From Acidaminococcus massiliensis (lineage in GTDB: Bacteria; Bacillota; Negativicutes; Acidaminococcales; Acidaminococcaceae), in NCBI RefSeq assembly GCF_900095825.1, contig NZ_LT608315.1, positions 1,414,311-1,478,310 of the forward strand: DNA of 64,000 bases, given 5' to 3'. Below, in pieces: positions 1 to 64,000 of the stretch; the first letter of the stretch is position 1; every line of letters starts with the position of its first letter. The notes beneath the pieces are model-generated. The model saw only the letters and a program-made list of their open reading frames with translations. It did not search any database and was not told where the DNA came from. A program made the position numbers and the translations under genes.

Positions 1-1110
1 CGACGGGATATCCGGTATATCCTGTCGGCACTCCAGGCTCTGAAACCCATGATCCTGCTCCCCATCCAGTCCCTGGATGCTGATGAATTTCTTCTGAATA
101 CCCCTTCGGCCACCTATGACCTGCGGCAAGGGATGAAAGGCGGCCGGGAACACCGGGCAGAAGATTTCATGACCAAGTGTACGGCTGTGGATCCGGGGGA
201 TGCAGGCCGGGAAATTTGGGAAAAAGCCTTGGGGGCATTCTTCACCCATGACCAGGACCTGATTCAATATGCCCAGAAAATCAGCGGGCTCATGGCCATT
301 GGGAAAGTGTATGTGGAAGCTCTGGTGATTGCCTATGGGGATGGGCGGAACGGGAAATCTACATACTGGAATTCCATTGCCCGGGTATTGGGGACCTACT
401 GCGGTGGCATCTCGGCAGACGCCCTGACCGCCAACGGCAAGCGAAATATCCGGCCGGAAATGGCAGAACTCAAGGGAAAACGGATGGTGATCGCGGCAGA
501 AATGGAAGAAGGGGTGCGGCTTTCTACTTCTGTGTTGAAGCAAATCTGTTCCACCGATGAAGTGGGCGGAGAGAAAAAATACAAGGCGCCCTTCCAATTT
601 GTCCCCTCCCATACCATCGTTCTCTATACCAACCACCTGCCCAGGGTGGGAGCAAGCGACGAAGGGACCTGGCGCAGGCTGATCGTCATTCCGTTTACGG
701 CACAATTTACCGGGAAAAGTGAAGTGAAAAACTACACGGACTACCTTGTGGAGAAAGCCGGCCCGGCCATCCTCCAATGGATCATTGAAGGGGCCCAGAG
801 AGTCATCGAGAAGGACTACCATCTGGATCCTCCTCAATGTGTCCGGGAGGCCATTGAAAAATATCGGGGACAGAATGATTGGCTCCATCATTTCCTGGAC
901 GACTGCTGCGAACTGGCGCCTAGTTTCCAAGAAAAATCCGGGGAGCTGTATGGAGCTTATCGGGCGTACTGTCAACAGATGAATGAATACACCCGGAGTA
1001 CGTCCGATTTTTATGCTGCCCTGGAAAATGCAGGCTTTGCACGTAGGCGTACCAAAGTGGGGCGGTTTGTTACCGGATTGCAGTTAAAAGCAAGTGATTT
1101 TTTGGAATAA
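1..1110 (+). CDS. Phage P4-type primase/helicase, C-terminal part (5' end outside window)
   Basis: The reading frame is open from base 1, so the gene begins left of the window; the first ATG at 49 is internal. Walker A GDGRNGKST lies near 340-362. It is followed by a region ending in YTNHLPRVGASDEGTWRR, which is typical of the D5/P4 superfamily-3 helicase domain of phage and plasmid primases. Such proteins prime and unwind DNA at the phage origin. The C-terminal 100 residues resemble the winged-helix tail of the family. It is followed by VRR-NUC and SNF2 genes, the usual order in Firmicute siphoviruses. Family assignment is firm; the missing N-terminus (primase polymerase domain) is not visible. 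Confidence 0.9.
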   Translation, partial: RRDIRYILSALQALKPMILLPIQSLDADEFLLNTPSATYDLRQGMKGGREHRAEDFMTKCTAVDPGDAGREIWEKALGAFFTHDQDLIQYAQKISGLMAIGKVYVEALVIAYGDGRNGKSTYWNSIARVLGTYCGGISADALTANGKRNIRPEMAELKGKRMVIAAEMEEGVRLSTSVLKQICSTDEVGGEKKYKAPFQFVPSHTIVLYTNHLPRVGASDEGTWRRLIVIPFTAQFTGKSEVKNYTDYLVEKAGPAILQWIIEGAQRVIEKDYHLDPPQCVREAIEKYRGQNDWLHHFLDDCCELAPSFQEKSGELYGAYRAYCQQMNEYTRSTSDFYAALENAGFARRRTKVGRFVTGLQLKASDFLE

Positions 1111-1118
1111 AAAGCCAT

Positions 1119-1223
1119 GGTGTCACTCAATGACAGTCTCTCCTATAATTCTCCTTTAGGACTGAAAAAATGAAAAAAAGCCTATAGAGAAAGTTTAAGA
1201 ATAGACCGTCATAGAGTGACACC
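1119..1223. repeat. 16-bp inverted repeat flanking a 73-bp spacer
   Basis: The arm GGTGTCACTCAATGAC at 1119-1134 is matched in inverted orientation at 1208-1223 with one mismatch. The spacer contains no gene and is A-rich. It occupies the gap between the primase and VRR-NUC genes. It could be a replication-linked site, a protein-binding operator pair or a small non-autonomous element; the sequence alone does not decide. Confidence 0.6.
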
Positions 1224-1248
1224 GGGGAAAACATCGAGGTGATGAAAG

Positions 1249-1557
1249 TTGCGGGAACGTACCCTGGAATTGAAACTTGTGAAGGAAACCCGGAAACGGG
1301 GCGGTGTGGCTCTAAAGTTTGTTTCTCCCTCCTTTTCCGGCATGCCGGACCGATTGGTCCTCTTGCCCCATCAGGTGATGGGATTTGTGGAAGTGAAGGC
1401 ACCAGGAGAGAAGCCAAGGCCGCTGCAAAAAAGCCGGCATGCCATGCTTCGAGAGATGGGATTTCCGGTGTTTGTTCTGGACCATTCGGATAAAATACCA
1501 GTCATCCTGGATCAAATCACTCACGCTCAGGATGGGAAAGGAGGTGAGGCCCAATGA
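1249..1557 (+). CDS. VRR-NUC domain nuclease
   Basis: Small (102 aa) PD-(D/E)XK nuclease of the VRR-NUC family. The motif GMPDRLVL supplies the acidic residue and FVEVKAPG the E-x-K pair; a glutamine follows in PLQKSRHAML. The start is TTG at 1249, preceded at good spacing by GAGGTGATG. In phages this protein is encoded directly upstream of a SNF2 helicase, as here, and probably acts on branched or recombining DNA. Its stop codon overlaps the ATG of the helicase (CAATGA), so translation is coupled. Confidence 0.85.
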   Translation: MRERTLELKLVKETRKRGGVALKFVSPSFSGMPDRLVLLPHQVMGFVEVKAPGEKPRPLQKSRHAMLREMGFPVFVLDHSDKIPVILDQITHAQDGKGGEAQ

Positions 1558-2908
1558 AGTTCATACCCCACGAGTATCAGACATATGCCATCGAGTACAT
1601 CAAAAGCCACCCGGTGACAGCGCTCCTGCTGGATATGGGCTTAGGTTAGGCAAGACAGTGACCACCCTGACTGCCATCCGGGACCTGATGTACGATTCCT
1701 TCGAAGTTCACCGGGTGTTGGTTGTAGCACCTCTCCGGGTAGCCCGGGACACTTGGCCGGAGGAGATTCGGAAATGGGACCACTTGAAAGATCTCACCTG
1801 CAGTATCGTGGTGGGGACTGTGACGGAACGAAGACGGGCTCTCCAGAAACCGGCGGAGATTTACATTGTGAACCGGGAAAATCTGGTGTGGCTTTGGAAA
1901 AACTGCCGGCTGGATTTTGATATGGTGGTCCTGGACGAGTTGTCCAGTTTCAAGAACCAGCAATCCCAACGATTCAAAGCCATGAAGGCCCTGCGGCCTA
2001 AGGTGAAACGGATCGTGGGTCTTACGGGAACTCCCAGCGGCAATGGGCTTATGGACCTGTGGGCAGAATTTAGGCTCCTGGATATGGGAGAGCGGTTGGG
2101 AAAGTACATCAGCCAGTACCGGAACACCTACTTTCAGCCGGATAAGCGGAATGGAATGGTGGTCTTTTCCTACAAGCCCCTGCCAGGAGCGGAAGAAGCT
2201 ATCTACCGGAAGATTTCGGATATCACCGTCTCTATGAAGGCCACGGACTACCTGAAGATGCCGGACCTGGTGAGCGTCCGGACCGAAGTGAATCTTTCAG
2301 AGGAAGAACGGAAGCGGTATCATGACTTCAAAAAGTCTCTGGTGATGGAATTGCCAGGTGGGGAAGTGACGGCGGCCAACGCGGCCTCCCTTACCCTGAA
2401 GCTGGCCCAGATGGCTAATGGAGCTATCTACACCGATGACGGGAAAACCATCCATCTTCACGACCAAAAGTTGGATGCCCTGGAAGATCTGGTAGAAAGT
2501 GCCAATGGCCGGCCGGTGCTAGTGGCCTATTGGTTCCGGCATGACAAGGAACGGATCTGTCAGCGGATGGAAGCCAGAGAACTGAAGTCATCCCAGGATT
2601 TTGCAGACTGGAATGCCGGGAAGATTCCGGTAGCCCTCATTCATCCGGCTTCTGCCGGGCATGGCCTCAACCTGCAGCAGGGTGGGTCCATCCTGATCTG
2701 GTTCGGGCTCACCTGGAGTTTGGAACTGTACCAGCAAACGGTGGCCAGGCTCTGGCGGCAGGGACAGGAAAGCCGGACGGTGATTGTCCAGCACATTGTG
2801 ACCAAGGGCACCATTGACGAACGGATCCTGATAGCTCTGGAAAAGAAAGACAGTTCTCAAGCGGCATTGATTGAAGCTGTCAAGGCGGATTTGGAGGGAA
2901 AAGCATGA
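1554..2908 (+). pseudogene. SNF2-family DEAD-like helicase, frameshifted by a 5-bp duplication
   Basis: Translation from ATG 1554 gives MKFIPHEYQTYAIEYI... up to LLLDMGLG and then TAG at 1647-1649. The sequence TTAGGTTAGG at 1641-1650 is a tandem duplication; removing one TTAGG restores DMGLGKTVTT (Walker A) and a 449-residue protein. Downstream motifs are intact: VVLDELSSF (DExx box), GLTGTPSGNG (motif III) and GHGLNLQQGG...QTVARLWRQGQ (helicase C). The long open frame beginning at 1439 reads the VRR-NUC gene out of frame and is not a native N-terminus. Helicase function is therefore probably lost in this copy, unless it is a sequencing error. Confidence 0.85.
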
Positions 2909-3357
2909 ACGCCAAAGAGTATTTGCAACAGGGATTCTACCTGGATAAAAAAATAGAGAGCAACCTGCGGGAAGTAGCCGAATTGCGGCACCTTTGCCTG
3001 GGAATCTCTGCAGCCGGGCTGGAAGAAAGCCACAACCCCAACCGGCCTACAGAAGCACCCTTTGTCCGGACCCTTGAAAAGATCTGGGAGAGGGAGCAAG
3101 AGATCAACCGGGAAGTGGACCGGCTGGTGGATCTGAAGTATGAAATCGGCCAGGTCATTGACCGAGTGGAGGATGAAGCCCAGCGGTTGGTCCTTCGGGA
3201 CCGGTACATTCATTTCGATGCCTGGGAGGATATTGCCCGGAGCATGGGCAAAGGAATCCGGTGGGTATACACAGTCCATGGGGAAGGGATGGCATCCGTT
3301 GAAAAAATTTTAGAGGCGTGCAGTGAATTGCAGGAAAATGCAGTAGATACACACTAG
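2905..3357 (+). CDS. Phage sigma-70 region 4-like regulator (DUF1492/ArpU-like)
   Basis: 150 aa; N-terminal two thirds predicted helical and charged. The C-terminal part RLVLRDRYIHFDAWEDIARSMG...WVYTVHGEGM has the spacing of a sigma region-4 helix-turn-helix. Proteins of this kind sit just before the terminase genes in Firmicute phages and are thought to switch on late genes. The ATG overlaps the end of the helicase gene by four bases. A hairpin terminator lies 60 bp downstream. The function is inferred from position and fold pattern. Confidence 0.7.
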   Translation: MNAKEYLQQGFYLDKKIESNLREVAELRHLCLGISAAGLEESHNPNRPTEAPFVRTLEKIWEREQEINREVDRLVDLKYEIGQVIDRVEDEAQRLVLRDRYIHFDAWEDIARSMGKGIRWVYTVHGEGMASVEKILEACSELQENAVDTH

Positions 3358-3414
3358 AATTCAATAGCCCCTTCGTGGTATGATAAACTCACGAGAAAAG
3401 GGAATAAAGAGAAT

Positions 3415-3443
3415 CCTTGCAGAGAAATCTGCAGGGCTTTTTT
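3415..3443 (+). terminator. Rho-independent terminator
   Basis: A 9-bp stem CCTTGCAGA / TCTGCAGGG (one G-T pair) with a GAAA loop, followed by CTTTTTT. It separates the early-type operon from the HNH/terminase genes. Confidence 0.8.
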
Positions 3444-3467
3444 CATGCCCGAAAGGAGGTGGCAGCT

Positions 3468-3854
3468 GTGCCGAGAAAACCTAAGAGACCTTGTTCTTAC
3501 CCGGGCTGCCCGAACCTGACGGATGGGCGGTACTGTGAGAAGCACCAGAAGATCATCGCCAAGCGGTACGAAAAGTATGAGCGTAGTCCGGCAACAAAGA
3601 AACGGTACGGCAGGACCTGGAAAAAGATCCGGGATGCTTACGTGGCCAGCCATCCTCTCTGCGAAGTATGTCTGAAGAATGGCCGGTACGTGGTGGCGGA
3701 AGAAGTTCACCACAAGAAGCCTCTGGCGGAAGGCGGGACCCATGCTTGGAATAACCTGATTGCCCTGTGCAAAGCCTGTCACGCAAGGATTCATGCCCAA
3801 AGAGGAGATCGGTGGCACCAAAAAGTCACAAGAAAAAATGGACTATCAGAATGA
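3468..3854 (+). CDS. HNH endonuclease
   Basis: Start chosen at GTG 3468, seven bases after AAAGGAGGT; the upstream in-frame ATG at 3417 lies in the terminator. The 128-residue protein has an N-terminal zinc-binding set (CSYPGC...YCEKH), a basic middle, and an HNH core: EVCLKN, EEVHHKKPLAEGG, WNNLIALCKACHARIH. HNH proteins next to terminase in HK97-like phages assist DNA packaging or cos cleavage. It is immediately upstream of the small terminase gene, which supports that role. Confidence 0.88.
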   Translation: MPRKPKRPCSYPGCPNLTDGRYCEKHQKIIAKRYEKYERSPATKKRYGRTWKKIRDAYVASHPLCEVCLKNGRYVVAEEVHHKKPLAEGGTHAWNNLIALCKACHARIHAQRGDRWHQKVTRKNGLSE

Positions 3855-3889
3855 TAAATCTGAAACAAAGTAGTATACCCAGGGGGTGT

Positions 3890-3991
3890 ATGAATCTCTG
3901 GAAGCCCGGAAAGCCAGAACGGGCGAGGGGCCACGCGCGCAAAAAACGCGTATTCAAAAAGGGTATTGACCCAGTGAAAAAGGGGGTGTGA
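3890..3991 (+). CDS. Possible very small basic protein
   Basis: A 33-codon frame (MNLWKPGKPERARGHARKKR...) begins at ATG 3890 after AGGGGGTGT, and ends at the TGA immediately before the terminase start. Eleven of its residues are Lys or Arg. I do not recognise it. It may simply be a leader in the 140-bp gap between HNH and terminase. Confidence 0.25.
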   Translation: MNLWKPGKPERARGHARKKRVFKKGIDPVKKGV

Positions 3992-3994
3992 AAA

Positions 3995-4540
3995 ATAGCC
4001 AAAGACGGAACCATGCGAGGGGGCCTGAGGGTCGGCCAGGGCCGGAAACCCAGGGCCCTCCTGGATAAACTGCCGGACAATCCGGGAAAGCGGCCCCTTA
4101 AGGTGATGGACCTGCCTGAAGGGGCGGACCTTTCCGGAGAAGACATGCCGGAACCCAAAGCCTACATGAAAGAGAAACAGCGGAACGGCGGGAAACTGGA
4201 AGCCGAAGAAATCTACCGGGAAACCTGGCTGTGGCTCAAGGCCCGGCACTGCGAAAAGCTGGTGAGTCCCCAGCTCATCAGCCAGTACGCCATGGCCGTC
4301 TCCCGGTGGATCCAGTGCGAACACGCCATCTCGGAATACGGCTTCCTGGCCAAGCACCCCACCACCAATGCCGCCATCGCATCCCCCTACGTGACCATGA
4401 GCCAGAACTACATGAAGCAGGTGAACCAGATCTGGTACCAGATCTACCAGGTGGTGAAGGAAAACTGCTCCGTGGAGTTCTCTGGGAACACGCCCCAGGA
4501 TGACGTAATGGAGCGGCTCCTGCGGTCTCGAAAGGTATAA
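3995..4540 (+). CDS. Terminase small subunit (P27 family)
   Basis: Recognises phage DNA for packaging. The protein begins (I)AKDGTMRGGLRVGQGRKP..., which matches the N-terminus of P27-type small terminases, and ends near 181 aa, normal for the family. The first standard start is ATG 4013, but it has no ribosome site and would remove conserved residues. An ATA codon at 3995 sits eight bases after AAAGGGGG, so an ATA start is proposed. The large subunit is not adjacent: 5.5 kb of accessory genes separate them. Confidence 0.8.
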   Translation: MAKDGTMRGGLRVGQGRKPRALLDKLPDNPGKRPLKVMDLPEGADLSGEDMPEPKAYMKEKQRNGGKLEAEEIYRETWLWLKARHCEKLVSPQLISQYAMAVSRWIQCEHAISEYGFLAKHPTTNAAIASPYVTMSQNYMKQVNQIWYQIYQVVKENCSVEFSGNTPQDDVMERLLRSRKV

Positions 4541-4552
4541 AGGGAGGAAAGT

Positions 4553-5809
4553 ATGGAAAAAACGACCAAGGAGATGAAGCTCATCCCCATCGATGAGCTG
4601 ATCCCGTATGTAAACAATGCCCGGACCCATTCCCCGGAACAGATCAACAAGCTCCGGGCCAGCCTGCGGGAGTTCGGGTTCATCAACCCTGTGATCATCG
4701 ACAGGGATAAGAACATCATCGCCGGCCACGGCAGGGTGATGGCGGCCCGGGAGGAAGGCATCCGGGAAGTGCCCTGCGTCCTGGTGGACTATCTCACCGA
4801 AGCCCAGAAGAAAGCCTACATCCTGGCCGACAACCGGATGGCCCTGGATGCCGGGTGGGACGAAGAAATGCTGCGGGTGGAAATCGAATCCCTCCAGGGA
4901 GTCGACTTCGATGTAAGCCTTACCGGTTTTAACGAAGACGAAATCGCTCACATCTTTGACGAAGAAACGGAAGCCAAGGAAGATGACTTCGATGTGGAAG
5001 AAGAACTGCAGAAACCGGTTTTCTCCAAAGCGGGGGACATCTGGCAACTGGGCAAGCATCGGGTCCTTTGCGGAGATTCCACCAAACCGGAAACCTATGA
5101 AAAACTTCTGGACGGGGTTAAGCCCAATCTGGTCCTAACGGATCCTCCGTACCTGGTGAATCTCCGGAGCACTTCTGGAAAGATCAAAAATGATGATCTG
5201 AACGACCAGGAAGGGTACGAATTCCTGAAAAAGGCATTCTCCTGTTTCCATGATGCCATGGCCCAGGACGCTTCCATCTATGTGTTCTATGCCACCATGA
5301 AGGCTCGGGTCTTTTACGATGCCTTTGAAGACGCAGGATTTAAAGTGGGGGCCGGACTGATTTGGAAGAAGCACAAAGCTCCGTTTATGCGGACGGATTG
5401 GAAGTTCAACATGGAACCCATTATCTTTGGGTGGCGGAAAGACGGGAAACATAACTGGTACGGGGACCAGAAGCAGAAAGCGGTCTTTGAGTTTGACGGC
5501 ATCAAGAACAGCAAAGAAGACGGTTTTGGCCATCCTTCCAGTAAGCCCGTACTCATGCTGGCTTACCTGATTAAACTGAGCAGCCAGATCAACGGAGTGG
5601 TCTTGGATGGGTTCCTGGGATCGGCTTCCACCCTTATGGCCTGCGACCAGCTGGGCCGGATCTGCTACGGGGTGGAACTGGAACCCAAGTTCGTGGATGT
5701 AGCGGTGAAGCGGTACCTGGCTTCCCACGAAGGGGAGCAGGACAGCGTGACCGTCCTGCGAAATGGGAAACAGTACACCTATCAGGAAGTAGCGATGGAA
5801 GAAAAATAA
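4553..5809 (+). CDS. ParB-domain/DNA methyltransferase fusion
   Basis: 418 aa. Residues about 8-100 form a ParB/Srx-like domain (IPIDELIPYVNNARTHS, IIAGHGRVMAARE). Residues about 165-405 form an amino-methyltransferase with LTDPPYLVNL before LDGFLGSAST, i.e. motif IV before motif I, the beta-class order. It probably methylates adenine N6 or cytosine N4 in phage DNA, protecting it from host restriction or marking packaging sites. No partner restriction gene is visible. Such ParB-methylase fusions are common beside terminase in Firmicute prophages. Start ATG follows GGGAGGAAAG. Confidence 0.88.
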   Translation: MEKTTKEMKLIPIDELIPYVNNARTHSPEQINKLRASLREFGFINPVIIDRDKNIIAGHGRVMAAREEGIREVPCVLVDYLTEAQKKAYILADNRMALDAGWDEEMLRVEIESLQGVDFDVSLTGFNEDEIAHIFDEETEAKEDDFDVEEELQKPVFSKAGDIWQLGKHRVLCGDSTKPETYEKLLDGVKPNLVLTDPPYLVNLRSTSGKIKNDDLNDQEGYEFLKKAFSCFHDAMAQDASIYVFYATMKARVFYDAFEDAGFKVGAGLIWKKHKAPFMRTDWKFNMEPIIFGWRKDGKHNWYGDQKQKAVFEFDGIKNSKEDGFGHPSSKPVLMLAYLIKLSSQINGVVLDGFLGSASTLMACDQLGRICYGVELEPKFVDVAVKRYLASHEGEQDSVTVLRNGKQYTYQEVAMEEK

Positions 5810-5829
5810 AGAACAAAAAGGGCTACATT

Positions 5830-5863
5830 TTGCTTGCTATTATTCGCCTTTAGAGTGATTAAT
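5830..5863 (+). promoter_or_regulatory. Recurrent promoter-like element, copy A
   Basis: TTGCTTGCTATTATTCGCCTTTAGAGTGATTAAT. Contains TTGCTA, a 17-bp spacer and GATTAA, about 35 bp before the gene at 5898. Related copies occur near 6896, 7951, 8291 and 36290. Conservation of spacing and of TTTAGAGTGAT points to a promoter or operator. Confidence 0.55.
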
Positions 5864-5897
5864 AACAGTACCAAAATACCCTAAGGAGGTATCAATC

Positions 5898-6656
5898 ATG
5901 AAGGTCGAATACAACAGACAAGGTGCAGCGAGAAAAGAGCTGGTGCAGGCCATCAGCGCCATTACGGGAGAAAAGGCAAAATACCTTTGCCTTCCCACCA
6001 AGGCTTACCAGATTGGCAGCATCATGGTGTGGAAGAACGGCGCCATGGAATGTGAGGACGGAGAGTTGTTCCAGAAGGTGGTAAAAGAACTGGAAGCTAA
6101 AGGAATCAAGCCGGAAGAAACGGCTGTGGAAGAACCGGATGCAGAACAGGCAGCACCGGTAGAAAATCCGGAACCAGAACCTTCCCAGGAAACGGCTGAA
6201 CCGGAAGAAGTGACGGAACCTGAAACAGCTCCGGAGAAAGTCGACACCCTCACCATTTCCCTTCCGGACGATTTCACGGAAGAAGACTTCGAGAAACTCC
6301 AGAACCTGGTGGCCTCTAAAGCCGGCCTTTTCAAAAAGGCCCTGGGGACGGATGACCTGACCATCATCCGCAGCGAAGGGAAAATCAACTTCCCTTGGTT
6401 CCACGAAGCCGACAGCGCCAAGGTCCAGGCCTACTCCAGACTGGTGACGGCCCTGTGCCAGTTCGCCAAGAACGCCAAACGGGTCACGGCCAAAGAACAT
6501 GAAGTCCCCAACGAGAAATACGCCTTCCGGTGTTTCCTCCTGCGGTTGGGCTTCATCGGGAAGGAATACAAGGACTGCCGGAAGATCCTGCTGGAAAAGC
6601 TCAGCGGGTCGGCGGCATTCCGGAACGGAGGGAAAAAAGATGCGGTTTCCCAATAA
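5898..6656 (+). CDS. Phage protein with acidic linker and shared C-terminal module
   Basis: 252 aa of unknown function. The N-terminal 80 residues (ITGEKAKYLCLPTKAYQIG) resemble a family often labelled virulence-related protein in clostridial phages. A Glu/Pro-rich linker (about residues 75-115) follows, then a domain with LPDDFTEEDFEKLQNLVASK, and finally a 40-residue module NEKYAFRCFLLRLGFIGKEYK. The same module ends the amidoligase encoded at 6971-7870. It has its own promoter-like element upstream and AAGGAGG before the ATG. Confidence 0.65.
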   Translation: MKVEYNRQGAARKELVQAISAITGEKAKYLCLPTKAYQIGSIMVWKNGAMECEDGELFQKVVKELEAKGIKPEETAVEEPDAEQAAPVENPEPEPSQETAEPEEVTEPETAPEKVDTLTISLPDDFTEEDFEKLQNLVASKAGLFKKALGTDDLTIIRSEGKINFPWFHEADSAKVQAYSRLVTALCQFAKNAKRVTAKEHEVPNEKYAFRCFLLRLGFIGKEYKDCRKILLEKLSGSAAFRNGGKKDAVSQ

Positions 6657-6873
6657 AGAGCTGCTGGAATTTCTCCAGCAGGAATACCCTCCCGGAACCC
6701 GGGTACGCCTTACCCGGATGGACGATCCCCAGGCACCGCCTTTGGGGACGAAAGGCACGGTGACCGGCGTGGATGATATGGGGTCCCTCCTGGTGGATTG
6801 GGACAACGGATTCCACCTCAATGTGATCCACGGGGTGGATGAGGTTCAAAAACTGAATAAAGACACGAAATAA
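6640..6873 (+). CDS. DUF4314 family protein
   Basis: 77 aa. The start is ATG 6640 after GGAGGG, overlapping the previous gene by 17 bases. The body PGTRVRLTRMDDPQAPPLGT...GSLLVDWDNG matches DUF4314, a small SH3-like beta-barrel domain frequent in phages next to amidoligase genes. Its molecular role is unknown. Confidence 0.8.
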   Translation: MRFPNKELLEFLQQEYPPGTRVRLTRMDDPQAPPLGTKGTVTGVDDMGSLLVDWDNGFHLNVIHGVDEVQKLNKDTK

Positions 6874-6895
6874 TTAATAATTATTCTCGAAATCT

Positions 6896-6926
6896 CTTGC
6901 TATTCTGTGCGTTTAGAGCGATATAT
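6896..6926 (+). promoter_or_regulatory. Recurrent promoter-like element, copy B
   Basis: CTTGCTATTCTGTGCGTTTAGAGCGATATATA; TTGCTA-N17-GATATA, about 45 bp before the amidoligase gene. Most divergent of the phage copies but with identical spacing. Confidence 0.5.
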
Positions 6927-6970
6927 ACACATGTCAAAGAACACACAAACCTAGCGAAAGGATGACGAGA

Positions 6971-7870
6971 ATGATGAAAACACTGCACTTCGGGATTGAA
7001 ATGGAAATGACTGGGATTACGAGAGAACAGGCTGCCAACCTGATGGCCGGTTTCTTCGGAACAGGACGGGGCACCTATGAAGGCGGATCCTACGATACCT
7101 ACACCGCCCTGGATGACCAGGATCGGACCTGGAAAGCCATGAGCGACTCCAGCATCCGGCCTCAGAGAAAGGTGGGAGGCCAGATCGAAGGCGCCACCCG
7201 GGACTACCGGACGGAAGTGGTAAGCCCCATCCTTTCTTACGACGACATCCCGAAGCTGCAGGAACTAGTGCGGACCCTGAGAAAAGCCGGGGCTCTGGTG
7301 AACACCTCCTGCGGGATCCACATCCATGTGGGAGCCGAGAAGTTCACCCCGAAAACCCTGCGGAACCTGGTGAACCTGGTGGCCAGCAAGGAAGACATGA
7401 GCTACCATGCCCTTCAGATTGACGCCCTCCGGGAAGCTAGATACTGCCAGAAGACGGATGAAACCTTTCTCCGGGAACTGAATAAAAAGCAGCCCCAGAC
7501 CATGACAGAATTTGCCGATACCTGGTACATTCAGGCCCCCTACGGCCGGGATGCCCATTACAACAACAGCCGGTACCACGGACTCAACCTCCACGCCACC
7601 TTCACCAAAGGGACGGTGGAATTCCGGCTTTTCAACGGCACCCTCCACGCCGGGGAAATCAAGGCATACATCCAGTTCTGCCTGGCGGTGGCCCATCAGG
7701 CTCTGACTCAGAAGAAAGCCTCCGCCAGAAAGACGGAAACAGACAACGAGAAATACGCCTTCCGGTGCTGGATGCTCCGGCTGGGACTCATCGGGGAAGA
7801 ATTCAAGACCTGCCGGCTGCACATGCTGAAACACCTCAACGGGAATTCTGCCTGGAGAAACGCCGCCTGA
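6971..7870 (+). CDS. Amidoligase-family protein (ATP-grasp-like, COOH-NH2 ligase)
   Basis: Start taken at ATG 6971, nine bases after GAAAGG; ATG 6962 abuts that site. Motifs of the amidoligase family are visible: HFGIEMEMTG near the N-terminus, CGIHIHVGAEKFTPKTLRNLV in the middle, and GTVEFRLFNGTLHAGEIKAYI near residue 225. The family ligates amino groups to carboxylates (gamma-glutamyl or peptide-type linkages) and is thought to modify proteins or cell-wall peptides. The last 40 residues repeat the NEKYAFRC module of the 5898-6656 protein, so the two probably share a partner. The substrate is unknown. Confidence 0.8.
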   Translation: MMKTLHFGIEMEMTGITREQAANLMAGFFGTGRGTYEGGSYDTYTALDDQDRTWKAMSDSSIRPQRKVGGQIEGATRDYRTEVVSPILSYDDIPKLQELVRTLRKAGALVNTSCGIHIHVGAEKFTPKTLRNLVNLVASKEDMSYHALQIDALREARYCQKTDETFLRELNKKQPQTMTEFADTWYIQAPYGRDAHYNNSRYHGLNLHATFTKGTVEFRLFNGTLHAGEIKAYIQFCLAVAHQALTQKKASARKTETDNEKYAFRCWMLRLGLIGEEFKTCRLHMLKHLNGNSAWRNAA

Positions 7871-7890
7871 AGGCGGTAGCCACAGGCAGG

Positions 7891-7925
7891 GGAAGGGGCC
7901 GTAAGGCCCTGTTCCTCTTTCTTGT
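7891..7925 (+). terminator. Probable terminator after amidoligase gene
   Basis: GGGGCC-GTAA-GGCCCT stem-loop (one G-T pair) followed by a pyrimidine tract CCTCTTTCTT. Moderate stem, imperfect T-run. Confidence 0.5.
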
Positions 7926-7930
7926 ATACT

Positions 7931-7990
7931 TGCATAAATACACAGAATTTGCTTGCTATTATGTGCCTTTAGAGTGATTAATAGACATGC
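7931..7990 (+). promoter_or_regulatory. Recurrent promoter-like element, copy C (long form)
   Basis: Starts TGCATAAATACACAGAATTT and continues into GCTTGCTATTATGTGCC and TTTAGAGTGATTAATAGACATGCC. About 55 of 60 bases match copy D at 8271-8330, so the two are a recent duplication. It precedes the small gene at 8043. Confidence 0.6.
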
Positions 7991-8042
7991 CAAGGGGACA
8001 GCCCCCCAAAAGCAAAAAGCACATGAAAGCGAGGAAATACCT

Positions 8043-8222
8043 ATGAGAACGATCATTACCCTGGACGCCAAGAAAATCAGCAAGAAAGCAGCCTGTGAAA
8101 TGTACGGCGAGGCCGATGTGAACAAAATGATCCGGGAGGCCAAGGAAGCCTTTTTGGAAGACCCGAATGAAGAAAGCACCTGGTGGATGGGAAACGGAAT
8201 GCTGACCGTCGAGTTCCGGTAA
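8043..8222 (+). CDS. Small phage protein, unknown
   Basis: 59 aa, MRTIITLDAKKISKKAACEMYG..., start at ATG 8043 with GCGAGGAAA upstream. Mostly helical by composition, with a middle rich in Lys and Glu, a Trp pair near the end (STWWMGNG), and no membrane segment. It forms a single-gene unit between repeat element C and a hairpin. I do not recognise it. Confidence 0.55.
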   Translation: MRTIITLDAKKISKKAACEMYGEADVNKMIREAKEAFLEDPNEESTWWMGNGMLTVEFR

Positions 8223-8233
8223 AACAGGGGAAG

Positions 8234-8260
8234 AACAGGGGCCAATCAAAGGCCCCTGTT
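8234..8260. terminator. Strong hairpin, terminator-like without T-tract
   Basis: Perfect 10-bp stem AACAGGGGCC / GGCCCCTGTT with a 7-base loop, directly after the small gene and before repeat copy D. The following bases are CCAGAAAAAA, so intrinsic termination on this strand is doubtful. Confidence 0.45.
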
Positions 8261-8270
8261 CCAGAAAAAA

Positions 8271-8330
8271 TGCATAAATACACAGAATTTGCTTGCTATT
8301 ATCTGCCTTTAGAGTGATATATGTACATGC
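8271..8330 (+). promoter_or_regulatory. Recurrent promoter-like element, copy D (long form)
   Basis: Same long form as copy C, with TTGCTATTATCTGCC and TTTAGAGTGATATATG. TTGCTA and GATATA are 17 bp apart. Precedes the gene at 8369. Confidence 0.6.
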
Positions 8331-8368
8331 CAAAAGGCAAAGCACACAACCATAAGGAGGAAAACAAA

Positions 8369-8812
8369 ATGACAAAGATGGAAAGCATTGAAAGATTCTA
8401 CGGGCGCAGCGAGGAACTGGAAAAGAAGTTCGATGCAGCAGAAAAGGCCGAGGATGCCCAGACCATGCAGGCCTGCCGGGATGCCTACCAAGTACTGGTG
8501 AAGAAAGTCCAGGCAGAAGGGGAAGACTTCGGGAACATGATGCGGCTTTACAGCGACATGAAAAAGCACGGCAACAGCCTTCTGGACCTTTCCGGAACCT
8601 ACCGGGAACCGAAAAAGATCCTTCAGGTGTTCCGGGAATTCGGGGTGAAAGAATTCACCTTTTCCTCCACCTGGTCCAGCGCCGTCCAGGTTGCCTGGGA
8701 ATTCACCCAGTTGGGCTGCAGCCTCAAAGGGATGACCGAAATCTACGGATCCGGCCAGAAATTCATGAGCAACGAATACGAAAGAATTCCCGCCTTCATC
8801 TTCAGCCTTTGA
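8369..8812 (+). CDS. Phage protein, unknown (helical N-terminus)
   Basis: 147 aa. The start is ATG 8369, nine bases after AAGGAGG; the longer frame from 8321 runs through repeat copy D and is rejected. Residues 1-70 look like an antiparallel coiled coil (RSEELEKKFDAAEKAED). The C-terminal half has FGVKEFTFSSTWSSAVQVAWEF, a mixed alpha/beta pattern. It probably belongs to the same accessory set as the amidoligase. No function assigned. Confidence 0.6.
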   Translation: MTKMESIERFYGRSEELEKKFDAAEKAEDAQTMQACRDAYQVLVKKVQAEGEDFGNMMRLYSDMKKHGNSLLDLSGTYREPKKILQVFREFGVKEFTFSSTWSSAVQVAWEFTQLGCSLKGMTEIYGSGQKFMSNEYERIPAFIFSL

Positions 8813-8830
8813 GGAGCAGGGAAAATCAAA

Positions 8831-8860
8831 AGAAGGAGCCCCGTGGGCTCCTTCTCTTCT
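8831..8860 (+). terminator. Terminator
   Basis: 10-bp stem AGAAGGAGCC / GGCTCCTTCT with a CCGTG loop, then CTTCT. Closes the accessory block before the reverse-strand methyltransferase gene. Confidence 0.65.
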
Positions 8861-9061
8861 GCCTAATTTATAAAAAAAAGATGGGGAACGCCAATGAGAA
8901 ATTTCAAAAAAAATACAAGTTTAAAAGATTTAAGAACCAAAAGTAGAAATTCCTAAAAAGACGGAACCCAGCTAACCATCATTACGATGGAACACCGCGA
9001 AAGCAATGGGCCGATATGCGTCTATGATGAACGAGGCGTTATTTCGTCTTGAAAAAATTGG

Positions 9062-9892
9062 TTACCAGACCATTTTGCAGATATTCATTCTGAATAACCA
9101 GTCGAAAAGGTAGGCCATACCTCTTAAATGTGGCGGAACGCCCTCTTGCTTCAGATCAACATAGCCTGTAAGATATTTTCGGACGGATACATTGATATCC
9201 TTATCCCATGTTAAATCCTTGAGTGGGTTGTTGCAGTAAAACATACCATTTATTCCGTATATTCCCATTTGTTTAAGTGTTTTCTTCATCAATATTTTTA
9301 TGGCAAGTTTGCCAACGGTGTCAAAAACAAGGCAACCATGAGGAAAGGCATCCTTTACTCTTAAGATAATGCGACGAACATCTTCTTCTTTGAAGTACAT
9401 AAACACTCCGATAGCAAATAGAAAAATTCCACGGGATGCATCAAGACATTCAATCCAATTATCACTGTTTAAATCGGCGGCAATATTGACTTCTCTATCA
9501 TTACTCGGAAGGATGTCGTTTCGTATGGCAATAACATCATCTCTATCAATATTGTACAACTTCATCTTCCCATTATCTTTAAGGAGTGGTGTTTGATCAA
9601 GCCCGCATCCCATATTTACGATAGACGCATCTGGGTGGCAAGATAAATATTCCTGCATTTCGCAAAGAATATCTTTGCTACGGAGAATGCCTTCCAAGGA
9701 GCCAAACTTCCAAGCAAAAGAATATTTCTTTTTATCAAGTATGGAAAAATCATAATCCAATTGAGAGGTTATTTTATCGACATAAGGGTCTTGGAGGATG
9801 TGAGGAAAGAGCTCATTGCCTAATTTTCTGGCATAGAGGGGGATAATTAATGTTTCTTGCACCGTATTTTTATTAATATGTATTTTTTTCAT
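9062..9892 (-). CDS. SAM-dependent methyltransferase, LCM (leucine carboxyl methyltransferase-like) family
   Basis: The only gene on the minus strand of the prophage and AT-richer than its neighbours. The start is ATG at 9892 after AGGATGTGA; GTG 9898 is an alternative. About 276 aa. SAM-binding motif ASIVNMGCGLDQTPL, acidic loop LYNIDRDDV, and post-motif FLFAIGVFMYFKEEDVRRII match the LCM/TcmP-type O-methyltransferase family. The substrate may be a small metabolite or a peptide carboxylate. Orientation, base composition and position between terS and terL suggest a cargo gene acquired separately, perhaps expressed in the lysogen. Confidence 0.75.
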   Translation of the reverse strand: MKKIHINKNTVQETLIIPLYARKLGNELFPHILQDPYVDKITSQLDYDFSILDKKKYSFAWKFGSLEGILRSKDILCEMQEYLSCHPDASIVNMGCGLDQTPLLKDNGKMKLYNIDRDDVIAIRNDILPSNDREVNIAADLNSDNWIECLDASRGIFLFAIGVFMYFKEEDVRRIILRVKDAFPHGCLVFDTVGKLAIKILMKKTLKQMGIYGINGMFYCNNPLKDLTWDKDINVSVRKYLTGYVDLKQEGVPPHLRGMAYLFDWLFRMNICKMVW

Positions 9893-10042
9893 ACACACTC
9901 ACATCCTTTTTTGAGATTAGCTAGTATACCTATATTTTACCGAGGAAAAAGAGCGTTTGTAAATCAGTAATTTATGTAGCTATACGGACCACAAGTCGTG
10001 TATGACTGAATCTAATTGTAAAGGAAGTGGGAAATCAGACAT

Positions 10043-11644
10043 ATGCGGAAACTCAAAAAATACAAGCCGACAAAATTCAAGGCCAAAACGTCTACCTACA
10101 ACAAGGAACTGGCGGATTATGCTGTGGCCTTTATCGAGAGCTTGTGCCACACCAAGGGAACCTGGGCGGGCCATCCCTTCGAGCTCATCGACTGGCAGGA
10201 GCAGATCATCCGGGACCTGTTCGGCACCATAAAGCCCAACGGCTATCGGCAGTTCAACACCGCCTACATTGAAATCCCCAAAAAACAGGGAAAAAGTGAG
10301 CTGGCGGCTGCGGTGGCGCTCCTTCTCTGTTGTGGGGACGGGGAAGAAGGGGCGGAGGTCTATGGCTGTGCGGCAGACCGGCAGCAGGCTTCTATCGTAT
10401 TTGAAGTGGCGGCGGACATGGTTCGGATGTGTCCGGCCCTCAGCAAGCGGGTCAAGATCCTGTCCTCCCAGAAACGGATGGTATTCCGGCCCACCAACAG
10501 TTTCTACCAGGTCCTTTCGGCAGAAGCCTACTCCAAGCATGGGTTCAACATCCACGGTGTGGTCTTTGATGAACTCCACACCCAGCCCAATCGGGAATTG
10601 TTCGATGTGATGACCAAAGGCTCCGGGGATGCCCGGATGCAGCCCCTGTACTTTCTCATCACCACAGCCGGGACGGATACTCACAGCATCTGCTACGAAG
10701 TTCACCAGAAGGCTATGGACATCCTGGAAGGTCGGAAGCATGACCCCACGTTCTATCCTGTTATCTACGGGGCTGGGGAACAGGATGACTGGACCGACCC
10801 GAAAGTGTGGAAGAAAGCCAACCCATCCCTTGGAATCACGGTAGGAATCGACAAAGTGAAGGCGGCCTGTGAATCGGCCAAAGAGACACCCAGCGAAGAG
10901 AATGTGTTCCGTCAGCTGCGGCTGAACCAATGGGTGAAGCAGTCTGTTCGGTGGATGCCTATGGACAAGTGGGATGCCTGTGCTTTCCCGGTACGGGAGG
11001 AAGATCTGGAGGGACGGATCTGCTACGGCGGCCTGGACCTTTCCAGTACCACGGACATCACAGCCTTCGTGCTGGTGTTCCCTCCTTTGGATGACCAGGA
11101 CAAGTATTGCATCCTGCCGTACTTCTGGCTGCCGGAAGAAACCCTGCCCCTTCGGGTAAAGCGGGACCATGTGATGTATGACATCTGGGCCCAGCAGGGA
11201 TTCATCCAGACAACCGAAGGCAATGTCATCCACTACGGGTATATTGAAAAGTTCATCGAGAAGCTGGGTGAACGGTTCAATATCCAGGAAATCGCCTTTG
11301 ACCGGTGGGGCGCGGTACAGATGGTCCAGAACCTTGAGGGGATGGGCTTTACCGTGGTCCCCTTCGGACAAGGATTCAAGGACATGAGCCCTCCTACCAA
11401 GGAGCTTATGAAGCTCACGCTGGAGCAGCGGATTGCTCATGGAGGGCATCCAGTCCTTCGATGGATGATGGATAACATCTACATCCGGAGAGATCCTGCC
11501 GGAAATATCAAGGCGGACAAGGAAAAGTCCACGGAGAAAATCGATGGAGCCATTGCCACCATCATGGGCCTGGACCGGGCCATCCGGTGCGGGAACAATG
11601 CCCATGAAAGCGTCTACGATTCCCGGGGACTGCTTTTTGTATAG
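10043..11644 (+). CDS. Terminase large subunit
   Basis: 533 aa packaging motor. The ATPase domain has EIPKKQGKSELAAA (Walker A, about residue 78) and GVVFDELHTQ (Walker B with catalytic Glu). The nuclease domain starts at GGLDLSSTTDITAF and continues with IAFDRWGA and a C-terminal KIDGAIATIMGLDRA, giving the acidic metal ligands. It belongs to the Terminase_1 / HK97-like group. It opens the structural operon, with GGAAGTGGG upstream of the ATG. Complete and apparently functional. Confidence 0.93.
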   Translation: MRKLKKYKPTKFKAKTSTYNKELADYAVAFIESLCHTKGTWAGHPFELIDWQEQIIRDLFGTIKPNGYRQFNTAYIEIPKKQGKSELAAAVALLLCCGDGEEGAEVYGCAADRQQASIVFEVAADMVRMCPALSKRVKILSSQKRMVFRPTNSFYQVLSAEAYSKHGFNIHGVVFDELHTQPNRELFDVMTKGSGDARMQPLYFLITTAGTDTHSICYEVHQKAMDILEGRKHDPTFYPVIYGAGEQDDWTDPKVWKKANPSLGITVGIDKVKAACESAKETPSEENVFRQLRLNQWVKQSVRWMPMDKWDACAFPVREEDLEGRICYGGLDLSSTTDITAFVLVFPPLDDQDKYCILPYFWLPEETLPLRVKRDHVMYDIWAQQGFIQTTEGNVIHYGYIEKFIEKLGERFNIQEIAFDRWGAVQMVQNLEGMGFTVVPFGQGFKDMSPPTKELMKLTLEQRIAHGGHPVLRWMMDNIYIRRDPAGNIKADKEKSTEKIDGAIATIMGLDRAIRCGNNAHESVYDSRGLLFV

Positions 11645-11656
11645 AAAGGAACTCCT

Positions 11657-12922
11657 ATGAACCTATTTTCCAAACTCTTTAAATCCAGGGACAAACCCAG
11701 GAACAGTCTGCTGGGAGGCGGGCACTGGTTCTTCTTTGGAGGTTCTTCTTCCGGAAAAGCCGTCAATGAGCGGTCCGCCATGCAGATGACGGCGGTCTAT
11801 GCCTGCGTCCGGGTCCTTTCCGAATCCATCGCAGGCTTGCCCCTCCATCTCTTCCGGTACAACCGGGAGGGAAACGGAAAAGTTCGGGATTTCCAGCATC
11901 CCCTGGCGGGGCTTCTCCATGATGCCCCCAACCCGGAGATGACCAGCTTCGTGTTCCGGGAGACCCTTATGACCCACCTTCTTCTGTGGGGGAATGCCTT
12001 CGCCCAGATCATCCGAAATGGCCGGGGGCAGGTGGTAGCTCTGTATCCCCTGATGCCGGATAGGATGGAAGTGTGCCGGGATGGGGACGGAGAAATCTAC
12101 TACCTGTACACCAAGGCCACGGACGAAAATCCCAAAATCAAAGAATACGGCACGGTCCGGCTCCGGAAGGAGAATGTGATGCACATTCCCGGCCTGGGGT
12201 TTGATGGCCTGGTAGGGTATTCTCCCATCGCCATGGCCAAGAACGCCATCGGCATGGCCATCGCCTGCGAGGAGTTCGGGGCGAAGTTCTTCGCCAATGG
12301 GGCTTCTCCCAGCGGCGTCCTGGAGCATCCGGGGACCATCAAGGACCCCCAGAGAGTCCGGGAAGCCTGGCAGTCCCAGTTCGGGGGCAGCAGTAATGCA
12401 GGGAAGGTGGCCGTCCTGGAAGAAGGCATGAAGTATTCCCCCATCGGGATCTCTCCGGACCAGGCCCAGTTCCTGGAGACGAGGAAATTCCAGATCGATG
12501 AAATCGCCCGGATCTTCCGGGTACCGCCCCATATGATCGGGGATCTGGAGAAATCCACCTTTTCCAACATCGAGCAGCAGTCCCTGGAATTTGTGAAATA
12601 CACCCTGGGGCCCTGGGTGTCCCGGTGGGAACAGGCCATGAGTCAGGCACTCCTGACACCGGAAGAACGGACCCAGTATGAGATCCACTTCAACGTGGAC
12701 GGGCTGCTACGGGGCGACTACGAAAGCCGGATGAACGGCTATGCTGTAGGAAGGCAGAACGGGTGGCTCTCTGCCAACGACATCCGGGAACTGGAAAACA
12801 TGAACCGGATTCCGGAAGAAGAGGGCGGGGACCTGTATCTCATTAACGGGAACATGACAAAACTGAAGGATGCCGGCCTTTTTGCAGGAACTGGCAGCAA
12901 GGAGGGAACCAATGAAACGTAA
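11657..12922 (+). CDS. Portal protein, HK97 family
   Basis: 421 aa. Typical portal features include MTAVYACVRVLSESIAGLPL near residue 45, LLLWGNAFAQIIRNGRG, and FQIDEIARIFRVPPHMIGDLE in the C-terminal half. The protein forms the dodecameric ring through which DNA enters. It follows terL by 12 bp with AAAGGAAC as ribosome site, and its 3' end overlaps the protease start. Confidence 0.93.
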   Translation: MNLFSKLFKSRDKPRNSLLGGGHWFFFGGSSSGKAVNERSAMQMTAVYACVRVLSESIAGLPLHLFRYNREGNGKVRDFQHPLAGLLHDAPNPEMTSFVFRETLMTHLLLWGNAFAQIIRNGRGQVVALYPLMPDRMEVCRDGDGEIYYLYTKATDENPKIKEYGTVRLRKENVMHIPGLGFDGLVGYSPIAMAKNAIGMAIACEEFGAKFFANGASPSGVLEHPGTIKDPQRVREAWQSQFGGSSNAGKVAVLEEGMKYSPIGISPDQAQFLETRKFQIDEIARIFRVPPHMIGDLEKSTFSNIEQQSLEFVKYTLGPWVSRWEQAMSQALLTPEERTQYEIHFNVDGLLRGDYESRMNGYAVGRQNGWLSANDIRELENMNRIPEEEGGDLYLINGNMTKLKDAGLFAGTGSKEGTNET

Positions 12923-13625
12923 ATTTTGGAACTGGGTGAAGAACGAAGGTGAGGAGGTCCGCACTCTGTATCTTACCGGGGAAATCTCCGATGAAACCTG
13001 GTTCGGGGATGAAGTGACCCCTAAAATGTTCAAGGATGAGCTCATGGCCGGCAGCGGGGATATCACCCTCTGGATCAATTCTCCCGGGGGCGATGTGTTC
13101 GCGGCGGCTCAGATCTACAACATGCTGATGGACTATCCTGGGAAGGTGACCGTAAAGATTGACGGGCTGGCAGCCTCTGCAGCCAGTGTCATTGCCATGG
13201 CCGGAAGCCAGGTGGAAATGTCCCCTGTGGCCATGATGATGATCCACAACCCCATCACCGTAGCCATCGGAGACAGCAAGGAGATGCAGAAGGCCATCGA
13301 TATGCTGGCGGAAGTGAAGGAAAGCATCGTGAACGCCTATGAAATCAAGACCGGCCTGTCCCGGAACAAAATTTCCAAGCTGATGGACGCAGAATCCTGG
13401 TTCAACGCCAAGAAGGCCGTGGAGCTGGGGTTTGCGGATTCCATCCTCTATACGGAAGAACATCCAGAAGAGAATCTGGATGTTGATGCCATGCTGTTCA
13501 GCCGGGCGGCAGTGACCAACTCCCTGCTAACCAAGTTGTCCATCAATCAAAAAACAAAAGAACCTGTATCCAACAAGGTCCCCGCAGATAAACTCATGAA
13601 GCGGCTGGGCCTTCTTGTGCATTAA
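12912..13625 (+). CDS. ClpP-like prohead protease
   Basis: 237 aa. Start ATG 12912 with GGAGGG upstream, overlapping the portal stop. The ClpP/crotonase fold is visible: ITLWINSPGGDVFAA, GLAASAASVIAMAG containing the nucleophile Ser, and VAMMMIHNP with the catalytic His. It matures the capsid by removing the scaffold domain of the major capsid protein encoded next. Confidence 0.92.
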   Translation: MKRKFWNWVKNEGEEVRTLYLTGEISDETWFGDEVTPKMFKDELMAGSGDITLWINSPGGDVFAAAQIYNMLMDYPGKVTVKIDGLAASAASVIAMAGSQVEMSPVAMMMIHNPITVAIGDSKEMQKAIDMLAEVKESIVNAYEIKTGLSRNKISKLMDAESWFNAKKAVELGFADSILYTEEHPEENLDVDAMLFSRAAVTNSLLTKLSINQKTKEPVSNKVPADKLMKRLGLLVH

Positions 13626-13637
13626 GGAGGAATATCC

Positions 13638-14834
13638 ATGAATCAGATCCTGAAACTGAGAGAAGAAAGAGCCAACACCTGGGAAATGGCCAAGGCTTTC
13701 CTGGAATCCCACCGGGACAAGGACGGCATGGTCTCTGCGGAAGACAGTGCCGTCTATGACCGGATGGAAGAAAAAGTGGTGGCCCTGGGGAAAGAAATCG
13801 AACGGCTGGAGCGCCAGCGGAATATCGATGATGAAATGAATAAGACCATCGACAAGGCCCTGAAAGGCACCCCCGGTGCCGGTAACCTGAAGCCTGACAC
13901 CAAAGTGGGACGGGCCAGTGACGCCTATACCAAAGCGTTCTGGCAGGCTTTCCGGGGGAAGGGCAATATCCAGGAAATCAAGGACACCCTGACCATCGGC
14001 TCCGATCCCGAAGGCGGGTACCTGGTCCCGGATGAATACGAACGCACTCTGGTGGCGGCCCTCCAGGAAGAAAACTTCTTCCGCAGCCTGGCCCACACCA
14101 TCCGCACTTCTTCCGGGGACCACACCATTCCGGTCGTGGCAAGTCACGGGGAAGCGGCCTGGATGGAAGAAGGCAGCGCCTATCCGGAAAGCGATGACAC
14201 CTTCAGCCAGGTGAACCTGGGCGCTCATAAGCTGGGAACCGCCATCCGGGTGTCCGAAGAACTGATGAACGACAGTGTCTTCGACCTGGAAAGCTACATC
14301 ACCCAGGAATTTGCCAGACGCATCGGGACCAAGGAAGAAGAAGCCTTCCTGGTGGGGGATGGCCAGCATAAGCCCCTGGGGGTATTCCAGGGAGCAGAAG
14401 TAGGGGTGACCGCCGGAAAGACCGCCATCACCTTCGATGACATGATGGACTTGTACCACAGTCTCCGTACTCCCTATCGGAGAAATGCCTCCTGGATTCT
14501 GAACGATTCCACGGTGAAGGCCATCCGGAAACTGAAGGACAACAACGGGAACTATATCTGGCAGCCTTCTGTCCAGGTGGGTCAGCCGGACCGGATCCTC
14601 AGCCTGCCGTACCGCACATCCAGCTTTGTGCCGGAACTGGCTGCGGGGAATAAGGTCATTGCCCTGGGGGACTATTCCTACTACTGGATCGCCGACCGTC
14701 AGGGCCGGAAGTTCAAGCGGCTCAGCGAACTCTACGCCGCCAATGGGCAGATCGGGTTCCTGGCCAGCGAACGGGTGGACGGCCGCCTGATCCTGCCGGA
14801 AACCGTGAAAGTCCTGGAAATCCAGGCCGGCTGA
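13638..14834 (+). CDS. Major capsid protein, HK97 fold
   Basis: 398 aa. Residues 1-100 are a charged coiled coil (delta/scaffold domain), ending near a Gly-Pro-rich segment GTPGAGNLKPD where proteolysis is likely. The remainder carries HK97 hallmarks such as EGGYLVPDEY, EELMNDSVFDLESYI and NGQIGFLASERVDGRL. Preceded by AAGGAGG. It forms the icosahedral shell. Confidence 0.93.
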   Translation: MNQILKLREERANTWEMAKAFLESHRDKDGMVSAEDSAVYDRMEEKVVALGKEIERLERQRNIDDEMNKTIDKALKGTPGAGNLKPDTKVGRASDAYTKAFWQAFRGKGNIQEIKDTLTIGSDPEGGYLVPDEYERTLVAALQEENFFRSLAHTIRTSSGDHTIPVVASHGEAAWMEEGSAYPESDDTFSQVNLGAHKLGTAIRVSEELMNDSVFDLESYITQEFARRIGTKEEEAFLVGDGQHKPLGVFQGAEVGVTAGKTAITFDDMMDLYHSLRTPYRRNASWILNDSTVKAIRKLKDNNGNYIWQPSVQVGQPDRILSLPYRTSSFVPELAAGNKVIALGDYSYYWIADRQGRKFKRLSELYAANGQIGFLASERVDGRLILPETVKVLEIQAG

Positions 14835-14855
14835 TGACCATTTTGGAGGGAAGTG

Positions 14856-15140
14856 ATGAGCATGGCAGTGACGGGACTCATAACGCTTGATGAAGCCAAA
14901 ACCTATCTCCGGATAGACGGAAACGAGGAGGACGACCTCATTACCCGTCTCATCGCTTCTTCCGAGCGGCTTTGCCTGGATACCTTGCGGAAAGAAGAAC
15001 CGGAAGAAACGGCGGCCTATAAAATGGCCGTCCTTTTTTCCGTGGCCTATCTCTATGAGCACAGGGAAGATGCAGATTACCACAATCTGCTTCTCACCCT
15101 GCGCTCTCTTTTGTTTGGGGAAAGAAAGGAAGCCTTCTGA
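14856..15140 (+). CDS. Head-tail connector protein (gp6-like)
   Basis: 94 aa. Start at ATG 14856, five bases after GGAGGG. The sequence ITLDEAKTYLRIDGNEEDDLI...LIASSERLC is the standard opening of gp6/gp15-type head-tail adaptors. It forms a ring below the portal. One base overlaps the next gene. Confidence 0.88.
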   Translation: MSMAVTGLITLDEAKTYLRIDGNEEDDLITRLIASSERLCLDTLRKEEPEETAAYKMAVLFSVAYLYEHREDADYHNLLLTLRSLLFGERKEAF

Positions 15141-15460
15141 TGAAAATCGGGAAGATGGACAAACGGATCACCCTTCTTAGACCTATCCCTTCCGAAGATG
15201 GATACGGAGGCTTTCATACAGACTATGAAGAACAAGGAAAAATCTGGGCCCAGGTGATCCAGACCAACTACGCCGAGCAGGAGGCCCAGGGGACGCCCAT
15301 GAGCCGGGAGCAGCTGCGGCTCAAGATCCGGCCCCGGAAGGACATCCGGAGAGGGTGGCGGCTTCGGCTTTTGGAAGAACTCTACGAAATCGAGACGGTG
15401 GACAATACATACCGGGACAGCACCACGCTAATCGTCCACCGGTATGAACAGGGGGTGTAG
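15140..15460 (+). CDS. Head closure (stopper) protein
   Basis: 106 aa, beginning MKIGKMDKRITLLRP..., with WAQVIQTNYAEQEAQG and RDSTTLIVHRYEQG. This fits the SPP1 gp16 / HK97 stopper family, which plugs the filled head. Position between connector and gp10-like gene is canonical. Confidence 0.85.
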   Translation: MKIGKMDKRITLLRPIPSEDGYGGFHTDYEEQGKIWAQVIQTNYAEQEAQGTPMSREQLRLKIRPRKDIRRGWRLRLLEELYEIETVDNTYRDSTTLIVHRYEQGV

Positions 15461-15463
15461 GAA

Positions 15464-15907
15464 GTGCCTTTCTTTACGGTGAAAGTCCCGGAAGGGGAAC
15501 TGAGCAAGGCTGTCCGGCAGATTGCTGCCTGGGACGGGAAGACGCGGCTTCGGGTGGAAGCGGCCCTGAAAAACGGCACAAATGCGGTAGCCCGGGAAGC
15601 CCGGCAGCGGGTCCCGGTCTGGTCGGGGAAACTGAAGAAATCCATCAAGACCCGGTTTTCCACGGTGAAGCTGGAAGGTCAGGTGTACAGCAACGTACCC
15701 TATGCCCATCTGGTGGAATTTGGCAGCTGGGCCCATACGGTAAGACCTAAGAAGAAAAAGGCTCTCCGGTTCTTCCGGGGCGGCCCTGTCTTTACGAAAC
15801 GGTCCCGGATCCCGGCCCAGGCGGGGAAGCCTTTCTTCAAGCCGGCTTATGACTATGTAGAACCCCAGCTGATCCGTGATGTAAAGAAAGCGATCCAGGA
15901 ACCATGA
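15464..15907 (+). CDS. HK97 gp10-family tail-joining protein
   Basis: 147 aa. GTG start at 15464. Contains AREARQRVPVWSGKLKKSI and YAHLVEFGSWAH, the signature of HK97 gp10-type minor head-tail proteins. Overlaps the next gene by four bases (ATGA). Confidence 0.85.
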   Translation: MPFFTVKVPEGELSKAVRQIAAWDGKTRLRVEAALKNGTNAVAREARQRVPVWSGKLKKSIKTRFSTVKLEGQVYSNVPYAHLVEFGSWAHTVRPKKKKALRFFRGGPVFTKRSRIPAQAGKPFFKPAYDYVEPQLIRDVKKAIQEP

Positions 15908-16308
15908 AGAGATTACCCAATAACGCCGTACATAAGGCCCTGGTGGCCTTTCTCAGAAACCATACAGGACTGGCCGTCTATGACTATGTCCCTCAGGAAG
16001 CGGTTCTGCCGTTTATTACCCTGGGAACCATGACGGTCCAGGATAAGTCCACCAAGACCGAGGATATGACCCATCTTTCGGCCCATATCCACATTTACAG
16101 CAGCTACAAGGGCCGGTACGAAATCAACACCCTGGCGGAGAAACTGATCAACCTGTTCGGCATGGAGCAGCTGGACCTTTCGGAAGAAGAGTTCTATGTC
16201 TCCGCCCAGGGGGTGGATTTCTACGAAACCTACCCGGAGGATGAGACCGGCTACAGCGGGGTGATCACCCTGGAAGTCCTCATCCAGAACATCCATAAGG
16301 AGGAATAA
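15904..16308 (+). CDS. Tail terminator / DUF3168-like protein
   Basis: 134 aa. VHKALVAFLRNHTGLAVYDYVP and HLSAHIHIYSSYKGRYEINTL resemble DUF3168 tail-completion proteins, which cap the tail tube and set the junction with the head. Translationally coupled to the gp10-like gene. Confidence 0.78.
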   Translation: MKRLPNNAVHKALVAFLRNHTGLAVYDYVPQEAVLPFITLGTMTVQDKSTKTEDMTHLSAHIHIYSSYKGRYEINTLAEKLINLFGMEQLDLSEEEFYVSAQGVDFYETYPEDETGYSGVITLEVLIQNIHKEE

Positions 16309-16309
16309 T

Positions 16310-16792
16310 ATGGCAACTACAACGTTTCCCAGCCGGAGCGAAGCCTCCAACACGGCCACTGCCGGCAAGGATTACCTTATTTATCTGAACGCGGGAGAAT
16401 CCGACACCAATCCCACCTGGCTGCTACTCGGGGGCCAGCGGAGCGGTGACCTGACCCGGCAGGCGGACGGAATCGACGCCAGCAGCAAAACGTCCAGCGG
16501 ATGGAAATCTACCATCCCCGGCCTGCGGAACTGGTCCCTGGACCTGGAATCTGTGTATCTGGCCGGAGACAAGGGGGCTAAATTTCTGGAAGCCTCTTTC
16601 CTTGCAGGAAAGCAGGTCCACATTAAATTCGAGTATCCGGACAAAAGCTATGTGACCGGCTGGGGCTCTGTGACGGAATGCAGCCTGTCCACCCCTCATG
16701 ATGACGTGGCTACCCTGTCCGGGACCATTTCCGGGGACGGCCCCTTAAGCGATCTGAAGAGTGCGGACGGTGCGACCGTAACTGGCGGCTGA
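16310..16792 (+). CDS. Major tail tube protein
   Basis: 160 aa. KDYLIYLNAGESDTNPTWLLLGGQRSGDLTRQADGIDAS followed by a GWKSTIPGLRNWSLDLE segment matches TP901-1/lambda-type tube proteins. It polymerises into the non-contractile tail tube, supporting a siphovirus morphology. Confidence 0.9.
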   Translation: MATTTFPSRSEASNTATAGKDYLIYLNAGESDTNPTWLLLGGQRSGDLTRQADGIDASSKTSSGWKSTIPGLRNWSLDLESVYLAGDKGAKFLEASFLAGKQVHIKFEYPDKSYVTGWGSVTECSLSTPHDDVATLSGTISGDGPLSDLKSADGATVTGG

Positions 16793-16810
16793 GAGGAGGA
16801 GTAACATTCC

Positions 16811-17185
16811 ATGAAGAAAATCGACTTTGAAGTCTTTGGTCCCGGCCAGTATCTGTATTTCGACATCGGCCGGCTGATCCAGGTGGAAAACATCACGGGC
16901 AAAAGCGCCGGGGACATTATCCGGAACCAGGAACTGAACCTGGGAATCCTGACGGCCCTTCTGTCCATTGGCCTCCGGCAGCACGGGATCAAGAACCCCC
17001 AGTGGTACGCCAACAAGATGCAGGAACTCATAGATGAGGGGCACGAGATGGAAGAATTCATCCAGCCCGTGGTGAAAGCCATTGCTGGGTCCGGCATCCT
17101 GGGGAAAGAAGTGTATTACGCCATCTTTCCGGAAGAAGATCCGGGTAAAGAAACGGCCAAGGGAAAAGCAAAGCCAAAAAACTGA
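16811..17185 (+). CDS. Tail assembly chaperone (G-like)
   Basis: 124 aa, MKKIDFEVFGPGQYLYFDIG..., with a Lys-rich C-terminus. Position between tube and tape measure genes, small size and the frameshift site at its end identify it as the lambda gpG counterpart. It coats the tape measure during tail assembly. Confidence 0.85.
   Translation: MKKIDFEVFGPGQYLYFDIGRLIQVENITGKSAGDIIRNQELNLGILTALLSIGLRQHGIKNPQWYANKMQELIDEGHEMEEFIQPVVKAIAGSGILGKEVYYAIFPEEDPGKETAKGKAKPKN
17161..17182 (+). promoter_or_regulatory. Programmed -1 frameshift site (two slippery heptamers)
   Basis: Two correctly phased X XXY YYZ heptamers occur: G GGA AAA at 17161-17167, and A AAA AAC at 17176-17182 directly before the TGA of the G-like gene. 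Slippage at either one enters the frame that is open to 17532 and contains no intervening stop. This is the conserved G/GT arrangement of long-tailed phages. Confidence 0.8.
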
Positions 17186-17532
17186 CAGCGGGACAGGAAG
17201 AAGTCCCGTCTTTCAATGACTGGCTGCGGTGGGCGGAAGAAGTGGCCTATGGGCTGCTGCACCTTCTGCCCGCTCAGTTTTATGCTCTGACTCCCCTGGA
17301 ACTGGACCGGATGGCCGAGTGCCGGGTCAGGGCAGAGGAACGGAAAAAATGGGAGACCGCCTATTGGGTGGCCTGCCTCATGAGCGTCTACACCCGGAAA
17401 CCGGTGCGGACGGAGAAGCTGATGAAGCCCTTCCTGCCGAAGAAAACCAGCAGCCAAATCGCAGCCGAGCGGGATGCCTTTTTCGAGGAATTCAGACGGA
17501 AAGGAGATGAGGGACATGGCGACCATCGCTGA
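17182..17532 (+). CDS. GT extension of the tail chaperone, read by -1 frameshift
   Basis: The -1 frame continues LTAGQEEVPSFNDWLRWAEEV..., reaching a stop at 17530-17532. The first ATG in this frame (17242) lacks a ribosome site, so expression by frameshift from the 16811 gene is expected, giving a fusion of about 240 aa. The T domain recruits tube subunits to the tape measure. It overlaps the tape-measure start by 17 bases. Confidence 0.8.
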   Translation: MTAGQEEVPSFNDWLRWAEEVAYGLLHLLPAQFYALTPLELDRMAECRVRAEERKKWETAYWVACLMSVYTRKPVRTEKLMKPFLPKKTSSQIAAERDAFFEEFRRKGDEGHGDHR

Positions 17533-20500
17533 CCTTCTGGTAAAGATTGGGGCGGATACCTCCGACCTCCGGAAAGAACTCAATGCCACCAAACGGCAGA
17601 TCAAGTCCGCCTTTGGGAGCGAAGCCCTGGACGTGTCCAAGAAATCTCTGGCCGTCTTAGGAGGCATCGGGGCCGGTCTGGCTGCACTGGGGGTGGCATC
17701 TGTGAAAGCGGGGGCCAGCCTCCAGAGCACCAAGACTGCCTTCACCAATATGCTGGGGAGTGCGGAAAAAGCACAGGATTTCCTGGGGAAGATGCAGGAC
17801 TTTGCAGCTAAGACCCCTTTTGAATTCAGCCAGGTGTCCCAGGCGGCCCAGAAGTTCATCGCTTTCGGCTTTTCTGCGGAGCAGGTCATCCCGACTCTTA
17901 CCGCAGTAGGGGATGCGGCGGCTGGCGTTGGCCTCGGGGCGGAAGGCATCAACCGGATTACCTTGGCCCTGGGCCAGATGGCCGCCAAGTCCAAGGTTCA
18001 GGCCGGCGAAATGATACAGCTCACCGAAACGGGGATCCCGGCCTGGAAGATGCTGGCTGACCAGATTGGGGTGTCTGTGCCGGAAGCCATGAGCATGGTG
18101 TCTAAGGGAGCCATTGACGCGGCAACGGGCATCACGGCCCTCGTGAGCGGGATGGAGCAGTCCTTCGGGGGCATGATGGATCAGCAGAGTCAGACCATCA
18201 GCGGCACCTGGTCCACCTTGATGGACGGCTTAGAACAGTCTGCCGCCCAGGTAGGCCTCCAGATTGCAGAAGCCCTGAACCTTACGGGAATCTTTCAGAC
18301 CCTGGGGGATATGCTGACGAACTTTGCGGCCACGGTCCAGTCTTCCGGGCTTACGGAAGCCCTTCTGACGGCCATCCCGCCTGAGTTCCAGGCAGGGATT
18401 CTTCTCATTGTTTCCACCCTAACCGGCCTCGCCATTCCGGCCATCGGGCTCTTTGTGACGAAAGTGACTCTGATGGCCGCTCCTTTTGTGGCGGCGGTAG
18501 CAGCGGCAGCTCCTTTCATTGCTGCAGCGGCAGCGGTGGCCACGGCTCTCTATGCCATCTGGAAAAGCGGGATGACCGTGGAAGATGTGCTGGGGACCAT
18601 GGGCATCAAGATGGAAACGGTCACCCGAGCCGTGGATGCCCTGAAAGAAATGGTCAGCGCAGCGGCCCAGAACATTATCGCCCATCTCCAGGCCCTGGAA
18701 CCGGTGTTCACTCTTGTGGCTGCGGTGATGGGAGCCGCCTTCTATGCCTCCCTGCAGATCATCGGGGCCGTTGTGAACGGGGTGCTGAACTTCATCACTG
18801 TCCTTAGCGAATGTGTCACCTGGATCTTGAACGCTTTCACGTACCTGGTGGAGGGCATCGGGTCCTGTATCGATGAAGTGGGAAGCATCCTGTCCGACAT
18901 GGCTGACAGCATTCTTCCCTCCTGGGCTTCCAGCGGTCTTTCCACCATTGCCAACTTTGTCAGCGAAGCCATCAGCTGGCTCTCCAGCCTGATCCAGAAA
19001 ATCGTGGAAACCAATAATGCCCTGGGTTCCATGGGCGGGGAAGGCGGTGGAGATGGCGGGGGTGGCAGTGCTCCGGCTAAACGGGAATTCAAGCTGCCGG
19101 ACTTTAGCAACCTCCGGGGCAGGGGAGGAGACATCCCGGTTCCTTCAGGAGGAGGCGGAGGCGGCAGTGGTTCTGGCGGTGGTGGCGGACGGGGCGGAAG
19201 CTCCGGAGGTACGGACCAGCTGGCTAGTGCGGCGGCCCAAACCAGCAAGAGCATCGAAGAAGAATGGTTCCGGACCTTCCAGACCAAAAGCGCTCTGGTG
19301 GATCGGTGGTATAAGGAAGAAACGGACGAACTGGAGAAATCCAGGTCCGCCAATGAGAACTATGAACGGGATAAGACTCGTCTGGCAGAGCTGTATGCCC
19401 AGAAGCGGCTGGATGCCCTTTCTGAAGAACAGACCAAAACGAGAGAGCTGATGAACAAGGCCCGGGACCTGTCCTTCGATGCGGTGACGGCGAAAATCAC
19501 TCTCTACGGTTCCAAACAGGAACAGGAAGTCATGAAGATGCAGTCCGACATGGAAAAAGCGGTGGCTTCCATTGATGACAAGTACGCCAAGCTGTCCCAA
19601 GACTTCATTTCTCTGACGGCCAGTGAAAAGGCTGTGTTCCTGAATGCCCTGAAAGAAAAAGGCATCGCCTACGAACAGGCCAGTGCCAACGAAATCGCCT
19701 TTGAAAAACAGGCCAACCTGGAAAAGGCAGCGGCCTACAAAAGCTACATGGAAGAACGGAATGCCTACTTTGCCCAGGGGAAAGACATCCAGGCGGCTCT
19801 GGATGAAGCCTACAACCAGAACTCCCTGGCCATGCTGCAGGAAACCCTTACCGCAGAAATGGCCCTTCGGCAAAGCAACATCGATGCGGAAAAATCCCTG
19901 ATGGATACCTACCAGGAAGCCTATATGAATGCCCATATGGGAACCCTGGAACTCATTGCGGACATGGCATCTACCACCTTAAGCGGCCTGGAGACAGCCT
20001 TTACGGATATCCTGACCGGAGCCAAGAACGCCAAGGATGCTTTCCTGGATCTGGGAAAGGCCATGTTGAAGACCATCGCCAGCTATTTCTCCCAGATGCT
20101 CTCCGGGATGCTGGTGACGGCTCTCTTCGGGGATAAGCTCAATGCGGCCAGTGCCGCCAAGACGGCCGCCCAGGGAACGGCAGCCGCCGGAGCTCTGGCT
20201 CCCGCGGCCTGGCTGAAACTGGTCATCGACCCGTCTGCAGGGCCTGTGGCCACGGGCCTTTTGGCCGGAGGGACTTCTGCGGCAGTTGGCATTGGGATGG
20301 CAGCAGCCGCCACCAACAGTGCAGCAGGGACAGCCGGTGCAGGAAACAAGACACCCCATTATGCCAAAGGTGGGTATTTCACCAGACCTTTAGTCGGGGT
20401 TCTGGGGGATGCCGGTGATGAAGTGGCCCTGCCTCTCAACCGGGCGGTATTCGACAGCATTGCCGAAGGCATTACGAACTCCAGTGAATCCACGGACAGC

Positions 20501-20614
20501 CGGGAAATGAACACCACGTTCAATAACTACGGGGACATCAACAATGCCGCCGATCTGGATGATCTGATGGATGGTTTTACGGATGCTGTGTTGGCCGGAC
20601 TGAGAGGGGCGTGA
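17516..20614 (+). CDS. Tape measure protein
   Basis: 1032 aa from ATG 17516 (AAGGAGATGA upstream). The N-terminal 35 residues (DLLVKIGADTSDLRKELNAT) are the usual start of tape measures. A TMP core around AKTPFEFSQVSQAAQKFIAFG follows, then hydrophobic segments between about residues 285 and 355 (Ala/Val-rich) and 400-440. A Gly-rich linker lies at about residues 500-575 and a long helical region follows. The C-terminus contains KGGYFTRPLVGVLGDAGDEVALPL. It sets tail length and helps DNA cross the envelope. Confidence 0.92.
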   Translation: MATIADLLVKIGADTSDLRKELNATKRQIKSAFGSEALDVSKKSLAVLGGIGAGLAALGVASVKAGASLQSTKTAFTNMLGSAEKAQDFLGKMQDFAAKTPFEFSQVSQAAQKFIAFGFSAEQVIPTLTAVGDAAAGVGLGAEGINRITLALGQMAAKSKVQAGEMIQLTETGIPAWKMLADQIGVSVPEAMSMVSKGAIDAATGITALVSGMEQSFGGMMDQQSQTISGTWSTLMDGLEQSAAQVGLQIAEALNLTGIFQTLGDMLTNFAATVQSSGLTEALLTAIPPEFQAGILLIVSTLTGLAIPAIGLFVTKVTLMAAPFVAAVAAAAPFIAAAAAVATALYAIWKSGMTVEDVLGTMGIKMETVTRAVDALKEMVSAAAQNIIAHLQALEPVFTLVAAVMGAAFYASLQIIGAVVNGVLNFITVLSECVTWILNAFTYLVEGIGSCIDEVGSILSDMADSILPSWASSGLSTIANFVSEAISWLSSLIQKIVETNNALGSMGGEGGGDGGGGSAPAKREFKLPDFSNLRGRGGDIPVPSGGGGGGSGSGGGGGRGGSSGGTDQLASAAAQTSKSIEEEWFRTFQTKSALVDRWYKEETDELEKSRSANENYERDKTRLAELYAQKRLDALSEEQTKTRELMNKARDLSFDAVTAKITLYGSKQEQEVMKMQSDMEKAVASIDDKYAKLSQDFISLTASEKAVFLNALKEKGIAYEQASANEIAFEKQANLEKAAAYKSYMEERNAYFAQGKDIQAALDEAYNQNSLAMLQETLTAEMALRQSNIDAEKSLMDTYQEAYMNAHMGTLELIADMASTTLSGLETAFTDILTGAKNAKDAFLDLGKAMLKTIASYFSQMLSGMLVTALFGDKLNAASAAKTAAQGTAAAGALAPAAWLKLVIDPSAGPVATGLLAGGTSAAVGIGMAAAATNSAAGTAGAGNKTPHYAKGGYFTRPLVGVLGDAGDEVALPLNRAVFDSIAEGITNSSESTDSREMNTTFNNYGDINNAADLDDLMDGFTDAVLAGLRGA

Positions 20615-20623
20615 ATAAAAAGA

Positions 20624-20632
20624 TGGTATAAT
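20624..20632 (+). promoter_or_regulatory. Extended -10 promoter
   Basis: TGGTATAAT, a perfect extended -10 (TGnTATAAT), 25 bp before the small gene at 20658 and inside the tail operon. It suggests independent expression of the inserted gene. Confidence 0.6.
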
Positions 20633-20657
20633 AATATCAAGTTAAAGAGGTGGGACT

Positions 20658-20864
20658 ATGGAAAAGTGGGACAAAATCGAAAAAATTATATTTACGGGTG
20701 ATAGAGAGACCGTAAATAATTTGAAGTGCCCCGAATGTGGGCATAAATTAGAAATTGAGTTTACGAAGGAGACAATGTCTTTGTCAATCACTTGTCCGGG
20801 ATGTGGAAGAATGTCAAGAGCTACTGGATGTTTCTATGTCCCTAGATATTTAGAAAATCAATAA
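20658..20864 (+). CDS. Small zinc-ribbon protein (moron)
   Basis: 68 aa, AT-richer than its neighbours. Two CxxC knuckles are visible (CPECGH and CPGCGRM), 24 residues apart, forming a likely zinc ribbon. It lies between the tape measure and distal tail genes with its own promoter and terminator, the classic moron layout. It may be expressed from the lysogen. Function unknown; a nucleic-acid or protein-binding role is a guess from the fold. Confidence 0.65.
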   Translation: MEKWDKIEKIIFTGDRETVNNLKCPECGHKLEIEFTKETMSLSITCPGCGRMSRATGCFYVPRYLENQ

Positions 20865-20866
20865 AA

Positions 20867-20901
20867 AGAAAAGCCCCCTGCTCCGGCAGCGGGCTTTTCT
20901 T
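20867..20901 (+). terminator. Terminator of the zinc-ribbon gene
   Basis: 10-bp stem AGAAAAGCCC / GGGCTTTTCT extended by CTGC/GCAG inside. A second smaller hairpin with T-run (GGGCA...TGCCC, TATTTTTA) follows at 20929-20958. Confidence 0.7.
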
Positions 20902-20981
20902 ATACCTGAATTTAATAGTTTTGCATAAGGGCACCGGAAAACTGGCTGCCCTATTTTTATACCCAAAAGGAGAGATGCACG

Positions 20982-21260
20982 ATGAAGAATATGAAAGCTA
21001 TGGCGATGACCCTGGCCCTGGTGGCCGGCATTACGGGAATGGCTTTTGCCGCCGACATCCGGGAAATCGTGGGGGACCCTGGCACCGGAATCACGGACCG
21101 GAACCCCACCTGCTACCAGAGTCGGATGGTCAACGGCCACCTGATTGAATCCTACGTGGAAAATGACGTGACCATCACCAAACAGGATGGTGATGTGGTG
21201 ATTCTGTACGAAATTGATCATGGGGACTTTGTTCCCTTTGACCAGGATTCAAACAACTGA
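20982..21260 (+). CDS. Small secreted/periplasmic protein
   Basis: 92 aa. Clear Sec signal peptide MKNMKAMAMTLALVAGITGMAFA with cleavage after AFA. The mature part, about 68 residues, is acidic and has two Asp-rich patches. AAAGGAGAG precedes the ATG. Exported proteins within tail operons may alter the lysogen surface, for example by blocking superinfection, but nothing in this sequence proves it. It lies downstream of the tandem hairpins that end the zinc-ribbon cassette. Confidence 0.6.
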   Translation: MKNMKAMAMTLALVAGITGMAFAADIREIVGDPGTGITDRNPTCYQSRMVNGHLIESYVENDVTITKQDGDVVILYEIDHGDFVPFDQDSNN

Positions 21261-21294
21261 TAGAAACGGCAGCGTGGGCCAGGAGGTGAAGCGC

Positions 21295-22080
21295 ATGTTT
21301 CCGGAGCGAAGAGAAAACGAACAGAATTTCACCATCACCAAAGATGGGGTGGAATACAAGCTTCCGGTCCACTGGAGCCTGTCGGATAGCGGCAGCTACA
21401 CCTTCCGGAATAAGCTCCAGTCCCGGGCCTTTGCCCACGGCAGTGATGTGGTGGGGGACGGGAAGATTGACGGCCGGACCCTCCAGGTGGAGTTTTCCAT
21501 GGAAGGGGCTACGGAAGAAGACCATGATGAGGTGCTGAACGAAGCCTATACCTTCTTTGGCCAGACCGACTATTCCCTGATGGCAGGCCGGCCGGACCGG
21601 GTCTACCATGTGGCCTGCCTGTCGAAAATCAAGCACAAGTTCGAGAACGGGTTCAAGCAGAGACGGAGCAACATCACCGTGTCCCTTCTCCTGGCCGACC
21701 CCTTCCGGTATGAAGCCCAGGAATCTCGGGTGGTGTTCACTTTTCCCCAGGCTACGGTCCAGGCGGAAATGGTCCTCCACAACCTGGGAAGCGTGGATAC
21801 GCCTCTTACCTTCCGCTTTATCCCCCTGGACCGGATGACGAATCTCACCGTCTGGCACCAGGAGGCCAAAGAGAAGTTCACCCTCACCGATGCCCTCCTG
21901 GTGGCCCTCAAGACTTCCATCGTAAATGGCAGGGAAGGGACAGTCTGGCGGGATAAGGACAACAGCATCAACGCCTTTACCGGAACATTCCTCCACGCCA
22001 AGCCGGGAGCCAATCTGTTCCTTTACACAGGGGGAGCCGGGACAGTGGAAATCACGTATACCAACAGGTGGTTTGTGTAA
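21295..22080 (+). CDS. Distal tail protein (Dit-like)
   Basis: Start ATG 21295 after AGGAGGTGAA. 261 aa: an N-terminal beta-rich half with FRNKLQSRAFAHGSDVVGDG and LLLADPFRYEAQE at about residue 135, then a galectin-like C-terminal half ending AGTVEITYTNRW. This is the organisation of siphophage Dit proteins, the hub joining the tube to the tail tip. It follows the tape measure apart from the inserted small genes. Confidence 0.8.
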   Translation: MFPERRENEQNFTITKDGVEYKLPVHWSLSDSGSYTFRNKLQSRAFAHGSDVVGDGKIDGRTLQVEFSMEGATEEDHDEVLNEAYTFFGQTDYSLMAGRPDRVYHVACLSKIKHKFENGFKQRRSNITVSLLLADPFRYEAQESRVVFTFPQATVQAEMVLHNLGSVDTPLTFRFIPLDRMTNLTVWHQEAKEKFTLTDALLVALKTSIVNGREGTVWRDKDNSINAFTGTFLHAKPGANLFLYTGGAGTVEITYTNRWFV

Positions 22081-22100
22081 TGTATTGTATTAAAACTGCA

Positions 22101-22129
22101 TTGAACAGGAGGTTCCCACTGTGTTATCC
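22101..22129 (+). promoter_or_regulatory. Possible sigma-70 promoter
   Basis: TTGAAC and TTATCC separated by exactly 17 bp, 18 bp before the small gene at 22148. The -10 is preceded by TG. Moderate match. Confidence 0.4.
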
Positions 22130-22147
22130 TTTGGATAAAGGGGGGCA

Positions 22148-22447
22148 ATGAAAATGCATAATGATACCATTACATTGCCAGAAGCTTTGAAAATTGCTGA
22201 AGACTATACTGGAATTAAATATCATCGATATGCTGAATCAAAAGATAGTTTTGCCTTTTCGATAGGAAAACCCGGAGAAGTACTATATGGTCCAAAGTCA
22301 GATATAGTATCTAAAATAACTGGAGAAGTTAAACTGGATTCACGTAGTATCTTTGATCCGTGGCCATATGGGGAATGGCATGAAGTAACAGATGATTTAA
22401 GAGAAAAAAAGAGCTTTATCAGAAGACTTCTGGATAAATTGAAATAA
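22148..22447 (+). CDS. Small AT-rich moron protein, unknown
   Basis: 99 aa, MKMHNDTITLPEALKIAEDYTG..., with AAAGGGGGG upstream. Codon use is AT-rich, unlike the flanking Dit and tail-hub genes. The sequence has a beta-rich middle (SFAFSIGKPGEVLYG) and a basic C-terminus; no motif is recognised. A promoter-like sequence before it and a terminator after it indicate an independent inserted unit. Confidence 0.6.
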   Translation: MKMHNDTITLPEALKIAEDYTGIKYHRYAESKDSFAFSIGKPGEVLYGPKSDIVSKITGEVKLDSRSIFDPWPYGEWHEVTDDLREKKSFIRRLLDKLK

Positions 22448-22501
22448 AGAGGAATACTTGAAGGTCACTGCATTGGCTGCGGCCTTTATTCATAAAAAGA
22501 A

Positions 22502-22528
22502 ACGGCAGACCTTCGGGCCTGCTTTTTT
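22502..22528 (+). terminator. Terminator
   Basis: GCAGACC-TTCG-GGCCTGC stem with one A-C mismatch and a stable UUCG loop, then TTTTTT. Closes the inserted gene at 22148. Confidence 0.75.
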
Positions 22529-22542
22529 GTTGGGTGGAGGAA

Positions 22543-23787
22543 ATGACGAATTTTATCTTTGGACGGGGCCTGTTCGGCCGGTGGATCTTTGCTGGACCTA
22601 TTGGTGAAGGAGAAGGCAGCAGCGACCGGGGCAAGGTCCATGAGTACTATCCCGGCCAGTTCGTGGTCTATGCCTACAAAAAGGACGGGACCCGGACGGC
22701 CATTTTCGGGGGTGGAAGCGAAGCCAATGCCCTGAATGAGGTGACCTTTGAAATCACCAGCACCGGCTGCGGCCAGTGCCAGCTGACCTTTTACCGGCAG
22801 CCCGACAATGCCCAGATGGACTATATGCAGCGCATCGACATTCATCTGTATGGAGACCGGAAGCCCTGGTACAGCGGCTACATCATCAGCCGGCCCATCG
22901 AGGGGACAACGGACCCCAAGTTCGTGTACAAAGGCTACGGCTTCTACAACCGTCTGGAGAATGTGATGCTCTGGAAGACCTACGAGAACACGGATGTAGG
23001 AGACATCGTCCGGGACATCGCCCGGCAGGTGGAGCGCCAGACCCTCCAGGTGGTCTACAACGACAGCAAGATCCAGAGTGTAGGGTACAGTCCTACGAAA
23101 CTGGTCTTTGACGGGGTGACTGTAAAAGAAGCCCTGAACACCCTGGCAGACTTTGCGGTGGATTATGTGTACGGGGTGGATGAATATCGTTGCCTGTATT
23201 TTCGCCGTAGAGAGACTTCCGTCAACGAACAGGCTCGTCTGACCGTGGGAAAACACATCACCTCCTACACTCCTTCCTGGGATGTGTCCAAACTGGTGAA
23301 CTGGGCACGGATCAAGGGCGGCAGTGTGGACGACCAGGGGGAACAGTGGCTCTGCATTGTGGAAGACAAGGACAGCCAGAACAGCTACGGGGTCCACCAG
23401 GCGGTCTGGAATCTTCCGGAAGCCTATGATGCAGCCGATGCCCAAAGGTGGGGAGAAAATCAGATCAGCCAGTACAAGGCCCCGGTAAAATCCGCCAAAA
23501 TCAGCGGCGTCCGGCTGGAATATCCCTACCCGGATGGAACCTTTAACGTCCGCCATATGTCCACGGAGGGCCTTGCGGAAATCCGGAGACTGGACGGGAA
23601 CGCGGATACGTATCCCATCAAGAAAATCAAGTATACCCTGTCTGGGGAAAACGGCATCAAGACAGAGATGGAACTGGGCGAGCCTCAGTTTTCCGTGGAC
23701 CGATACCTGTCCGACATCGAACGCCGGTCCAAGGATATCGAGCAGTCCCAGTCTTCGGCCCTGAAACAATGGAAAGGAGGCAGCTGA
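22543..23787 (+). CDS. Tail hub protein (Gp37-like / baseplate hub)
   Basis: 414 aa. ATG 22543 follows GGAGG. The body resembles siphovirus ReqiPepy6 Gp37-like proteins: a beta-rich start (FEITSTGCGQCQLTFYR), RIDIHLYGDRKPWYSGYIISRP, and the helix-rich VKEALNTLADFAVDYVYGVDE. Such proteins are structural relatives of gp27/Tal hub domains. No lytic domain is present. Immediately coupled (ATG overlaps the stop) to the next gene. Confidence 0.72.
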   Translation: MTNFIFGRGLFGRWIFAGPIGEGEGSSDRGKVHEYYPGQFVVYAYKKDGTRTAIFGGGSEANALNEVTFEITSTGCGQCQLTFYRQPDNAQMDYMQRIDIHLYGDRKPWYSGYIISRPIEGTTDPKFVYKGYGFYNRLENVMLWKTYENTDVGDIVRDIARQVERQTLQVVYNDSKIQSVGYSPTKLVFDGVTVKEALNTLADFAVDYVYGVDEYRCLYFRRRETSVNEQARLTVGKHITSYTPSWDVSKLVNWARIKGGSVDDQGEQWLCIVEDKDSQNSYGVHQAVWNLPEAYDAADAQRWGENQISQYKAPVKSAKISGVRLEYPYPDGTFNVRHMSTEGLAEIRRLDGNADTYPIKKIKYTLSGENGIKTEMELGEPQFSVDRYLSDIERRSKDIEQSQSSALKQWKGGS

Positions 23788-24422
23788 TGGCCATTCATGA
23801 TTATCGGTTTGACCCGTTTGAAAATACTTTCAACATCAAAAAGATCTATGACGAAACCCACGTGATCCCCAGCAACAGTCCGTACACCATCCGGCTGACG
23901 GAAGTGCCCCAGAAGACTTCTCCTACTACCTTGCAGGTGAAGTTCCAGAACGGGGCGCTCCTTACGGAGGTGTCGGAAGAACCGGCCCAGGGACAGTACT
24001 GGCCGGACTATCTCACTACAGAGCATGGCATCGAGGGATGGAATACCGGGACGCTGAAGTTTTCGGCAGCTGACGCGGGAAAGACCGTCCTTGTCACCTA
24101 TAACGGGATGGGGACCCTGACCGATGACCGGCTCATCGACCAGGTGGAGATCGCCGTCACTTCCAGTACCCAGCCGGAGCGGGAGGCCACGGTAAGCGAT
24201 GTGAGTTCCTGGGACAATACCATCACTTCCGGCCCGGAGCGGCATTCTTTTACCACCACCCGGGGAAGGCTCAAGACCCACCGGGGCATCCCGGCCGGAA
24301 CCTACTCCCTGCGGCGGATCCTGCAGGAATTGGTGAACCGTTCCCATACCCAGGAATATACCCGGGAAATCATCTATTCCAACTGTGACTGCGACTGTAC
24401 CGATGATTCGGGAGGAGGCTAA
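23787..24422 (+). CDS. Tail protein with Cys/Asp-rich C-terminal tag
   Basis: 211 aa, start ATG 23787 after AAAGGAGG. A beta-rich body (PYTIRLTEVPQKTSPTTLQVKF) is followed by a helical stretch. The last residues, SNCDCDCTDDSGGG, are strikingly like the ends of the two Cys-rich proteins at 27347 and 27719 (NCNCDCSDDS and ECNCSDDS). It is probably a tail-tip or baseplate component. The shared tail suggests it is treated by the same enzymes or binds the same partner. Confidence 0.6.
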   Translation: MAIHDYRFDPFENTFNIKKIYDETHVIPSNSPYTIRLTEVPQKTSPTTLQVKFQNGALLTEVSEEPAQGQYWPDYLTTEHGIEGWNTGTLKFSAADAGKTVLVTYNGMGTLTDDRLIDQVEIAVTSSTQPEREATVSDVSSWDNTITSGPERHSFTTTRGRLKTHRGIPAGTYSLRRILQELVNRSHTQEYTREIIYSNCDCDCTDDSGGG

Positions 24423-24423
24423 T

Positions 24424-24759
24424 ATGCTGGTCATTGACGAAAATAAGAATATCCAGGTGTCCCAGTACGACACTTTTTCCATTCGGTTCCGCTTCACCAA
24501 TTACAAGCTGACCCCTGCAGACAAAGTGGTCTTTGCCATTAAGAAGACCACCAACTCTTCCGAAGTGGTCTACACGGATACCTTCTACAATCCGGACAAC
24601 AACTATGTGGATGTGGTGGTACCCAAGGGAGCCCTGGATTCCCTGGAACCCGGGGCCTACATCTACGACCTGGCCATTATGAACAGCGAGACGGAGCGGA
24701 TCCTTACCTGCTTCTTTACCAAGTCTTTCATCATCAAGGGGGTGGCCCACAATGTCTGA
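24424..24759 (+). CDS. Small tail-tip / baseplate adaptor protein
   Basis: 111 aa, start ATG 24424 with GGGAGGAGG upstream. The sequence ISQYDTFSIRFRF-type opening and KVVFAIKKTTNSSEVVYTDTF resemble the N-terminal adaptor domain of BppU-like baseplate upper proteins. It is all beta by composition. It precedes and overlaps the fibre gene by eight bases, so it probably docks the fibre. Confidence 0.6.
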   Translation: MLVIDENKNIQVSQYDTFSIRFRFTNYKLTPADKVVFAIKKTTNSSEVVYTDTFYNPDNNYVDVVVPKGALDSLEPGAYIYDLAIMNSETERILTCFFTKSFIIKGVAHNV

Positions 24760-26251
24760 TGCGGCCAATGTGGAAGTGACCCTTACGGTCCAGAACAACA
24801 CGGAAGTGGAACTGGGGGATGTGGCTGACGGGTACGCCGCCGATCAGGCACGGGCCTATCGGGACAAGGCCGGGGAATATGCGGCGGATGCCTTAAACAG
24901 CAAGAACATGGCAGAAGCCTGGGCGGAAAGCGACAGCGCACCGGCTGGAGAAGGAACCCGGTCCAGTAAGTCGTGGAGTGAGGCATCCCAGCAGTGGGCG
25001 GAAAGTTCCACTAATCCAGATGGCGTCACCGGAGCACGTTCCGCCAAGTCTTGGTCTGAAACGGCTCGGGCCTGGGCGGAAAGTGACGGAGAGCCGGACG
25101 GGGTCACAGGAGCCAGGTCCGCCAAAAGCTGGGCCACGGTTTCCTCCCAAAAAGCAGCGGAAGCCGAAACCAGTGCCAAAGCGGCGGACGCCAGTGCCAA
25201 GGCTTCTGCTAATAGTGCGGCTGAAGCGAAGAATTCGCAAGAAAGTGCAACCACCCAGGCCACCCTGGCAAAACAAAGTGCCGACAGTGCGGCAGAGAAA
25301 CTGGCCCAGATGCAGATCGACCTGAAGTTGAAGGCGGATGTGGATAGCGCCATTCTTACGGGAACCCCTGCAGCCCCTACTCCGGCAGAAGATGCCCAAA
25401 GTACACAGATTGCCAATGTGGCCTATGTAAAAGAGAAGATTGCCGAGCTGGTGAATGGCTCGGAGGCTTCTCTCGATACCCTGAAAGAACTGGCCGATGC
25501 CCTGGGGAATGACCCGAATTTTGCCACCACCATCATGGAAGCCATCGGGAAAAAGCTGGATGCCACAGCAACCGCCCAGGCCGCTTTGGCCGATGGCAAG
25601 GGCAACAACATTGCAGAAACCTATGCCACAAAGGAAGAACTCACCGGGGAAACAGGGACCCTTGCTGCAGTAGCCAAAAGCGGCAGTTACACGGATCTCC
25701 TGGACAGACCGGTGATTCCGGATAAGACAAGTCAGCTGACCAACGACAGCCGATATGTTTCCACGGATGCCAACGGGAATGTGACTCTCACCGGGACCCT
25801 CACCGCCACGAAAGTCTACAACGCGGTCTATAACGACTACGCTGAATTCTTCCCTCGGGGTGGTGACACCCAGCGGGGGGACATTATCGCCCTGGACGAA
25901 ACTTCGAATAAAGAGCAATACAGCAAGGCAACGTCCAGCAGCCAGTGTGTGGTGGGGGTCCATACGGAAGACTTTGCCTCCATCATCGGCGGTCGTACCC
26001 TTTCTCCGGGAGATGACATCTTAAAGACGAACCTGCCCGCCTACATCCCGGTAGCCCTGGCCGGCCGTGTCCCGGTCCGGATGTATGGGAAAGCCCGGAA
26101 GGGAGGCTGGGTCATCCCTTCGGAGATGCCGGGCGTAGGCCGGATGGCCCTGGAAGGAGAAAGCCTCACCCAGGCGGTGGGGCAGATCGTGAAGGACGAT
26201 ACCGCAGAAAACGTGCGGCTGGTGAAAATCATCGTAAGGAGTGGAAGATGA
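24752..26251 (+). CDS. Tail fibre with SKSWSE repeats and C-terminal G2-like domain
   Basis: 499 aa. Residues about 50-130 carry three imperfect repeats of the type SAKSWSETARAWAESD. A long Ala-rich coiled coil (AEAETSAKAADASAKAS) follows, then phage fibre repeat sequence (AYVKEKIAELVNGSEASLDT, ELADALGNDPNFATTI). A C-terminal region VYNDYAEFFPRGGDTQRGDII... resembles the peptidase G2 / intramolecular-chaperone domain that trims fibres. It is the likely receptor-binding fibre. Its stop overlaps the ATG of the radical SAM gene. Confidence 0.82.
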   Translation: MSDAANVEVTLTVQNNTEVELGDVADGYAADQARAYRDKAGEYAADALNSKNMAEAWAESDSAPAGEGTRSSKSWSEASQQWAESSTNPDGVTGARSAKSWSETARAWAESDGEPDGVTGARSAKSWATVSSQKAAEAETSAKAADASAKASANSAAEAKNSQESATTQATLAKQSADSAAEKLAQMQIDLKLKADVDSAILTGTPAAPTPAEDAQSTQIANVAYVKEKIAELVNGSEASLDTLKELADALGNDPNFATTIMEAIGKKLDATATAQAALADGKGNNIAETYATKEELTGETGTLAAVAKSGSYTDLLDRPVIPDKTSQLTNDSRYVSTDANGNVTLTGTLTATKVYNAVYNDYAEFFPRGGDTQRGDIIALDETSNKEQYSKATSSSQCVVGVHTEDFASIIGGRTLSPGDDILKTNLPAYIPVALAGRVPVRMYGKARKGGWVIPSEMPGVGRMALEGESLTQAVGQIVKDDTAENVRLVKIIVRSGR

Positions 26252-27372
26252 AATATTTAAGAAGGAACATCAACACCGTATTCCTCATGCTGGGGAATTC
26301 CTGCAATATGAACTGTGCCTACTGCCTCCAGCACCCTCTGGTGCATAAACCTTTGACCCGGGAGGTGAATCCCGAAATCTATGACTTCCTGGGAGAAGTG
26401 GCCCAAGAGAATCCCCGGACTCTTCACCTGCAGTTTTATGGCGGGGAGCCTCTTTTGTACTTTAGAACCATCCGAGAAGTGGTGGAAGAAATCGAAAAAA
26501 GAAAAATTCCCATGACCTTTGGCATCATCACCAATGGCCGGGCACTGACGGACGAAATGGTCCGTTTTTTTCATGCCCATCAGTTCTCCGTCACCCTTTC
26601 CTGGGACGGGCCTCACGTCTTGGAAACGAGAGGCTATGATGTGTTTTCCGTCCCGGAAACCCGGGAGCGGATCCTGGCCCTGGAGCATCTCTGTCTGTCC
26701 GGGGTGCTATCCGCCAGGGCCTATCCCCGGGAAATCCTCCAGGCTTTCCAGCAGATTTCAGAAGAGTACCGTGCCATCATCCATGGCTACCAGGTTGCGG
26801 TGAACCTGGACGAAATCATGGATACGGGGCTGCCTCAAAAGGATCTCCTGGAAATCGACTGCGGCCGGGTGGAGCGGGAGATGGAAGACATGACCCTCCG
26901 GTTCCTGGAGGGCTTCGGGAAACGGGTCCAGCCGGAGCGGTACACGGAAGAAGCCTATATCCGGCAGCTGTTCCACTGTTTGAAAGACTTCTATCTTACG
27001 GGGAAAGGGAAATGGGACCGATATACGGCAGCCTGCGGAAACGGGCTCACGGTGCTGAACCTGGACCTTGAGGGGAACCTGTATCCCTGCCACAACACTT
27101 CCCGGAAGGCAGGTTCCATCCATGACGGGTACTTCACTTACCTGCAGCACATCCTGGCGGGGGATCATACCCACGAACACCGGAAAGAGTGCCTTTCCTG
27201 CACGGCCCTTGCCTTCTGCCAGGGTGGCTGCAAGCTGGTGGGGGATAAGGCCCGGAAGGCATCCTACTGCCGGCTGAAGCAGGCCGTCTTTACCCCGGTC
27301 CTTATGACCATCCAGCAGTACGGGCAGGAGATTTTGGAGAAAAGCCATGGCGAAAAACGGAACCATCAATAA
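26248..27372 (+). CDS. Radical SAM/SPASM enzyme 1
   Basis: 374 aa. Cluster motif CNMNCAYC at residues 17-24 (CxxxCxxC) binds the 4Fe-4S that cleaves SAM. YGGEPLLY and TNGRAL are the following core motifs. A SPASM-type auxiliary cluster region is visible at CGNGLTVLNLDLEGNLYPCH...ECLSCTALAFCQGGCKLV...YCRL. Related enzymes (anSME, PqqE, sactisynthases) modify peptides or proteins. The ATG overlaps the fibre stop, and its 3' end overlaps the first Cys-rich gene by 26 bases. The substrate is therefore probably that protein or the tail itself. Confidence 0.9.
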   Translation: MKYLRRNINTVFLMLGNSCNMNCAYCLQHPLVHKPLTREVNPEIYDFLGEVAQENPRTLHLQFYGGEPLLYFRTIREVVEEIEKRKIPMTFGIITNGRALTDEMVRFFHAHQFSVTLSWDGPHVLETRGYDVFSVPETRERILALEHLCLSGVLSARAYPREILQAFQQISEEYRAIIHGYQVAVNLDEIMDTGLPQKDLLEIDCGRVEREMEDMTLRFLEGFGKRVQPERYTEEAYIRQLFHCLKDFYLTGKGKWDRYTAACGNGLTVLNLDLEGNLYPCHNTSRKAGSIHDGYFTYLQHILAGDHTHEHRKECLSCTALAFCQGGCKLVGDKARKASYCRLKQAVFTPVLMTIQQYGQEILEKSHGEKRNHQ

Positions 27373-27706
27373 GACGACCTTTACCGATACAGCCGCCATC
27401 ACAGATTCCAGCGACCTTAAAGTGAAGGCCATCCACGTGACGGAACTGCAGACGGCTCTGACCCAGCTCACATCCTATGCCGCCAACGTGGACAACTGCG
27501 GGAACTGCGTGTACTGCCAGACTTGCCAGGGGTGCCAGACCTGCCAGAAATGCCAGAGCAGCAGCTGCCAGTCCACGTCCTGCCAATCCTGCCAGAGCAT
27601 CTCCCAATGCAGCCAGCGGGACTGTACCTGCCAAACACGGGGCCAGTGTGACTGTAACTGCAACTGCAGCGGAAGCAGCGAATGCAATTGTTCGGACGAC
27701 TCCTAA
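27347..27706 (+). CDS. Cys-rich repeat protein 1, putative radical-SAM substrate
   Basis: 119 aa with 19 Cys, none in the first 50 residues. The N-terminal part contains KVKAIHVTELQTALTQL, similar to a short helix motif found in tail-fibre and surface proteins. The C-terminal part runs CGNCVYCQTCQGCQTCQKCQ, then degenerates (CQSSSCQSTSCQS) and ends DCNCNCSGSSECNCSDDS. The leader-plus-core layout resembles a RiPP precursor, but the size and tail context allow a structural role. A metal-binding repeat protein is the main alternative. Translation is coupled to the radical SAM gene. Confidence 0.75.
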   Translation: MAKNGTINKTTFTDTAAITDSSDLKVKAIHVTELQTALTQLTSYAANVDNCGNCVYCQTCQGCQTCQKCQSSSCQSTSCQSCQSISQCSQRDCTCQTRGQCDCNCNCSGSSECNCSDDS

Positions 27707-27718
27707 GGTGGTGAAACT

Positions 27719-28078
27719 ATGGCGGAAACAGGAGAAAACGTCTTAAAGAAGCATCTGACAGATGTGCAGTCCGGCCTTGAGACCCTATCTACCAAGACGA
27801 AGGTGAGCATCGACCTGTCTTCCCTGGATTACGCCCAGGTGAAGAAGGTCAACATCAAGGTACTGGATGCGGCCATCAACAAACTGGAAGAAAACTTTTC
27901 GGGGAACTGCTGCCAGGCCAACTGCTGTCAGACCTGCCAGAGCTGCCAGGGATGCCAGACATGCCAAACCTGTCAGGGCTGCCAGACATGTCAGGGATGC
28001 CAGGGGTGCCAGACCTGTCAGAAGTGCCAGTATTACATGACGTTCAACTGCAACTGTGACTGCAGTGACGATAGCTAA
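27719..28078 (+). CDS. Cys-rich repeat protein 2, putative radical-SAM substrate
   Basis: 119 aa, 18 Cys, all after residue 62. The N-terminal 60 residues are helical and Lys-rich; QVKKVNIKVLDAAINKLEENF aligns with the equivalent segment of the preceding protein. The core is NCCQANCCQTCQSCQGC and further CQT/CQG triplets up to CQKCQYYMTFNCNCDCSDDS, i.e. a run of twelve Cys spaced every third residue. Such 3-residue periodicity would place all Cys on one face of an extended or collagen-like/polyproline helix. AAGGTGGTG precedes the ATG. Paralogue of the 27347 protein. Confidence 0.75.
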   Translation: MAETGENVLKKHLTDVQSGLETLSTKTKVSIDLSSLDYAQVKKVNIKVLDAAINKLEENFSGNCCQANCCQTCQSCQGCQTCQTCQGCQTCQGCQGCQTCQKCQYYMTFNCNCDCSDDS

Positions 28079-28093
28079 GGAGGAACGGAAAAG

Positions 28094-28498
28094 ATGATCA
28101 TTGCCAAAGGAAACGTGCAGACAGCAGAAGGACCGGTTCCCGTGGAGAAACTGGAACCAGGGATGCTGGTGGTGGACCGGGGCCACAGGGCTAGGAAACT
28201 CCTCAAAGTGGAACAGGTCCAGCTCCATCAGACCCTTCACTTTGAGAAAAATACCGAGCTGGTCCTGGCAGGGAACAGTGTCCTTTTCACCCTTACCGGG
28301 CTGCGGAGTGCCATCAGCCTGAAGAATGTGCGGAAAGCCCTGAACGGGCGGATCCAGATGTTCTTCCAGACATCTCGGGTCCAGGATGATGTGATGAAAG
28401 TGAAGAAGGAAGAAGTGACCGGCTATCGGCTGACCATTGAAGGGGGCCGGGATGTGCTGGTGAACGGATATGATGTGGCGGACCGGGAGGTGGAATGA
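28094..28498 (+). CDS. Degenerate Hint-like domain protein
   Basis: 134 aa. The opening GNVQTAEGPVPVEKLEPGMLVVD follows the Hint (hedgehog/intein) block-A spacing (T-x-x-G-x-x-x-V-x-x-L-x-x-G), and the end YRLTIEGGRDVLVNGYDVAD follows the block F/G pattern. The catalytic N-terminal Cys/Ser and the final His-Asn are absent. If the assignment is right, the fold is kept but protein splicing is lost. It may be a binding scaffold for the adjacent Cys-rich proteins. Moderate certainty only. Preceded by AAGGAGG. Confidence 0.5.
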   Translation: MIIAKGNVQTAEGPVPVEKLEPGMLVVDRGHRARKLLKVEQVQLHQTLHFEKNTELVLAGNSVLFTLTGLRSAISLKNVRKALNGRIQMFFQTSRVQDDVMKVKKEEVTGYRLTIEGGRDVLVNGYDVADREVE

Positions 28499-29337
28499 TG
28501 CTGAAGATTTATTACAACGAAGAATCCAACGCGGACCATGTGGTCCATTTAACCTTGAGCGGGGACTTCTGCAAAGTGGAGTGCAGCAGTGCCATTGACG
28601 GCCGGGCTGGATCGGATGCCATTGAGAATCTTCGTCCTTATAGCTCTTATGCCCTGACGGAAAGCAACGGGACGGTAAAAATCTTCCGGCAGCCCATGCA
28701 GTCCGACTACCGGTTCCTGGATCTGAACCGGCTGGGGGTATCCATCCGCATGGACTTTGCCATCCTGACCCAGCTGTATGGGAACTATACCATCCTCAGC
28801 GTAGACACGGGCATTCTGGCAGACAGGGAACGGGATATTGTGGTCCGGCTCTTTAGCGGGAAGAAGGAGAACTTCACCATCGAAGCGGACCAGGAATATG
28901 AGCTACTGCCCTTCAGTACCAGCGACCTGATCCTGGGAGACCATCCCCGGATGAAACTGTGGGACAGCTACAGCCTTTCCGCCGGGGGCCGGGAGCTCAT
29001 GGCCAACAGGAAAGGGGACCTCATTGATGGGGATCCGGAGGAACCATTCTTTCCCGAAGAAGGTAAAGAGTATATCGACTTCACCATTCAGAAATACAAA
29101 GGGGACTTTTCCACCAAAGAAAAGCTCACCCGGGACATCGATGACGAGGAGGTCTTCGTGGATGCTTCCGCAGGCCTTGTGAACAAACGCCGGATTAAAT
29201 TGGACCACGGGACGGGAAGTTTCCGGCTGTACCCCTTCGGTGTGGAAGGGCCAGTGAAAATCAAGCTGGGCCGGAAATGGTACGAGGTATGGAACGACTA
29301 TTTTGTCTTTATCGGAAAGGGGGAGCGGCATGGCTGA
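28495..29337 (+). CDS. Unknown protein of the radical SAM cassette (beta-rich)
   Basis: 280 aa, ATG overlapping the previous stop (ATGATG). No known domain recognised. The sequence alternates hydrophobic and polar residues and seems largely beta (VVHLTLSGDFCKVECSSAIDG; IRMDFAILTQLYGNYTILSV). It has an acidic linker DGDPEEPFFPEEGKE near residue 180 and a C-terminal beta part. It overlaps the second radical SAM gene by eight bases. It is likely either a tail-tip structural protein or a partner of that enzyme. Confidence 0.55.
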   Translation: MMLKIYYNEESNADHVVHLTLSGDFCKVECSSAIDGRAGSDAIENLRPYSSYALTESNGTVKIFRQPMQSDYRFLDLNRLGVSIRMDFAILTQLYGNYTILSVDTGILADRERDIVVRLFSGKKENFTIEADQEYELLPFSTSDLILGDHPRMKLWDSYSLSAGGRELMANRKGDLIDGDPEEPFFPEEGKEYIDFTIQKYKGDFSTKEKLTRDIDDEEVFVDASAGLVNKRRIKLDHGTGSFRLYPFGVEGPVKIKLGRKWYEVWNDYFVFIGKGERHG

Positions 29338-30271
29338 ACCACGGAAAGTGACCCTCTACCTGGGGAGTCAGTGCAATCTCCACTGTGCCTACTGCCATCG
29401 GGAAGCCTCCAGTGATGAACAGGGCATTTCCAATAAATTTCTGGAAGAACTGAAACGCAATCCTCCCGGGGCCATCAAGTTCATGGGTGGGGAGCCCCTG
29501 CTCTATATGGACGAAATCCGGAAAGTAGTCCGTGCGGTTCCCGGGGCCAAGTTTTCCCTCAGCACCAACGGCATCGGCATAGCAAAACACCTGGACTATT
29601 TGCGGCAGCACGGTTTCCAGATCTGCATCAGCTATGACGGGGCGGAGAAAGACCTGCGGGGCTACGACCCTTTTACGGACCTTCTGGATTACCCGAATGT
29701 GGCCGTATCCACCACTCTGTACCATGGCAACACAGACCTGGGGGCCATCATGGAGCGGTTCCGAGAGAAGGAGAAAGTCATCGGACGGTCCCTTTCCTTT
29801 TTCCCTCATCTCCTTCATGTGACCAATGAAGCCAACCGGAAATATGCCTTGACGGAAGCCGACTACGATTCTCTCCTGGAACAGTACAAAAAGTACGTGG
29901 GGCTGTACCTGTCCCGGTTCCGGAGGTTCGGCATCCGGGACAAGCGGTATGAAGGACTCTACCAGACCCTGGAACGGCGGAGCAAGGCACACTATACCTA
30001 TGGGGAAACCTACTGTAGCAACCGGAAGCTGCGGAAGGTGGATGCCAAAGGGCAGTCCTATCCCTGTCTGTACATCCGGAAAGAGAAACTGGGGAAGGAA
30101 TGGCTGAACGATCAGAAAAGGCTGCTGGATGCCTTGAGTCCAGCCTGCCGCCAGTGCCCTGTCTACGACATGTGCGGCGGGGCCTGCATCGTGAGCAAGG
30201 AGCATGAACTGGAGTGCCGGTTCTGCAAGGCTCTCTACACCTGGTTCAAGAAGGAAGGGAGCCAGCCATGA
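29330..30271 (+). CDS. Radical SAM/SPASM enzyme 2
   Basis: 313 aa. ATG 29330 follows AAGGGGGAG. CNLHCAYC at about residues 15-22 is the SAM-cluster motif, with FMGGEPLLY and STNGIGIAKH following. C-terminal auxiliary Cys: YCSNRKL, YPCLYI, CRQCPVYDMCGGACIV and CRFCKAL. It is shorter than and only distantly similar to enzyme 1, so the two probably perform different steps or act on different substrates. Overlaps both neighbours, so it is part of the same transcript. Confidence 0.88.
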   Translation: MAEPRKVTLYLGSQCNLHCAYCHREASSDEQGISNKFLEELKRNPPGAIKFMGGEPLLYMDEIRKVVRAVPGAKFSLSTNGIGIAKHLDYLRQHGFQICISYDGAEKDLRGYDPFTDLLDYPNVAVSTTLYHGNTDLGAIMERFREKEKVIGRSLSFFPHLLHVTNEANRKYALTEADYDSLLEQYKKYVGLYLSRFRRFGIRDKRYEGLYQTLERRSKAHYTYGETYCSNRKLRKVDAKGQSYPCLYIRKEKLGKEWLNDQKRLLDALSPACRQCPVYDMCGGACIVSKEHELECRFCKALYTWFKKEGSQP

Positions 30272-30918
30272 ATTCCCTCTTTATCTTCCCAGAAGCCATC
30301 CATACAAAGGATACCATTGCCTTGGACCTGGATGGGAACCGGATGAGCTTTTTCTGCAATAGTGAACGCGTGTTCATCGACCTTGCGGCCCTGCGGAGCG
30401 GTTCCTCTACGGTGATCCTGAAGAACCCCATCACCGGGACCGTCTATCCCTTGTTCAATTTCCGGGAAATCCTCCAGGTGATGGACATGGGGCCTCAGGA
30501 ATTTTTGCGTGTCCTGCAGATTACCTCTTATATGCAGATCGACAAGTCCGGGATGGATACCTTTATCAAGGTGTTCCTGCCCAAGGGGCAGAAAGAACTC
30601 AACAGCCGCACCCATGACTTTTCCCGCTTTCCCCATGTGCCTCTTACTGACCTCCATAAGCTGGACCGGGCCTACAGCTGGACGGTCAGGAAGGTGAAGG
30701 CCCAGATCCATTATGGCCGGATTGAGGGGTCCCTGGTGTTAGAGCGCTCCGGGTTCTGGAAGGAGCCGGTGTATGTGAGCCATGCCGGCCAGACAAAGGA
30801 ACTCACGGAAGGGGAGAACACCTTCTCCTTTTCCTGGAGCCCAACAGAAGACGTGTACTGCGGACCGAAATGCGGACGGTACAAAGGCCGGGCCCTTCAT
30901 GTGACGCCCGGCCGCTAA
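30268..30918 (+). CDS. Unknown protein of the radical SAM cassette
   Basis: 216 aa, start ATG 30268 overlapping the enzyme 2 stop. Unrecognised. The first 60 residues (IALDLDGNRMSFFCNSERVFI) look like a beta sandwich; a central helical region follows, and a C-terminal beta part ends DVYCGPKCGRYKGRALHVT with two Cys in CGPKC. Last gene of the cassette before the lysis genes. It may be a tail-tip cap or an enzyme partner. Confidence 0.5.
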   Translation: MNSLFIFPEAIHTKDTIALDLDGNRMSFFCNSERVFIDLAALRSGSSTVILKNPITGTVYPLFNFREILQVMDMGPQEFLRVLQITSYMQIDKSGMDTFIKVFLPKGQKELNSRTHDFSRFPHVPLTDLHKLDRAYSWTVRKVKAQIHYGRIEGSLVLERSGFWKEPVYVSHAGQTKELTEGENTFSFSWSPTEDVYCGPKCGRYKGRALHVTPGR

Positions 30919-30941
30919 GCAAAGAAAGGAGGGGGTGCAAT

Positions 30942-31241
30942 ATGAATTTCATCAGCTACACCTTTGTGAACGCAGTGATCAGTGCCCTGGCCGTCTTCGG
31001 GTGCTGGCTGATCCTGCGTCCCCAGAAAATCGAGAACCTGGCGCTTCATAAGAGCATCGACAATAACACCAAGGCCCTGGAAGATCTGACGGGACTCATC
31101 AACGAAATGCGGGTGGCCCAGGCCGGCATCGAAACCAACATCGACAACCTGTGGCACCGGTATAAGGATCTGAAGGGGGAAGTCGATAAGCTCCATGAGC
31201 ACAACCGGAATCTGGGGAATCCGCCATGTTTGAAAAAGTAA
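30942..31241 (+). CDS. Membrane-anchored coiled-coil protein (XhlA/holin-accessory-like)
   Basis: 99 aa. The start is ATG 30942 after AAAGGAGGGGG. One transmembrane helix at about residues 7-26 (FVNAVISALAVFGCWLIL) is followed by a heptad-rich stretch (IDNNTKALEDLTGLINEM...KDLKGEVDKLHEH). Size, topology and position just before the holin-like gene fit hemolysin XhlA-type lysis accessory proteins. Overlaps the next gene by 16 bases. Confidence 0.6.
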   Translation: MNFISYTFVNAVISALAVFGCWLILRPQKIENLALHKSIDNNTKALEDLTGLINEMRVAQAGIETNIDNLWHRYKDLKGEVDKLHEHNRNLGNPPCLKK

Positions 31242-31543
31242 GAGGCTGGCTCAATAAGGGTCTTGGGGCTGTGAAGAAACGGCTTAACCAGTTCCAGCAG
31301 CCCATCAAATGGATCGTCATCGGGTATATGGTGACGGTCTTTCTTTTTGTGGTTTCCTATTATGGCTTCTGGGTCTATCTGGCAGTGACGGGGAAAATCC
31401 AGCTGCCGGACCTTCTGGCTATGATACGGGAACTGGTAGGGCCTGCCATGGTAGGGTTCATCACCTTCATTGCAGGCTGCTTTGTGGATCTTGACGGGAA
31501 CGGGATCCCGGATCATTTTGAAAAGGAGAAGGATAAACCATGA
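31226..31543 (+). CDS. Holin-like protein, two transmembrane helices
   Basis: 105 aa. Two hydrophobic helices: residues about 28-52 (IKWIVIGYMVTVFLFVVSYYG) and 70-88 (GPAMVGFITFIAGCFV). Short basic N-terminus and charged, acidic C-terminus. It directly precedes and overlaps the endolysin gene, which is the usual holin-endolysin order. Holin function is inferred from topology and context. Confidence 0.7.
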   Translation: MFEKVRGWLNKGLGAVKKRLNQFQQPIKWIVIGYMVTVFLFVVSYYGFWVYLAVTGKIQLPDLLAMIRELVGPAMVGFITFIAGCFVDLDGNGIPDHFEKEKDKP

Positions 31544-32094
31544 AGATTTACATCAATCCGGGCCATATGCCCGGTGTGGACAGCGGGGCCGTCAACGAAG
31601 AACATGGGGTCACCGAAGCGGGTATCGTGAAGGAAATCGGGGCAGGGGTTCAGCAGTACCTGAACCGGGTGGGCTATGACTGTATGCTGGTCCAGTCCGA
31701 CAACCTCTGCGGGGAATCCCCCAACTATACCAACATCTGTGCCAGCGCCAACGGGTGGAAGGCGGACCTCTTTATTTCCATCCACTGCAATGCGGCAGCC
31801 GCAGAAGAAGCCCAGGGAACGGAAACTCTGGTGCACAGTGAGGACAGCGAGGAAGCCTATGCCCTGGCCGAATGCATCCAGAACCAGATCGTCCAGAGCC
31901 TGGGGACCGTGGACCGGGGTGTGAAGGAACGTCCGGGTCTGGCTGTGCTCCGGGAAACGGATATGCCGGCTGTCCTTGTGGAGACGGCTTTCATCACCAA
32001 TGAGGACGATGTGCAGCTCCTGATGAATCGGAAGGACGAATTTGCTCGTGCCATCGCCCGTGGGGTGACGGATTATGTGGCCAAGAAAGGATGA
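31540..32094 (+). CDS. Endolysin: N-acetylmuramoyl-L-alanine amidase (Amidase_3)
   Basis: 184 aa. Zinc amidase motifs: YINPGHMPGVDSGA (first His), GIVKEIGAG (Glu), LFISIHCNAA (second His) and AVLVETAFITNEDD (catalytic Glu). It has no signal peptide and no binding domain, so it depends on a holin to reach peptidoglycan. It cleaves the amide bond between MurNAc and the stem peptide. Confidence 0.92.
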   Translation: MKIYINPGHMPGVDSGAVNEEHGVTEAGIVKEIGAGVQQYLNRVGYDCMLVQSDNLCGESPNYTNICASANGWKADLFISIHCNAAAAEEAQGTETLVHSEDSEEAYALAECIQNQIVQSLGTVDRGVKERPGLAVLRETDMPAVLVETAFITNEDDVQLLMNRKDEFARAIARGVTDYVAKKG

Positions 32095-32100
32095 TGCTCT

Positions 32101-32295
32101 GTGAACCCGTGTAAAATGAACGATGATTTCCTTTTGGGCTTCCTTCTAGGCATGCTGGCCGGCATTCTTTTCTTTTCTTTACTTTACTCCTCTAAAGAAA
32201 ATGGCCTGCGAAATTGGCCCAGGAGCCGTTTTTTAGAAGGGACGCAGCCCATGGGAGTCCAGAAAAGAAAAAATCCCGTCATAGTAAGGATATGA
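32101..32295 (+). CDS. Small single-pass membrane protein in the lysis cassette
   Basis: 64 aa, GTG start at 32101, about ten bases after AAAGGATG. A strongly hydrophobic helix at residues 9-28 (FLLGFLLGMLAGILFFSLLY) and a basic C-terminus. Could be an antiholin or pinholin; the sequence gives no more. It ends inside a perfect inverted repeat. Confidence 0.45.
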   Translation: MNPCKMNDDFLLGFLLGMLAGILFFSLLYSSKENGLRNWPRSRFLEGTQPMGVQKRKNPVIVRI

Positions 32296-32301
32296 CGGGA
32301 T
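32273..32301. repeat. Perfect 11-bp inverted repeat
   Basis: ATCCCGTCATA / TATGACGGGAT with a 7-base loop, just before the spanin-like genes. No T-run, so rather an mRNA structure or operator than a terminator. Confidence 0.5.
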
Positions 32302-32339
32302 ACCGGCCTTTCGGTGATTTTGACGGAAAGAGGGTGGGG

Positions 32340-32696
32340 ATGATTGAGAAAAAACGTCTGTATCTTGCTGCTGTGCTTGTTCTTCTGCTGTCCGCAGGTG
32401 TCTTTGGCTTCTACGTATACCATCACAGAAGAGGAACTGACTCGGTTGGAGGAGAATATCAGCGAGCTGCAGAGAATCAACAACGGATTACAGAAGGAAT
32501 CCAGTCTGCAGAAGAAACGAATGCTGGAATTGGAGACTCAATTGACCGAAGCGCAGACCGAATTACAGAAAGCCAGGGAACTGTCCAATCAGCAAGGGAG
32601 TCAATTGAACGAGCTGAAGACGACCTCGATACGGCAGGAAGAATCCTTGAGGATTGCCAACGAATCCTTAGCCGCGTACGAGAAAGAAAACAATAG
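32340..32696 (+). CDS. Putative inner-membrane spanin subunit (Rz-like)
   Basis: 118 aa. ATG 32340 directly after AGAGGGTGGGG. N-terminal signal anchor (LYLAAVLVLLLSAGVFGFYVY) followed by an all-helical, Glu/Arg-rich coil (DSIDRSADRITESQGTVQSA...ILEDCQRILSRVRERK). This is the topology of Rz: inner-membrane anchor plus periplasmic coil. Almost its whole length overlaps a second frame that starts four bases later. Spanins are needed only where there is an outer membrane, consistent with a diderm host. Confidence 0.6.
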   Translation: MIEKKRLYLAAVLVLLLSAGVFGFYVYHHRRGTDSVGGEYQRAAENQQRITEGIQSAEETNAGIGDSIDRSADRITESQGTVQSARESIERAEDDLDTAGRILEDCQRILSRVRERKQ

Positions 32697-32778
32697 AACA
32701 CAGAAACGCCTGAAGGCACAACGGAACCTGGCTTATGGGATTGGAACGGTTCTGCTGGTGGCTTTAGTGCGGCAATAA
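32344..32778 (+). CDS. Putative overlapping second spanin component
   Basis: 144 aa in the +1 frame relative to the 32340 gene, starting at TTG 32344. It has an N-terminal export signal (KNVCILLLCLFFCCPQVSLA), a long coiled coil (LEENISELQRINNGLQKES...LELETQLTEAQTELQKA), and a hydrophobic C-terminus (NLAYGIGTVLLVALV). The cysteines in LFFCCP could be lipidated, although the site is not a standard lipobox. The N-terminal export plus C-terminal membrane segment recalls a unimolecular spanin. Which of the two frames dominates is unsettled; both look protein-like. Confidence 0.55.
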   Translation: MRKNVCILLLCLFFCCPQVSLASTYTITEEELTRLEENISELQRINNGLQKESSLQKKRMLELETQLTEAQTELQKARELSNQQGSQLNELKTTSIRQEESLRIANESLAAYEKENNRTQKRLKAQRNLAYGIGTVLLVALVRQ

Positions 32779-32826
32779 AGAAAGGGGCTTGAAAATGATT
32801 TCTCATTTTCACAGCCCCTTCTTTGT
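32777..32826. terminator. Bidirectional terminator at the prophage/host boundary
   Basis: A long hairpin, AAGAAAGGGGCT ... AGCCCCTTCTTT, with inner GAAAATGA/TCATTTTC. It carries T-runs on both sides (TTTGTTTTA to the right, and the complement of AATAAAGAAA to the left), separating the lysis genes from the convergent niaR. Confidence 0.75.
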
Positions 32827-32827
32827 T

Positions 32828-33376
32828 TTAAAGTGTTGTTTTTTCACCTTCACATGGGACCAACAGTCCCATGCCTTTTAGCCCTTCTTTCAAGGCATTC
32901 ATATCCTCATTATTTCTTGTTTCGACACTGAGAGTGTGTTTTCCCTGTGTCAGGGCTGTGATTAGGAGCCCTTTTTCCTTCCGGAGTCGGTCCATGTACT
33001 GATGCACATCTCTACGACTATACAGGTCCATGGCTATCCGAATTATCCCATATACAGCATGGGACAGAGTCATCCCATGGATAATTCCTCCGTTGTCTAC
33101 TACTACATTCAGTTCATCTTCCAGCTCTGCTGCATCCATGTTCTGGCTCTGGCAGTTCAGATCTTGCCAAAATTCCTTCCCTTTTTCTGGGTCTTCCAAC
33201 TTATAGCCTCGCGCTGTCGAAAGAATTTTTTTACCTCCGCTCCGGAGAATGGCCACGTCTCCCACAATGATCTGCCTAGTAACATTCAAGACTTTGGAAA
33301 GATATGTCCCGCTTAAGGGTTCCTCTCCTTGTTCCAGCATTTTATACAATTGTGCTCTTCTTTCCCGGTTGTCCAT
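32828..33376 (-). CDS. niaR: NiaR-like NAD-biosynthesis repressor (HTH + 3H domain)
   Basis: 182 aa from ATG at 33376. N-terminal winged helix (RRAQLYKMLEQGEEPLSGTYL...VTRQIIVGDVAILR) and a C-terminal 3H domain with HGMTLSHAVYG and LTQGKHTLSV carrying the conserved histidines. NiaR represses nicotinate salvage and de novo NAD genes when nicotinic acid is present. No target gene lies adjacent. It seems to be the first host gene right of the prophage. A longer frame starts upstream at 33502 but has no better ribosome site. Confidence 0.85.
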   Translation of the reverse strand: MDNRERRAQLYKMLEQGEEPLSGTYLSKVLNVTRQIIVGDVAILRSGGKKILSTARGYKLEDPEKGKEFWQDLNCQSQNMDAAELEDELNVVVDNGGIIHGMTLSHAVYGIIRIAMDLYSRRDVHQYMDRLRKEKGLLITALTQGKHTLSVETRNNEDMNALKEGLKGMGLLVPCEGEKTTL

Positions 33377-33502
33377 GATTTTCCATTTACCTGCTTTCTC
33401 CATAAAGAATCCATTTCGTTGAAGATTCCTGCAGTACTGACGATGTTTATAACCTAAAAGAACATGTGGCATTACTAGAGAACTTTTTTGATTATAGCAC
33501 AA

Positions 33503-34255
33503 ACTTTCATATAAATTGTGAACAATTTATATTTTTTATCTCATTAATATGTAAATATCCGTGACCAGTATGCAACTATCATATGTAATATGTTATTAAC
33601 AAATTGTTATCAAACTAAATAGACATCAATATACATTAATATTTACGAAAATTCGCTTTATTGATCTTCTATATTACCCAAAGAGCATTTAGCTAAACAG
33701 ATGCTGCAATATTACTTAAATTTGAAATCGGACTTCTATTACAGTACTTATACTATAATTTCGGCTTTTTTGAGGGTATATATTTTTAATAGCGCAATGA
33801 GCTTACTACGGTGAGAAGAGAAATGCATACCTTTTTTTTTACATGATTTCACATGACAAGAAAATATAACTCTGACACTATTATTTGACATAGGAGGAAC
33901 AAAATATAGCAGTCGACGAAAAATTTTCTAAAGAAGAGTTAAAAACTAGAAGGGCCATACAACATTTATTTTGAACGACTTAAAGATGAAATTTACTAAA
34001 ACTCTTTACGGCGCGTTATAGTTCCAGTGGTTATATATCGAATCTATAAAATAAATCAATGAAGATATAGAAATCTGCATCAAATCGGATCAATTTTACT
34101 CTGAATAAAAATAAGAGGAAACCTCATAAAGGACAAGCCGATCACTGAGAGTTACGGGCTTTCTATCTTGCGATACGCCATTGCACCATTAATATATTTA
34201 CAAATGAATGACTTTACGTCTTTCATTAAAGTTGCCAAAATTATAACCTTCCAAA
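33503..34255. other. AT-rich intergenic stretch with one gene remnant
   Basis: About 750 bp at high AT. A ribosome site AGGAGGAA at 33894 is followed by an open frame starting with ATA (IAVDEKFSKEELKTRRAIQHLF) that stops after 22 codons. The continuation looks decayed. No RNA gene, repeat or complete ORF is recognised. A putative prophage attachment site could lie here or nearer niaR, but no duplicate could be seen because the left prophage end is outside the window. Confidence 0.4.
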
Positions 34256-35254
34256 TCACTTTTCAAATTGCTCTATCCCCCTCGCAATCGCTTCGGCAAT
34301 CTTATCTAGAAAACTATCCGACAAAAGCAACTGTTCTTCCCGAGCATTGGTCATAAAAAGACACTCTACAAGGGCACTGGGCATGGTGGACTTCCGGTTG
34401 ACATACAGCCCGGAATCGTAGATGCCCCGGTCCGGTACATTGGCCGTTGTCATCAGCTCCTTCTGGAGGATGGCAGCAAAACGTTTGTCATAGGGAGTCT
34501 TGGGGGTATAATACGTGGAATATCCGCCCACACTCCGGTCCGTACTTGCATTGCAGTGGATGCTGAGGAACAGGTCGGAACCGGATTTTTCGGCCACATC
34601 TACACGGGCCTGGAGTTCTTGCTGGTCCGTTGCATCTGGACCATAGACGTCACGGTCACTGAGCTGCGTCAAATAGACTGTAGCGCCCTTTTGCGTAAGA
34701 ATCTTCTTTACACGAAAGGCAAGGGGCAGTGTAACTTCCTTTTCTTTGAGCCCGGTTTCAAGCCCATGGGTACCAGGATCTGTACCGCCATGCCCCGGAT
34801 CAAGGGTGATTCGTTTGCCTTTAAGACCGCCACCTACCCGGTATCCACGCGTAAATACCGGCGCCACATCAATGACTATGCGATTCGGCCGCTTGGTTAT
34901 CGTATCTGCTTTTAAAGAAAAGATTTTAAAGTCAGCCAGGGTTGGGTTTTCATCTGTATGTATATGAATTAGCGTTCCGTTGGTAGTTTTTTGGAAACGG
35001 ACCGTTTTCACATGGGTGGATTCACGGGGATGGTAGACAGGCGCAATCGAAGCAGCCAGTGTACCTTTAACAAAAACATGGGCCTCTCCTTCTAAAATCT
35101 TCATTTCGTAAGGAAGCGGTTGATTTGACTCAATGACAACCCGCAACTGCCCTGCCTGATTGACACCGTACGAGACACCCGTGATATGCCCCGAAGCTTC
35201 TGCACGCCCCCAGCAACAAAACAACATACAAAATACCGCAATCCATTTTTTCAA
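34256..35254 (-). CDS. Cell-wall amidase: AMIN + Amidase_3
   Basis: 332 aa with signal peptide (MKKWIAVFCMLFCCWGRAEA). Residues about 25-135 form an AMIN-type beta domain that targets peptidoglycan or division sites. Residues about 148-330 form the zinc amidase: ITLDPGHGGTDPG, EKEVTLPLAFRV, LFLSIHCNAS and SALVECLFMTN. This AmiC-like exported enzyme cleaves septal peptidoglycan; it belongs to the host and is unrelated in sequence to the phage endolysin apart from the shared fold. Confidence 0.9.
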   Translation of the reverse strand: MKKWIAVFCMLFCCWGRAEASGHITGVSYGVNQAGQLRVVIESNQPLPYEMKILEGEAHVFVKGTLAASIAPVYHPRESTHVKTVRFQKTTNGTLIHIHTDENPTLADFKIFSLKADTITKRPNRIVIDVAPVFTRGYRVGGGLKGKRITLDPGHGGTDPGTHGLETGLKEKEVTLPLAFRVKKILTQKGATVYLTQLSDRDVYGPDATDQQELQARVDVAEKSGSDLFLSIHCNASTDRSVGGYSTYYTPKTPYDKRFAAILQKELMTTANVPDRGIYDSGLYVNRKSTMPSALVECLFMTNAREEQLLLSDSFLDKIAEAIARGIEQFEK

Positions 35255-35648
35255 TATTTTTCAGCCTCCTGATTTGCAAATAGTTTGCATTTGCATTTAA
35301 TTATAGCTAGAGAAACCAAACTTGTCAATAAAAAAGCCAGGTTGCTGCTTTAATATTAAAAACTAGAAATACCCATCACGGATTGTAGTTTTCAGACAGA
35401 TACTTAATAGAAATTACAGTATATACTTTTTTTTTACCAAACAAGATGCCATCATTGCTTGTTGTAAAATCATTCTAGTAAAATAGAAAAATGCAACTAT
35501 TTAGACAGAAAAAATAGAGAATTGTGAGACTAGAGTAGACTGGAAAATGAAAGAATGTAATGATCCAGTTTACTATATCAAACTTTTATCACGGCTTAGA
35601 AAAATGATAATGCCAAGTGATGGTTGAACTAAAATGTTGAAAAACAGG

Positions 35649-35673
35649 ATGCTCTTAACGGGCATTTTTTTTC
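35649..35673 (+). terminator. Terminator upstream of the recombinase island
   Basis: ATGCTC / GGGCAT stem with TTAAC loop followed by TTTTTTTT. Nothing transcribed rightward is obvious before it; the 35255-35648 region otherwise holds no recognisable feature. Confidence 0.5.
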
Positions 35674-35711
35674 AACCGAAAGTACTTAATAGCACCCTTT
35701 TTGTCCTGTTA

Positions 35712-35736
35712 CTCCTGAAAAACAAATTTTCAGGAG
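35712..35736 (+). promoter_or_regulatory. Hairpin that can mask the ribosome site of the 35746 gene
   Basis: CTCCTGAAAA (35712-35721) pairs perfectly with TTTTCAGGAG (35727-35736). The 3' arm contains most of the AGGAGG ribosome site of the next gene, so translation could be blocked by the structure. Confidence 0.55.
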
Positions 35737-35745
35737 GTATTCGTT

Positions 35746-36138
35746 ATGAAGGACGAACAAAAGAGACAGATCATTGCCCTGCGCCGTGATGGGGCAGGGT
35801 ATGGCAGCATAGCCTGCCAATTGGGCCTTTCCATCAACACCGTGAAATCTTTCTGCCGGCGAAAAGGACTTGCCGCACCGCCGACAGAGTCCGTTTGTGA
35901 GCAGTGCGGCAGCTTCATTGAACAGGCCACTGGTCGGAAACGGAAGCGGTTCTGCTCCGATGCATGCCGGAACAAGTGGTGGAACTGCCATCTGGAACTG
36001 GTGAAGCGGAAAGCAGTCTACACCTTTACTTGCCCGACCTGCGGGAAAGAGTTTACCGTCTATGGAAACAGCCACCGGAAGTTTTGCTCCCATGCATGCT
36101 ACATTGCCTACCGGTTCAGAGGTGTGCGCCATGGATAA
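35746..36138 (+). CDS. HTH/zinc-finger protein of the recombinase module
   Basis: 130 aa. N-terminal helix-turn-helix (KRQIIALRRDGAGYGSIACQLGLSINTVKSFC), then two treble-clef-like zinc sets: CEQCG...RFCSDACRNKWW and CPTCGKEF...KFCSHACY. Proteins of this type accompany serine recombinases in clostridial mobile elements and probably control or assist them. Higher GC than the downstream recombinases. Overlaps the next small gene by eight bases. Confidence 0.7.
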   Translation: MKDEQKRQIIALRRDGAGYGSIACQLGLSINTVKSFCRRKGLAAPPTESVCEQCGSFIEQATGRKRKRFCSDACRNKWWNCHLELVKRKAVYTFTCPTCGKEFTVYGNSHRKFCSHACYIAYRFRGVRHG

Positions 36139-36295
36139 AAAGACCTTTCAAAACGAAGCCACCTTCCAGATGACTTTGCATCTGGCCCGAAAGATGCTGT
36201 CCCAAAAGCTCATCACCGAGAAGGAGTACCAGGACTTTGAGAAGGATATGATCCGCCGCTGTCAGCCTTTTTCTGGGGACTTATTTACTTGCTAA
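36131..36295 (+). CDS. SHOCT-like small protein
   Basis: 54 aa, start ATG 36131. FQMTLHLARKMLSQKLITEKEYQDFEKDMI is a SHOCT-type short helical domain often found between an HTH protein and serine recombinases. Translationally coupled to the 35746 gene. Function unknown. Confidence 0.65.
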   Translation: MDKKTFQNEATFQMTLHLARKMLSQKLITEKEYQDFEKDMIRRCQPFSGDLFTC

Positions 36296-36322
36296 TTGTA
36301 TCAAACAGAGTGATATATGGTG
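36290..36322 (+). promoter_or_regulatory. Recurrent promoter-like element, copy E
   Basis: Contains TTGCTA, 17 bp, GATATA within CTTGCTAATTGTATC...CAGAGTGATATATGG. It matches the prophage copies at 5830, 6896, 7951 and 8291 in spacing and in AGAGTGATATATG, though it belongs to a different element. It precedes the recombinase gene at 36341. Confidence 0.5.
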
Positions 36323-36340
36323 TCGGAAGGAGCTGATGCT

Positions 36341-37678
36341 ATGCGGACTATCCGTAAAATCGAACAAAGTATACCCAATCTAAGACAGCGCAAGAAGGTG
36401 GCCGCCTATGCCCGGGTATCCGTGGAATCGGAGCGGATGCACCATTCCCTTTCGGCCCAGGTTAGCTATTACAGCAGATTGATCCAGAAAAACCCAGAAT
36501 GGGAATACGCAGGGGTCTATGCCGACTATGGGATTTCGGGTACCGGGATAAAGAAGCGGCAGGAGTTCCAGCGGATGCTGAAAGATGTCGAAAAAGGAAG
36601 AATAGATATAATTCTGACAAAATCTATTCAACGATTTTCTCGCAACACAGTGGACTTGTTAAATACTGTACGTCATCTAAAAGAGATCGGGGTAGATGTA
36701 TGGTTTGAAAAAGAAAATATCCATACAATGAGCGGCGAAGGAGAACTGATGTTGACTATTCTCGCCTCTTTTGCTCAGGAAGAAAGCCGTTCTATTAGCG
36801 ATAATATCAAGTGGCGATTTCACAAAAAAATTGAACAAGGCATTCCCCATGCAAAGTTTTTGGTTTACGGATATCGGTGGGAACACAATAACTTAGTAAT
36901 TCAACCAGAAGAAGCCAAGATTATCAGAAAAATTTTTGATGACTATCTAAGCGGAAAAACTAGAAAGGAACTTATACGTGATTTAGAGAAAAATGGGATA
37001 CGCACTAGATATGGTTATTTTTTTAGAGATTCGAGTATAAGACAAATTCTTACGAATCGGATTTATACGGGCATCCTTGAGATCCAAAAAACTTTTGTAA
37101 CAGATCCAATCACAAAACATCAAGTTGCTAATAATGGAGAAAAAAGTAAATACATAGTAGAACGCCATCATAAGGCAATTATTACGGCTGCCACATTTGA
37201 GAAGGCTCAGCAAGAACTGAAACGACGCAAGGAGATGGGAAAACGCCAGGGTGGTTATGCTAGGGAGTTTTTGAACACTTCTTGCTTCACAGGGATAATA
37301 AAATGTGGAATATGCGGGAAAAGCTATACACATGTAAAGCGTAAATATAAAGGCGAATGCCATGAATACTGGACTTGCGAATCGCATAAAGGCAAAGGTA
37401 CCAATTGTGGTGCTTATGGTTCTGTTCCCCAACCCGTTTTGGAAGAGATATGTGCGACTATTCTTGGTACAGACAGTTTTAATAAAAATACATTTTTTCA
37501 GCAAGTAAAAAAGATTGTTGTTCCCGCTTATAAGGTATTGGTTTTCCACTTGAAAGATGGACGCATTATAGAAAAGCAATGGAATTCGACGGCTCGAAAA
37601 GAGTGTTGGACAGATGAACTGAAAGAGAAACAGCGACAGTGGATGAAGAAATACCATCAAAATGATGCTTCTAAATGA
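36341..37678 (+). CDS. Large serine recombinase 1
   Basis: 445 aa from ATG 36341 (GGAAGGAG upstream). Resolvase domain: KKVAAYARVSVESE, with the catalytic Ser in RVSV, and TKSIQRFSRNTVDLL. A recombinase domain at about residues 170-270 and a zinc ribbon CGICGKSYTHVKRKYKG...CESHKGKGTNC follow. In-frame TGA at 37676-37678 stops the protein, yet the same frame stays open for another 98 codons encoding a second zinc ribbon. It probably integrates or excises the island. The 5' third is GC-richer than the rest, suggesting a mosaic. Confidence 0.85.
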   Translation: MRTIRKIEQSIPNLRQRKKVAAYARVSVESERMHHSLSAQVSYYSRLIQKNPEWEYAGVYADYGISGTGIKKRQEFQRMLKDVEKGRIDIILTKSIQRFSRNTVDLLNTVRHLKEIGVDVWFEKENIHTMSGEGELMLTILASFAQEESRSISDNIKWRFHKKIEQGIPHAKFLVYGYRWEHNNLVIQPEEAKIIRKIFDDYLSGKTRKELIRDLEKNGIRTRYGYFFRDSSIRQILTNRIYTGILEIQKTFVTDPITKHQVANNGEKSKYIVERHHKAIITAATFEKAQQELKRRKEMGKRQGGYAREFLNTSCFTGIIKCGICGKSYTHVKRKYKGECHEYWTCESHKGKGTNCGAYGSVPQPVLEEICATILGTDSFNKNTFFQQVKKIVVPAYKVLVFHLKDGRIIEKQWNSTARKECWTDELKEKQRQWMKKYHQNDASK

Positions 37679-37975
37679 TATACAGCTTTTTCAGAACGTA
37701 TTTGTTGCCCAATTTGTGGTGTAACTTTTACTCGCTGCTTGGAGAAACGAAAAAGAGAAAAAGTTGCTTATTGGCGATGCAAGGGGAAACGGAAATGTAG
37801 TCACGTCACTGGAATTAAAGAAGAGACTTTGAAAATCATTGCCGCTAGTGTACTACAGATGGTTTCTTTTGACGGAGAAATATTTCGAAATAAGGTAGAA
37901 CGAATCGAAATTCAAAGGGATGGTAGTTTGTTGTTTCAATTTTTTAATGGCTATAGTAAAGGAGTGACACTTTAA
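37679..37975 (+). pseudogene. In-frame continuation of recombinase 1 (second zinc-ribbon module)
   Basis: After the TGA at 37676 the frame reads YTAFSERICCPICGVTFTRC...WRCKGKRKCSHVTGIKEETL...FDGEIFRNKVERIEIQRDGSLLFQFFNGY and stops just at the next recombinase start. This is a second CxxC zinc ribbon plus the beta end seen in longer recombinases. There is no good start codon, so it is likely the severed C-terminus of recombinase 1 unless the TGA is read through. Confidence 0.6.
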
Positions 37976-39540
37976 TGAAAAAAGTACATGTAATACCAGC
38001 TTCAATTCAAAAGTATTCAGAGAAACCTCTGGATCGTCATTGCAAACGAAAGGTCGCAGGCTATGCAAGAGTTTCAACAGATCATGATGACCAGCTTACC
38101 AGTTATGAAGCCCAGGTCGATTATTATACTCATTACATCAAAAGCCGATCCGATTGGGAATTTATTGGGATGTATACAGATGAGGGTATCTCGGCCACTA
38201 ACACAAAATATAGAGAAGGTTTCAAACGGATGATAGAGGATGCCCTTTCTGGGAAAATCGATCTAATTATTACTAAGTCCGTTAGCCGTTTTGCACGGAA
38301 TACGGTGGACAGTTTAATGACGGTCCGTAAATTGAAGGAAAAGGGCATCGAAATCTATTTTGAAAAGGAAAATATTTGGACATTAGACGCCAAAGGGGAA
38401 CTCCTCATTACGATTATGAGCTCCTTAGCACAGGAAGAAAGTCGTAGTATTTCAGAGAATGTTACTTGGGGACATAGAAAACGATTTGCTGATGGAAAAG
38501 TTAGTCTCGCATATAGTCATTTCCTTGGATATGAGAGAGGGGTAGATGGCAATCTAGTAATTAATAAGGAACAGGCAGAGACTGTAAAAGAAATATATCG
38601 TTTATTTCTTAGCGGATTCACATATCATTCTATTGCACGCAAATTAACTGAAAAAGGTATTAAAAGCCCAGCCGGAAAAGATTCTTGGTGTGCTGGAACA
38701 GTACGAAGCATTTTAACTAATGAAAAATATAAAGGGGATGCTCTTTTACAGAAAAGACTTACTGTCAATTTCCTTACGAAAGAAATGAAGATCAATGAAG
38801 GTGAAGTCCCACAGTATTATGTGGAACACAATCATGAAGCCATTATAAGTCCTCAAGTTTTTGATTTGGTGCAGGAAGAGATTTTGAAACGGAAGTCAGG
38901 AAAAACACGGTACAGTGGGATATCTATCTTCTCAACAAAAATCAAATGTGGACAATGTGGGAGTTGGTATGGTGCTAAGATATGGCATTCTAATGATTCG
39001 TACCGCAGAGAAATATACCAATGTAATAGTAAATTTAAAAATCACTGTAACACACCACATCTTACGCCAGAAAGAATAAAAGAAATTTTTGTGAGTGCCG
39101 TTAACAAGCTGATAACAAACAAAAATGAAATTATTGAGAACTTAGAAATGATTCGACAGCAACTATGCCAAACAAAGTCCCTTGAAAAGGAACGAGAACA
39201 TTTGAAACAGGATATGTTAATTCTTTCTGAAATAATAAAAAAGAATATTGCCGAGAATGCTAGAATTGCACAGAATCAAAATGAGTATGAGAAAAAATAT
39301 GATGGTTTAATGAACAAGTACAATAAAATGAAAAATAAATACGAAATAATATTAGATAAAATCAAAAAACAGCAAGCACGCAATACGCAGATAGTAGAAT
39401 TTATTGATCGAATTAAAAAACAAGGTAATATCACTGAATTTAACGAATATTTGTGGGCAAGCCTGGTAGATTTCATTACAGTATACAATGAACAAAATAT
39501 ACGGATAACATTTCGGGATGGGACGGAGATAAAGGTATAA
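37975..39540 (+). CDS. Large serine recombinase 2
   Basis: 521 aa, complete. Resolvase domain KRKVAGYARVSTDHDDQLTSY with catalytic Ser, TKSVSRFARNTVDSL, and LAQEESRSISENVTWG. Recombinase domain about residues 170-290, zinc ribbon KCGQCGSWYGA...YQCNSKFKNHCN, and a long C-terminal coiled coil (about 390-480) typical of large serine integrases. Start overlaps the preceding frame by one base. AT-rich codon use. Confidence 0.9.
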   Translation: MKKVHVIPASIQKYSEKPLDRHCKRKVAGYARVSTDHDDQLTSYEAQVDYYTHYIKSRSDWEFIGMYTDEGISATNTKYREGFKRMIEDALSGKIDLIITKSVSRFARNTVDSLMTVRKLKEKGIEIYFEKENIWTLDAKGELLITIMSSLAQEESRSISENVTWGHRKRFADGKVSLAYSHFLGYERGVDGNLVINKEQAETVKEIYRLFLSGFTYHSIARKLTEKGIKSPAGKDSWCAGTVRSILTNEKYKGDALLQKRLTVNFLTKEMKINEGEVPQYYVEHNHEAIISPQVFDLVQEEILKRKSGKTRYSGISIFSTKIKCGQCGSWYGAKIWHSNDSYRREIYQCNSKFKNHCNTPHLTPERIKEIFVSAVNKLITNKNEIIENLEMIRQQLCQTKSLEKEREHLKQDMLILSEIIKKNIAENARIAQNQNEYEKKYDGLMNKYNKMKNKYEIILDKIKKQQARNTQIVEFIDRIKKQGNITEFNEYLWASLVDFITVYNEQNIRITFRDGTEIKV

Positions 39541-40021
39541 AAGCACAAGACACAAGACTTTGCAATAAAATACTCACTCCATAGGTTAAATTTCAACAAG
39601 GGAAAATTAGACTGATTAATCATAATTTTTTAGAAAAACAAAGACAGTTATTTATGAGTAAATATACAAAATAATGAAAAAATATTAAAACAAAAATTCA
39701 TAGAAAAAACTAAAACAAAATTATGAACATAAAATAAAATAATAATTTCATACTTTGCTATGTTAAAAATATTCCTGTTAAATTCACCACAAAGAGCTGA
39801 ATAAATACTATATATAGTGTAGAATATACCATAAATGTTAAATGTAACTCTATATATAGATAACTGAACAGATATAAAACATTGTAAAAAACATGGCAAA
39901 ATGTATTGTTAAGCAGAAATAAGAATGATAGAATAAAACAAAACAAATTCATGAAATGACAAAATTAATTCAAAGATTTTGCCGAATAAATGAATATTTT
40001 ATCAAAAAGGAGGCGACTAGA
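39541..40021. other. AT-rich intergenic region before the adhesin
   Basis: About 480 bp, more than 75% AT, with no believable ORF on either strand. It must contain the adhesin promoter; several TATAAT-like sequences make the choice arbitrary. AAAAAGGAGG at 40004-40013 is the adhesin ribosome site. Confidence 0.5.
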
Positions 40022-40240
40022 TTGAATAGGATTTTTAAGGTTATATTCAATCGCGCAAAAGGACAGTATCAGGTTGTGTCAGAATTAGCCAAAAATGGAG
40101 GGAAAACGTCAGGAAATTCTTTGCTAAAATCGTTTACTAATTCTGGAGGAACACTGACAAGAAGCATACTAACAGCTATCCTAGTCTTTGGGATCACATA
40201 TGGGGTAACGCTGAAGTCGTTAATGACGGTGACGTTTTAA
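40022..40240 (+). pseudogene. Trimeric autotransporter adhesin, N-terminal signal fragment (ESPR)
   Basis: TTG start at 40022, eight bases after GGAGG. LNRIFKVIFNRAKGQYQVVSELAKN is an extended signal peptide region typical of type V secretion, followed by the hydrophobic core TRSILTAILVFGITYG. The frame then ends at 40238. Adding one G to the run GGGG at 40202-40205 gives ITYGGNAEVVNDGDVLNAGT..., the expected mature start. This is therefore the severed 5' end of the adhesin at 40346-45631. Confidence 0.8.
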
Positions 40241-40345
40241 ATGCTGGAACTAACATCTCTATTGTTAAAGATGATGCAACAAAGACGATTACTGTATCCG
40301 CTGACGGAGTCGCTACCAGTACAGAGCTGGAAGCAGTAAAAAACG

Positions 40346-43300
40346 ATGTGCAAAAAAAAACAGACAGATATTGCTACCAATGCTGGAAAAATAACGAATA
40401 ACAGCACGGAGATCGAAAACAACAAAACTGAGATTGAAAACAACAAAACGGAAATCGCAAACAATAAAACTGAGATTGAAAACAACAAAACGGAGATCGC
40501 AAACAATAAAACTGAAATCAGTAAAAATTCTAATGAAATCCAGCAGAATAAGGCAGATATTACAGCAAATAAGAACTCCATTTCGAGTAACACGACAAAA
40601 ATCAATAACAACACATCAGATATTACAGAATTAAAAAATGTGAATTCTGCTTTGGGGTTGGATAAAACCAAACCGGGAATGAAATATTTTCGCGCAAATT
40701 CTTCAGGAGAAGACGCTTCTGCTACGGGAAAAGATGCTGTTGCTATCGGTGTCAGTGCTAAAGCAAGTGGCAAAGACTCTGTTGCATTGGGTGATGATGC
40801 TAGATCTTCTTCCTCTGCTGAGAACAGTATTGCCATTGGCCGGAAATCTGTCAGTGGATCCTTTAGTGGCATGACCGCTGATGGGGACAGTTCTACTGTG
40901 ATTATAGGTGGAGGAAAATCAAGCATATCTATTGGTGATGCAGCAAATGCCCGTGGAAACTCTTCGATTGCACTAGGGGACGGCGCGACAGTTTATAATG
41001 ACAGGCCGAATGCTCAAATTAACAATAACAGCATGGCAATCGGAACCCAGGCCAGCACCATAGCTTCTAACAATGCGATCGCCCTTGGTAATAAAGCTAC
41101 TGTAACGAAAAACAGCAATAGTGCGGTGGCAATTGGAGATGGTGCAAAGACTGGTGCAGAAAATGCATTAGCTATTGGTAAAAGCGCTGCTGCTACCGGA
41201 ACAGATAGTATGGCAGCTGGAACAGATGCCGATGCTAGTGGGTTAAATGCCGTTGCTTTGGGCAAATCTACACAAGCCTCTGGGACAGATGCTGTTGCTA
41301 TTGGAAGTGGAGCTACTGCTGAAGGCAGTGCCTCTGTGGTTTTGGGAAAAGACGCAAGTGCAAATGCTGTTCGATCTGTCGTACTTGGCCCTAATGCAGG
41401 GGTAGGCATGGTAGGAGATGTATTAGGGGCGAAAGGTTCCCATGTAGTCATTGGAGATGGTGCTGGTAATAATGTTGATGGGCAGCAAAATATTGCAATT
41501 GGCTATAAATCAGGGAATGATGTAAAAAGTGACCATAATGTTGCCATAGGTTCTGAGGCTGGGACTAATATCGGATCTAGCGGAAATACATCTGAAGGGA
41601 AAAATGTTTCTATCGGTTATCATGCTAACAAAAATGACTCTGCTGTTTCGCGAATCCAATCTACTGCATTGGGTAGCGAGACAAAAGCTACTGATGACGC
41701 CGTTGCGGTAGGGTATCAAGCCCAAGCAAATGGGAATGGGTCTACAGCAATTGGGTTTAATGCTCAGGCAGCGGATGCAGCTAGCGTGGCTGTAGGGCAG
41801 GGCGCACAGGCTTCTGGTGGCAATATCGCCATCGGCAATGATTCCGTGGCCAATGCCTCTATGATCAGTGGAACGGGGTATCTGACAGGGCAGGCAGCAC
41901 CTAAAACCGCAGTTTCAGTTGGCAATACATCAGCTTTGCGCCGTATTACTAATGTTGCTGATGGGGCCCAAGACCAGGATGCAGTTACAGTAGCACAGCT
42001 CAAAAAATCAATAGATGCTACGGTAGCTCAGGTTAATGCTAATGTATCTTCGGCAACAGCAAGTGGTGTTTATTATGACACAGTCACTTCTGGAGATGGA
42101 GATAGTATTACCCTTCGGAACAATGACAATAAGGGAACGAAAATTCATAATGTTGCTGCGGGTACCCTGGGGACTGATGCAGCAAATGTAGCCCAGGTTA
42201 ATGAGATTGTAGATACAGCCAAAACTCATTACTATTCTGTAAAGTCCAATAATCTGAATAATTATGATAACGATTTGGCTACAGGCGAAGATTCTATGGC
42301 TGCTGGCGTAAGTGCAAAGGCATTAGGAGATCGAAGTGTCGCACTGGGGAATAACACAGAAGCTCAGAGCATCGGCAGTATCACCGTAGGAGCTGGCTAC
42401 GAAGACCCGGATAATCCGGGGAGTCTGAAACAGACTCTAGCCATCAGCGGTTACCAATATAATACGGCAATCGGGGCAGGTGCTCAGGCTGCAGGAAATA
42501 ACTCGCTGGCTATAGGCACTTTGGCAACTTCTTCTATAAAAAATGGTGGAAGTAGCGTAGATAAAGCTGTGACTATTGGCTATTCTGCTGGCGTTTCTGA
42601 CGACAAGGCCATTGCTATTGGCAGTGAAGCGAAAAGCAACAGCAAAAGCGCTTCCGCTATTGGCGATACAGCTCTGGCATTGGCCGAAAATGCACTGGCA
42701 GTGGGAACTAATGCTCAGGCAGAAGGCGTTTCATCTGGAGCAATTGGTACGAGAAACCGGGTTACAGGAACGAATACGTATGTTTTGGGTAGCGAAAATA
42801 GTACGAATGCAACAGGAACCGGCGCTGATGTAAGTGCCTTGAATTCAGGGATTTTTGGGAACGAAAATAGTATGGAAGGCGATAGTAATCGCATTGTAGG
42901 GAATAAAAACATTCTGAAAATGGAATCCCTAGCCAATAATTCTTCTAACCCGAAAGTCTTTGAAAATATTTTTGTGACGGGTAATCAGAACACGGTAACC
43001 GGGGATCCGGATACAAGTACGGCTGGCGATGCAGGTAACGTGTCCGACATTACTGTTACAGGTTCAAAGAATATCGTCAGAGCAAAAAATCAGAAAAACC
43101 AAGATCTGACAGATATCCAAATCCTGGGAAATCAGAATACTATTGATGCTACTACTCTGAATACGGATTTGTCTAATACACAGATTCTGGGTAGCTATGT
43201 AACGGCTACTTTGGGAAATTCTGTTTATCTTGGGAGCAACTCTACTTATACTGCGTCGGGAGCCAGTACCAAGGGAATAGATACATACAGCAGCAATGGG

Positions 43301-45631
43301 ACATATCAATATGCTGGAGGCACACCTGCTGGTGTTGTAACGGTAGGTTCTGTGGGAGCAGAACGGCGAATTCAGAACGTCGCGGCTGGCTTGGTTAGCG
43401 CAAAAAGTACAGATGCAGTAAACGGTAGCCAGCTTTACAGCATGACTCGACCTTTACGTTTTGCGGGAGACAATTCGACCATTGGAAGCACATCTGAAGC
43501 AGATGTGAATGTGCTACATCGAGGTTCTGACCAGGCAATGTCTTTCGTGGGCGGTGCTGACAGTAGTAATTTAAGCAATAATAATATTGGGGTGGTTGCC
43601 GATTCGTCCAATAATACAATAACCGTAAAACTGGCAAAAGATGTAACTGGGCTGAACAGTGTCACGGCAAATACTGTAAACGCTGATACTGTAAAAGCTG
43701 GAGACACAACTGTCAATAATCAGGGCGTAACCATAGCGGGCGGACCTTCTGTAACTAAAGATGGAATCAATGCCAACAGTACAAAAATTATCAACGTGAC
43801 AGCTGGTACAGCGGACACAGATGCTGTCAACGTAAGTCAGCTAAAAGAAAAAACTAATGAACTTACGGAAAAAGGTTTTGGATTAAAAGATGAGAATGGA
43901 AATATCGTTCACAAATCCCTTGGGGATGATATTGAAGTCACAGGGGACGGCAAAAATATTTCTACGAAAGTGGAAAATGGAACGCTGAAAGTAGTCTTGA
44001 AAGATGATCTGAATGTAAATAGTGTAACTACCACCGCCGCTGATGGGAATAAGACCGTGACCCAGGGAAGCGGCATGACCATCACGGATAAAGATGGGAA
44101 TGAGACAACGATTGGTGCTGGCGGTATTACGATTACACCGAAAAATCCGGCGCCTGGGACTTCACCAGTTTCTTTGACAGAAAAAGGACTGGATAATGGC
44201 GGCAACCAGATCCACAATGTGGCGGCCGGCACTGCTGGGACGGATGCGGTGAATGTCAGCCAACTGAAAGATGAAATTGCCAAGAATGCCACCAAATTGG
44301 TAGACGGAAAAAATACGACAGTTACAGGCATAGGCACAAAGGAAGATCCCTACAAGGTCAATGTCAATGACAATCTGAATCTGGGTGAAAAAGGCGAAAA
44401 TGGTATAGACGGTTCCATCGGTGTGGCGGGCAAAGATGGCTCAGCTGTTACCATCAATGGGAAAGATGGCTCTATCGGGATGAATGGAAAAGACGGGAAA
44501 GATGGGCTTACCATGAAATCTGCGAAGGGTCAGGACGGTGTGGCTGGTTCCAATGGTACCAATGGTATGACCTGTATTGTTTACGAAGATGATGGGCATG
44601 TCACCCATGAAGTTGCCACATTAGATGATGGACTGAAGTTTGCGGGAAATACAGGATCTGTGGCCAAAAAACTGAACAGCACCATGACCATCAAAGGGAA
44701 TGGTACGAAAGCGGACGCAGAATATGATGCTTCCAACATCAAGACTGTAGTGGATGCAAATGGAGATCTGGTCATCGGACTGGACAAGAATCTGAAGGCA
44801 GATACGGTTACCGTGGGCGGCCAGGGCAAAGACGGCGCTGATGGCATCAATGGGGCTACTGGTGTAAAAGGTGCCGATGGCAAAGATGGGGTTACCATTT
44901 CTTCTATAGGCAAAGACGGAACCAATGGTACTGATGGTCATATTGGCATCAATGGCAAGGATGGTGCTTCTGCGGACATCCATGTTGTAAAAGGTGTGAA
45001 TGGAGTAGACGGCACGGATGGCTATAATGGCACAGATGGTATTGATCGGATCGTCTATGAAGATCACAATGGGAATACCCAGACGGTCGCCACTATGAAC
45101 GACGGAATGAAGTATGGCGGTGACGTAGGGAATGTAATCAGTAAAAAACTCAATGGGCAAGTGAATGTAGTCGGGGGCATTACGGATTCTTCTCAACTGT
45201 CAACGGAAGACAATATCGGAGTGGTATCTGATGGAAGTGATAACCTGAAAGTGCGGCTTTCAAAGGATTTGAAAGGACTGGATTCGGTTACCACGAAGAC
45301 AGTTACAGCAGACACTGGGAATATCACGACGGTAAATGCCAGCACTGTCAACGTTGGAGACACCACCATAACGACGGGAGGGATGACAATCCAAAACGGT
45401 TCCGCAGGTCAGGATGTTACGCTCAATAAAGATGGGTTGAATAATGGTGGAAATAAGATCACCAACGTAGCTCCTGGAGATGTTTCATCGACCAGTACGG
45501 ATGCCGTAAATGGAAGCCAGCTGTACCGTGCGGAAAACAGGATCAGCCGATTGGGAGATCGAGTGAACCGTGTTGGGGGCAGGTGCCGCGGCACTGGCAG
45601 GATTGCATCCCTTGGATTTCGATCCAGATGA
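40346..45631 (+). pseudogene. Trimeric autotransporter adhesin, passenger domain
   Basis: About 1755 residues. Starts in coiled-coil heptads (NNKTEIE repeats). From about 40700 a YadA-type head of 14-residue repeats follows (AIGVSAKASGKDSVALGDDA style), with neck motifs such as NVADGAQDQDAVTVAQL. Then stalk segments (AGTADTDAVNVSQLK, repeated) and collagen-like stretches near 44390-45050 (GKDGADGINGATGVKGADG). It is read in frame 2. Frame breaks occur at A9 (40352-40360, eight needed) before it and G5 (45575-45579, four needed) at its end. Surface adhesin for host or interbacterial binding if repaired. Confidence 0.85.
40406..40510 (+). repeat. Five tandem 21-bp repeats encoding NNKTEI[EA]
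   Basis: Units such as ACGGAGATCGAAAACAACAAA repeat five times with alternating E/A variants (a 42-bp higher period). Each unit encodes one trimeric coiled-coil heptad, so copy-number change would lengthen the stalk in frame. Confidence 0.85.
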
Positions 45632-46307
45632 CAAATGGGATTTTGCTGCAGGGTATGGGAATTATAAAGATGCTCATGCAGTCGCTATCGGAGCGTATTA
45701 TCGTCCTAACGAAGATACGATGTTCAGTGTAGGTGGTTCCTTTAGCGGAGGCGAGAATATGGTGAATGTGGGAGTCAGTTGGAAATTTGGACAAAAGAAC
45801 CATATCTCTCGCTCCAGAGTATCCATGGCCAAGGACATGTTGGCCATGAAAAACCAAATTGAAACACTTACGAAAAAATTGGCTGCTTATGAATCAGGTC
45901 AGCCTGCCAAGGCAATCCCTGCATCTACGCACAGCATGAACTTCCCTGATGTACCAGAGAACCACTGGGCTTACCAATATGTGAAAACATTGGCCGAAAA
46001 AGGCTACTTGGAGGGATATCCGGACGGAGAATTTAAGGGAGATCGTTCTATGACTCGCTATGAGTATGCTGCGATCATCTACCGAGCTTTACAGAATGGG
46101 GCACCTTCTGATGGAAATATGGCCCGGTCGGTGGATGAATTTGGACCTGAACTAGTCAAAGTTCAAAATATCGACCGTTTCCGCGTAGACCGAATTTCCG
46201 GTAAAGATAATGATCGACATAAGGTGGAACGTGTACGGGTAAATGATAAAGATAATAAAGCCCAAAATGTGTACCGAGATGTTTACGGAAACCATATTCA
46301 AAAGTAG
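45570..46307 (+). pseudogene. Adhesin YadA membrane anchor plus coiled coil and SLH domain
   Basis: After the G5 run the frame continues GAGAAALAGLHPLDFDPDDK and FAAGYGNYKDAHAVAIGAYYR...MVNVGVSWKFG, a YadA-type four-strand anchor. Beyond the barrel come a coiled coil (MAMKNQIETLTKKLAAYE-like) and one SLH domain (FPDVPENHWAYQYVKTLAEK...DGEFKGDRSMTRYEYAAI), then a basic Asn/Asp-rich tail. The SLH part would lie in the periplasm and bind peptidoglycan. With one G fewer, it is continuous with the passenger. Confidence 0.85.
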
Positions 46308-46325
46308 GGCACAGTAGATAAGAAG

Positions 46326-46372
46326 TATAAAAGCGCCAGTTGCTCGAAAGGAGTGACTGACGCTTTTATATT
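46326..46372 (+). terminator. Terminator after the adhesin
   Basis: TATAAAAGCG-CCAGT ... ACTG-ACGCTTTTATA long stem with A/T flanks acting in both directions. Confidence 0.75.
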
Positions 46373-46462
46373 AGTGTTGAATATAAAGTTGGGCTTGAAG
46401 ATGGCTTACCAGTAGAAGTGTATAAGTATATAAAATATTGTTTTTTTATGATAGTGTTGATA

Positions 46463-46513
46463 GATGATATCTGGGAAAATTTTAAATTATGATTGCAGTT
46501 TGACTTTTTTATT
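46463..46513. repeat. Direct repeat, left copy
   Basis: GATGATATCTGGGAAAATTT and the following 31 bases recur at 50271-50323 with one substitution and a T-run length difference. TTGGTTAATT follows both copies. Confidence 0.8.
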
Positions 46514-46554
46514 CATCATCACTTGGTTAATTTAACAGTTGGTGCATATTACAA

Positions 46555-47091
46555 TTATAAGCCACCAACACGGTTTAGAATATATTGGTCATTATTTTTG
46601 ATTAAATTGTAGAACTCAGATTTGTTATTTACCCAGAGGCCTTCATTTTTTCCATTACCTGCAATCCAAGCCGGAGCTATGGTTTTTACTGAATATGATA
46701 CATCATAATAGTGATTGTCTGTCTTACTGGTATCGTTTATTGGGCCATTAATTCGATTAATTTTATAATCAAAAATTTGATTTTTAGTGAATAATCTCTC
46801 AGATTTATAATAGTCAAATTCTTGGATTAGCATTTTGTTAACAATTTCTTTTTCTGATAATCCCTCTACGTCTGATATTGCTATGTGATTATATTGAACC
46901 TTTTCGGATGGTATGGATTCATACGAATAGAATAATAAATATGCAACTCCTATTAGTATAATCACTATGGTTTTTGTTTCTATTTTCTTAGCCTTAATGC
47001 ATTTATGGATGGTAATAATTATCACAAGAAAAGTGATGATATATAATAAAAGCAAAGAATCACTTATAAATATAATCATTTTTAATATCAC
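46555..47091 (-). CDS. Unknown membrane-anchored protein
   Basis: 178 aa, AT-rich. Two N-terminal hydrophobic helices (residues about 5-27 and 41-56), then a soluble domain (DVEGLSEKEIVNKMLIQEFDYYKSE..., ending NDQYILNRVGGL). No family recognised. It lies alone between the adhesin and a degraded ISLre2 element. Confidence 0.5.
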   Translation of the reverse strand: MILKMIIFISDSLLLLYIITFLVIIITIHKCIKAKKIETKTIVIILIGVAYLLFYSYESIPSEKVQYNHIAISDVEGLSEKEIVNKMLIQEFDYYKSERLFTKNQIFDYKINRINGPINDTSKTDNHYYDVSYSVKTIAPAWIAGNGKNEGLWVNNKSEFYNLIKNNDQYILNRVGGL

Positions 47092-47251
47092 CTATTTTCG
47101 AAAAGCACAATAGAATTAAAGATTAAAATAAAAAACGCAAGTTTTTAGAAAACAGTGGAATAGATGAGTTATTTTTTACATCGATAAATATTAACTTAAG
47201 TATAACGAAGATACGCCAATACAATCAAATTATATCATGAATTGTATATAG

Positions 47252-47735
47252 ATGATAGATGTGAGTAAAATAATAAAGGAACCAGATACAGTTATTGAGC
47301 GGGATATGAAATTATTGGCCCTGTTTTTCGAATTATTCCGAACTGCTCTGGGGATGGCATTAGAGCAGCTCGACTTGGAATTAGCAAAGGAATATAAAAA
47401 GCAAGGATATGTCATAGAGTGCCGGGATAGGCGGACGGTGCAATGCCTGTGCGGTATCATTTATCCGCCGACGGATGAAAAAGCCAGGAAAGAAAGGCAT
47501 CTATCGACTGGATAAGCAACTCTGATTGAAACCCTACCAGCAGTCTTTCACTTTGCTGATAAAGAAAGTGACAGAAACGGCTACTAGCCGTGTATATCGA
47601 AAAACGGCCGATATTGTGAACTGGTTTACCCTGACGAACCTGAACCATCAAACAGCGAAGCATATCGTGATGCAGTCGGGGGAGCCACAACATTTGATAA
47701 TGAACCGAAAAAAGTGTATAATGAAGCCAAAATAG
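47252..47735 (+). pseudogene. Degenerate ISLre2-type (UPF0236) transposase
   Basis: First frame (47252-47515) reads FFELFRTALGMALEQLDLEL...ECRDRRTVQCLCGIIY, matching the N-terminal part of ISLre2 transposases. It then shifts frame to KKGIYRLDKQL, an in-frame TGA at 47523, and LKPYQQSFTLLIKKVTETAT...HQTAKHIVMQSGE. The rest of the gene is missing. Confidence 0.65.
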
Positions 47736-48700
47736 CATATTATACGTTATAGGGGGGGAAACTATGGAGGTCAATGCAAATCTTGCACAGGATGTATTCA
47801 AGAAAGCGCAAGGATTTTGAGAAGGAGCGGGAGATTGTTGCCGATATCGCTGACCGCATGAAGGCGATTCAGCGTTCGATGGACACATCCGCGTCGCGCC
47901 AGAGGCCGTGAAGCTCTCATTTGGGTTTAGCAACCGCGTGGGGGGATATCTTTTTCCAACGGCAAAGAAGACGAAGAAACTTGAGAATTTCAAGGGGATG
48001 AACGGAGAACATCACACAGCGCCTGTGACACCCGTCGATTTCTTTCTTCATGTGCGTGCGGTCAGGCGGCAACGAGCTATCTTGTTGTCAATCAGATCAT
48101 GGGCTTCCTTCGTCCCATTGGGGACGTAGTAGATGAGACACACGGTTTTCACTATTTTGAGGGATGTGCAATCTTTGACTTTATTTATTGACGGAACAGG
48201 GAATCCCGTCGGTGAGGAGGCGAAGGAGTGGGCGATCATCGACACAGAGGATCCGGAGTTCATCAACAGACTCTTTCTTTTGCATAGAAATACGCTCACG
48301 GCCGCGACGTATGGAGGACACTTCCGACCGGGATGCAGGAGAAGTATATCGGTCGGAGGAAAGACAACGTCTTGAACTCTCCGACGAAGAGAAGGATTCG
48401 CATGCGCACAATATCATCTCGCAGGACAACTGTGACGACGAGGAGCATAAGCTTGTGCGCATGAATGTCGTTTTTGCAAATTCCGGCTAAGGGGTGCGCG
48501 GTACTTATTTCATTGGTTATGCGCACCATTGGGATGTGACACGGCAGCTGGTCACCAATATGTTCACACAGGATGATTGTTTGCTGAGTATTTGACAGCT
48601 GAAAAAGGGCAGTTTTTCTTCATCCCATCGAAGGAACTCTTGGGACGCATCGCCGAAAGGAAATTGTTCTAGGGGCATTAAATATATCAGTATTTCCATA
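47736..48700. other. Gene graveyard, higher GC, no intact gene
   Basis: Short broken frames on the plus strand only, e.g. MHSRKRKDFEKEREIVADIA at about 47781 (if read with shifts), GFSNRVGGYLFPTAKKTKKL at 47920, MRHTVFTILRDVQSLTLFIDG at 48133, and HAHNIISQDNCDDEEHKL at about 48400. Each is protein-like for 20-70 codons and is then cut by stops or shifts. GC is higher than in the surrounding island, so this is probably a decayed insert from another source. No family recognised. Confidence 0.4.
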
Positions 48701-48720
48701 GGTATGTACTAGGGAATATG

Positions 48721-48748
48721 GTATAGCTCAAGAAATATTGAGCTATAC
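48721..48748. promoter_or_regulatory. Perfect 10-bp inverted repeat before the SemiSWEET gene
   Basis: GTATAGCTCA / TGAGCTATAC with an 8-base loop, 48 bp before the ATG at 48796. No T-run; could be an operator or a leader structure. Confidence 0.45.
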
Positions 48749-48795
48749 GATTAAATGCTGATTTATTATCAACCACTTTTTGAAGGAGATACAAT

Positions 48796-49131
48796 ATGAA
48801 AGAAGTATTGAAAAAAGCAGAAGCCAAGGTAGATACTCTGGAAGAGAAAGTTGTGCATCTTGGCAAAGATGCTGTACAAAACAAGATGAGCGTCGTCGGC
48901 GTGATTGCCTCTAGTCTGTCCGTTTGTATGTACGTTTCCTATATTCCACAAATCATTGGAAATCTGTCCGGACATCAGGGAGACTGGATTCAGCCGTTTG
49001 TTGCATTTATCAACTGCACGATGTGGGTTGGATATGGCTTTTTCAAAAAGAGTCGCGACTGGCCGATTGTTTTTGCCAATCTCCCAGGCATTATCTTCGG
49101 TCTGATGGCTGCAATCACCGCCCGTCTTTAA
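48796..49131 (+). CDS. SemiSWEET-type sugar transporter
   Basis: 111 aa. The first 30 residues are a charged helical extension (LKKAEAKVDTLEEKVVHLGK). Then come three transmembrane helices of a SemiSWEET/PQ-loop protein: GVIASSLSVCMYVSYIPQIIGNL (with the PQ motif), WIQPFVAFINCTMWVGYGF, and WPIVFANLPGIIFGLMAAIT. It dimerises to pass small sugars. AAGGAG precedes the ATG. It is intact inside a decayed region, with its own strong terminator, so likely maintained. Confidence 0.88.
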   Translation: MKEVLKKAEAKVDTLEEKVVHLGKDAVQNKMSVVGVIASSLSVCMYVSYIPQIIGNLSGHQGDWIQPFVAFINCTMWVGYGFFKKSRDWPIVFANLPGIIFGLMAAITARL

Positions 49132-49184
49132 ATGCGCAAACGCAGCGATCAACACAAATGATGTAAATCTCAGTGAATGAGAGG

Positions 49185-49230
49185 GGCTGTTGCATGTGTG
49201 AAAATTGCACACATGCAACAGCCTTCTTTT
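49185..49230 (+). terminator. Strong terminator
   Basis: 16-bp perfect stem GGCTGTTGCATGTGTG / CACACATGCAACAGCC with a 7-base loop, then TTCTTTTT. Confidence 0.9.
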
Positions 49231-49243
49231 TGGTTCTATAATA

Positions 49244-49486
49244 AACGCACAAGTACGTCTTTACCACAACCATGTCCAGATTTATGTAGACAACGTGCCT
49301 GTTGCTGATGTCTCTTTAACGGATGTCAAAGAGTATTATGTACTACAGGGGCAGCAACATAGCGGTCTGGCGGCCCAAAATGGTATTGCCTGGAATCATG
49401 CCATTGCGATTCGTACAGAGAAAGATGTGACAGGAAGGTCTCTGAAAACCTATGATTGGCTTATGGGGGCGATGATCAATGCTTGA
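49244..49486 (+). pseudogene. Fragment, possibly the 3' end of an IS21-type istA
   Basis: A frame QVRLYHNHVQIYVDNVPVAD...LKTYDWLMGAMINA ends where istB-like coding starts (ATG 49479 overlaps), as in IS21 elements. The sequence is not clearly diagnostic; identification rests mainly on position. Confidence 0.4.
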
Positions 49487-50263
49487 ACTGAAACATGAAT
49501 GTCAGTTGTTGATCGACTTTAAAATGACTGAAGCCGCATGCTAGTTGGATGCCTGTCTGTGGAAAGTGCAGCCCGGCGGGATGCCAGCTTCATTTTCTTT
49601 TTGGACCAGATTCTAAGGTTACAGAAAAATGTGCAGGAGGATAAGGCCGTAAAGAGACGGGTGAAGCTCTCTCATCTGCCAGAGATGAAGATGCTCGAAG
49701 AATTTGATTTTGACTTTCAGCCCAGCATTAACCGGAAGCAGATACAGGAGCTCAGTTCGCTGGCATTTATTGCGCGGGTTTAAAACTTGATTCTTTTTGG
49801 GGGCGCTGGGTGTTGGAAAAACGCGCCATGCTACAGCCTTTGCGGTAGCATGCACTGCAGCATGGGAAGACAGCATACCTCATTACACTGTCTCATTTGA
49901 TGGATGATCTAGAGAAAAGGAATGCAAAAGGTGTGCTGGCGCGGAGACACAAATTTTACGCCCATCCGGATCTTTTGATTATTGATGAGGTTGGCTATAT
50001 GCAATTGACACGGCAACAGGCAGAAGCAATGTGTCAAGTCATCTGTTCAAGGCATGAGTGGGGCAGTGTGATTATGACCAGCAACAAGTTTTTTAGTGAT
50101 GGGGGTGAACTTATGAGTGACTTAGTGATAGCAACAGCCATTTTGGACAGATTGTTGCACCATGCACCTGTGGTGAACATTAAAGGAGAGAGTTACCGTT
50201 TTAAAGATAGGCTGCGAGCCGGCTTGAACCCAGCTGTCTTAAATCCCGGCCTTGACAATAGAT
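49479..50263 (+). pseudogene. Degenerate IS21-type istB ATPase
   Basis: Starts MLELKHECQLLIDFKMTEAAC, hits TAG, and resumes in another frame with RVKLSHLPEMKMLEEFDFDFQPSINRKQIQELSSLAFI. It then shifts through a damaged P-loop (LFGGAG) and ends with LIIDEVGYMQLTRQQAEAMCQVI...SVIMTSNKFF and GESYRFKDRLRAGL. At least two frameshifts and one stop, so inactive. Confidence 0.8.
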
Positions 50264-50270
50264 GATAATC

Positions 50271-50323
50271 GATGATATCTGGGAAAATTTTAAATTATGG
50301 TTGCAGTTTGACTTTTTTTTATT
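50271..50323. repeat. Direct repeat, right copy
   Basis: Matches 46463-46513. The two copies bracket the ISLre2 remnant, the graveyard, the SemiSWEET gene and the IS21 remnant (3.8 kb). Confidence 0.8.
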
Positions 50324-50493
50324 GGTTAATTGTAAGATGAAGTTGAACACATAGAAAATCCATAGTGAATGCCTCGTGCCATGATAAGAGCGTCAACAAA
50401 AACCACAAGCGAGGTAATCACTATGGACTCTATCAATCAGACCATGAGTTTTCGTACAAAAAAGTACTTGAACCAGAGCGAATGCTTCGGTAA

Positions 50494-51836
50494 TGTCCTT
50501 ATAATGGTGTAAAAAGAGAAATCACAAAAAATGAGCCATATGCTCATCCTTTAGGTATAATGTAAATCAACCAAAACCCACAGCATACCAAGGAGGAATA
50601 ACAAATGACTCACCTTAATATTATACTGGATCAGGAAGAAATACTAGCCCTTCTTCCGGTGGATTATGACGGAGCATTCCGAAAATTGCTCCAGGAATGC
50701 CTGAACAAGGTTCTCCTGGCAGAATCTACGGAACATCTATGGATCCAGAGAAAGGGCAATGAATCTTCGTGTTGGTACAATCATGCTCACGGTTCCCCAT
50801 CACCGGAACATCCCATTTAAAACCATGCTCTTCGAAAACTACGCCTGCAGCGAGGCTGCCCTCGTCGCCGGTATGGCAGAAATGGTCGTCAATGAGGTCT
50901 CTACCCGCAAAGTCGAGAAAGTCATGGAAGAACTTTGTGGAACAAACTTTTCCAAATCTACTGTCTCCAATCTCTGCAAAGACCTTTCCAAAGATGTAGA
51001 AGCATTCCGTAACCGCCCTCTCAACGGCCCATATCCTTTCCTGACGGTGGATGCTACCTACTTCAAGGTGCGTGAGAACCACCGTAACATCTCCAAAGCC
51101 TTCATGATAGCCTATGGTGCCAACAGCTATGGCAACCGTGAGATTTTGGGGTTCAACATATATCTGGAAGAATCCACCAATACCTGGAGAGACTTCCTGG
51201 ATAGTCTCAAGAAGCGAGGCCTGTATGGCACGCTGCTTGTGACCTCTGATGCACACGGTGGCATTAAAGCTGCCTTGCAGAAGGAACTCCCTGAATCTGC
51301 ATGGCAGCGGTGCCAGTTCCACTTCACCAAGAATATTGGTGAAATGACGCCCAAGAAGTACCAGGCAGGTCTCCGTGCGGAGATCAATGAATTGTTTCAG
51401 GCAAAGACTATGAAAGAAGCCATTGAGAAACGGGATGAAATCCTTGCCTCGTACAGCGAAGTGGCCCCCAGAGCAATGGCCTGTCTGGAAGAAGGATTCG
51501 AAGATGCCATGACAGTGATGGTCCTACCGAAGGGAATGAGACGGTTTTTCCGTACCTCCAACCACATCGAGCGTGCCAACAGAGAACTCAAGCGCCGCTC
51601 AGATGTCATTGGGGTATTCCCGAATGAGACTGCACTAATGCGATTGATGGGTTCAACGCTGATGGAACTGAACGAAAAGCGACAGGCAGGCAAGGCCGTC
51701 TTTTCTCACCCAAGCTACGAAGAAATGATGAAAAGTGATACCCCTGCTGAACTGAAAAGAGCAGCAATTCGTCAAATTAACATGGATGCAGCCTAATGAT
51801 TTCACGACCTAAAGGAATTTACACACAAATTTGGAC
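50494..51836 (+). mobile_element. IS256-family insertion sequence (inactivated)
   Basis: Ends inferred from imperfect inverted repeats: GTCCTTATAATGGTGTAAAA at 50494, and on the right the complement of TTTACACACAAATTTGGAC ending at 51836. It encloses one damaged transposase gene and seems to have inserted into an IS30-type element, whose C-terminal coding resumes at 51841. Confidence 0.6.
50605..51796 (+). pseudogene. IS256-family transposase with internal deletion/frameshift
   Basis: Frame 1 (50605-about 50745) gives MTHLNIILDQEEILALLPVD...LLAESTEHL. Frame 2 resumes GSRERAMNLRVGTIMLTVPHHRNIPFKT near 50740 and runs intact to 51796. The roughly 15-20 residues usually joining these parts (ending in RNG) are missing, giving a frameshift. 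The DDE core is otherwise present: LTVDATYFKVRE, TSDAHGGIK, CQFHFTKNI and FRTSNHIERANRELKRR. Confidence 0.8.
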
Positions 51837-51840
51837 TTGA

Positions 51841-52140
51841 ATCAGCGAGTTTGCTGATATTACTGAACTAGAAGGTAAAGATTTGACAATTTATTTTGCT
51901 CACCTTTATTCATCGTGGGAACGAGGCTCTAACGCAAGGCACAATAGCTTACTCCGGCGATTCATCCCGAAAGGGACTCCAATAAAAGAAGTATCCAACG
52001 ACACTCTCAAGCGAGCCACTCGCTGGTGCAACAATTTGCCCCGGAAAATTTGGGGTTACAAAACGCCCATGGGCGTTTTCCTTGAGGAAGTAGCCAAACT
52101 GGATGATCTACAAGGTGTTCAATTTGATATTGCAATTTAG
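51841..52140 (+). pseudogene. IS30-family transposase, C-terminal fragment
   Basis: The frame SEFADITELEGKDLTIYFAH, SSWERGSNARHNSLLRRFIP and WCNNLPRKIWGYKTPMGVFLEE is the end of an IS30 DDE transposase (the ERG...N region carries the final Glu). The N-terminal portion is absent. A short frame MDSINQTMSFRTKKYL at 50423 on the other side of the IS256 copy may be its start. Confidence 0.8.
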
Positions 52141-52350
52141 GAATATTTTCAGAATTAAGCTTTATCTTAATTTGTAGAATCATAAAGTAATTTTCTAAAT
52201 TAACTTTTAACTGTTGTGGAGCTGGGCAACTTCATTGCAATTAATAAAGAAAAATACTCATGAGAAAGAAATTAAAAATACGGGGAGTTAAAATTAGTAC
52301 CCACCTATTTTTCTGAAACATGCACACAGTGGTGTTCAAAATCTATGTTA

Positions 52351-52488
52351 TCGTTTGATTGTATTAAAGTCGTGCTGCTCTGTGACGACATCTGCACCAC
52401 CGGCAGCACCTTGGAAGAAGCCGCCCGGACCCTAAAACGGGGAGGGGTGAAAAACGTATATGCCCTGGCTCTGGCCAGTGGGAATTGA
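52351..52488 (+). pseudogene. comF: Truncated comF (phosphoribosyltransferase C-terminus)
   Basis: An open frame in host-like GC-rich codons reads KVVLLCDDICTTGSTLEEAARTL...NVYALALASGN and stops at 52486. CDDICTTGST is the PRPP-binding loop of ComF-type proteins. Everything upstream of it is AT-rich island sequence, so the island boundary lies near 52360 and cuts comF, a competence DNA-uptake gene. Confidence 0.8.
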
Positions 52489-52491
52489 AGA

Positions 52492-52532
52492 GGTGCTGCA
52501 CATCCACCCGTGCAGCAGCTCCTTTTTTATGG
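52492..52532 (+). terminator. Terminator of comF remnant
   Basis: TGCTGCAC ... GTGCAGCA 8-bp stem followed by GCTCCTTTTTTAT. The same stem core (TGCTGCAC/GTGCA) recurs in the terminators at 58484 and 59129. Confidence 0.75.
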
Positions 52533-52576
52533 TAAGCTATAAGGTAGCTCATACTAACGTAAATAGGGGATGTCCT

Positions 52577-54424
52577 ATGGAAAATAACAACCGAAAATCG
52601 GGGACAGGGGTTTCCCGCCGGGGTTCCTGGCTGATGATGCTCCGGTCCCTCCGGGAATTCAAAAAAGATGCCCTGCTGACTCCCATCACTGTCATGGGGG
52701 AAGTGGTGTTCGAGGCCCTGATCCCCTATGAAATCGCCCTGCTGGTCAATGAGGTGAAGGCAGGCTGCGGACTGGACCGGATCCTCCACTATGCCGGGAT
52801 CCTGCTCCTCATGGCCCTGTGCGCCCTGGCCTGCGGCTATGTGGCCGGGATCACCTGCGCCCGGGCTTCCTGCGGCTTTGCCAAGAATCTCCGCCAGGAC
52901 GTGTTCTATCAGATCCAGGAATTTTCCTTCGGGAATATCGACCGGTTCTCCTCCGCCTCCCTGGTGACCCGGCTTACCACGGACATCCAGAATATCCAGA
53001 ATATCCAGATGGCCTTCATGATGCTGGTGCGCACCGCCTTCCGGGCCCCTTTCAATCTGCTGGCCTCCTTTTTCATGGCCTGGTACATGGGAGGACGGAT
53101 GGCCCTGTGCTTTCTGGTGGTGATCCCCATCCTGGGCTATGGGCTGTACAAAATCGCCGTGCTGTCCGTGGGCCTTTTCCGGAAAGGCTTCCCTCAGTAC
53201 GATGCCCTGAACTACAAGGTGGAGGAAAACATCAAAGGCATCCGGGTGGTGAAATCCTTTGTCCGGGAAGAAACGGAAATCGCCAAATTCGATGGAACCG
53301 CCCGGAAGGTCCAGGCCATCTTCACCAAAGGGGAACGGTACGTGGCCCTGAACAATCCGCTCATGCAGATCTGCATCTACGGGGTCATGATCTTCCTTTT
53401 GACCCAGGGCTCCCGGCTCATCGTCACCACCCGGGGCCGGCTGCTGGACATCGGCCAGTTTTCCACCCTGCTCACCTACAGCTTCCAGATCCTGGGGTCT
53501 CTCATGATGTTGTCCATGATCATGGTGATGCTCACCTTTACGGAAGAATCGGTCCAGCGGGTCCGGGAGGTGCTGGAAGAAGCCAGCACCCTCACTTCCC
53601 CGGCGGATCCGGTGAAAACCGTCCGGGACGGCTCTGTGGATTTCCAGGGGGTCTCCTTCCAATATGAAGGGAGTACCGGGGAACCGGTGCTCCAGGACAT
53701 TACCCTGTCCGTCCGGAGCGGGGAAGTGGTGGGGATCGTGGGAGGCACCGGCAGCGGCAAATCCTCCCTGGTCCAGCTGATCCCCCGGCTCTATGACGTG
53801 ACTGCCGGTTCTGTCCAGGTGGGCGGGGTGGACGTGCGCCGGTACGATCTGGAAACCCTCCGGGAAAACGTGGCCATGGTGCTCCAGAAGAACCTGCTGT
53901 TTTCCGGTACGGTGGCGGACAACCTGCGCTGGGGAAATCCCCATGCCACCCGGGCCCAGCTGGAAGAAGCCTGCCGGTGGGCCTGTGCGGACGAATTCAT
54001 CCGGCGGGCCTGTGCGGACGAATTCATCCGGCGGCTGCCCAAAGGATATGACACCTGGATCGAACAGGGGGGCACCAACCTGTCCGGAGGCCAGAAACAG
54101 CGGCTGTGCATTGCCCGGGCCCTGTTGAAACGTCCCAGGATCCTGATCCTGGACGACAGCACGTCGGCGGTGGATACCCGGACGGACCGGGCCATCTGGG
54201 ACGCCCTGGCCACGGCCCTTCCCGGTACCACCACCTTCATCATCGCCCAGCGGCTGTCCTCCGTGGAACGGGCGGACCGGATCCTGGTGCTGGACAAAGG
54301 CCGGATCCACGGCCTGGGTACCCATGCAGAACTGCTCCGAACCGATGGCATCTACCAGGAAATGGCCCGGTCTCAGAATCTGCTGGAAAAAGAAAGGGAA
54401 AAGGAGGGGACGCTCCATGGCTGA
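52577..54424 (+). CDS. ABC exporter half-transporter A (heterodimer, degenerate-site subunit)
   Basis: 615 aa, start ATG 52577. Six-helix exporter domain in residues 1-320, then a nucleotide-binding domain. Walker A is GGTGSGKSSLV; signature LSGGQKQR is canonical. Walker B ends ILDDSTSAVD (Asp in place of the catalytic Glu), and the H-loop reads IIAQRLS (Gln for His). These changes mark the non-catalytic subunit of BmrCD/TM287-288-like heterodimers. It carries a 27-bp tandem duplication just before the signature. Stop overlaps the ATG of subunit B. Substrate unknown; multidrug or lipid export is likely. Confidence 0.88.
   Translation: MENNNRKSGTGVSRRGSWLMMLRSLREFKKDALLTPITVMGEVVFEALIPYEIALLVNEVKAGCGLDRILHYAGILLLMALCALACGYVAGITCARASCGFAKNLRQDVFYQIQEFSFGNIDRFSSASLVTRLTTDIQNIQNIQMAFMMLVRTAFRAPFNLLASFFMAWYMGGRMALCFLVVIPILGYGLYKIAVLSVGLFRKGFPQYDALNYKVEENIKGIRVVKSFVREETEIAKFDGTARKVQAIFTKGERYVALNNPLMQICIYGVMIFLLTQGSRLIVTTRGRLLDIGQFSTLLTYSFQILGSLMMLSMIMVMLTFTEESVQRVREVLEEASTLTSPADPVKTVRDGSVDFQGVSFQYEGSTGEPVLQDITLSVRSGEVVGIVGGTGSGKSSLVQLIPRLYDVTAGSVQVGGVDVRRYDLETLRENVAMVLQKNLLFSGTVADNLRWGNPHATRAQLEEACRWACADEFIRRACADEFIRRLPKGYDTWIEQGGTNLSGGQKQRLCIARALLKRPRILILDDSTSAVDTRTDRAIWDALATALPGTTTFIIAQRLSSVERADRILVLDKGRIHGLGTHAELLRTDGIYQEMARSQNLLEKEREKEGTLHG
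53981..54034 (+). repeat. Perfect 27-bp tandem duplication in the ABC gene
   Basis: GCCTGTGCGGACGAATTCAT plus seven bases occurs twice head to tail, duplicating the nine residues ACADEFIRR in frame, between the Q-loop and LSGGQ. Confidence 0.95.
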
Positions 54425-56291
54425 GAGGAAAAACATCTTCAGCTGGAAAAAGGCCTGGCGGTTCTTCCGGACCCTGTGGGGGTTCTATCCCCGGCTGCTG
54501 CCCGGGATCCTGGTGCTGATCTTCATCAATGCGGGGATCCTGTCCCTGCCCGGGATCTTCATGCAGAAGGTGGTGGCCGTGCTGGAAAGAGCCTGGAACC
54601 AGCAGCTCCCCTGGGCTGCGGTCCAGCCGGAAATCTACGGCTATGTGCGGATCCTGGCCCTGCTGTACCTGGTGAGCCTTCTGGCCAACGTAACCTACAA
54701 CCAGCTGCTGGCAGTATTCAACCAGGGGAGCCTGGCCAAATTCCGGGAAAAGCTGTTCACCCATATGGAAACCCTGCCTCTGGGGTATTTCGACCGGCAC
54801 CAGCGGGGGGACATCATGAGCTATTACACCAATGACGTGGAAGCCCTCCGGCAGATGATTTCCCAGTCTTTTCCCCAGTTGTGCGTCACCGCCGTGACGC
54901 TGACGGTGCTTTTGGCCATTATGCTGTATTACAGCCTGTGGATGAGCCTTGTGGTGGTGGGAGGCTCTCTCTGGTCCGTAGCAATCACCCGGAAGGTGGG
55001 GGGCCGGAGCGCCCGGTATTTCATGGAGCAGCAGCACACCCTGGCGGACTGTGAAGGCTTCATGGAAGAAAGCATCAACGGGGGCAGGGTGATCAAGGTG
55101 TTCAACCATGAAGGAGCAGCCCGGGCAGAGTTCGACCGGGTGAATCAGGCTCTTTTTGATGTCTCCTGCAAAGCCAACCAGTATTCCAACACCCTGATGC
55201 CCATCCTGAACAATGTAAGCTATCTGATCTACATCGTCGTGGCGGCCTGCGGAGGCCTGTTCCTGGAAAAGCAGGTACCCAACCTGTCCTTTTCCGGGCT
55301 GCCCTTCAGCCTGGCGGTGATGGTGCCCTTTTTGGGCATGAGCCGGCAGTTTGCCACCAATATCCAGATGATCTCCCCCCAGATCAACGCCATGGTCATG
55401 GGCATGGCCGGGGCGGAACGGATCTTTGGGCTTTTGGACGAAAAACCGGAACAGGACAGCGGGACCGTGGAACTGCGGCCTCTGGAAGAAGGTACCGGGG
55501 GCCGGCACTGGGCTTGGGTGCTGCCGGGACATGGGGAAAAGGAAGAACTGCGGCCTCTCCAGGGAGAGGTCCATTTCCGCCATGTGGATTTCGGCTATGA
55601 AAAGGGCAAACCCATCCTCCAGGGCATTTCCCTCGATGCCCTGCCCGGCCAGAAAATCGCCCTGGTAGGGGCTACCGGCGCCGGGAAGACCACCATTACC
55701 AACCTGCTCACCCGATTCTACGACATTTCTTCCGGGTCCATCACCTATGATGGAATTCCCCTGGAACAGATCCGGAAAGGGGATCTCCGCCGGTCTTTGG
55801 GCATGGTGCTCCAGGATACGGTCCTGTTTACGGCCACGGTGCTGGAAAATATCCGCTACGGCCGGCTGGATGCCACCGATGAGGAATGTGTGGCGGCGGC
55901 CAAACGGGCCGGGGCCGATGCTTTCATCCGCCACCTGCCCCAGGGCTATGCTACGGTGCTGAAAGGCGCCGGTGCTGGGCTCAGTCAGGGCCAATGCCAG
56001 TTGCTGGCCATTGCCCGGGCGGCGGTGGCGGATCCTCCGGTGATGATTTTGGACGAAGCCACCTCCAGCATCGACACCCGGACGGAACAGATCGTTCAGC
56101 GGGGGATGGATGCCCTGATGGAAGGGCGGACCGTATTCGTCATCGCCCACCGGCTGTCCACAGTCCGGAACGCGGACCAGATCCTGGTGCTGGACCATGG
56201 GAAGATCCGGGAGCGGGGGACCCACCAGCAGCTCTTGGCCCAAAAGGGGATGTACTGGCAGCTGTACACAGGGGCGTTTGAGTTGGAGTGA
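54417..56291 (+). CDS. ABC exporter half-transporter B (catalytic subunit)
   Basis: 624 aa, start ATG 54417 (AAGGAGGGG upstream). Exporter domain followed by ATPase with Walker A GATGAGKTTIT, Walker B MILDEATSSID with catalytic Glu, and H-loop VIAHRLSTV. Its signature is degenerate (LSQGQ). It thus complements subunit A, giving one canonical ATP site (this Walker set with the LSGGQ of A) and one degenerate site. An insertion near residue 350-380 before the ATPase (EEGTGGRHWAWVLPGHG) is unusual. Confidence 0.9.
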   Translation: MAERKNIFSWKKAWRFFRTLWGFYPRLLPGILVLIFINAGILSLPGIFMQKVVAVLERAWNQQLPWAAVQPEIYGYVRILALLYLVSLLANVTYNQLLAVFNQGSLAKFREKLFTHMETLPLGYFDRHQRGDIMSYYTNDVEALRQMISQSFPQLCVTAVTLTVLLAIMLYYSLWMSLVVVGGSLWSVAITRKVGGRSARYFMEQQHTLADCEGFMEESINGGRVIKVFNHEGAARAEFDRVNQALFDVSCKANQYSNTLMPILNNVSYLIYIVVAACGGLFLEKQVPNLSFSGLPFSLAVMVPFLGMSRQFATNIQMISPQINAMVMGMAGAERIFGLLDEKPEQDSGTVELRPLEEGTGGRHWAWVLPGHGEKEELRPLQGEVHFRHVDFGYEKGKPILQGISLDALPGQKIALVGATGAGKTTITNLLTRFYDISSGSITYDGIPLEQIRKGDLRRSLGMVLQDTVLFTATVLENIRYGRLDATDEECVAAAKRAGADAFIRHLPQGYATVLKGAGAGLSQGQCQLLAIARAAVADPPVMILDEATSSIDTRTEQIVQRGMDALMEGRTVFVIAHRLSTVRNADQILVLDHGKIRERGTHQQLLAQKGMYWQLYTGAFELE

Positions 56292-56300
56292 AAAAGCAGA

Positions 56301-56349
56301 AGATGCTGTATGGGAAAGGTGAACGCCACATACAGCATCTCCTGTTTTT
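56301..56349 (+). terminator. Terminator of ABC operon
   Basis: 12-bp perfect stem AGATGCTGTATG / CATACAGCATCT, then CCTGTTTTTA. Confidence 0.85.
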
Positions 56350-56357
56350 ATGCTATA
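56349..56357 (+). promoter_or_regulatory. Extended -10 promoter of the aminotransferase gene
   Basis: TGCTATAAT, an exact extended -10, 37 bp before the ATG at 56394. Confidence 0.65.
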
Positions 56358-56393
56358 ATGATACCAATCTACTTAGGAATACAGGTGATCTTA

Positions 56394-57587
56394 ATGGTTA
56401 ATGAAAAAATGTATGAACTGGGTTCGAAGAAATCCACCATCCGGACCATTTTTGAATACGGCCAGAAACGGGCGAAGGAAGTAGGGGCAGAGAATATCTG
56501 CGATTTCAGCCTGGGCAACCCCAACGTGCCCGCCCCTGACTACATCAAGGAAGCAGTCCTGGACATCATGGACGAACTGCCTCCCCAGGCCATCCACAGC
56601 TATACGGTGGCTCCGGGAAAACCGGAAGTCCGGGAAACTTTGGCTCAAGATATCAACCGCCGGTTCGGCACCCATTTCACCGGGGCCAACCTGTTCATGG
56701 TGGGGGGTGCTGCGGCGGCCATCACCATCTGCTTCAAGGCTTTGGCGGAAGAGGGAGACGAATTCGTCGTCTTTGCTCCTTTTTTTCCGGAATACCGCTG
56801 CTTCGTGGAATCCACCGGTGCCAGCCTGAAAGTGGTGCCGGCCCGGACGGAAGATTTCCAGATCGATTTCGACGCTTTTGAAAAGCTGCTGACACCCCAT
56901 ACCAAAGGAGTCATCGTCAACTCTCCCAACAACCCCAGCGGTGTGGTGTATTCCGAAGAGACCATCCGGAACCTGACCGCCCTCCTGGCAAAGAAAGAGA
57001 AGGAATACGGCCATCCCATCTTCATCATTTCCGATGAGCCCTATCGGGAAATCGTCTATGGAGACATCCAGGTGCCCTACATTCCTCTCTACTATAAGAA
57101 TACCCTGGTGTGCTATTCCTACAGCAAATCTTTCTCCCTGCCCGGGGAACGGATCGGCTACATCGTGGTGCCCAGCGAAGTGATGGATTTTGCCAAAGTG
57201 TTCGGGGCCATTGCCGGGGCCGCCCGGGTGGAATGCCATGTGAATGCGCCCTCTCTGTGGCAGCTGGTGGTGGCCCGGTGTGCCGGGAAGCCTTCGGATG
57301 TGGCTCCTTATGAACGGAATGGGCAGCTGCTGTACCAGGGCCTGAAAGATGCCGGATTCACCGTGCTGAAGCCCCAGGGAGCCTTCTATCTGTTCCCCAA
57401 ATGCCTGGAAGAGGATGACTACGCCTTCTGCGAACGGGCCAAAAAGTATGATCTGCTCCTGGTGCCGGGGACGGATTTCGGCTGCCCGGGCTATTTCCGT
57501 GCTTCCTACTGCATCAGCTATGATACCATCAAAAAATCTCTGCCCCTGTTCAAGAAACTGGCGGAAGAGTATAAAAGTGCAGAGTGA
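56394..57587 (+). CDS. PLP-dependent aminotransferase, class I/II
   Basis: 397 aa; start ATG 56394, preceded by AGGTGAT. Fold type I motifs: FSLGNPNVPAP, the aspartate-aminotransferase-like NSPNNPSGVVYSE, FIISDEPYREIVY (PLP-binding Asp/Tyr), YSKSFSLPGERIGY with the Schiff-base Lys, and a C-terminal RASYC with the carboxylate-binding Arg. It is in the aspartate/aromatic aminotransferase group; the exact amino acid is not deducible. Monocistronic or cotranscribed with the protease 22 bp downstream. Confidence 0.87.
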   Translation: MVNEKMYELGSKKSTIRTIFEYGQKRAKEVGAENICDFSLGNPNVPAPDYIKEAVLDIMDELPPQAIHSYTVAPGKPEVRETLAQDINRRFGTHFTGANLFMVGGAAAAITICFKALAEEGDEFVVFAPFFPEYRCFVESTGASLKVVPARTEDFQIDFDAFEKLLTPHTKGVIVNSPNNPSGVVYSEETIRNLTALLAKKEKEYGHPIFIISDEPYREIVYGDIQVPYIPLYYKNTLVCYSYSKSFSLPGERIGYIVVPSEVMDFAKVFGAIAGAARVECHVNAPSLWQLVVARCAGKPSDVAPYERNGQLLYQGLKDAGFTVLKPQGAFYLFPKCLEEDDYAFCERAKKYDLLLVPGTDFGCPGYFRASYCISYDTIKKSLPLFKKLAEEYKSAE

Positions 57588-57609
57588 AGAGTAAAAAGGA
57601 GGGAGCACG

Positions 57610-58479
57610 TTGAGCGCCCTTTTGATGATTGTATCTTTCGTTGTTAACTACCTGCTCCTGTCCCTGTGGAGCCCTTTCGTCCTGCTTCTGGCAGCTTTCT
57701 TCCTGCCGCCGGATACTCTCCGGTCCTTGGACCAGTCTCCCGGCTGGGAAAACTGGTTCCTGACGGTGCTGGTCCTGGTGCCGGGGCTCTTGATGCAGTT
57801 CCCTTTGTTCCAGCGGATGATGATCTTCACCAGCGGCTGGCAGAAAGCACGGGGAACCTATCTTGAGGTGCTGGAACAGGCCTTGGAACCGGTGATCCGC
57901 CGGGGCGGACTGGAAGGGGAGAAGTTCCATCTGTACATCAACCCAGAAAAATCTCTGAATGCCTGTGCTTTGGGGGATAACAACATCATCGTCAATGCGC
58001 CCATGTTCCAGTATTTCACCGTGGACGAACTGTCCGGTATCCTGGCCCATGAAATGGGTCATCTCCAGAAGGGACACACCTGGAAGCTGCTGCTGCTCTG
58101 CGGCATGAGTACGGCCAACCGGGCCTGTTTTCGGCTGTACCGGCTGTTCCTGGCTTTCCTGATGGTCCTCCAGTTCATTCCCCTCCTGGGCTTTATCCTG
58201 GTGTTCTTCTGCATGGTGATGAATTTCATCCTCCAGGTAGGGAACTGGCTGCTGGGATGGCCGCTCACCTTGTTCAACCGATACTGCGCCCGGCAGGATG
58301 AATATGCTGCCGATGCTTATGCCTGCCAGCTGGGGCTGGGAGCAGAGTTGTACAATGGTCTGGCCAAACTGGACAACCTGTATCACAATCCCCAGCTGGG
58401 ATTTTTTGGAAAGATGCTTTCCGACCACCCGGCCACAGGGGACAGGCTGGAGAGGATACGGGAGCAGATCGATCAGTGA
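57610..58479 (+). CDS. M48-family membrane metalloprotease (HtpX-like)
   Basis: 289 aa, TTG start with AAAAAGGAGGG upstream. N-terminal membrane helices (about 5-35 and 50-65), zinc motif GILAHEMGHLQKGH at about residue 150, two central helices (LFLAFLMVLQFIPLLGFILV...), and a downstream Glu in RQDEYAADAYA as third ligand. Such proteases degrade misfolded membrane proteins. Complete catalytic set. Confidence 0.88.
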   Translation: MSALLMIVSFVVNYLLLSLWSPFVLLLAAFFLPPDTLRSLDQSPGWENWFLTVLVLVPGLLMQFPLFQRMMIFTSGWQKARGTYLEVLEQALEPVIRRGGLEGEKFHLYINPEKSLNACALGDNNIIVNAPMFQYFTVDELSGILAHEMGHLQKGHTWKLLLLCGMSTANRACFRLYRLFLAFLMVLQFIPLLGFILVFFCMVMNFILQVGNWLLGWPLTLFNRYCARQDEYAADAYACQLGLGAELYNGLAKLDNLYHNPQLGFFGKMLSDHPATGDRLERIREQIDQ

Positions 58480-58483
58480 AAGA

Positions 58484-58517
58484 GGGTGTTGCACGTTGCG
58501 TGCAGCGCCTTTTTTTC
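58484..58517 (+). terminator. Terminator
   Basis: GTGTTGCAC / GTGCAGCGC stem with G-T pairs and TTTTTTT tail. Confidence 0.75.
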
Positions 58518-58528
58518 TCAAAAAAACG

Positions 58529-58595
58529 TTGACAGGTATATAAGAAAAGTGTTATAATCTAAAAATTTGACTTGCCAAGATGTTCGTGCTACAAT
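58529..58595 (+). promoter_or_regulatory. Tandem sigma-70 promoters of carD
   Basis: P1: TTGACA at 58529-58534, 18 bp, TATAAT at 58553-58558. P2: TTGACT at 58567-58572, 17 bp, TACAAT at 58590-58595. Both near consensus; the leader to ATG 58646 is short. Confidence 0.8.
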
Positions 58596-58645
58596 ATATA
58601 CAGTTGTGGTTATTGTATCTACTCTGTACGTAAGGAGGTAGCAGA

Positions 58646-59125
58646 ATGTTTGCAGTGGGTGACAAAGTGCTGTATCCCATGCATGGGGCAGCTGTGATAA
58701 AAAACGTGGAACAGAAGCAAATCGACGGCCGTGCAGTCAACTATTTCGTGCTGAAGATGCTGCTCAGCGACATGAAAGTGATGATCCCGGAAGTCAATGT
58801 GGATAAGATCGGACTCCGGCCCATTGTAAACAAAGCGGTCCTCCCCAAAGTGGAAGATGTACTGAAGGCCCGGCCGGAGAACAAGATGAAGCGGATCACT
58901 TGGAACCGCCGGTACAATATGTATGTGGACAAGATGAAGACGGGGGATATCTTTGAAGTGGCAGATGTGGTCCGGACCCTGGCTGTACAGGAAACCGAAA
59001 AGAAGCTGTCTGCCGGAGAACGGAGGCTGCTGACCACCGCCAAACAGATCCTTCTCAGCGAGTTCATGCTGGTGGAAAGCGTGGATGAAGAGAAAAGTGA
59101 AAAATGGCTGGACCAATTTGTTTGA
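58646..59125 (+). CDS. CarD-family transcription regulator
   Basis: 159 aa. The N-terminal RNA-polymerase-interacting Tudor-like domain FAVGDKVLYPMHGAAVIKNVE is followed by a helical DNA-binding part (WNRRYNMYVDKMKTGDIFEVADVVRTL...LLTTAKQILLSEF). CarD stabilises open promoter complexes, especially at rRNA genes. AAGGAGG precedes the ATG. It has tandem promoters and a strong terminator. In Firmicutes it commonly precedes the PIN/TRAM and isoprenoid genes, as here. Confidence 0.92.
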   Translation: MFAVGDKVLYPMHGAAVIKNVEQKQIDGRAVNYFVLKMLLSDMKVMIPEVNVDKIGLRPIVNKAVLPKVEDVLKARPENKMKRITWNRRYNMYVDKMKTGDIFEVADVVRTLAVQETEKKLSAGERRLLTTAKQILLSEFMLVESVDEEKSEKWLDQFV

Positions 59126-59128
59126 TAG

Positions 59129-59168
59129 GAGGGGGTGCTGCACGAAATGTGCAACACCCCCTATTTTT
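59129..59168 (+). terminator. Terminator of carD
   Basis: AGGGGGTGCTGCAC / GTGCAACACCCCCT stem with GAAAT loop and ATTTTTTA tail. Confidence 0.9.
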
Positions 59169-59259
59169 TACACTTTCTTCAAAATTCTGATTCAATCTCT
59201 TTTCTTTACTTTAGTAATATTGTAGAATGTAGGTTGATATTATACAAGGAGGTGAAACA

Positions 59260-60369
59260 ATGGTTGAAAAAATCATTAAATTTGTTATCATCCTGGTCTT
59301 TGCCGCTCTTGGAGTCTTTCTCATGGAAATCGCCACTCCGCTATTTGGAGAATTCGTTTCTTCCAACTACTTGAAGTGGGGTTTTCTGGGAGTGACGCCT
59401 TTGAACCTGATCATGGGCGCCATCGGGGCGTTGGTCTTTGGGTATCTGGGCAAAGCCGCTGCTACGCCGCTGATTCACTACACTCTCCATTATTCGGAGA
59501 TCCTGGCTTCTTATGTAGCGGATCTGCCCACCGGGGACATTTTCGTCCTTTCCATCGGGGTGATTACCGGCCTGGTGGTGGCGACGCTCCTGGGAACGGC
59601 TTTTTCCCGGCTGCCGCTGGTCGGACCGTACATTTCCCTGATTTTCAGTATCATGGGCGCCATCATCGGAGCCAAAGTGGCCTTGAACAAACGCGAGGAT
59701 ATCCTTTTATTTTTTAACAGAGTCTGGTTTGCCCGGAACAAGGAAAGTTCCCGGAAAACCAGTGCTCGCCAAGCTTCCCGCACTTATAAACTTTTGGATA
59801 CCAGCGTTTTGATCGACGGCCGTATTTTGGAAGTGATCCGCCTGGGCTTCCTGGAAGGAATCATCGTGATCCCAAAATTCGTCTTGGAGGAACTCCAGAA
59901 GATCGCTGATTCCGGAGATACCCTGAAACGGAATCGGGGTCGTCGGGGATTGGATATTGTCCGTTCCATCCAGGAAGACAAAGGTGCGGTGGTGGAAATC
60001 GCCGACAAGGACTATGATGACGTCACGGAAGTGGATACGAAATTGGTCCGGCTGGCCAAAGAGCTGAAAGGCGTGGTGGCCACCAACGATTTCAACCTGA
60101 GTAAGGTGGCAGAGATCCAGGGCGTCCGGGTTCTGAACATCAACGACCTGGCCAATGCCTTGAAACAGGCGGTGCTGCCGGGAGAAGAGCTCCAGATCTA
60201 TCTGGCCAAGGAAGGCAAAGAGCCGGGCCAGGCCATCGGGTACTTGGATGACGGGACCATGGTGGTGGTGGAAGGCGGCAAGCGCTGCGTGAACTTCACG
60301 GTACCGGTGACGGTCACTTCAGTGCTCCAAACTTCTGCTGGACGGATGATCTTTGCCAAACTGAAATGA
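59260..60369 (+). CDS. PIN/TRAM-domain membrane protein (YacL-like)
   Basis: 369 aa. Four hydrophobic helices in residues 1-145, then a PIN nuclease domain (LLDTSVLIDGRILEVI, FVLEELQKIADSGD, EVDTKLVRLAKEL, VVATNDFNLSKVA with the acidic residues). A C-terminal TRAM RNA-binding domain (GYLDDGTMVVVEGGKRCVN) follows. Likely a membrane-tethered ribonuclease or toxin-like RNA-binding protein of unclear physiological target. GGAGGTG precedes the ATG. Confidence 0.9.
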   Translation: MVEKIIKFVIILVFAALGVFLMEIATPLFGEFVSSNYLKWGFLGVTPLNLIMGAIGALVFGYLGKAAATPLIHYTLHYSEILASYVADLPTGDIFVLSIGVITGLVVATLLGTAFSRLPLVGPYISLIFSIMGAIIGAKVALNKREDILLFFNRVWFARNKESSRKTSARQASRTYKLLDTSVLIDGRILEVIRLGFLEGIIVIPKFVLEELQKIADSGDTLKRNRGRRGLDIVRSIQEDKGAVVEIADKDYDDVTEVDTKLVRLAKELKGVVATNDFNLSKVAEIQGVRVLNINDLANALKQAVLPGEELQIYLAKEGKEPGQAIGYLDDGTMVVVEGGKRCVNFTVPVTVTSVLQTSAGRMIFAKLK

Positions 60370-60400
60370 GACCAAACTGAAATGAGATAGGAATGATGGG

Positions 60401-61588
60401 ATGGATAGAAAACTGGTTTGCATCATTGCCGCGGCAGGTATGGGAAAAAGACTCGGTTTGGGGTATAATAAAAATTATGCCTGCATCGGAGGGATCCCCA
60501 TCCTGGTACGGAATCTCCATGGGCTGAGCCAAGTCCCCGGACTGGAACTAGCCCTGGTGGCAGTAGCCAAGGGAGAGGAGGAAAGTGCCCGGCAGCTGCT
60601 CCAAAAATGGCAGGCTCAGCAGTTCCCCGGCCTTTCCTGGCAGATCGTCACCGGCGGAAAGGAACGGCAGGATTCTGTAGCCAGCGGCATGGCGGCCTTG
60701 CCCGCTCATTGCCAGTATGTGGCGGTCCATGACGGGGCCCGGCCTTTTGCCGCTCCGGATCTTTTCTTGAAGGTCTGGGAAAAAGCACGGGAAACGGGAG
60801 CTGCCATTGCGGCGGTGCCCTGCAAGGATACTATCAAGGTGGATGATACTCGGGGCTGCGTGGACCGGACCCTGGATCGGAGCCGGCTTTGGGCAGTCCA
60901 GACCCCCCAGATTTTCCGGCGGGAACTGTTGGAAGAAGGGTTTGCCCTAGCCCGGGAACGCAGTCTGGCTGTTACCGATGACGCCAGTCTGGCAGAAGCC
61001 CTGGGGCAGCCGGTAGCCCTGGTGCGGGGTTCCTATGACAACCGGAAGATCACTACGCCGGAAGACCTGGCATGGGCGGAGGCGCTGGTGGAACGCAAGG
61101 AGGAAAAAAAGATGGAATTCCGGATCGGTTCAGGGTACGATGTGCACCGGCTGGTTTCCGGCCGTCCCCTGATCCTGTGCGGGGTAAAGGTGCCCTGGGA
61201 TAAGGGACTGGACGGCCATTCCGATGCAGATGTGGCCCTTCACGCCTTGATGGATGCCCTTTTGGGGGCCGCGGGGATGGGGGATATCGGCCGTCTTTTT
61301 CCGGATACGGACGATGCCTATCTGGGGGCGGACAGCCGGAAACTGCTGGCTGCCGTCCTGGCAAAGATCCGGGCAGCCGGCTGGCAGGTGAACAATGTGG
61401 ATGTGACCATCATCGCCCAGCGGCCCAAGCTGGCGCCTTATGAGCCGGCCATGCTGGAAAACCTCCTGGCTGACCTGAAGCTGCCGCGGGATGCGGTGAA
61501 CGTGAAGGCCACCACCACAGAGAAATTGGGCTTTGCCGGCCGGGGAGAAGGCATTGCTGCCGAAGCTGTGGCCAGCTTGACAAGATAA
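60401..61588 (+). CDS. ispDF: Bifunctional IspD-IspF (MEP pathway)
   Basis: 395 aa fusion. Residues 1-228: cytidylyltransferase IspD ([32 protein letters not shown]). Residues 237-395: IspF (SGYDVHRL with Asp/His zinc ligands, [39 protein letters not shown]). It makes CDP-methylerythritol and then 2-C-methylerythritol 2,4-cyclodiphosphate, skipping the IspE step between them. IspE is not in the window. Followed by gltX. Confidence 0.95.
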
Positions 61589-61611
61589 AAACCTTTTGGG
61601 AGGAAGATACA

Positions 61612-63084
61612 ATGGAAAAAAATTTAAAAGTACGTTTTGCACCCAGCCCCACTGGGCCGTTCCACATCGGAGGAGCCCGGTCCGCTCTGTTCAACTGGCT
61701 GCTGGCCCGGAAAGAGCACGGAACCATGCTGCTGCGGATCGAAGACACCGACCGGGACCGGTCTAAGCCGGAATGGGAAGCCAATATCAAGGCTGCCCTG
61801 CGATGGCTGGGCATCGATTGGGATGAAGGGGTGGATGTAGGCGGCCCCAATGGTCCCTACCGGCAGATGGAACGGCTGGATATCTACAAAAAATATACCG
61901 ACAAACTGCTGGCAGAAGGCAAGGCTTATTACTGCTACTGCACTCCGGAAGAACTGGAAGCAGAACGGGAAGCCCTGACCGCCCAGGGGAAAATGCCCCG
62001 GTACATGGGCAAATGCCGGAACCTGACCCCGGAGCAGCGGGCAGCTTATGAAGCGGAAGGCCGGAAACCTACCATCCGGTTCCGGGTGCCGGAAGACCAG
62101 GATATCGTGGTCCACGATGAAGTCCGGGGGGATGTGCATTTCGAGTCCAATGGTATCGGGGATTTCGTCATCGTGAAGAGCGACGGCATCCCGACCTATA
62201 ACTACGCAGTGGTCATCGATGATGCCCTCATGGGGGTCAACTGCGTGATCCGGGCGGAAGAACATCTGTCCAATACCCCTCGGCAGCTGCTGCTCTACGA
62301 TGCCCTGGGGTTCAAAAAACCCACCTTCGGCCATATTTCCCTGATCTTGGGGCCGGACCACAAGAAGATGAGCAAACGGCACGGGGCTACGTCCGTGGAC
62401 CAGTACCGGCAGATGGGCTATCTGCCCGATGCCATCGTGAACTTCCTGGCTCTTCTGGGCTGGGCGCCCAATTCTGACCAGGAAATCTTCTCCCGGGAAG
62501 ATTTGATTCGGGAATTCTCTTTAGACCACGTGGCCAAGAATCCGGCTGTGTTCGACATCAAGAAGCTGAACTGGCTGAATGCCCACTATATGCGCCAGCT
62601 GTCTGATGAGGACTATGTGGCCTTTGCCGTACCCTTCATGAAGGAAGCCGGCTATATGACCGGGGAAGAGACCGGGGAAAAGCTGGAATGGCTGAAAAAG
62701 GTCATCCTCACTGCCCGGGACCAGGCCGAATTCGGGAAGGAAATCCCGGAAAAGGTGGCTCTGTACTTCACCGATGCCTTCGATTTCGAGACGCCTGAAG
62801 CGGAAGCCGTGCTGAAGGAAGAAACGGTGCCCCAGGTGATGGGCCTGTTCCTGGAGAAACTGGCGGCTGCGGAAAATCTGGACCATGCCAGTACCAAAGC
62901 CCTGTTCAAGGCCGTCCAGAAGGAAACCAAGCTGGGAGGCAAGAAAGTGTTCATGCCTGTCCGGGTGGCCCTCACCGGAAACCAGCATGGGCCGGAACTG
63001 GCAGAAATGATCCCGCTTCTGGGCAAAGAACGTACGGCAGCCCGGATCCGTGGCAGCCTGGCTAAAGCCGGCGTGAGCCTGTAA
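61612..63084 (+). CDS. gltX: Glutamyl-tRNA synthetase
   Basis: 490 aa, class I synthetase. HIGH signature in PSPTGPFHIGGARSALFNWLL; KMSKS variant KKMSKRHGA at about residue 250; anticodon-binding alpha-helical C-terminus. It charges tRNA-Glu, and possibly tRNA-Gln for amidation. Ribosome site GGGAGGAAG. The order ispDF-gltX-cysS is conserved in Firmicutes. Confidence 0.95.
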   Translation: MEKNLKVRFAPSPTGPFHIGGARSALFNWLLARKEHGTMLLRIEDTDRDRSKPEWEANIKAALRWLGIDWDEGVDVGGPNGPYRQMERLDIYKKYTDKLLAEGKAYYCYCTPEELEAEREALTAQGKMPRYMGKCRNLTPEQRAAYEAEGRKPTIRFRVPEDQDIVVHDEVRGDVHFESNGIGDFVIVKSDGIPTYNYAVVIDDALMGVNCVIRAEEHLSNTPRQLLLYDALGFKKPTFGHISLILGPDHKKMSKRHGATSVDQYRQMGYLPDAIVNFLALLGWAPNSDQEIFSREDLIREFSLDHVAKNPAVFDIKKLNWLNAHYMRQLSDEDYVAFAVPFMKEAGYMTGEETGEKLEWLKKVILTARDQAEFGKEIPEKVALYFTDAFDFETPEAEAVLKEETVPQVMGLFLEKLAAAENLDHASTKALFKAVQKETKLGGKKVFMPVRVALTGNQHGPELAEMIPLLGKERTAARIRGSLAKAGVSL

Positions 63085-63099
63085 AGAAAGGAGTCTCTC

Positions 63100-64000
63100 A
63101 TGAGCATCCGTGTATATAATGATATGACCCGGCAGAAGGAGGAATTCGTCCCCTTGCATCCAGGGAAAGTGGGAATCTATGTGTGCGGGGTCACGCCCTA
63201 CAACCATCCTCATATCGGAAACGCCCGGCCCTTTGTGGTCTGGGATGTGATCCGCCGGTTCTTGGATCATGAAGGGTACGATGTGACCTATGTGCAGAAC
63301 TTCACCGATGTGGACGATAAAATCATCCGGGCCGCCAATGAAGAAGGAGTCACCTGGGATGTGATCGCCAACCGGTACATCAAGGCCTATTTCGAAGTGA
63401 TGGACAAGCTCCATGTGAAGCGGGCCCATATCTATCCCCGGGTCTCCGAACACATCCCGGACATCATCCACACCGTCCAGCAGCTGATCGACAATGGCTA
63501 CGGCTATGTGGTGGACGGGGATGTGTATTACCGGGTGGAACGGTTCAGCCATTACGGAGAGCTGTCTGGCCGGAAGCTGGAAGACATGATGGCCGGCGCT
63601 CGGGTGGACGTGGACGAACGGAAAGAGAATCCCATGGATTTCGCCCTGTGGAAATCTGCTAAACCGGGAGAACCTTCTTGGGACAGCCCCTGGGGCAAAG
63701 GCCGCCCGGGCTGGCACATCGAATGTTCTACCATGAGCACCAAGTACCTGGGGAATACTTTGGACTTCCATGGGGGCGGCAGCGACCTGATCTTCCCCCA
63801 TCATGAAAACGAAATCGCCCAGAGCGAAGGGGCTACGGGAGTCCATCCTTTTGTCCGGTACTGGGTCCATAACGGGTTCATCACCATCAATGAAGAAAAA
63901 ATGTCCAAATCCCTGGGCAACTTCAAGACGGTGTATGATCTCTTGAAGGAATACGAACCGGAAACCATCCGGTACTTCATCCTGAATACCCACTACCGGA
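63100..64000 (+). CDS. cysS: Cysteinyl-tRNA synthetase (3' end outside window)
   Basis: Starts at ATG 63100 after AAAGGAG and is open to the window edge (300 codons). Motifs: [20 protein letters not shown] (HIGH region and zinc Cys), [24 protein letters not shown] and [20 protein letters not shown] (zinc ligands), and [11 protein letters not shown] (KMSKS). The C-terminal anticodon domain is missing only because of the edge. Confidence 0.95.

What the first reader, a model, noticed from the sequence alone, without database searches (positions are those of the whole stretch)
26248..30918. Phage tail cassette with two radical SAM/SPASM enzymes around two Cys-Gln-X repeat proteins
Seen: fibre gene, radical SAM 1, two proteins of identical length (119 aa) with 19 and 18 Cys confined to the C-terminal half, a Hint-like protein, an unknown protein, radical SAM 2 and another unknown, nearly all overlapping or within 20 bp, ending at the lysis genes. 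Known: SPASM enzymes make thioether, C-C or other crosslinks in peptides. Inference: the phage installs radical-SAM modifications on a Cys-rich tail-tip component, perhaps a crosslinked fibre or needle, a metal-loaded tip, or a RiPP-like weapon carried by the virion. I know of no described system of this kind.
Basis: partly seen in the sequence, partly recalled or inferred. Interest (0 to 1): 0.93.

Follow-up and report, generated by a model that had tools for sequence, protein, structure and literature searches.

The report
Predicted enzyme-modified cysteine tails in phages
A gut-bacterium prophage carries two radical enzymes next to tail-region proteins that end in cysteine repeats, and the same pairing turns up in many other phages, which hints at an apparently undescribed way in which phages chemically finish the tips of their tails.

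Summary
In detail: two radical SAM/SPASM genes (rS1, rS2) and two 119-aa Cys-Gln-X proteins (CQ1, CQ2) sit between tail-tip and lysis genes of an Acidaminococcus siphophage prophage, and the cassette is conserved in relatives. CQ proteins are optional. Searching viral contigs for [ND]C x5 alone, 57 of 57 C-terminal tails with 3 kb of downstream sequence have a related enzyme on the same strand, against 0 of 24 hits away from a C-terminus and 2 of 9 on very short frames. Searching by enzyme, 42 of 61 loci with enough flank show such a tail upstream, 0 of 80 on the other strand. In some phages the repeat precedes a Hint or S74 domain. Best reading: PapB/CteB-like enzymes cross-link Cys to neighbouring Asn/Asp in the mature C-terminus of tail-tip or fibre proteins. 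The partnership is strongly supported; chemistry, virion presence and role are inferred. Ten searches of an open-licence library found no description.

The parts
17474..20614 (+). Tail tape measure protein (context)
   Evidence: phrog_12798 1.5e-199
21214..22080 (+). Distal tail protein Dit (context)
   Evidence: phrog_33 2.1e-15
22534..23787 (+). Tail-region protein, YQBQ-like (context)
   Evidence: PF24032 3.8e-6, 27 bits, equal to its cut-off; phrog_6185 2.1e-12, function unknown
23787..24422 (+). Tail-region protein, 211 aa, ending ...AGTYSLRRILQELVNRSHTQEYTREIIYSNCDCDCTDDSGGG: conserved leader-like segment plus [ND]C tail; proposed primary substrate
   Evidence: segment and tail conserved in 8 aligned sequences, window included; no PHROG name (two weak hits of unknown function) and no Pfam hit
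24385..24759 (+). Small conserved tail-region protein (124 aa)
   Evidence: phrog_1084 3e-8, unknown function
24752..26251 (+). Tail fibre protein (499 aa); no Cys tail here, but its relative in L048 ends in SNCNCDCDCDCDCGDDS
   Evidence: phrog_7032 tail fibre 1.6e-29
26248..27372 (+). rS1: radical SAM/SPASM enzyme, 374 aa, with only 18 residues before the first cluster Cys
   Evidence: PF04055 1e-9; PapB model NF047865 2.6e-32, below cut-off; phrog_1802 1.9e-36; PDB 5wgg E 1.5e-23, alignment starts at its residue 95 (that 5wgg is CteB is recalled)
27347..27706 (+). CQ1: 119 aa, Cys-free N part, then CQx repeat, ends ECNCSDDS; proposed substrate
27719..28078 (+). CQ2: 119 aa, Cys-free N part, then CQx repeat, ends FNCNCDCSDDS; proposed substrate, related to CQ1
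   Evidence: CQ1 against the CQ2 gene 2.5e-7 by tblastn in L001, partly through the repeat
28094..28498 (+). Hint-like protein without the Cys nucleophile
   Evidence: PF13403 5.7e-6, below cut-off
28495..29337 (+). U280: beta-rich protein with Ig-like C-terminal domain; core of the cassette; weak profile hits in other [ND]C-tail loci
   Evidence: AF2 pLDDT 82.9; fold matches; profile hits in L134 9e-6, L161, L065 and others
29330..30271 (+). rS2: second radical SAM/SPASM enzyme, 313 aa, separate clade from rS1
   Evidence: PF04055 1.3e-8; NF047865 2.7e-17, below cut-off; tree
30268..30918 (+). U216: conserved gene downstream of rS2, function unknown
   Evidence: found in 21 of 27 loci searched (some loci are copies of one contig)
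31540..32094 (+). Endolysin (context)
   Evidence: phrog_435 4.3e-62

Best explanation
The cassette is a virion-maturation system. Tail-tip or fibre proteins end in a short run of [Asn/Asp]-Cys dipeptides, preceded in this family by a conserved leader-like segment. The phage's own radical SAM/SPASM enzymes act on that run before or during tail assembly and most probably form thioether links from Cys sulphur to a carbon of the neighbouring Asn or Asp, as PapB does between Cys and Asp/Glu. In this family two further small proteins (CQ1, CQ2) carry long Cys-Gln-X arrays plus the same kind of ending and are extra substrates; two enzymes of separate clades share the work, with U280 and U216 as partner proteins. 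The product would be a compact, cross-linked, acidic Cys tip at the mature C-terminus of a tail protein, a hard or sticky end for adsorption or penetration. Shown here: genes, gene order, conservation, and the tail-enzyme partnership across phages. Inferred: that the enzyme acts on the tail, the chemistry, presence in the virion, and the role.
For: Same-strand enzyme ORF in the locus: C-terminal repeat with 60 or more residues before it 69 of 82; all 13 misses have under 3 kb downstream; with 3 kb or more 57 of 57, or 42 of 42 counting tails with the same 30-residue stretch once; nearest enzyme 12 to 5389 bases downstream, median 1287, and in 2 of the 57 only a partial enzyme ORF. Repeat before an SDxxLK (S74-type) motif: 4 of 5 (one of these four has the enzyme upstream). 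C-terminal on very short frames: 2 of 9. Not at a C-terminus: 0 of 24. 2) Enzyme to tail: of 80 loci found by enzyme alone, 42 of 61 with 3 kb or more upstream and 1 of 19 with less have a tail of 3 or more [ND]C upstream; 0 of 80 on the opposite strand. 3) Not an artefact of the [ND] query: in those 80 loci the residue before Cys in runs of 4 or more xC is N 163, A 30, D 29 of 235. 4) The repeat is set at the future C-terminus in different ways: a true end; before a Hint domain that begins exactly at the Cys after the repeat (Achromobacter phages JWF and 2-1, Pfam 3e-12 and 5e-12; weaker in L341 and L319); before S74 (L079, 1.4e-4). 5) The bearers match PHROGs tail fibre families in 6 of 10 tested at E 0.01, one of them weakly, and JWF gp028 does too. 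6) Nearest models are thioether formers: the PapB model and PDB 5wgg. 7) The CQ arrays conserve Cys above all. 8) A two-enzyme pair, one member grouping with rS2 (97/92, but on a long branch), recurs in L150.
Against: No mass, virion or enzyme data. Neither enzyme reaches the curated cut-off of any named maturase, so homology does not fix the reaction. PapB work concerns Asp/Glu acceptors (PMC9413430; abstract as listed and passages seen), whereas the tails are mostly Asn-Cys and the CQ arrays have Gln. rS1 lacks the first 94 or so residues of 5wgg. 19 of 61 enzyme-first loci miss the strict tail: read by eye, 9 have a looser Cys ending or repeat, 4 more a Cys-rich stretch inside a longer downstream protein, 6 nothing convincing; the loose count used there also fires on the opposite strand in 16 of the 19, so it is no control. 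The window's own tail is short (NCDCDC, 3 Cys). In L051 no relative of the tailed 211-aa protein was found, only CQ proteins. Structure prediction of the tailed protein failed (pLDDT 42). L150_b and L084_a sit on long branches and their place is unsure. Hint matches cover only the first 27-40 of 228 profile positions, and self-cleavage by Hint and S74 domains is recalled, not tested. Campylobacter phage CPt10 has a related enzyme with no [ND]C tail in the 7 neighbours printed.
Confidence: 0.68

Rival explanations
1. Metal tip: the Cys tails and CQ arrays bind Fe, Zn or an Fe-S cluster at the tail tip, and the radical SAM enzymes make only a supporting change or help load the metal.
For: CxC and CxxC patterns are classic metal ligands, and metal-tipped phage spikes exist (both recalled). 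Alternating xC runs are common near the enzyme (50 runs).
Against: A metal site alone needs no radical SAM enzyme, yet the enzyme is present for 57 of 57 tails with enough flank. The strong preference for Asn/Asp before Cys (192 of 235) is not needed for metal binding.
Confidence: 0.14
2. Weapon: CQ1 and CQ2 are RiPP-like peptide toxins or bacteriocins carried by the prophage or virion, with the enzymes as their maturases.
For: Cys-free N part and Cys-rich C part; two maturase-like enzymes; the genes sit just before lysis.
Against: L048, L053 and L184 have no CQ gene but keep rS1, U280, rS2 and U216; family scans of the cassette named no transporter, protease or immunity gene; the CQ ends resemble the ending of a tail-region protein; elsewhere fibre-like proteins bear the repeat.
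Confidence: 0.08
3. The enzymes modify something else (nucleic acid, cofactor, lipid or host protein) and stand beside Cys-ended genes by gene-order habit.
For: Some phage radical SAM genes are annotated QueE-like or have no [ND]C-tailed neighbour, as in Campylobacter phage CPt10 (7 neighbouring proteins read, one of them ending CDHESCGCKDSKGI).
Against: The pairing holds in both directions, with 77 enzyme ORFs in 38 clusters at 70% identity, and in different tail-protein architectures; the nearest models are peptide maturases.
Confidence: 0.04
4. Split task, a version of the best explanation: rS1 acts on the [ND]C tails and rS2 on another substrate such as U280, U216 or the fibre, so only half the cassette concerns the Cys proteins.
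For: rS1-like enzymes stand without an rS2-like one beside tails in L054 and L110 as far as read; rS2 travels with U280 and U216 and forms its own clade.
Against: U280 and U216 have only 2 and 3 Cys, so no obvious second Cys substrate; every rS2-like row in the tree comes from a locus that also has a second enzyme.
Confidence: 0.3

Closest known systems
PapB, radical SAM/SPASM ranthipeptide maturase (NF047865)
   Same: Best NCBIfam model for both enzymes (2.6e-32 and 2.7e-17); SPASM motif; Cys beside acidic or amide residues in the proposed substrate. PapB links Cys to Asp/Glu with loose spacing (PMC9413430, abstract as listed and passages).
   Different: Scores far below the curated cut-off of 340 bits; proposed substrates are C-termini of tail-region proteins, not small leader-core peptides; acceptors would be mostly Asn.
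CteB/ScfB, SCIFF thioether maturase (TIGR03974; PDB 5wgg, named CteB from recall)
   Same: Nearest solved structure, E 1.5e-23 over profile positions 8-329; TIGR03974 9.8e-21 for rS1.
   Different: rS1 lacks the first 94 or so residues of 5wgg (a peptide-binding domain, recalled); no SCIFF peptide seen.
QhpD, maturase of quinohemoprotein amine dehydrogenase (TIGR03906)
   Same: Second-best NCBIfam model for rS1 (2.4e-26); a precedent for radical SAM cross-linking of a protein subunit rather than a released peptide (recalled).
   Different: Enzyme subunit as substrate, not a phage protein; 92.4 bits against a cut-off of 453.
Phage radical SAM family phrog_1802
   Same: Both enzymes match (1.9e-36, 7.4e-29); the annotation of phage 2-1 places its enzyme and JWF gp030 there.
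   Different: The family is named only 'radical SAM domain-containing protein'; no substrate given.
Jumbo phages SPN3US and Wellington, two radical SAM genes
   Same: Two adjacent enzyme genes and, upstream, two related proteins of about 130-142 aa with 20-23 Cys plus a short third.
   Different: Repeat is C[ST]GxC-like, not [ND]C or CQx; enzymes only distantly related and on long branches.

Membership tests
Radical SAM superfamily with SPASM domain | CxxxCxxC near the N-terminus, curated Pfam score | tested here: met
   PF04055 39.2 and 35.6 bits against 29.5; invariant Cys19/23/26 in the rS1 family
Radical SAM superfamily with SPASM domain | Seven-Cys SPASM pattern with GX4C and CX2CX5CX3C | tested here: met
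   Invariant C263, C281, C315, C318, C324, C328, C341 in 10 rS1 rows; C229, C246, C273, C276, C282, C286, C296 in 5 rS2 rows
PapB ranthipeptide maturase (NF047865) | Score above the curated cut-off (340 bits) | tested here: not met
   112.4 and 63.0 bits
PapB ranthipeptide maturase (NF047865) | Forms Cys to Asp/Glu non-alpha thioether | not testable with these tools
   Needs enzyme assay and MS
SCIFF maturase CteB/ScfB (TIGR03974) | Score above the curated cut-off (425 bits) | tested here: not met
   rS1 74.1 bits
SCIFF maturase CteB/ScfB (TIGR03974) | N-terminal domain before the radical SAM core, as in 5wgg | tested here: not met
   rS1 has 18 residues before its first cluster Cys; the profile aligns from 5wgg residue 95
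QhpD (TIGR03906) | Score above the curated cut-off (453 bits) | tested here: not met
   rS1 92.4 bits
RiPP biosynthetic cluster | Short precursor with leader and core, released as a small peptide | tested here: inconclusive
   CQ1/CQ2 have a Cys-free N part and a Cys core, but the tail sits also on a 211-aa tail-region protein and on fibre-like proteins; release not testable here
Hint domain (PF13403) | Curated score and N-terminal Cys/Ser nucleophile | tested here: not met
   Window protein 27.2 bits against 28.4, starts MIIAKG without Cys. The fused domain in JWF gp028 does meet its own family (PF05203 47.5 against 32.1, Cys at its first position)

The most novel reading that the evidence does not exclude
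Tailed phages of many lineages use a previously undescribed virion-maturation chemistry: phage-encoded radical SAM/SPASM enzymes turn [Asn/Asp]-Cys runs at the mature C-termini of tail-tip and fibre proteins into carbon-sulphur cross-linked tips, with C-terminal Hint or S74 domains in some lineages serving as removable caps that expose the finished tip, and with CQx or C[ST]GxC array proteins as amplified versions.
Probability: 0.45. Interest if true: 0.95.

Novelty: new variant of a known kind. Interest (0 to 1): 0.88.

Why it matters
Radical SAM cross-linking is known from small peptide products and a few enzymes. If phages use it to finish the end of the tail that meets the host, it adds a covalent, disulphide-independent way to build a tail tip, bears on how such phages adsorb, gives a sequence mark (the [ND]C tail) by which many uncultured phage tail proteins could be found, and offers new Cys cross-linking enzymes with protein substrates. 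It is directly testable on an isolated phage (Achromobacter phage JWF).

Tried and rejected
CQ proteins as the core of the system: rejected, they were not found in L048, L053 and L184, which keep the enzymes. CQx arrays as a general mark: rejected, of 120 viral loci with 4 CQx units 13 have the enzyme and all 13 are this CQ family, several on contigs already seen; the others look like low-complexity or unrelated frames.

Unnamed fecal 'Bacteriophage sp.' records as a reverse test: 12 fetched; by my reading several look like bacterial SCIFF-type contigs rather than phages and none showed an [ND]C repeat flagged by the script, so they are not counted for or against. Campylobacter phage CPt10: enzyme without an [ND]C-tailed neighbour in the 7 proteins printed; this speaks against universality.

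Structure of the tailed protein (A4): AF2 failed, pLDDT 42. U280 by sequence against the PDB: nothing credible; by fold, common Ig-like domains (best Z 9.3 over 94 residues) and uncharacterised phage proteins at TM about 0.5-0.6. Against 50,697 phage records U280 had no match and rS1 only distant ones.

The window's Hint-like profile did not hit the fused Hint of JWF or 2-1, which were in the set searched, so their kinship rests on the common Pfam superfamily only. My first U216 query was in the wrong frame; those U216 rows are void and were replaced.

Papers: PMC9413430 abstract as listed and passages; PMC3556154 and PMC5259590 passages only, neither mentions radical SAM; all others seen as search listings only.

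Full report
What is there. The window holds a siphophage-type prophage: large terminase (10043-11644), portal (11657-12922), major head protein (13638-14834), tape measure, Dit, a YQBQ-like protein, then the cassette, then an endolysin. Both enzymes have the radical SAM core and the seven-Cys SPASM pattern. The best NCBIfam model is PapB and the nearest structure 5wgg, both far under family cut-offs where these exist.

The 211-aa protein at 23787-24422, between the YQBQ-like gene and the fibre, ends in NCDCDCTDDSGGG. CQ1 and CQ2 end in ECNCSDDS and FNCNCDCSDDS. In L048 the fibre itself ends in NCNCDCDCDCDCGDDS. Before the tail of the 211-aa protein lies a conserved segment (AGTYxLRxxxQxLxNxS). 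A profile of that protein also hits Cys-tailed proteins elsewhere (L184 3.6e-12, L055 9.6e-10, L110 4.5e-8, L054 7.8e-7, and L078, L102, L150 at 1e-4 or so), though the Cys tail itself may add to those scores.

Conservation near home. Nine IMG/VR loci found by rS1 carry CQ1, CQ2, Hint-like, U280 and rS2 in the same order, 9 of 9 (L001 is 99-100% identical to the window). In 27 loci (with some copies), rS1, U280, rS2 and U216 run together where the stretch reaches that far, except in the distant loci L052 and L054-L056, which have an enzyme without U280 or U216. CQ genes are missing in L048, L053 and L184 as well. Named sources are Acidaminococcus fermentans, A. provencensis, two Phascolarctobacterium MAGs, an Acidaminococcaceae MAG and a MAG labelled Ruminococcus. 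Of 380 genomes of the class, 12 have an rS1 relative at 1e-30, among them 5 of the 9 of the genus: a patchy, prophage-like spread.

The general rule. Classified by script: 82 C-terminal with at least 60 residues before the repeat, 9 C-terminal on shorter frames, 5 followed by an SDxxLK motif, 24 elsewhere. Enzyme ORF on the same strand, by a profile of 19 seed proteins (E up to 1e-4, with the Cys motif): 69 of 82, 2 of 9, 4 of 5, 0 of 24. With 3 kb or more of downstream sequence: 57 of 57, 2 of 6, 3 of 3, 0 of 12; distinct tails 42 of 42 in the first class. In 2 of the 57 the enzyme ORF is partial. The 77 enzymes of 250 aa or more form 38 clusters at 70% identity and 9 at 40%. As a base rate, the same profile found no enzyme in the 107 CQx-scan loci outside the CQ family. 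In reverse, of 80 loci chosen by enzyme a tail lies upstream in 42 of 61 with enough flank and 1 of 19 with less, and in none of 80 on the other strand; 8 of 116 CQx-scan loci also have such a tail, all 8 of the CQ family. Runs of four or more xC in the 80 loci use N, A or D before Cys in 222 of 235 cases.

Exposed ends. In the isolated Achromobacter phages JWF and 2-1 the fibre reads NCNCDCNCNCS and NCNCDCNCS followed directly by CFPAGT, where a Hint domain begins at that very Cys; the match covers the first part of the domain only. In L079 an S74 chaperone domain begins two residues after the repeat. Both kinds are known to cleave themselves (recalled), which would leave the repeat as the end. 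The window's separate Hint-like protein has no nucleophile; I take it as a relic of such a cap or a partner derived from it (inference, not supported by direct sequence kinship). Only JWF (two records) and 2-1 among 50,697 phage records have a close JWF-type enzyme (E up to 1e-10), which may explain why the pattern has gone unremarked.

How it may work. PapB joins Cys to Asp or Glu with loose spacing and makes nested and in-line links (PMC9413430; abstract as listed and passages). An alternating [Asn/Asp]-Cys run offers a donor next to an acceptor at every step, so a ladder of small thioether rings is the simplest chemistry; Gln would be the acceptor in CQx. This is inference. Two enzymes recur as a pair in L150, one of them grouping with rS2 (97/92, long branch), so a division of labour is likely but unassigned. 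U280 is predicted as a beta-rich protein with an Ig-like end; its profile has weak hits in other [ND]C-tail loci, and in L134 (9e-6) the hit lies between tail gene and enzyme.

A parallel. Salmonella phage SPN3US and Erwinia phage Wellington have two radical SAM genes and, upstream, Cys-array proteins of another repeat type. In SPN3US none of the three is annotated in its own frame; in Wellington two of three are, as hypothetical proteins. The first SPN3US enzyme as annotated lacks the cluster motif, while the protein match begins 75 bases upstream of its start, so the start is probably wrong.

Verdict. A real and unusual cassette, part of a broad and apparently undescribed class. The partnership of enzyme and Cys-ended protein is about as firm as sequence can make it; the modification, its chemistry and its use are open and testable.

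Noticed in passing
L318 (SPN3US) 3986-5024 and L317 (Wellington) 4021-5078: Two adjacent related Cys-array proteins (20-23 Cys) plus a short third, upstream of two radical SAM genes; in SPN3US unannotated or overlaid by a feature in another frame.
   Followed up: partly
L052 8522-9007: Small protein with NCDCNCDCDCSSDCDCSSDCDCSSDC and a long Asp-Gly run at its end, next to an enzyme 39% identical to rS1; I recognised no tail genes around it, so perhaps a non-phage use.
   Followed up: no
L369, L372, L379, L384, downstream of the enzyme: [ND]C repeat followed by a further C-terminal part (SKIICTKLYELG-like); L369 and L384 had no Pfam or PHROGs hit: a possible further cap type.
   Followed up: no
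L286 69-7755: Divergent version with CQ-like protein, U280, both enzymes, a U216-like gene, then a second Cys-tailed protein (CNCNCACACCCD) and a protein whose end resembles that of U280.
   Followed up: partly
L207, L262, L265, L274, L290: Long CQDCRNC-type arrays in viral contigs with no radical SAM gene found in the locus; no link to this system seen.
   Followed up: no
window 4553-5809: ParB-like and DNA methyltransferase matches on one protein (phrog_620 4e-56, phrog_498 1.6e-163).
   Followed up: no
window 38001-40000: Drop of G+C to 0.32, beyond the lysis genes.
   Followed up: no
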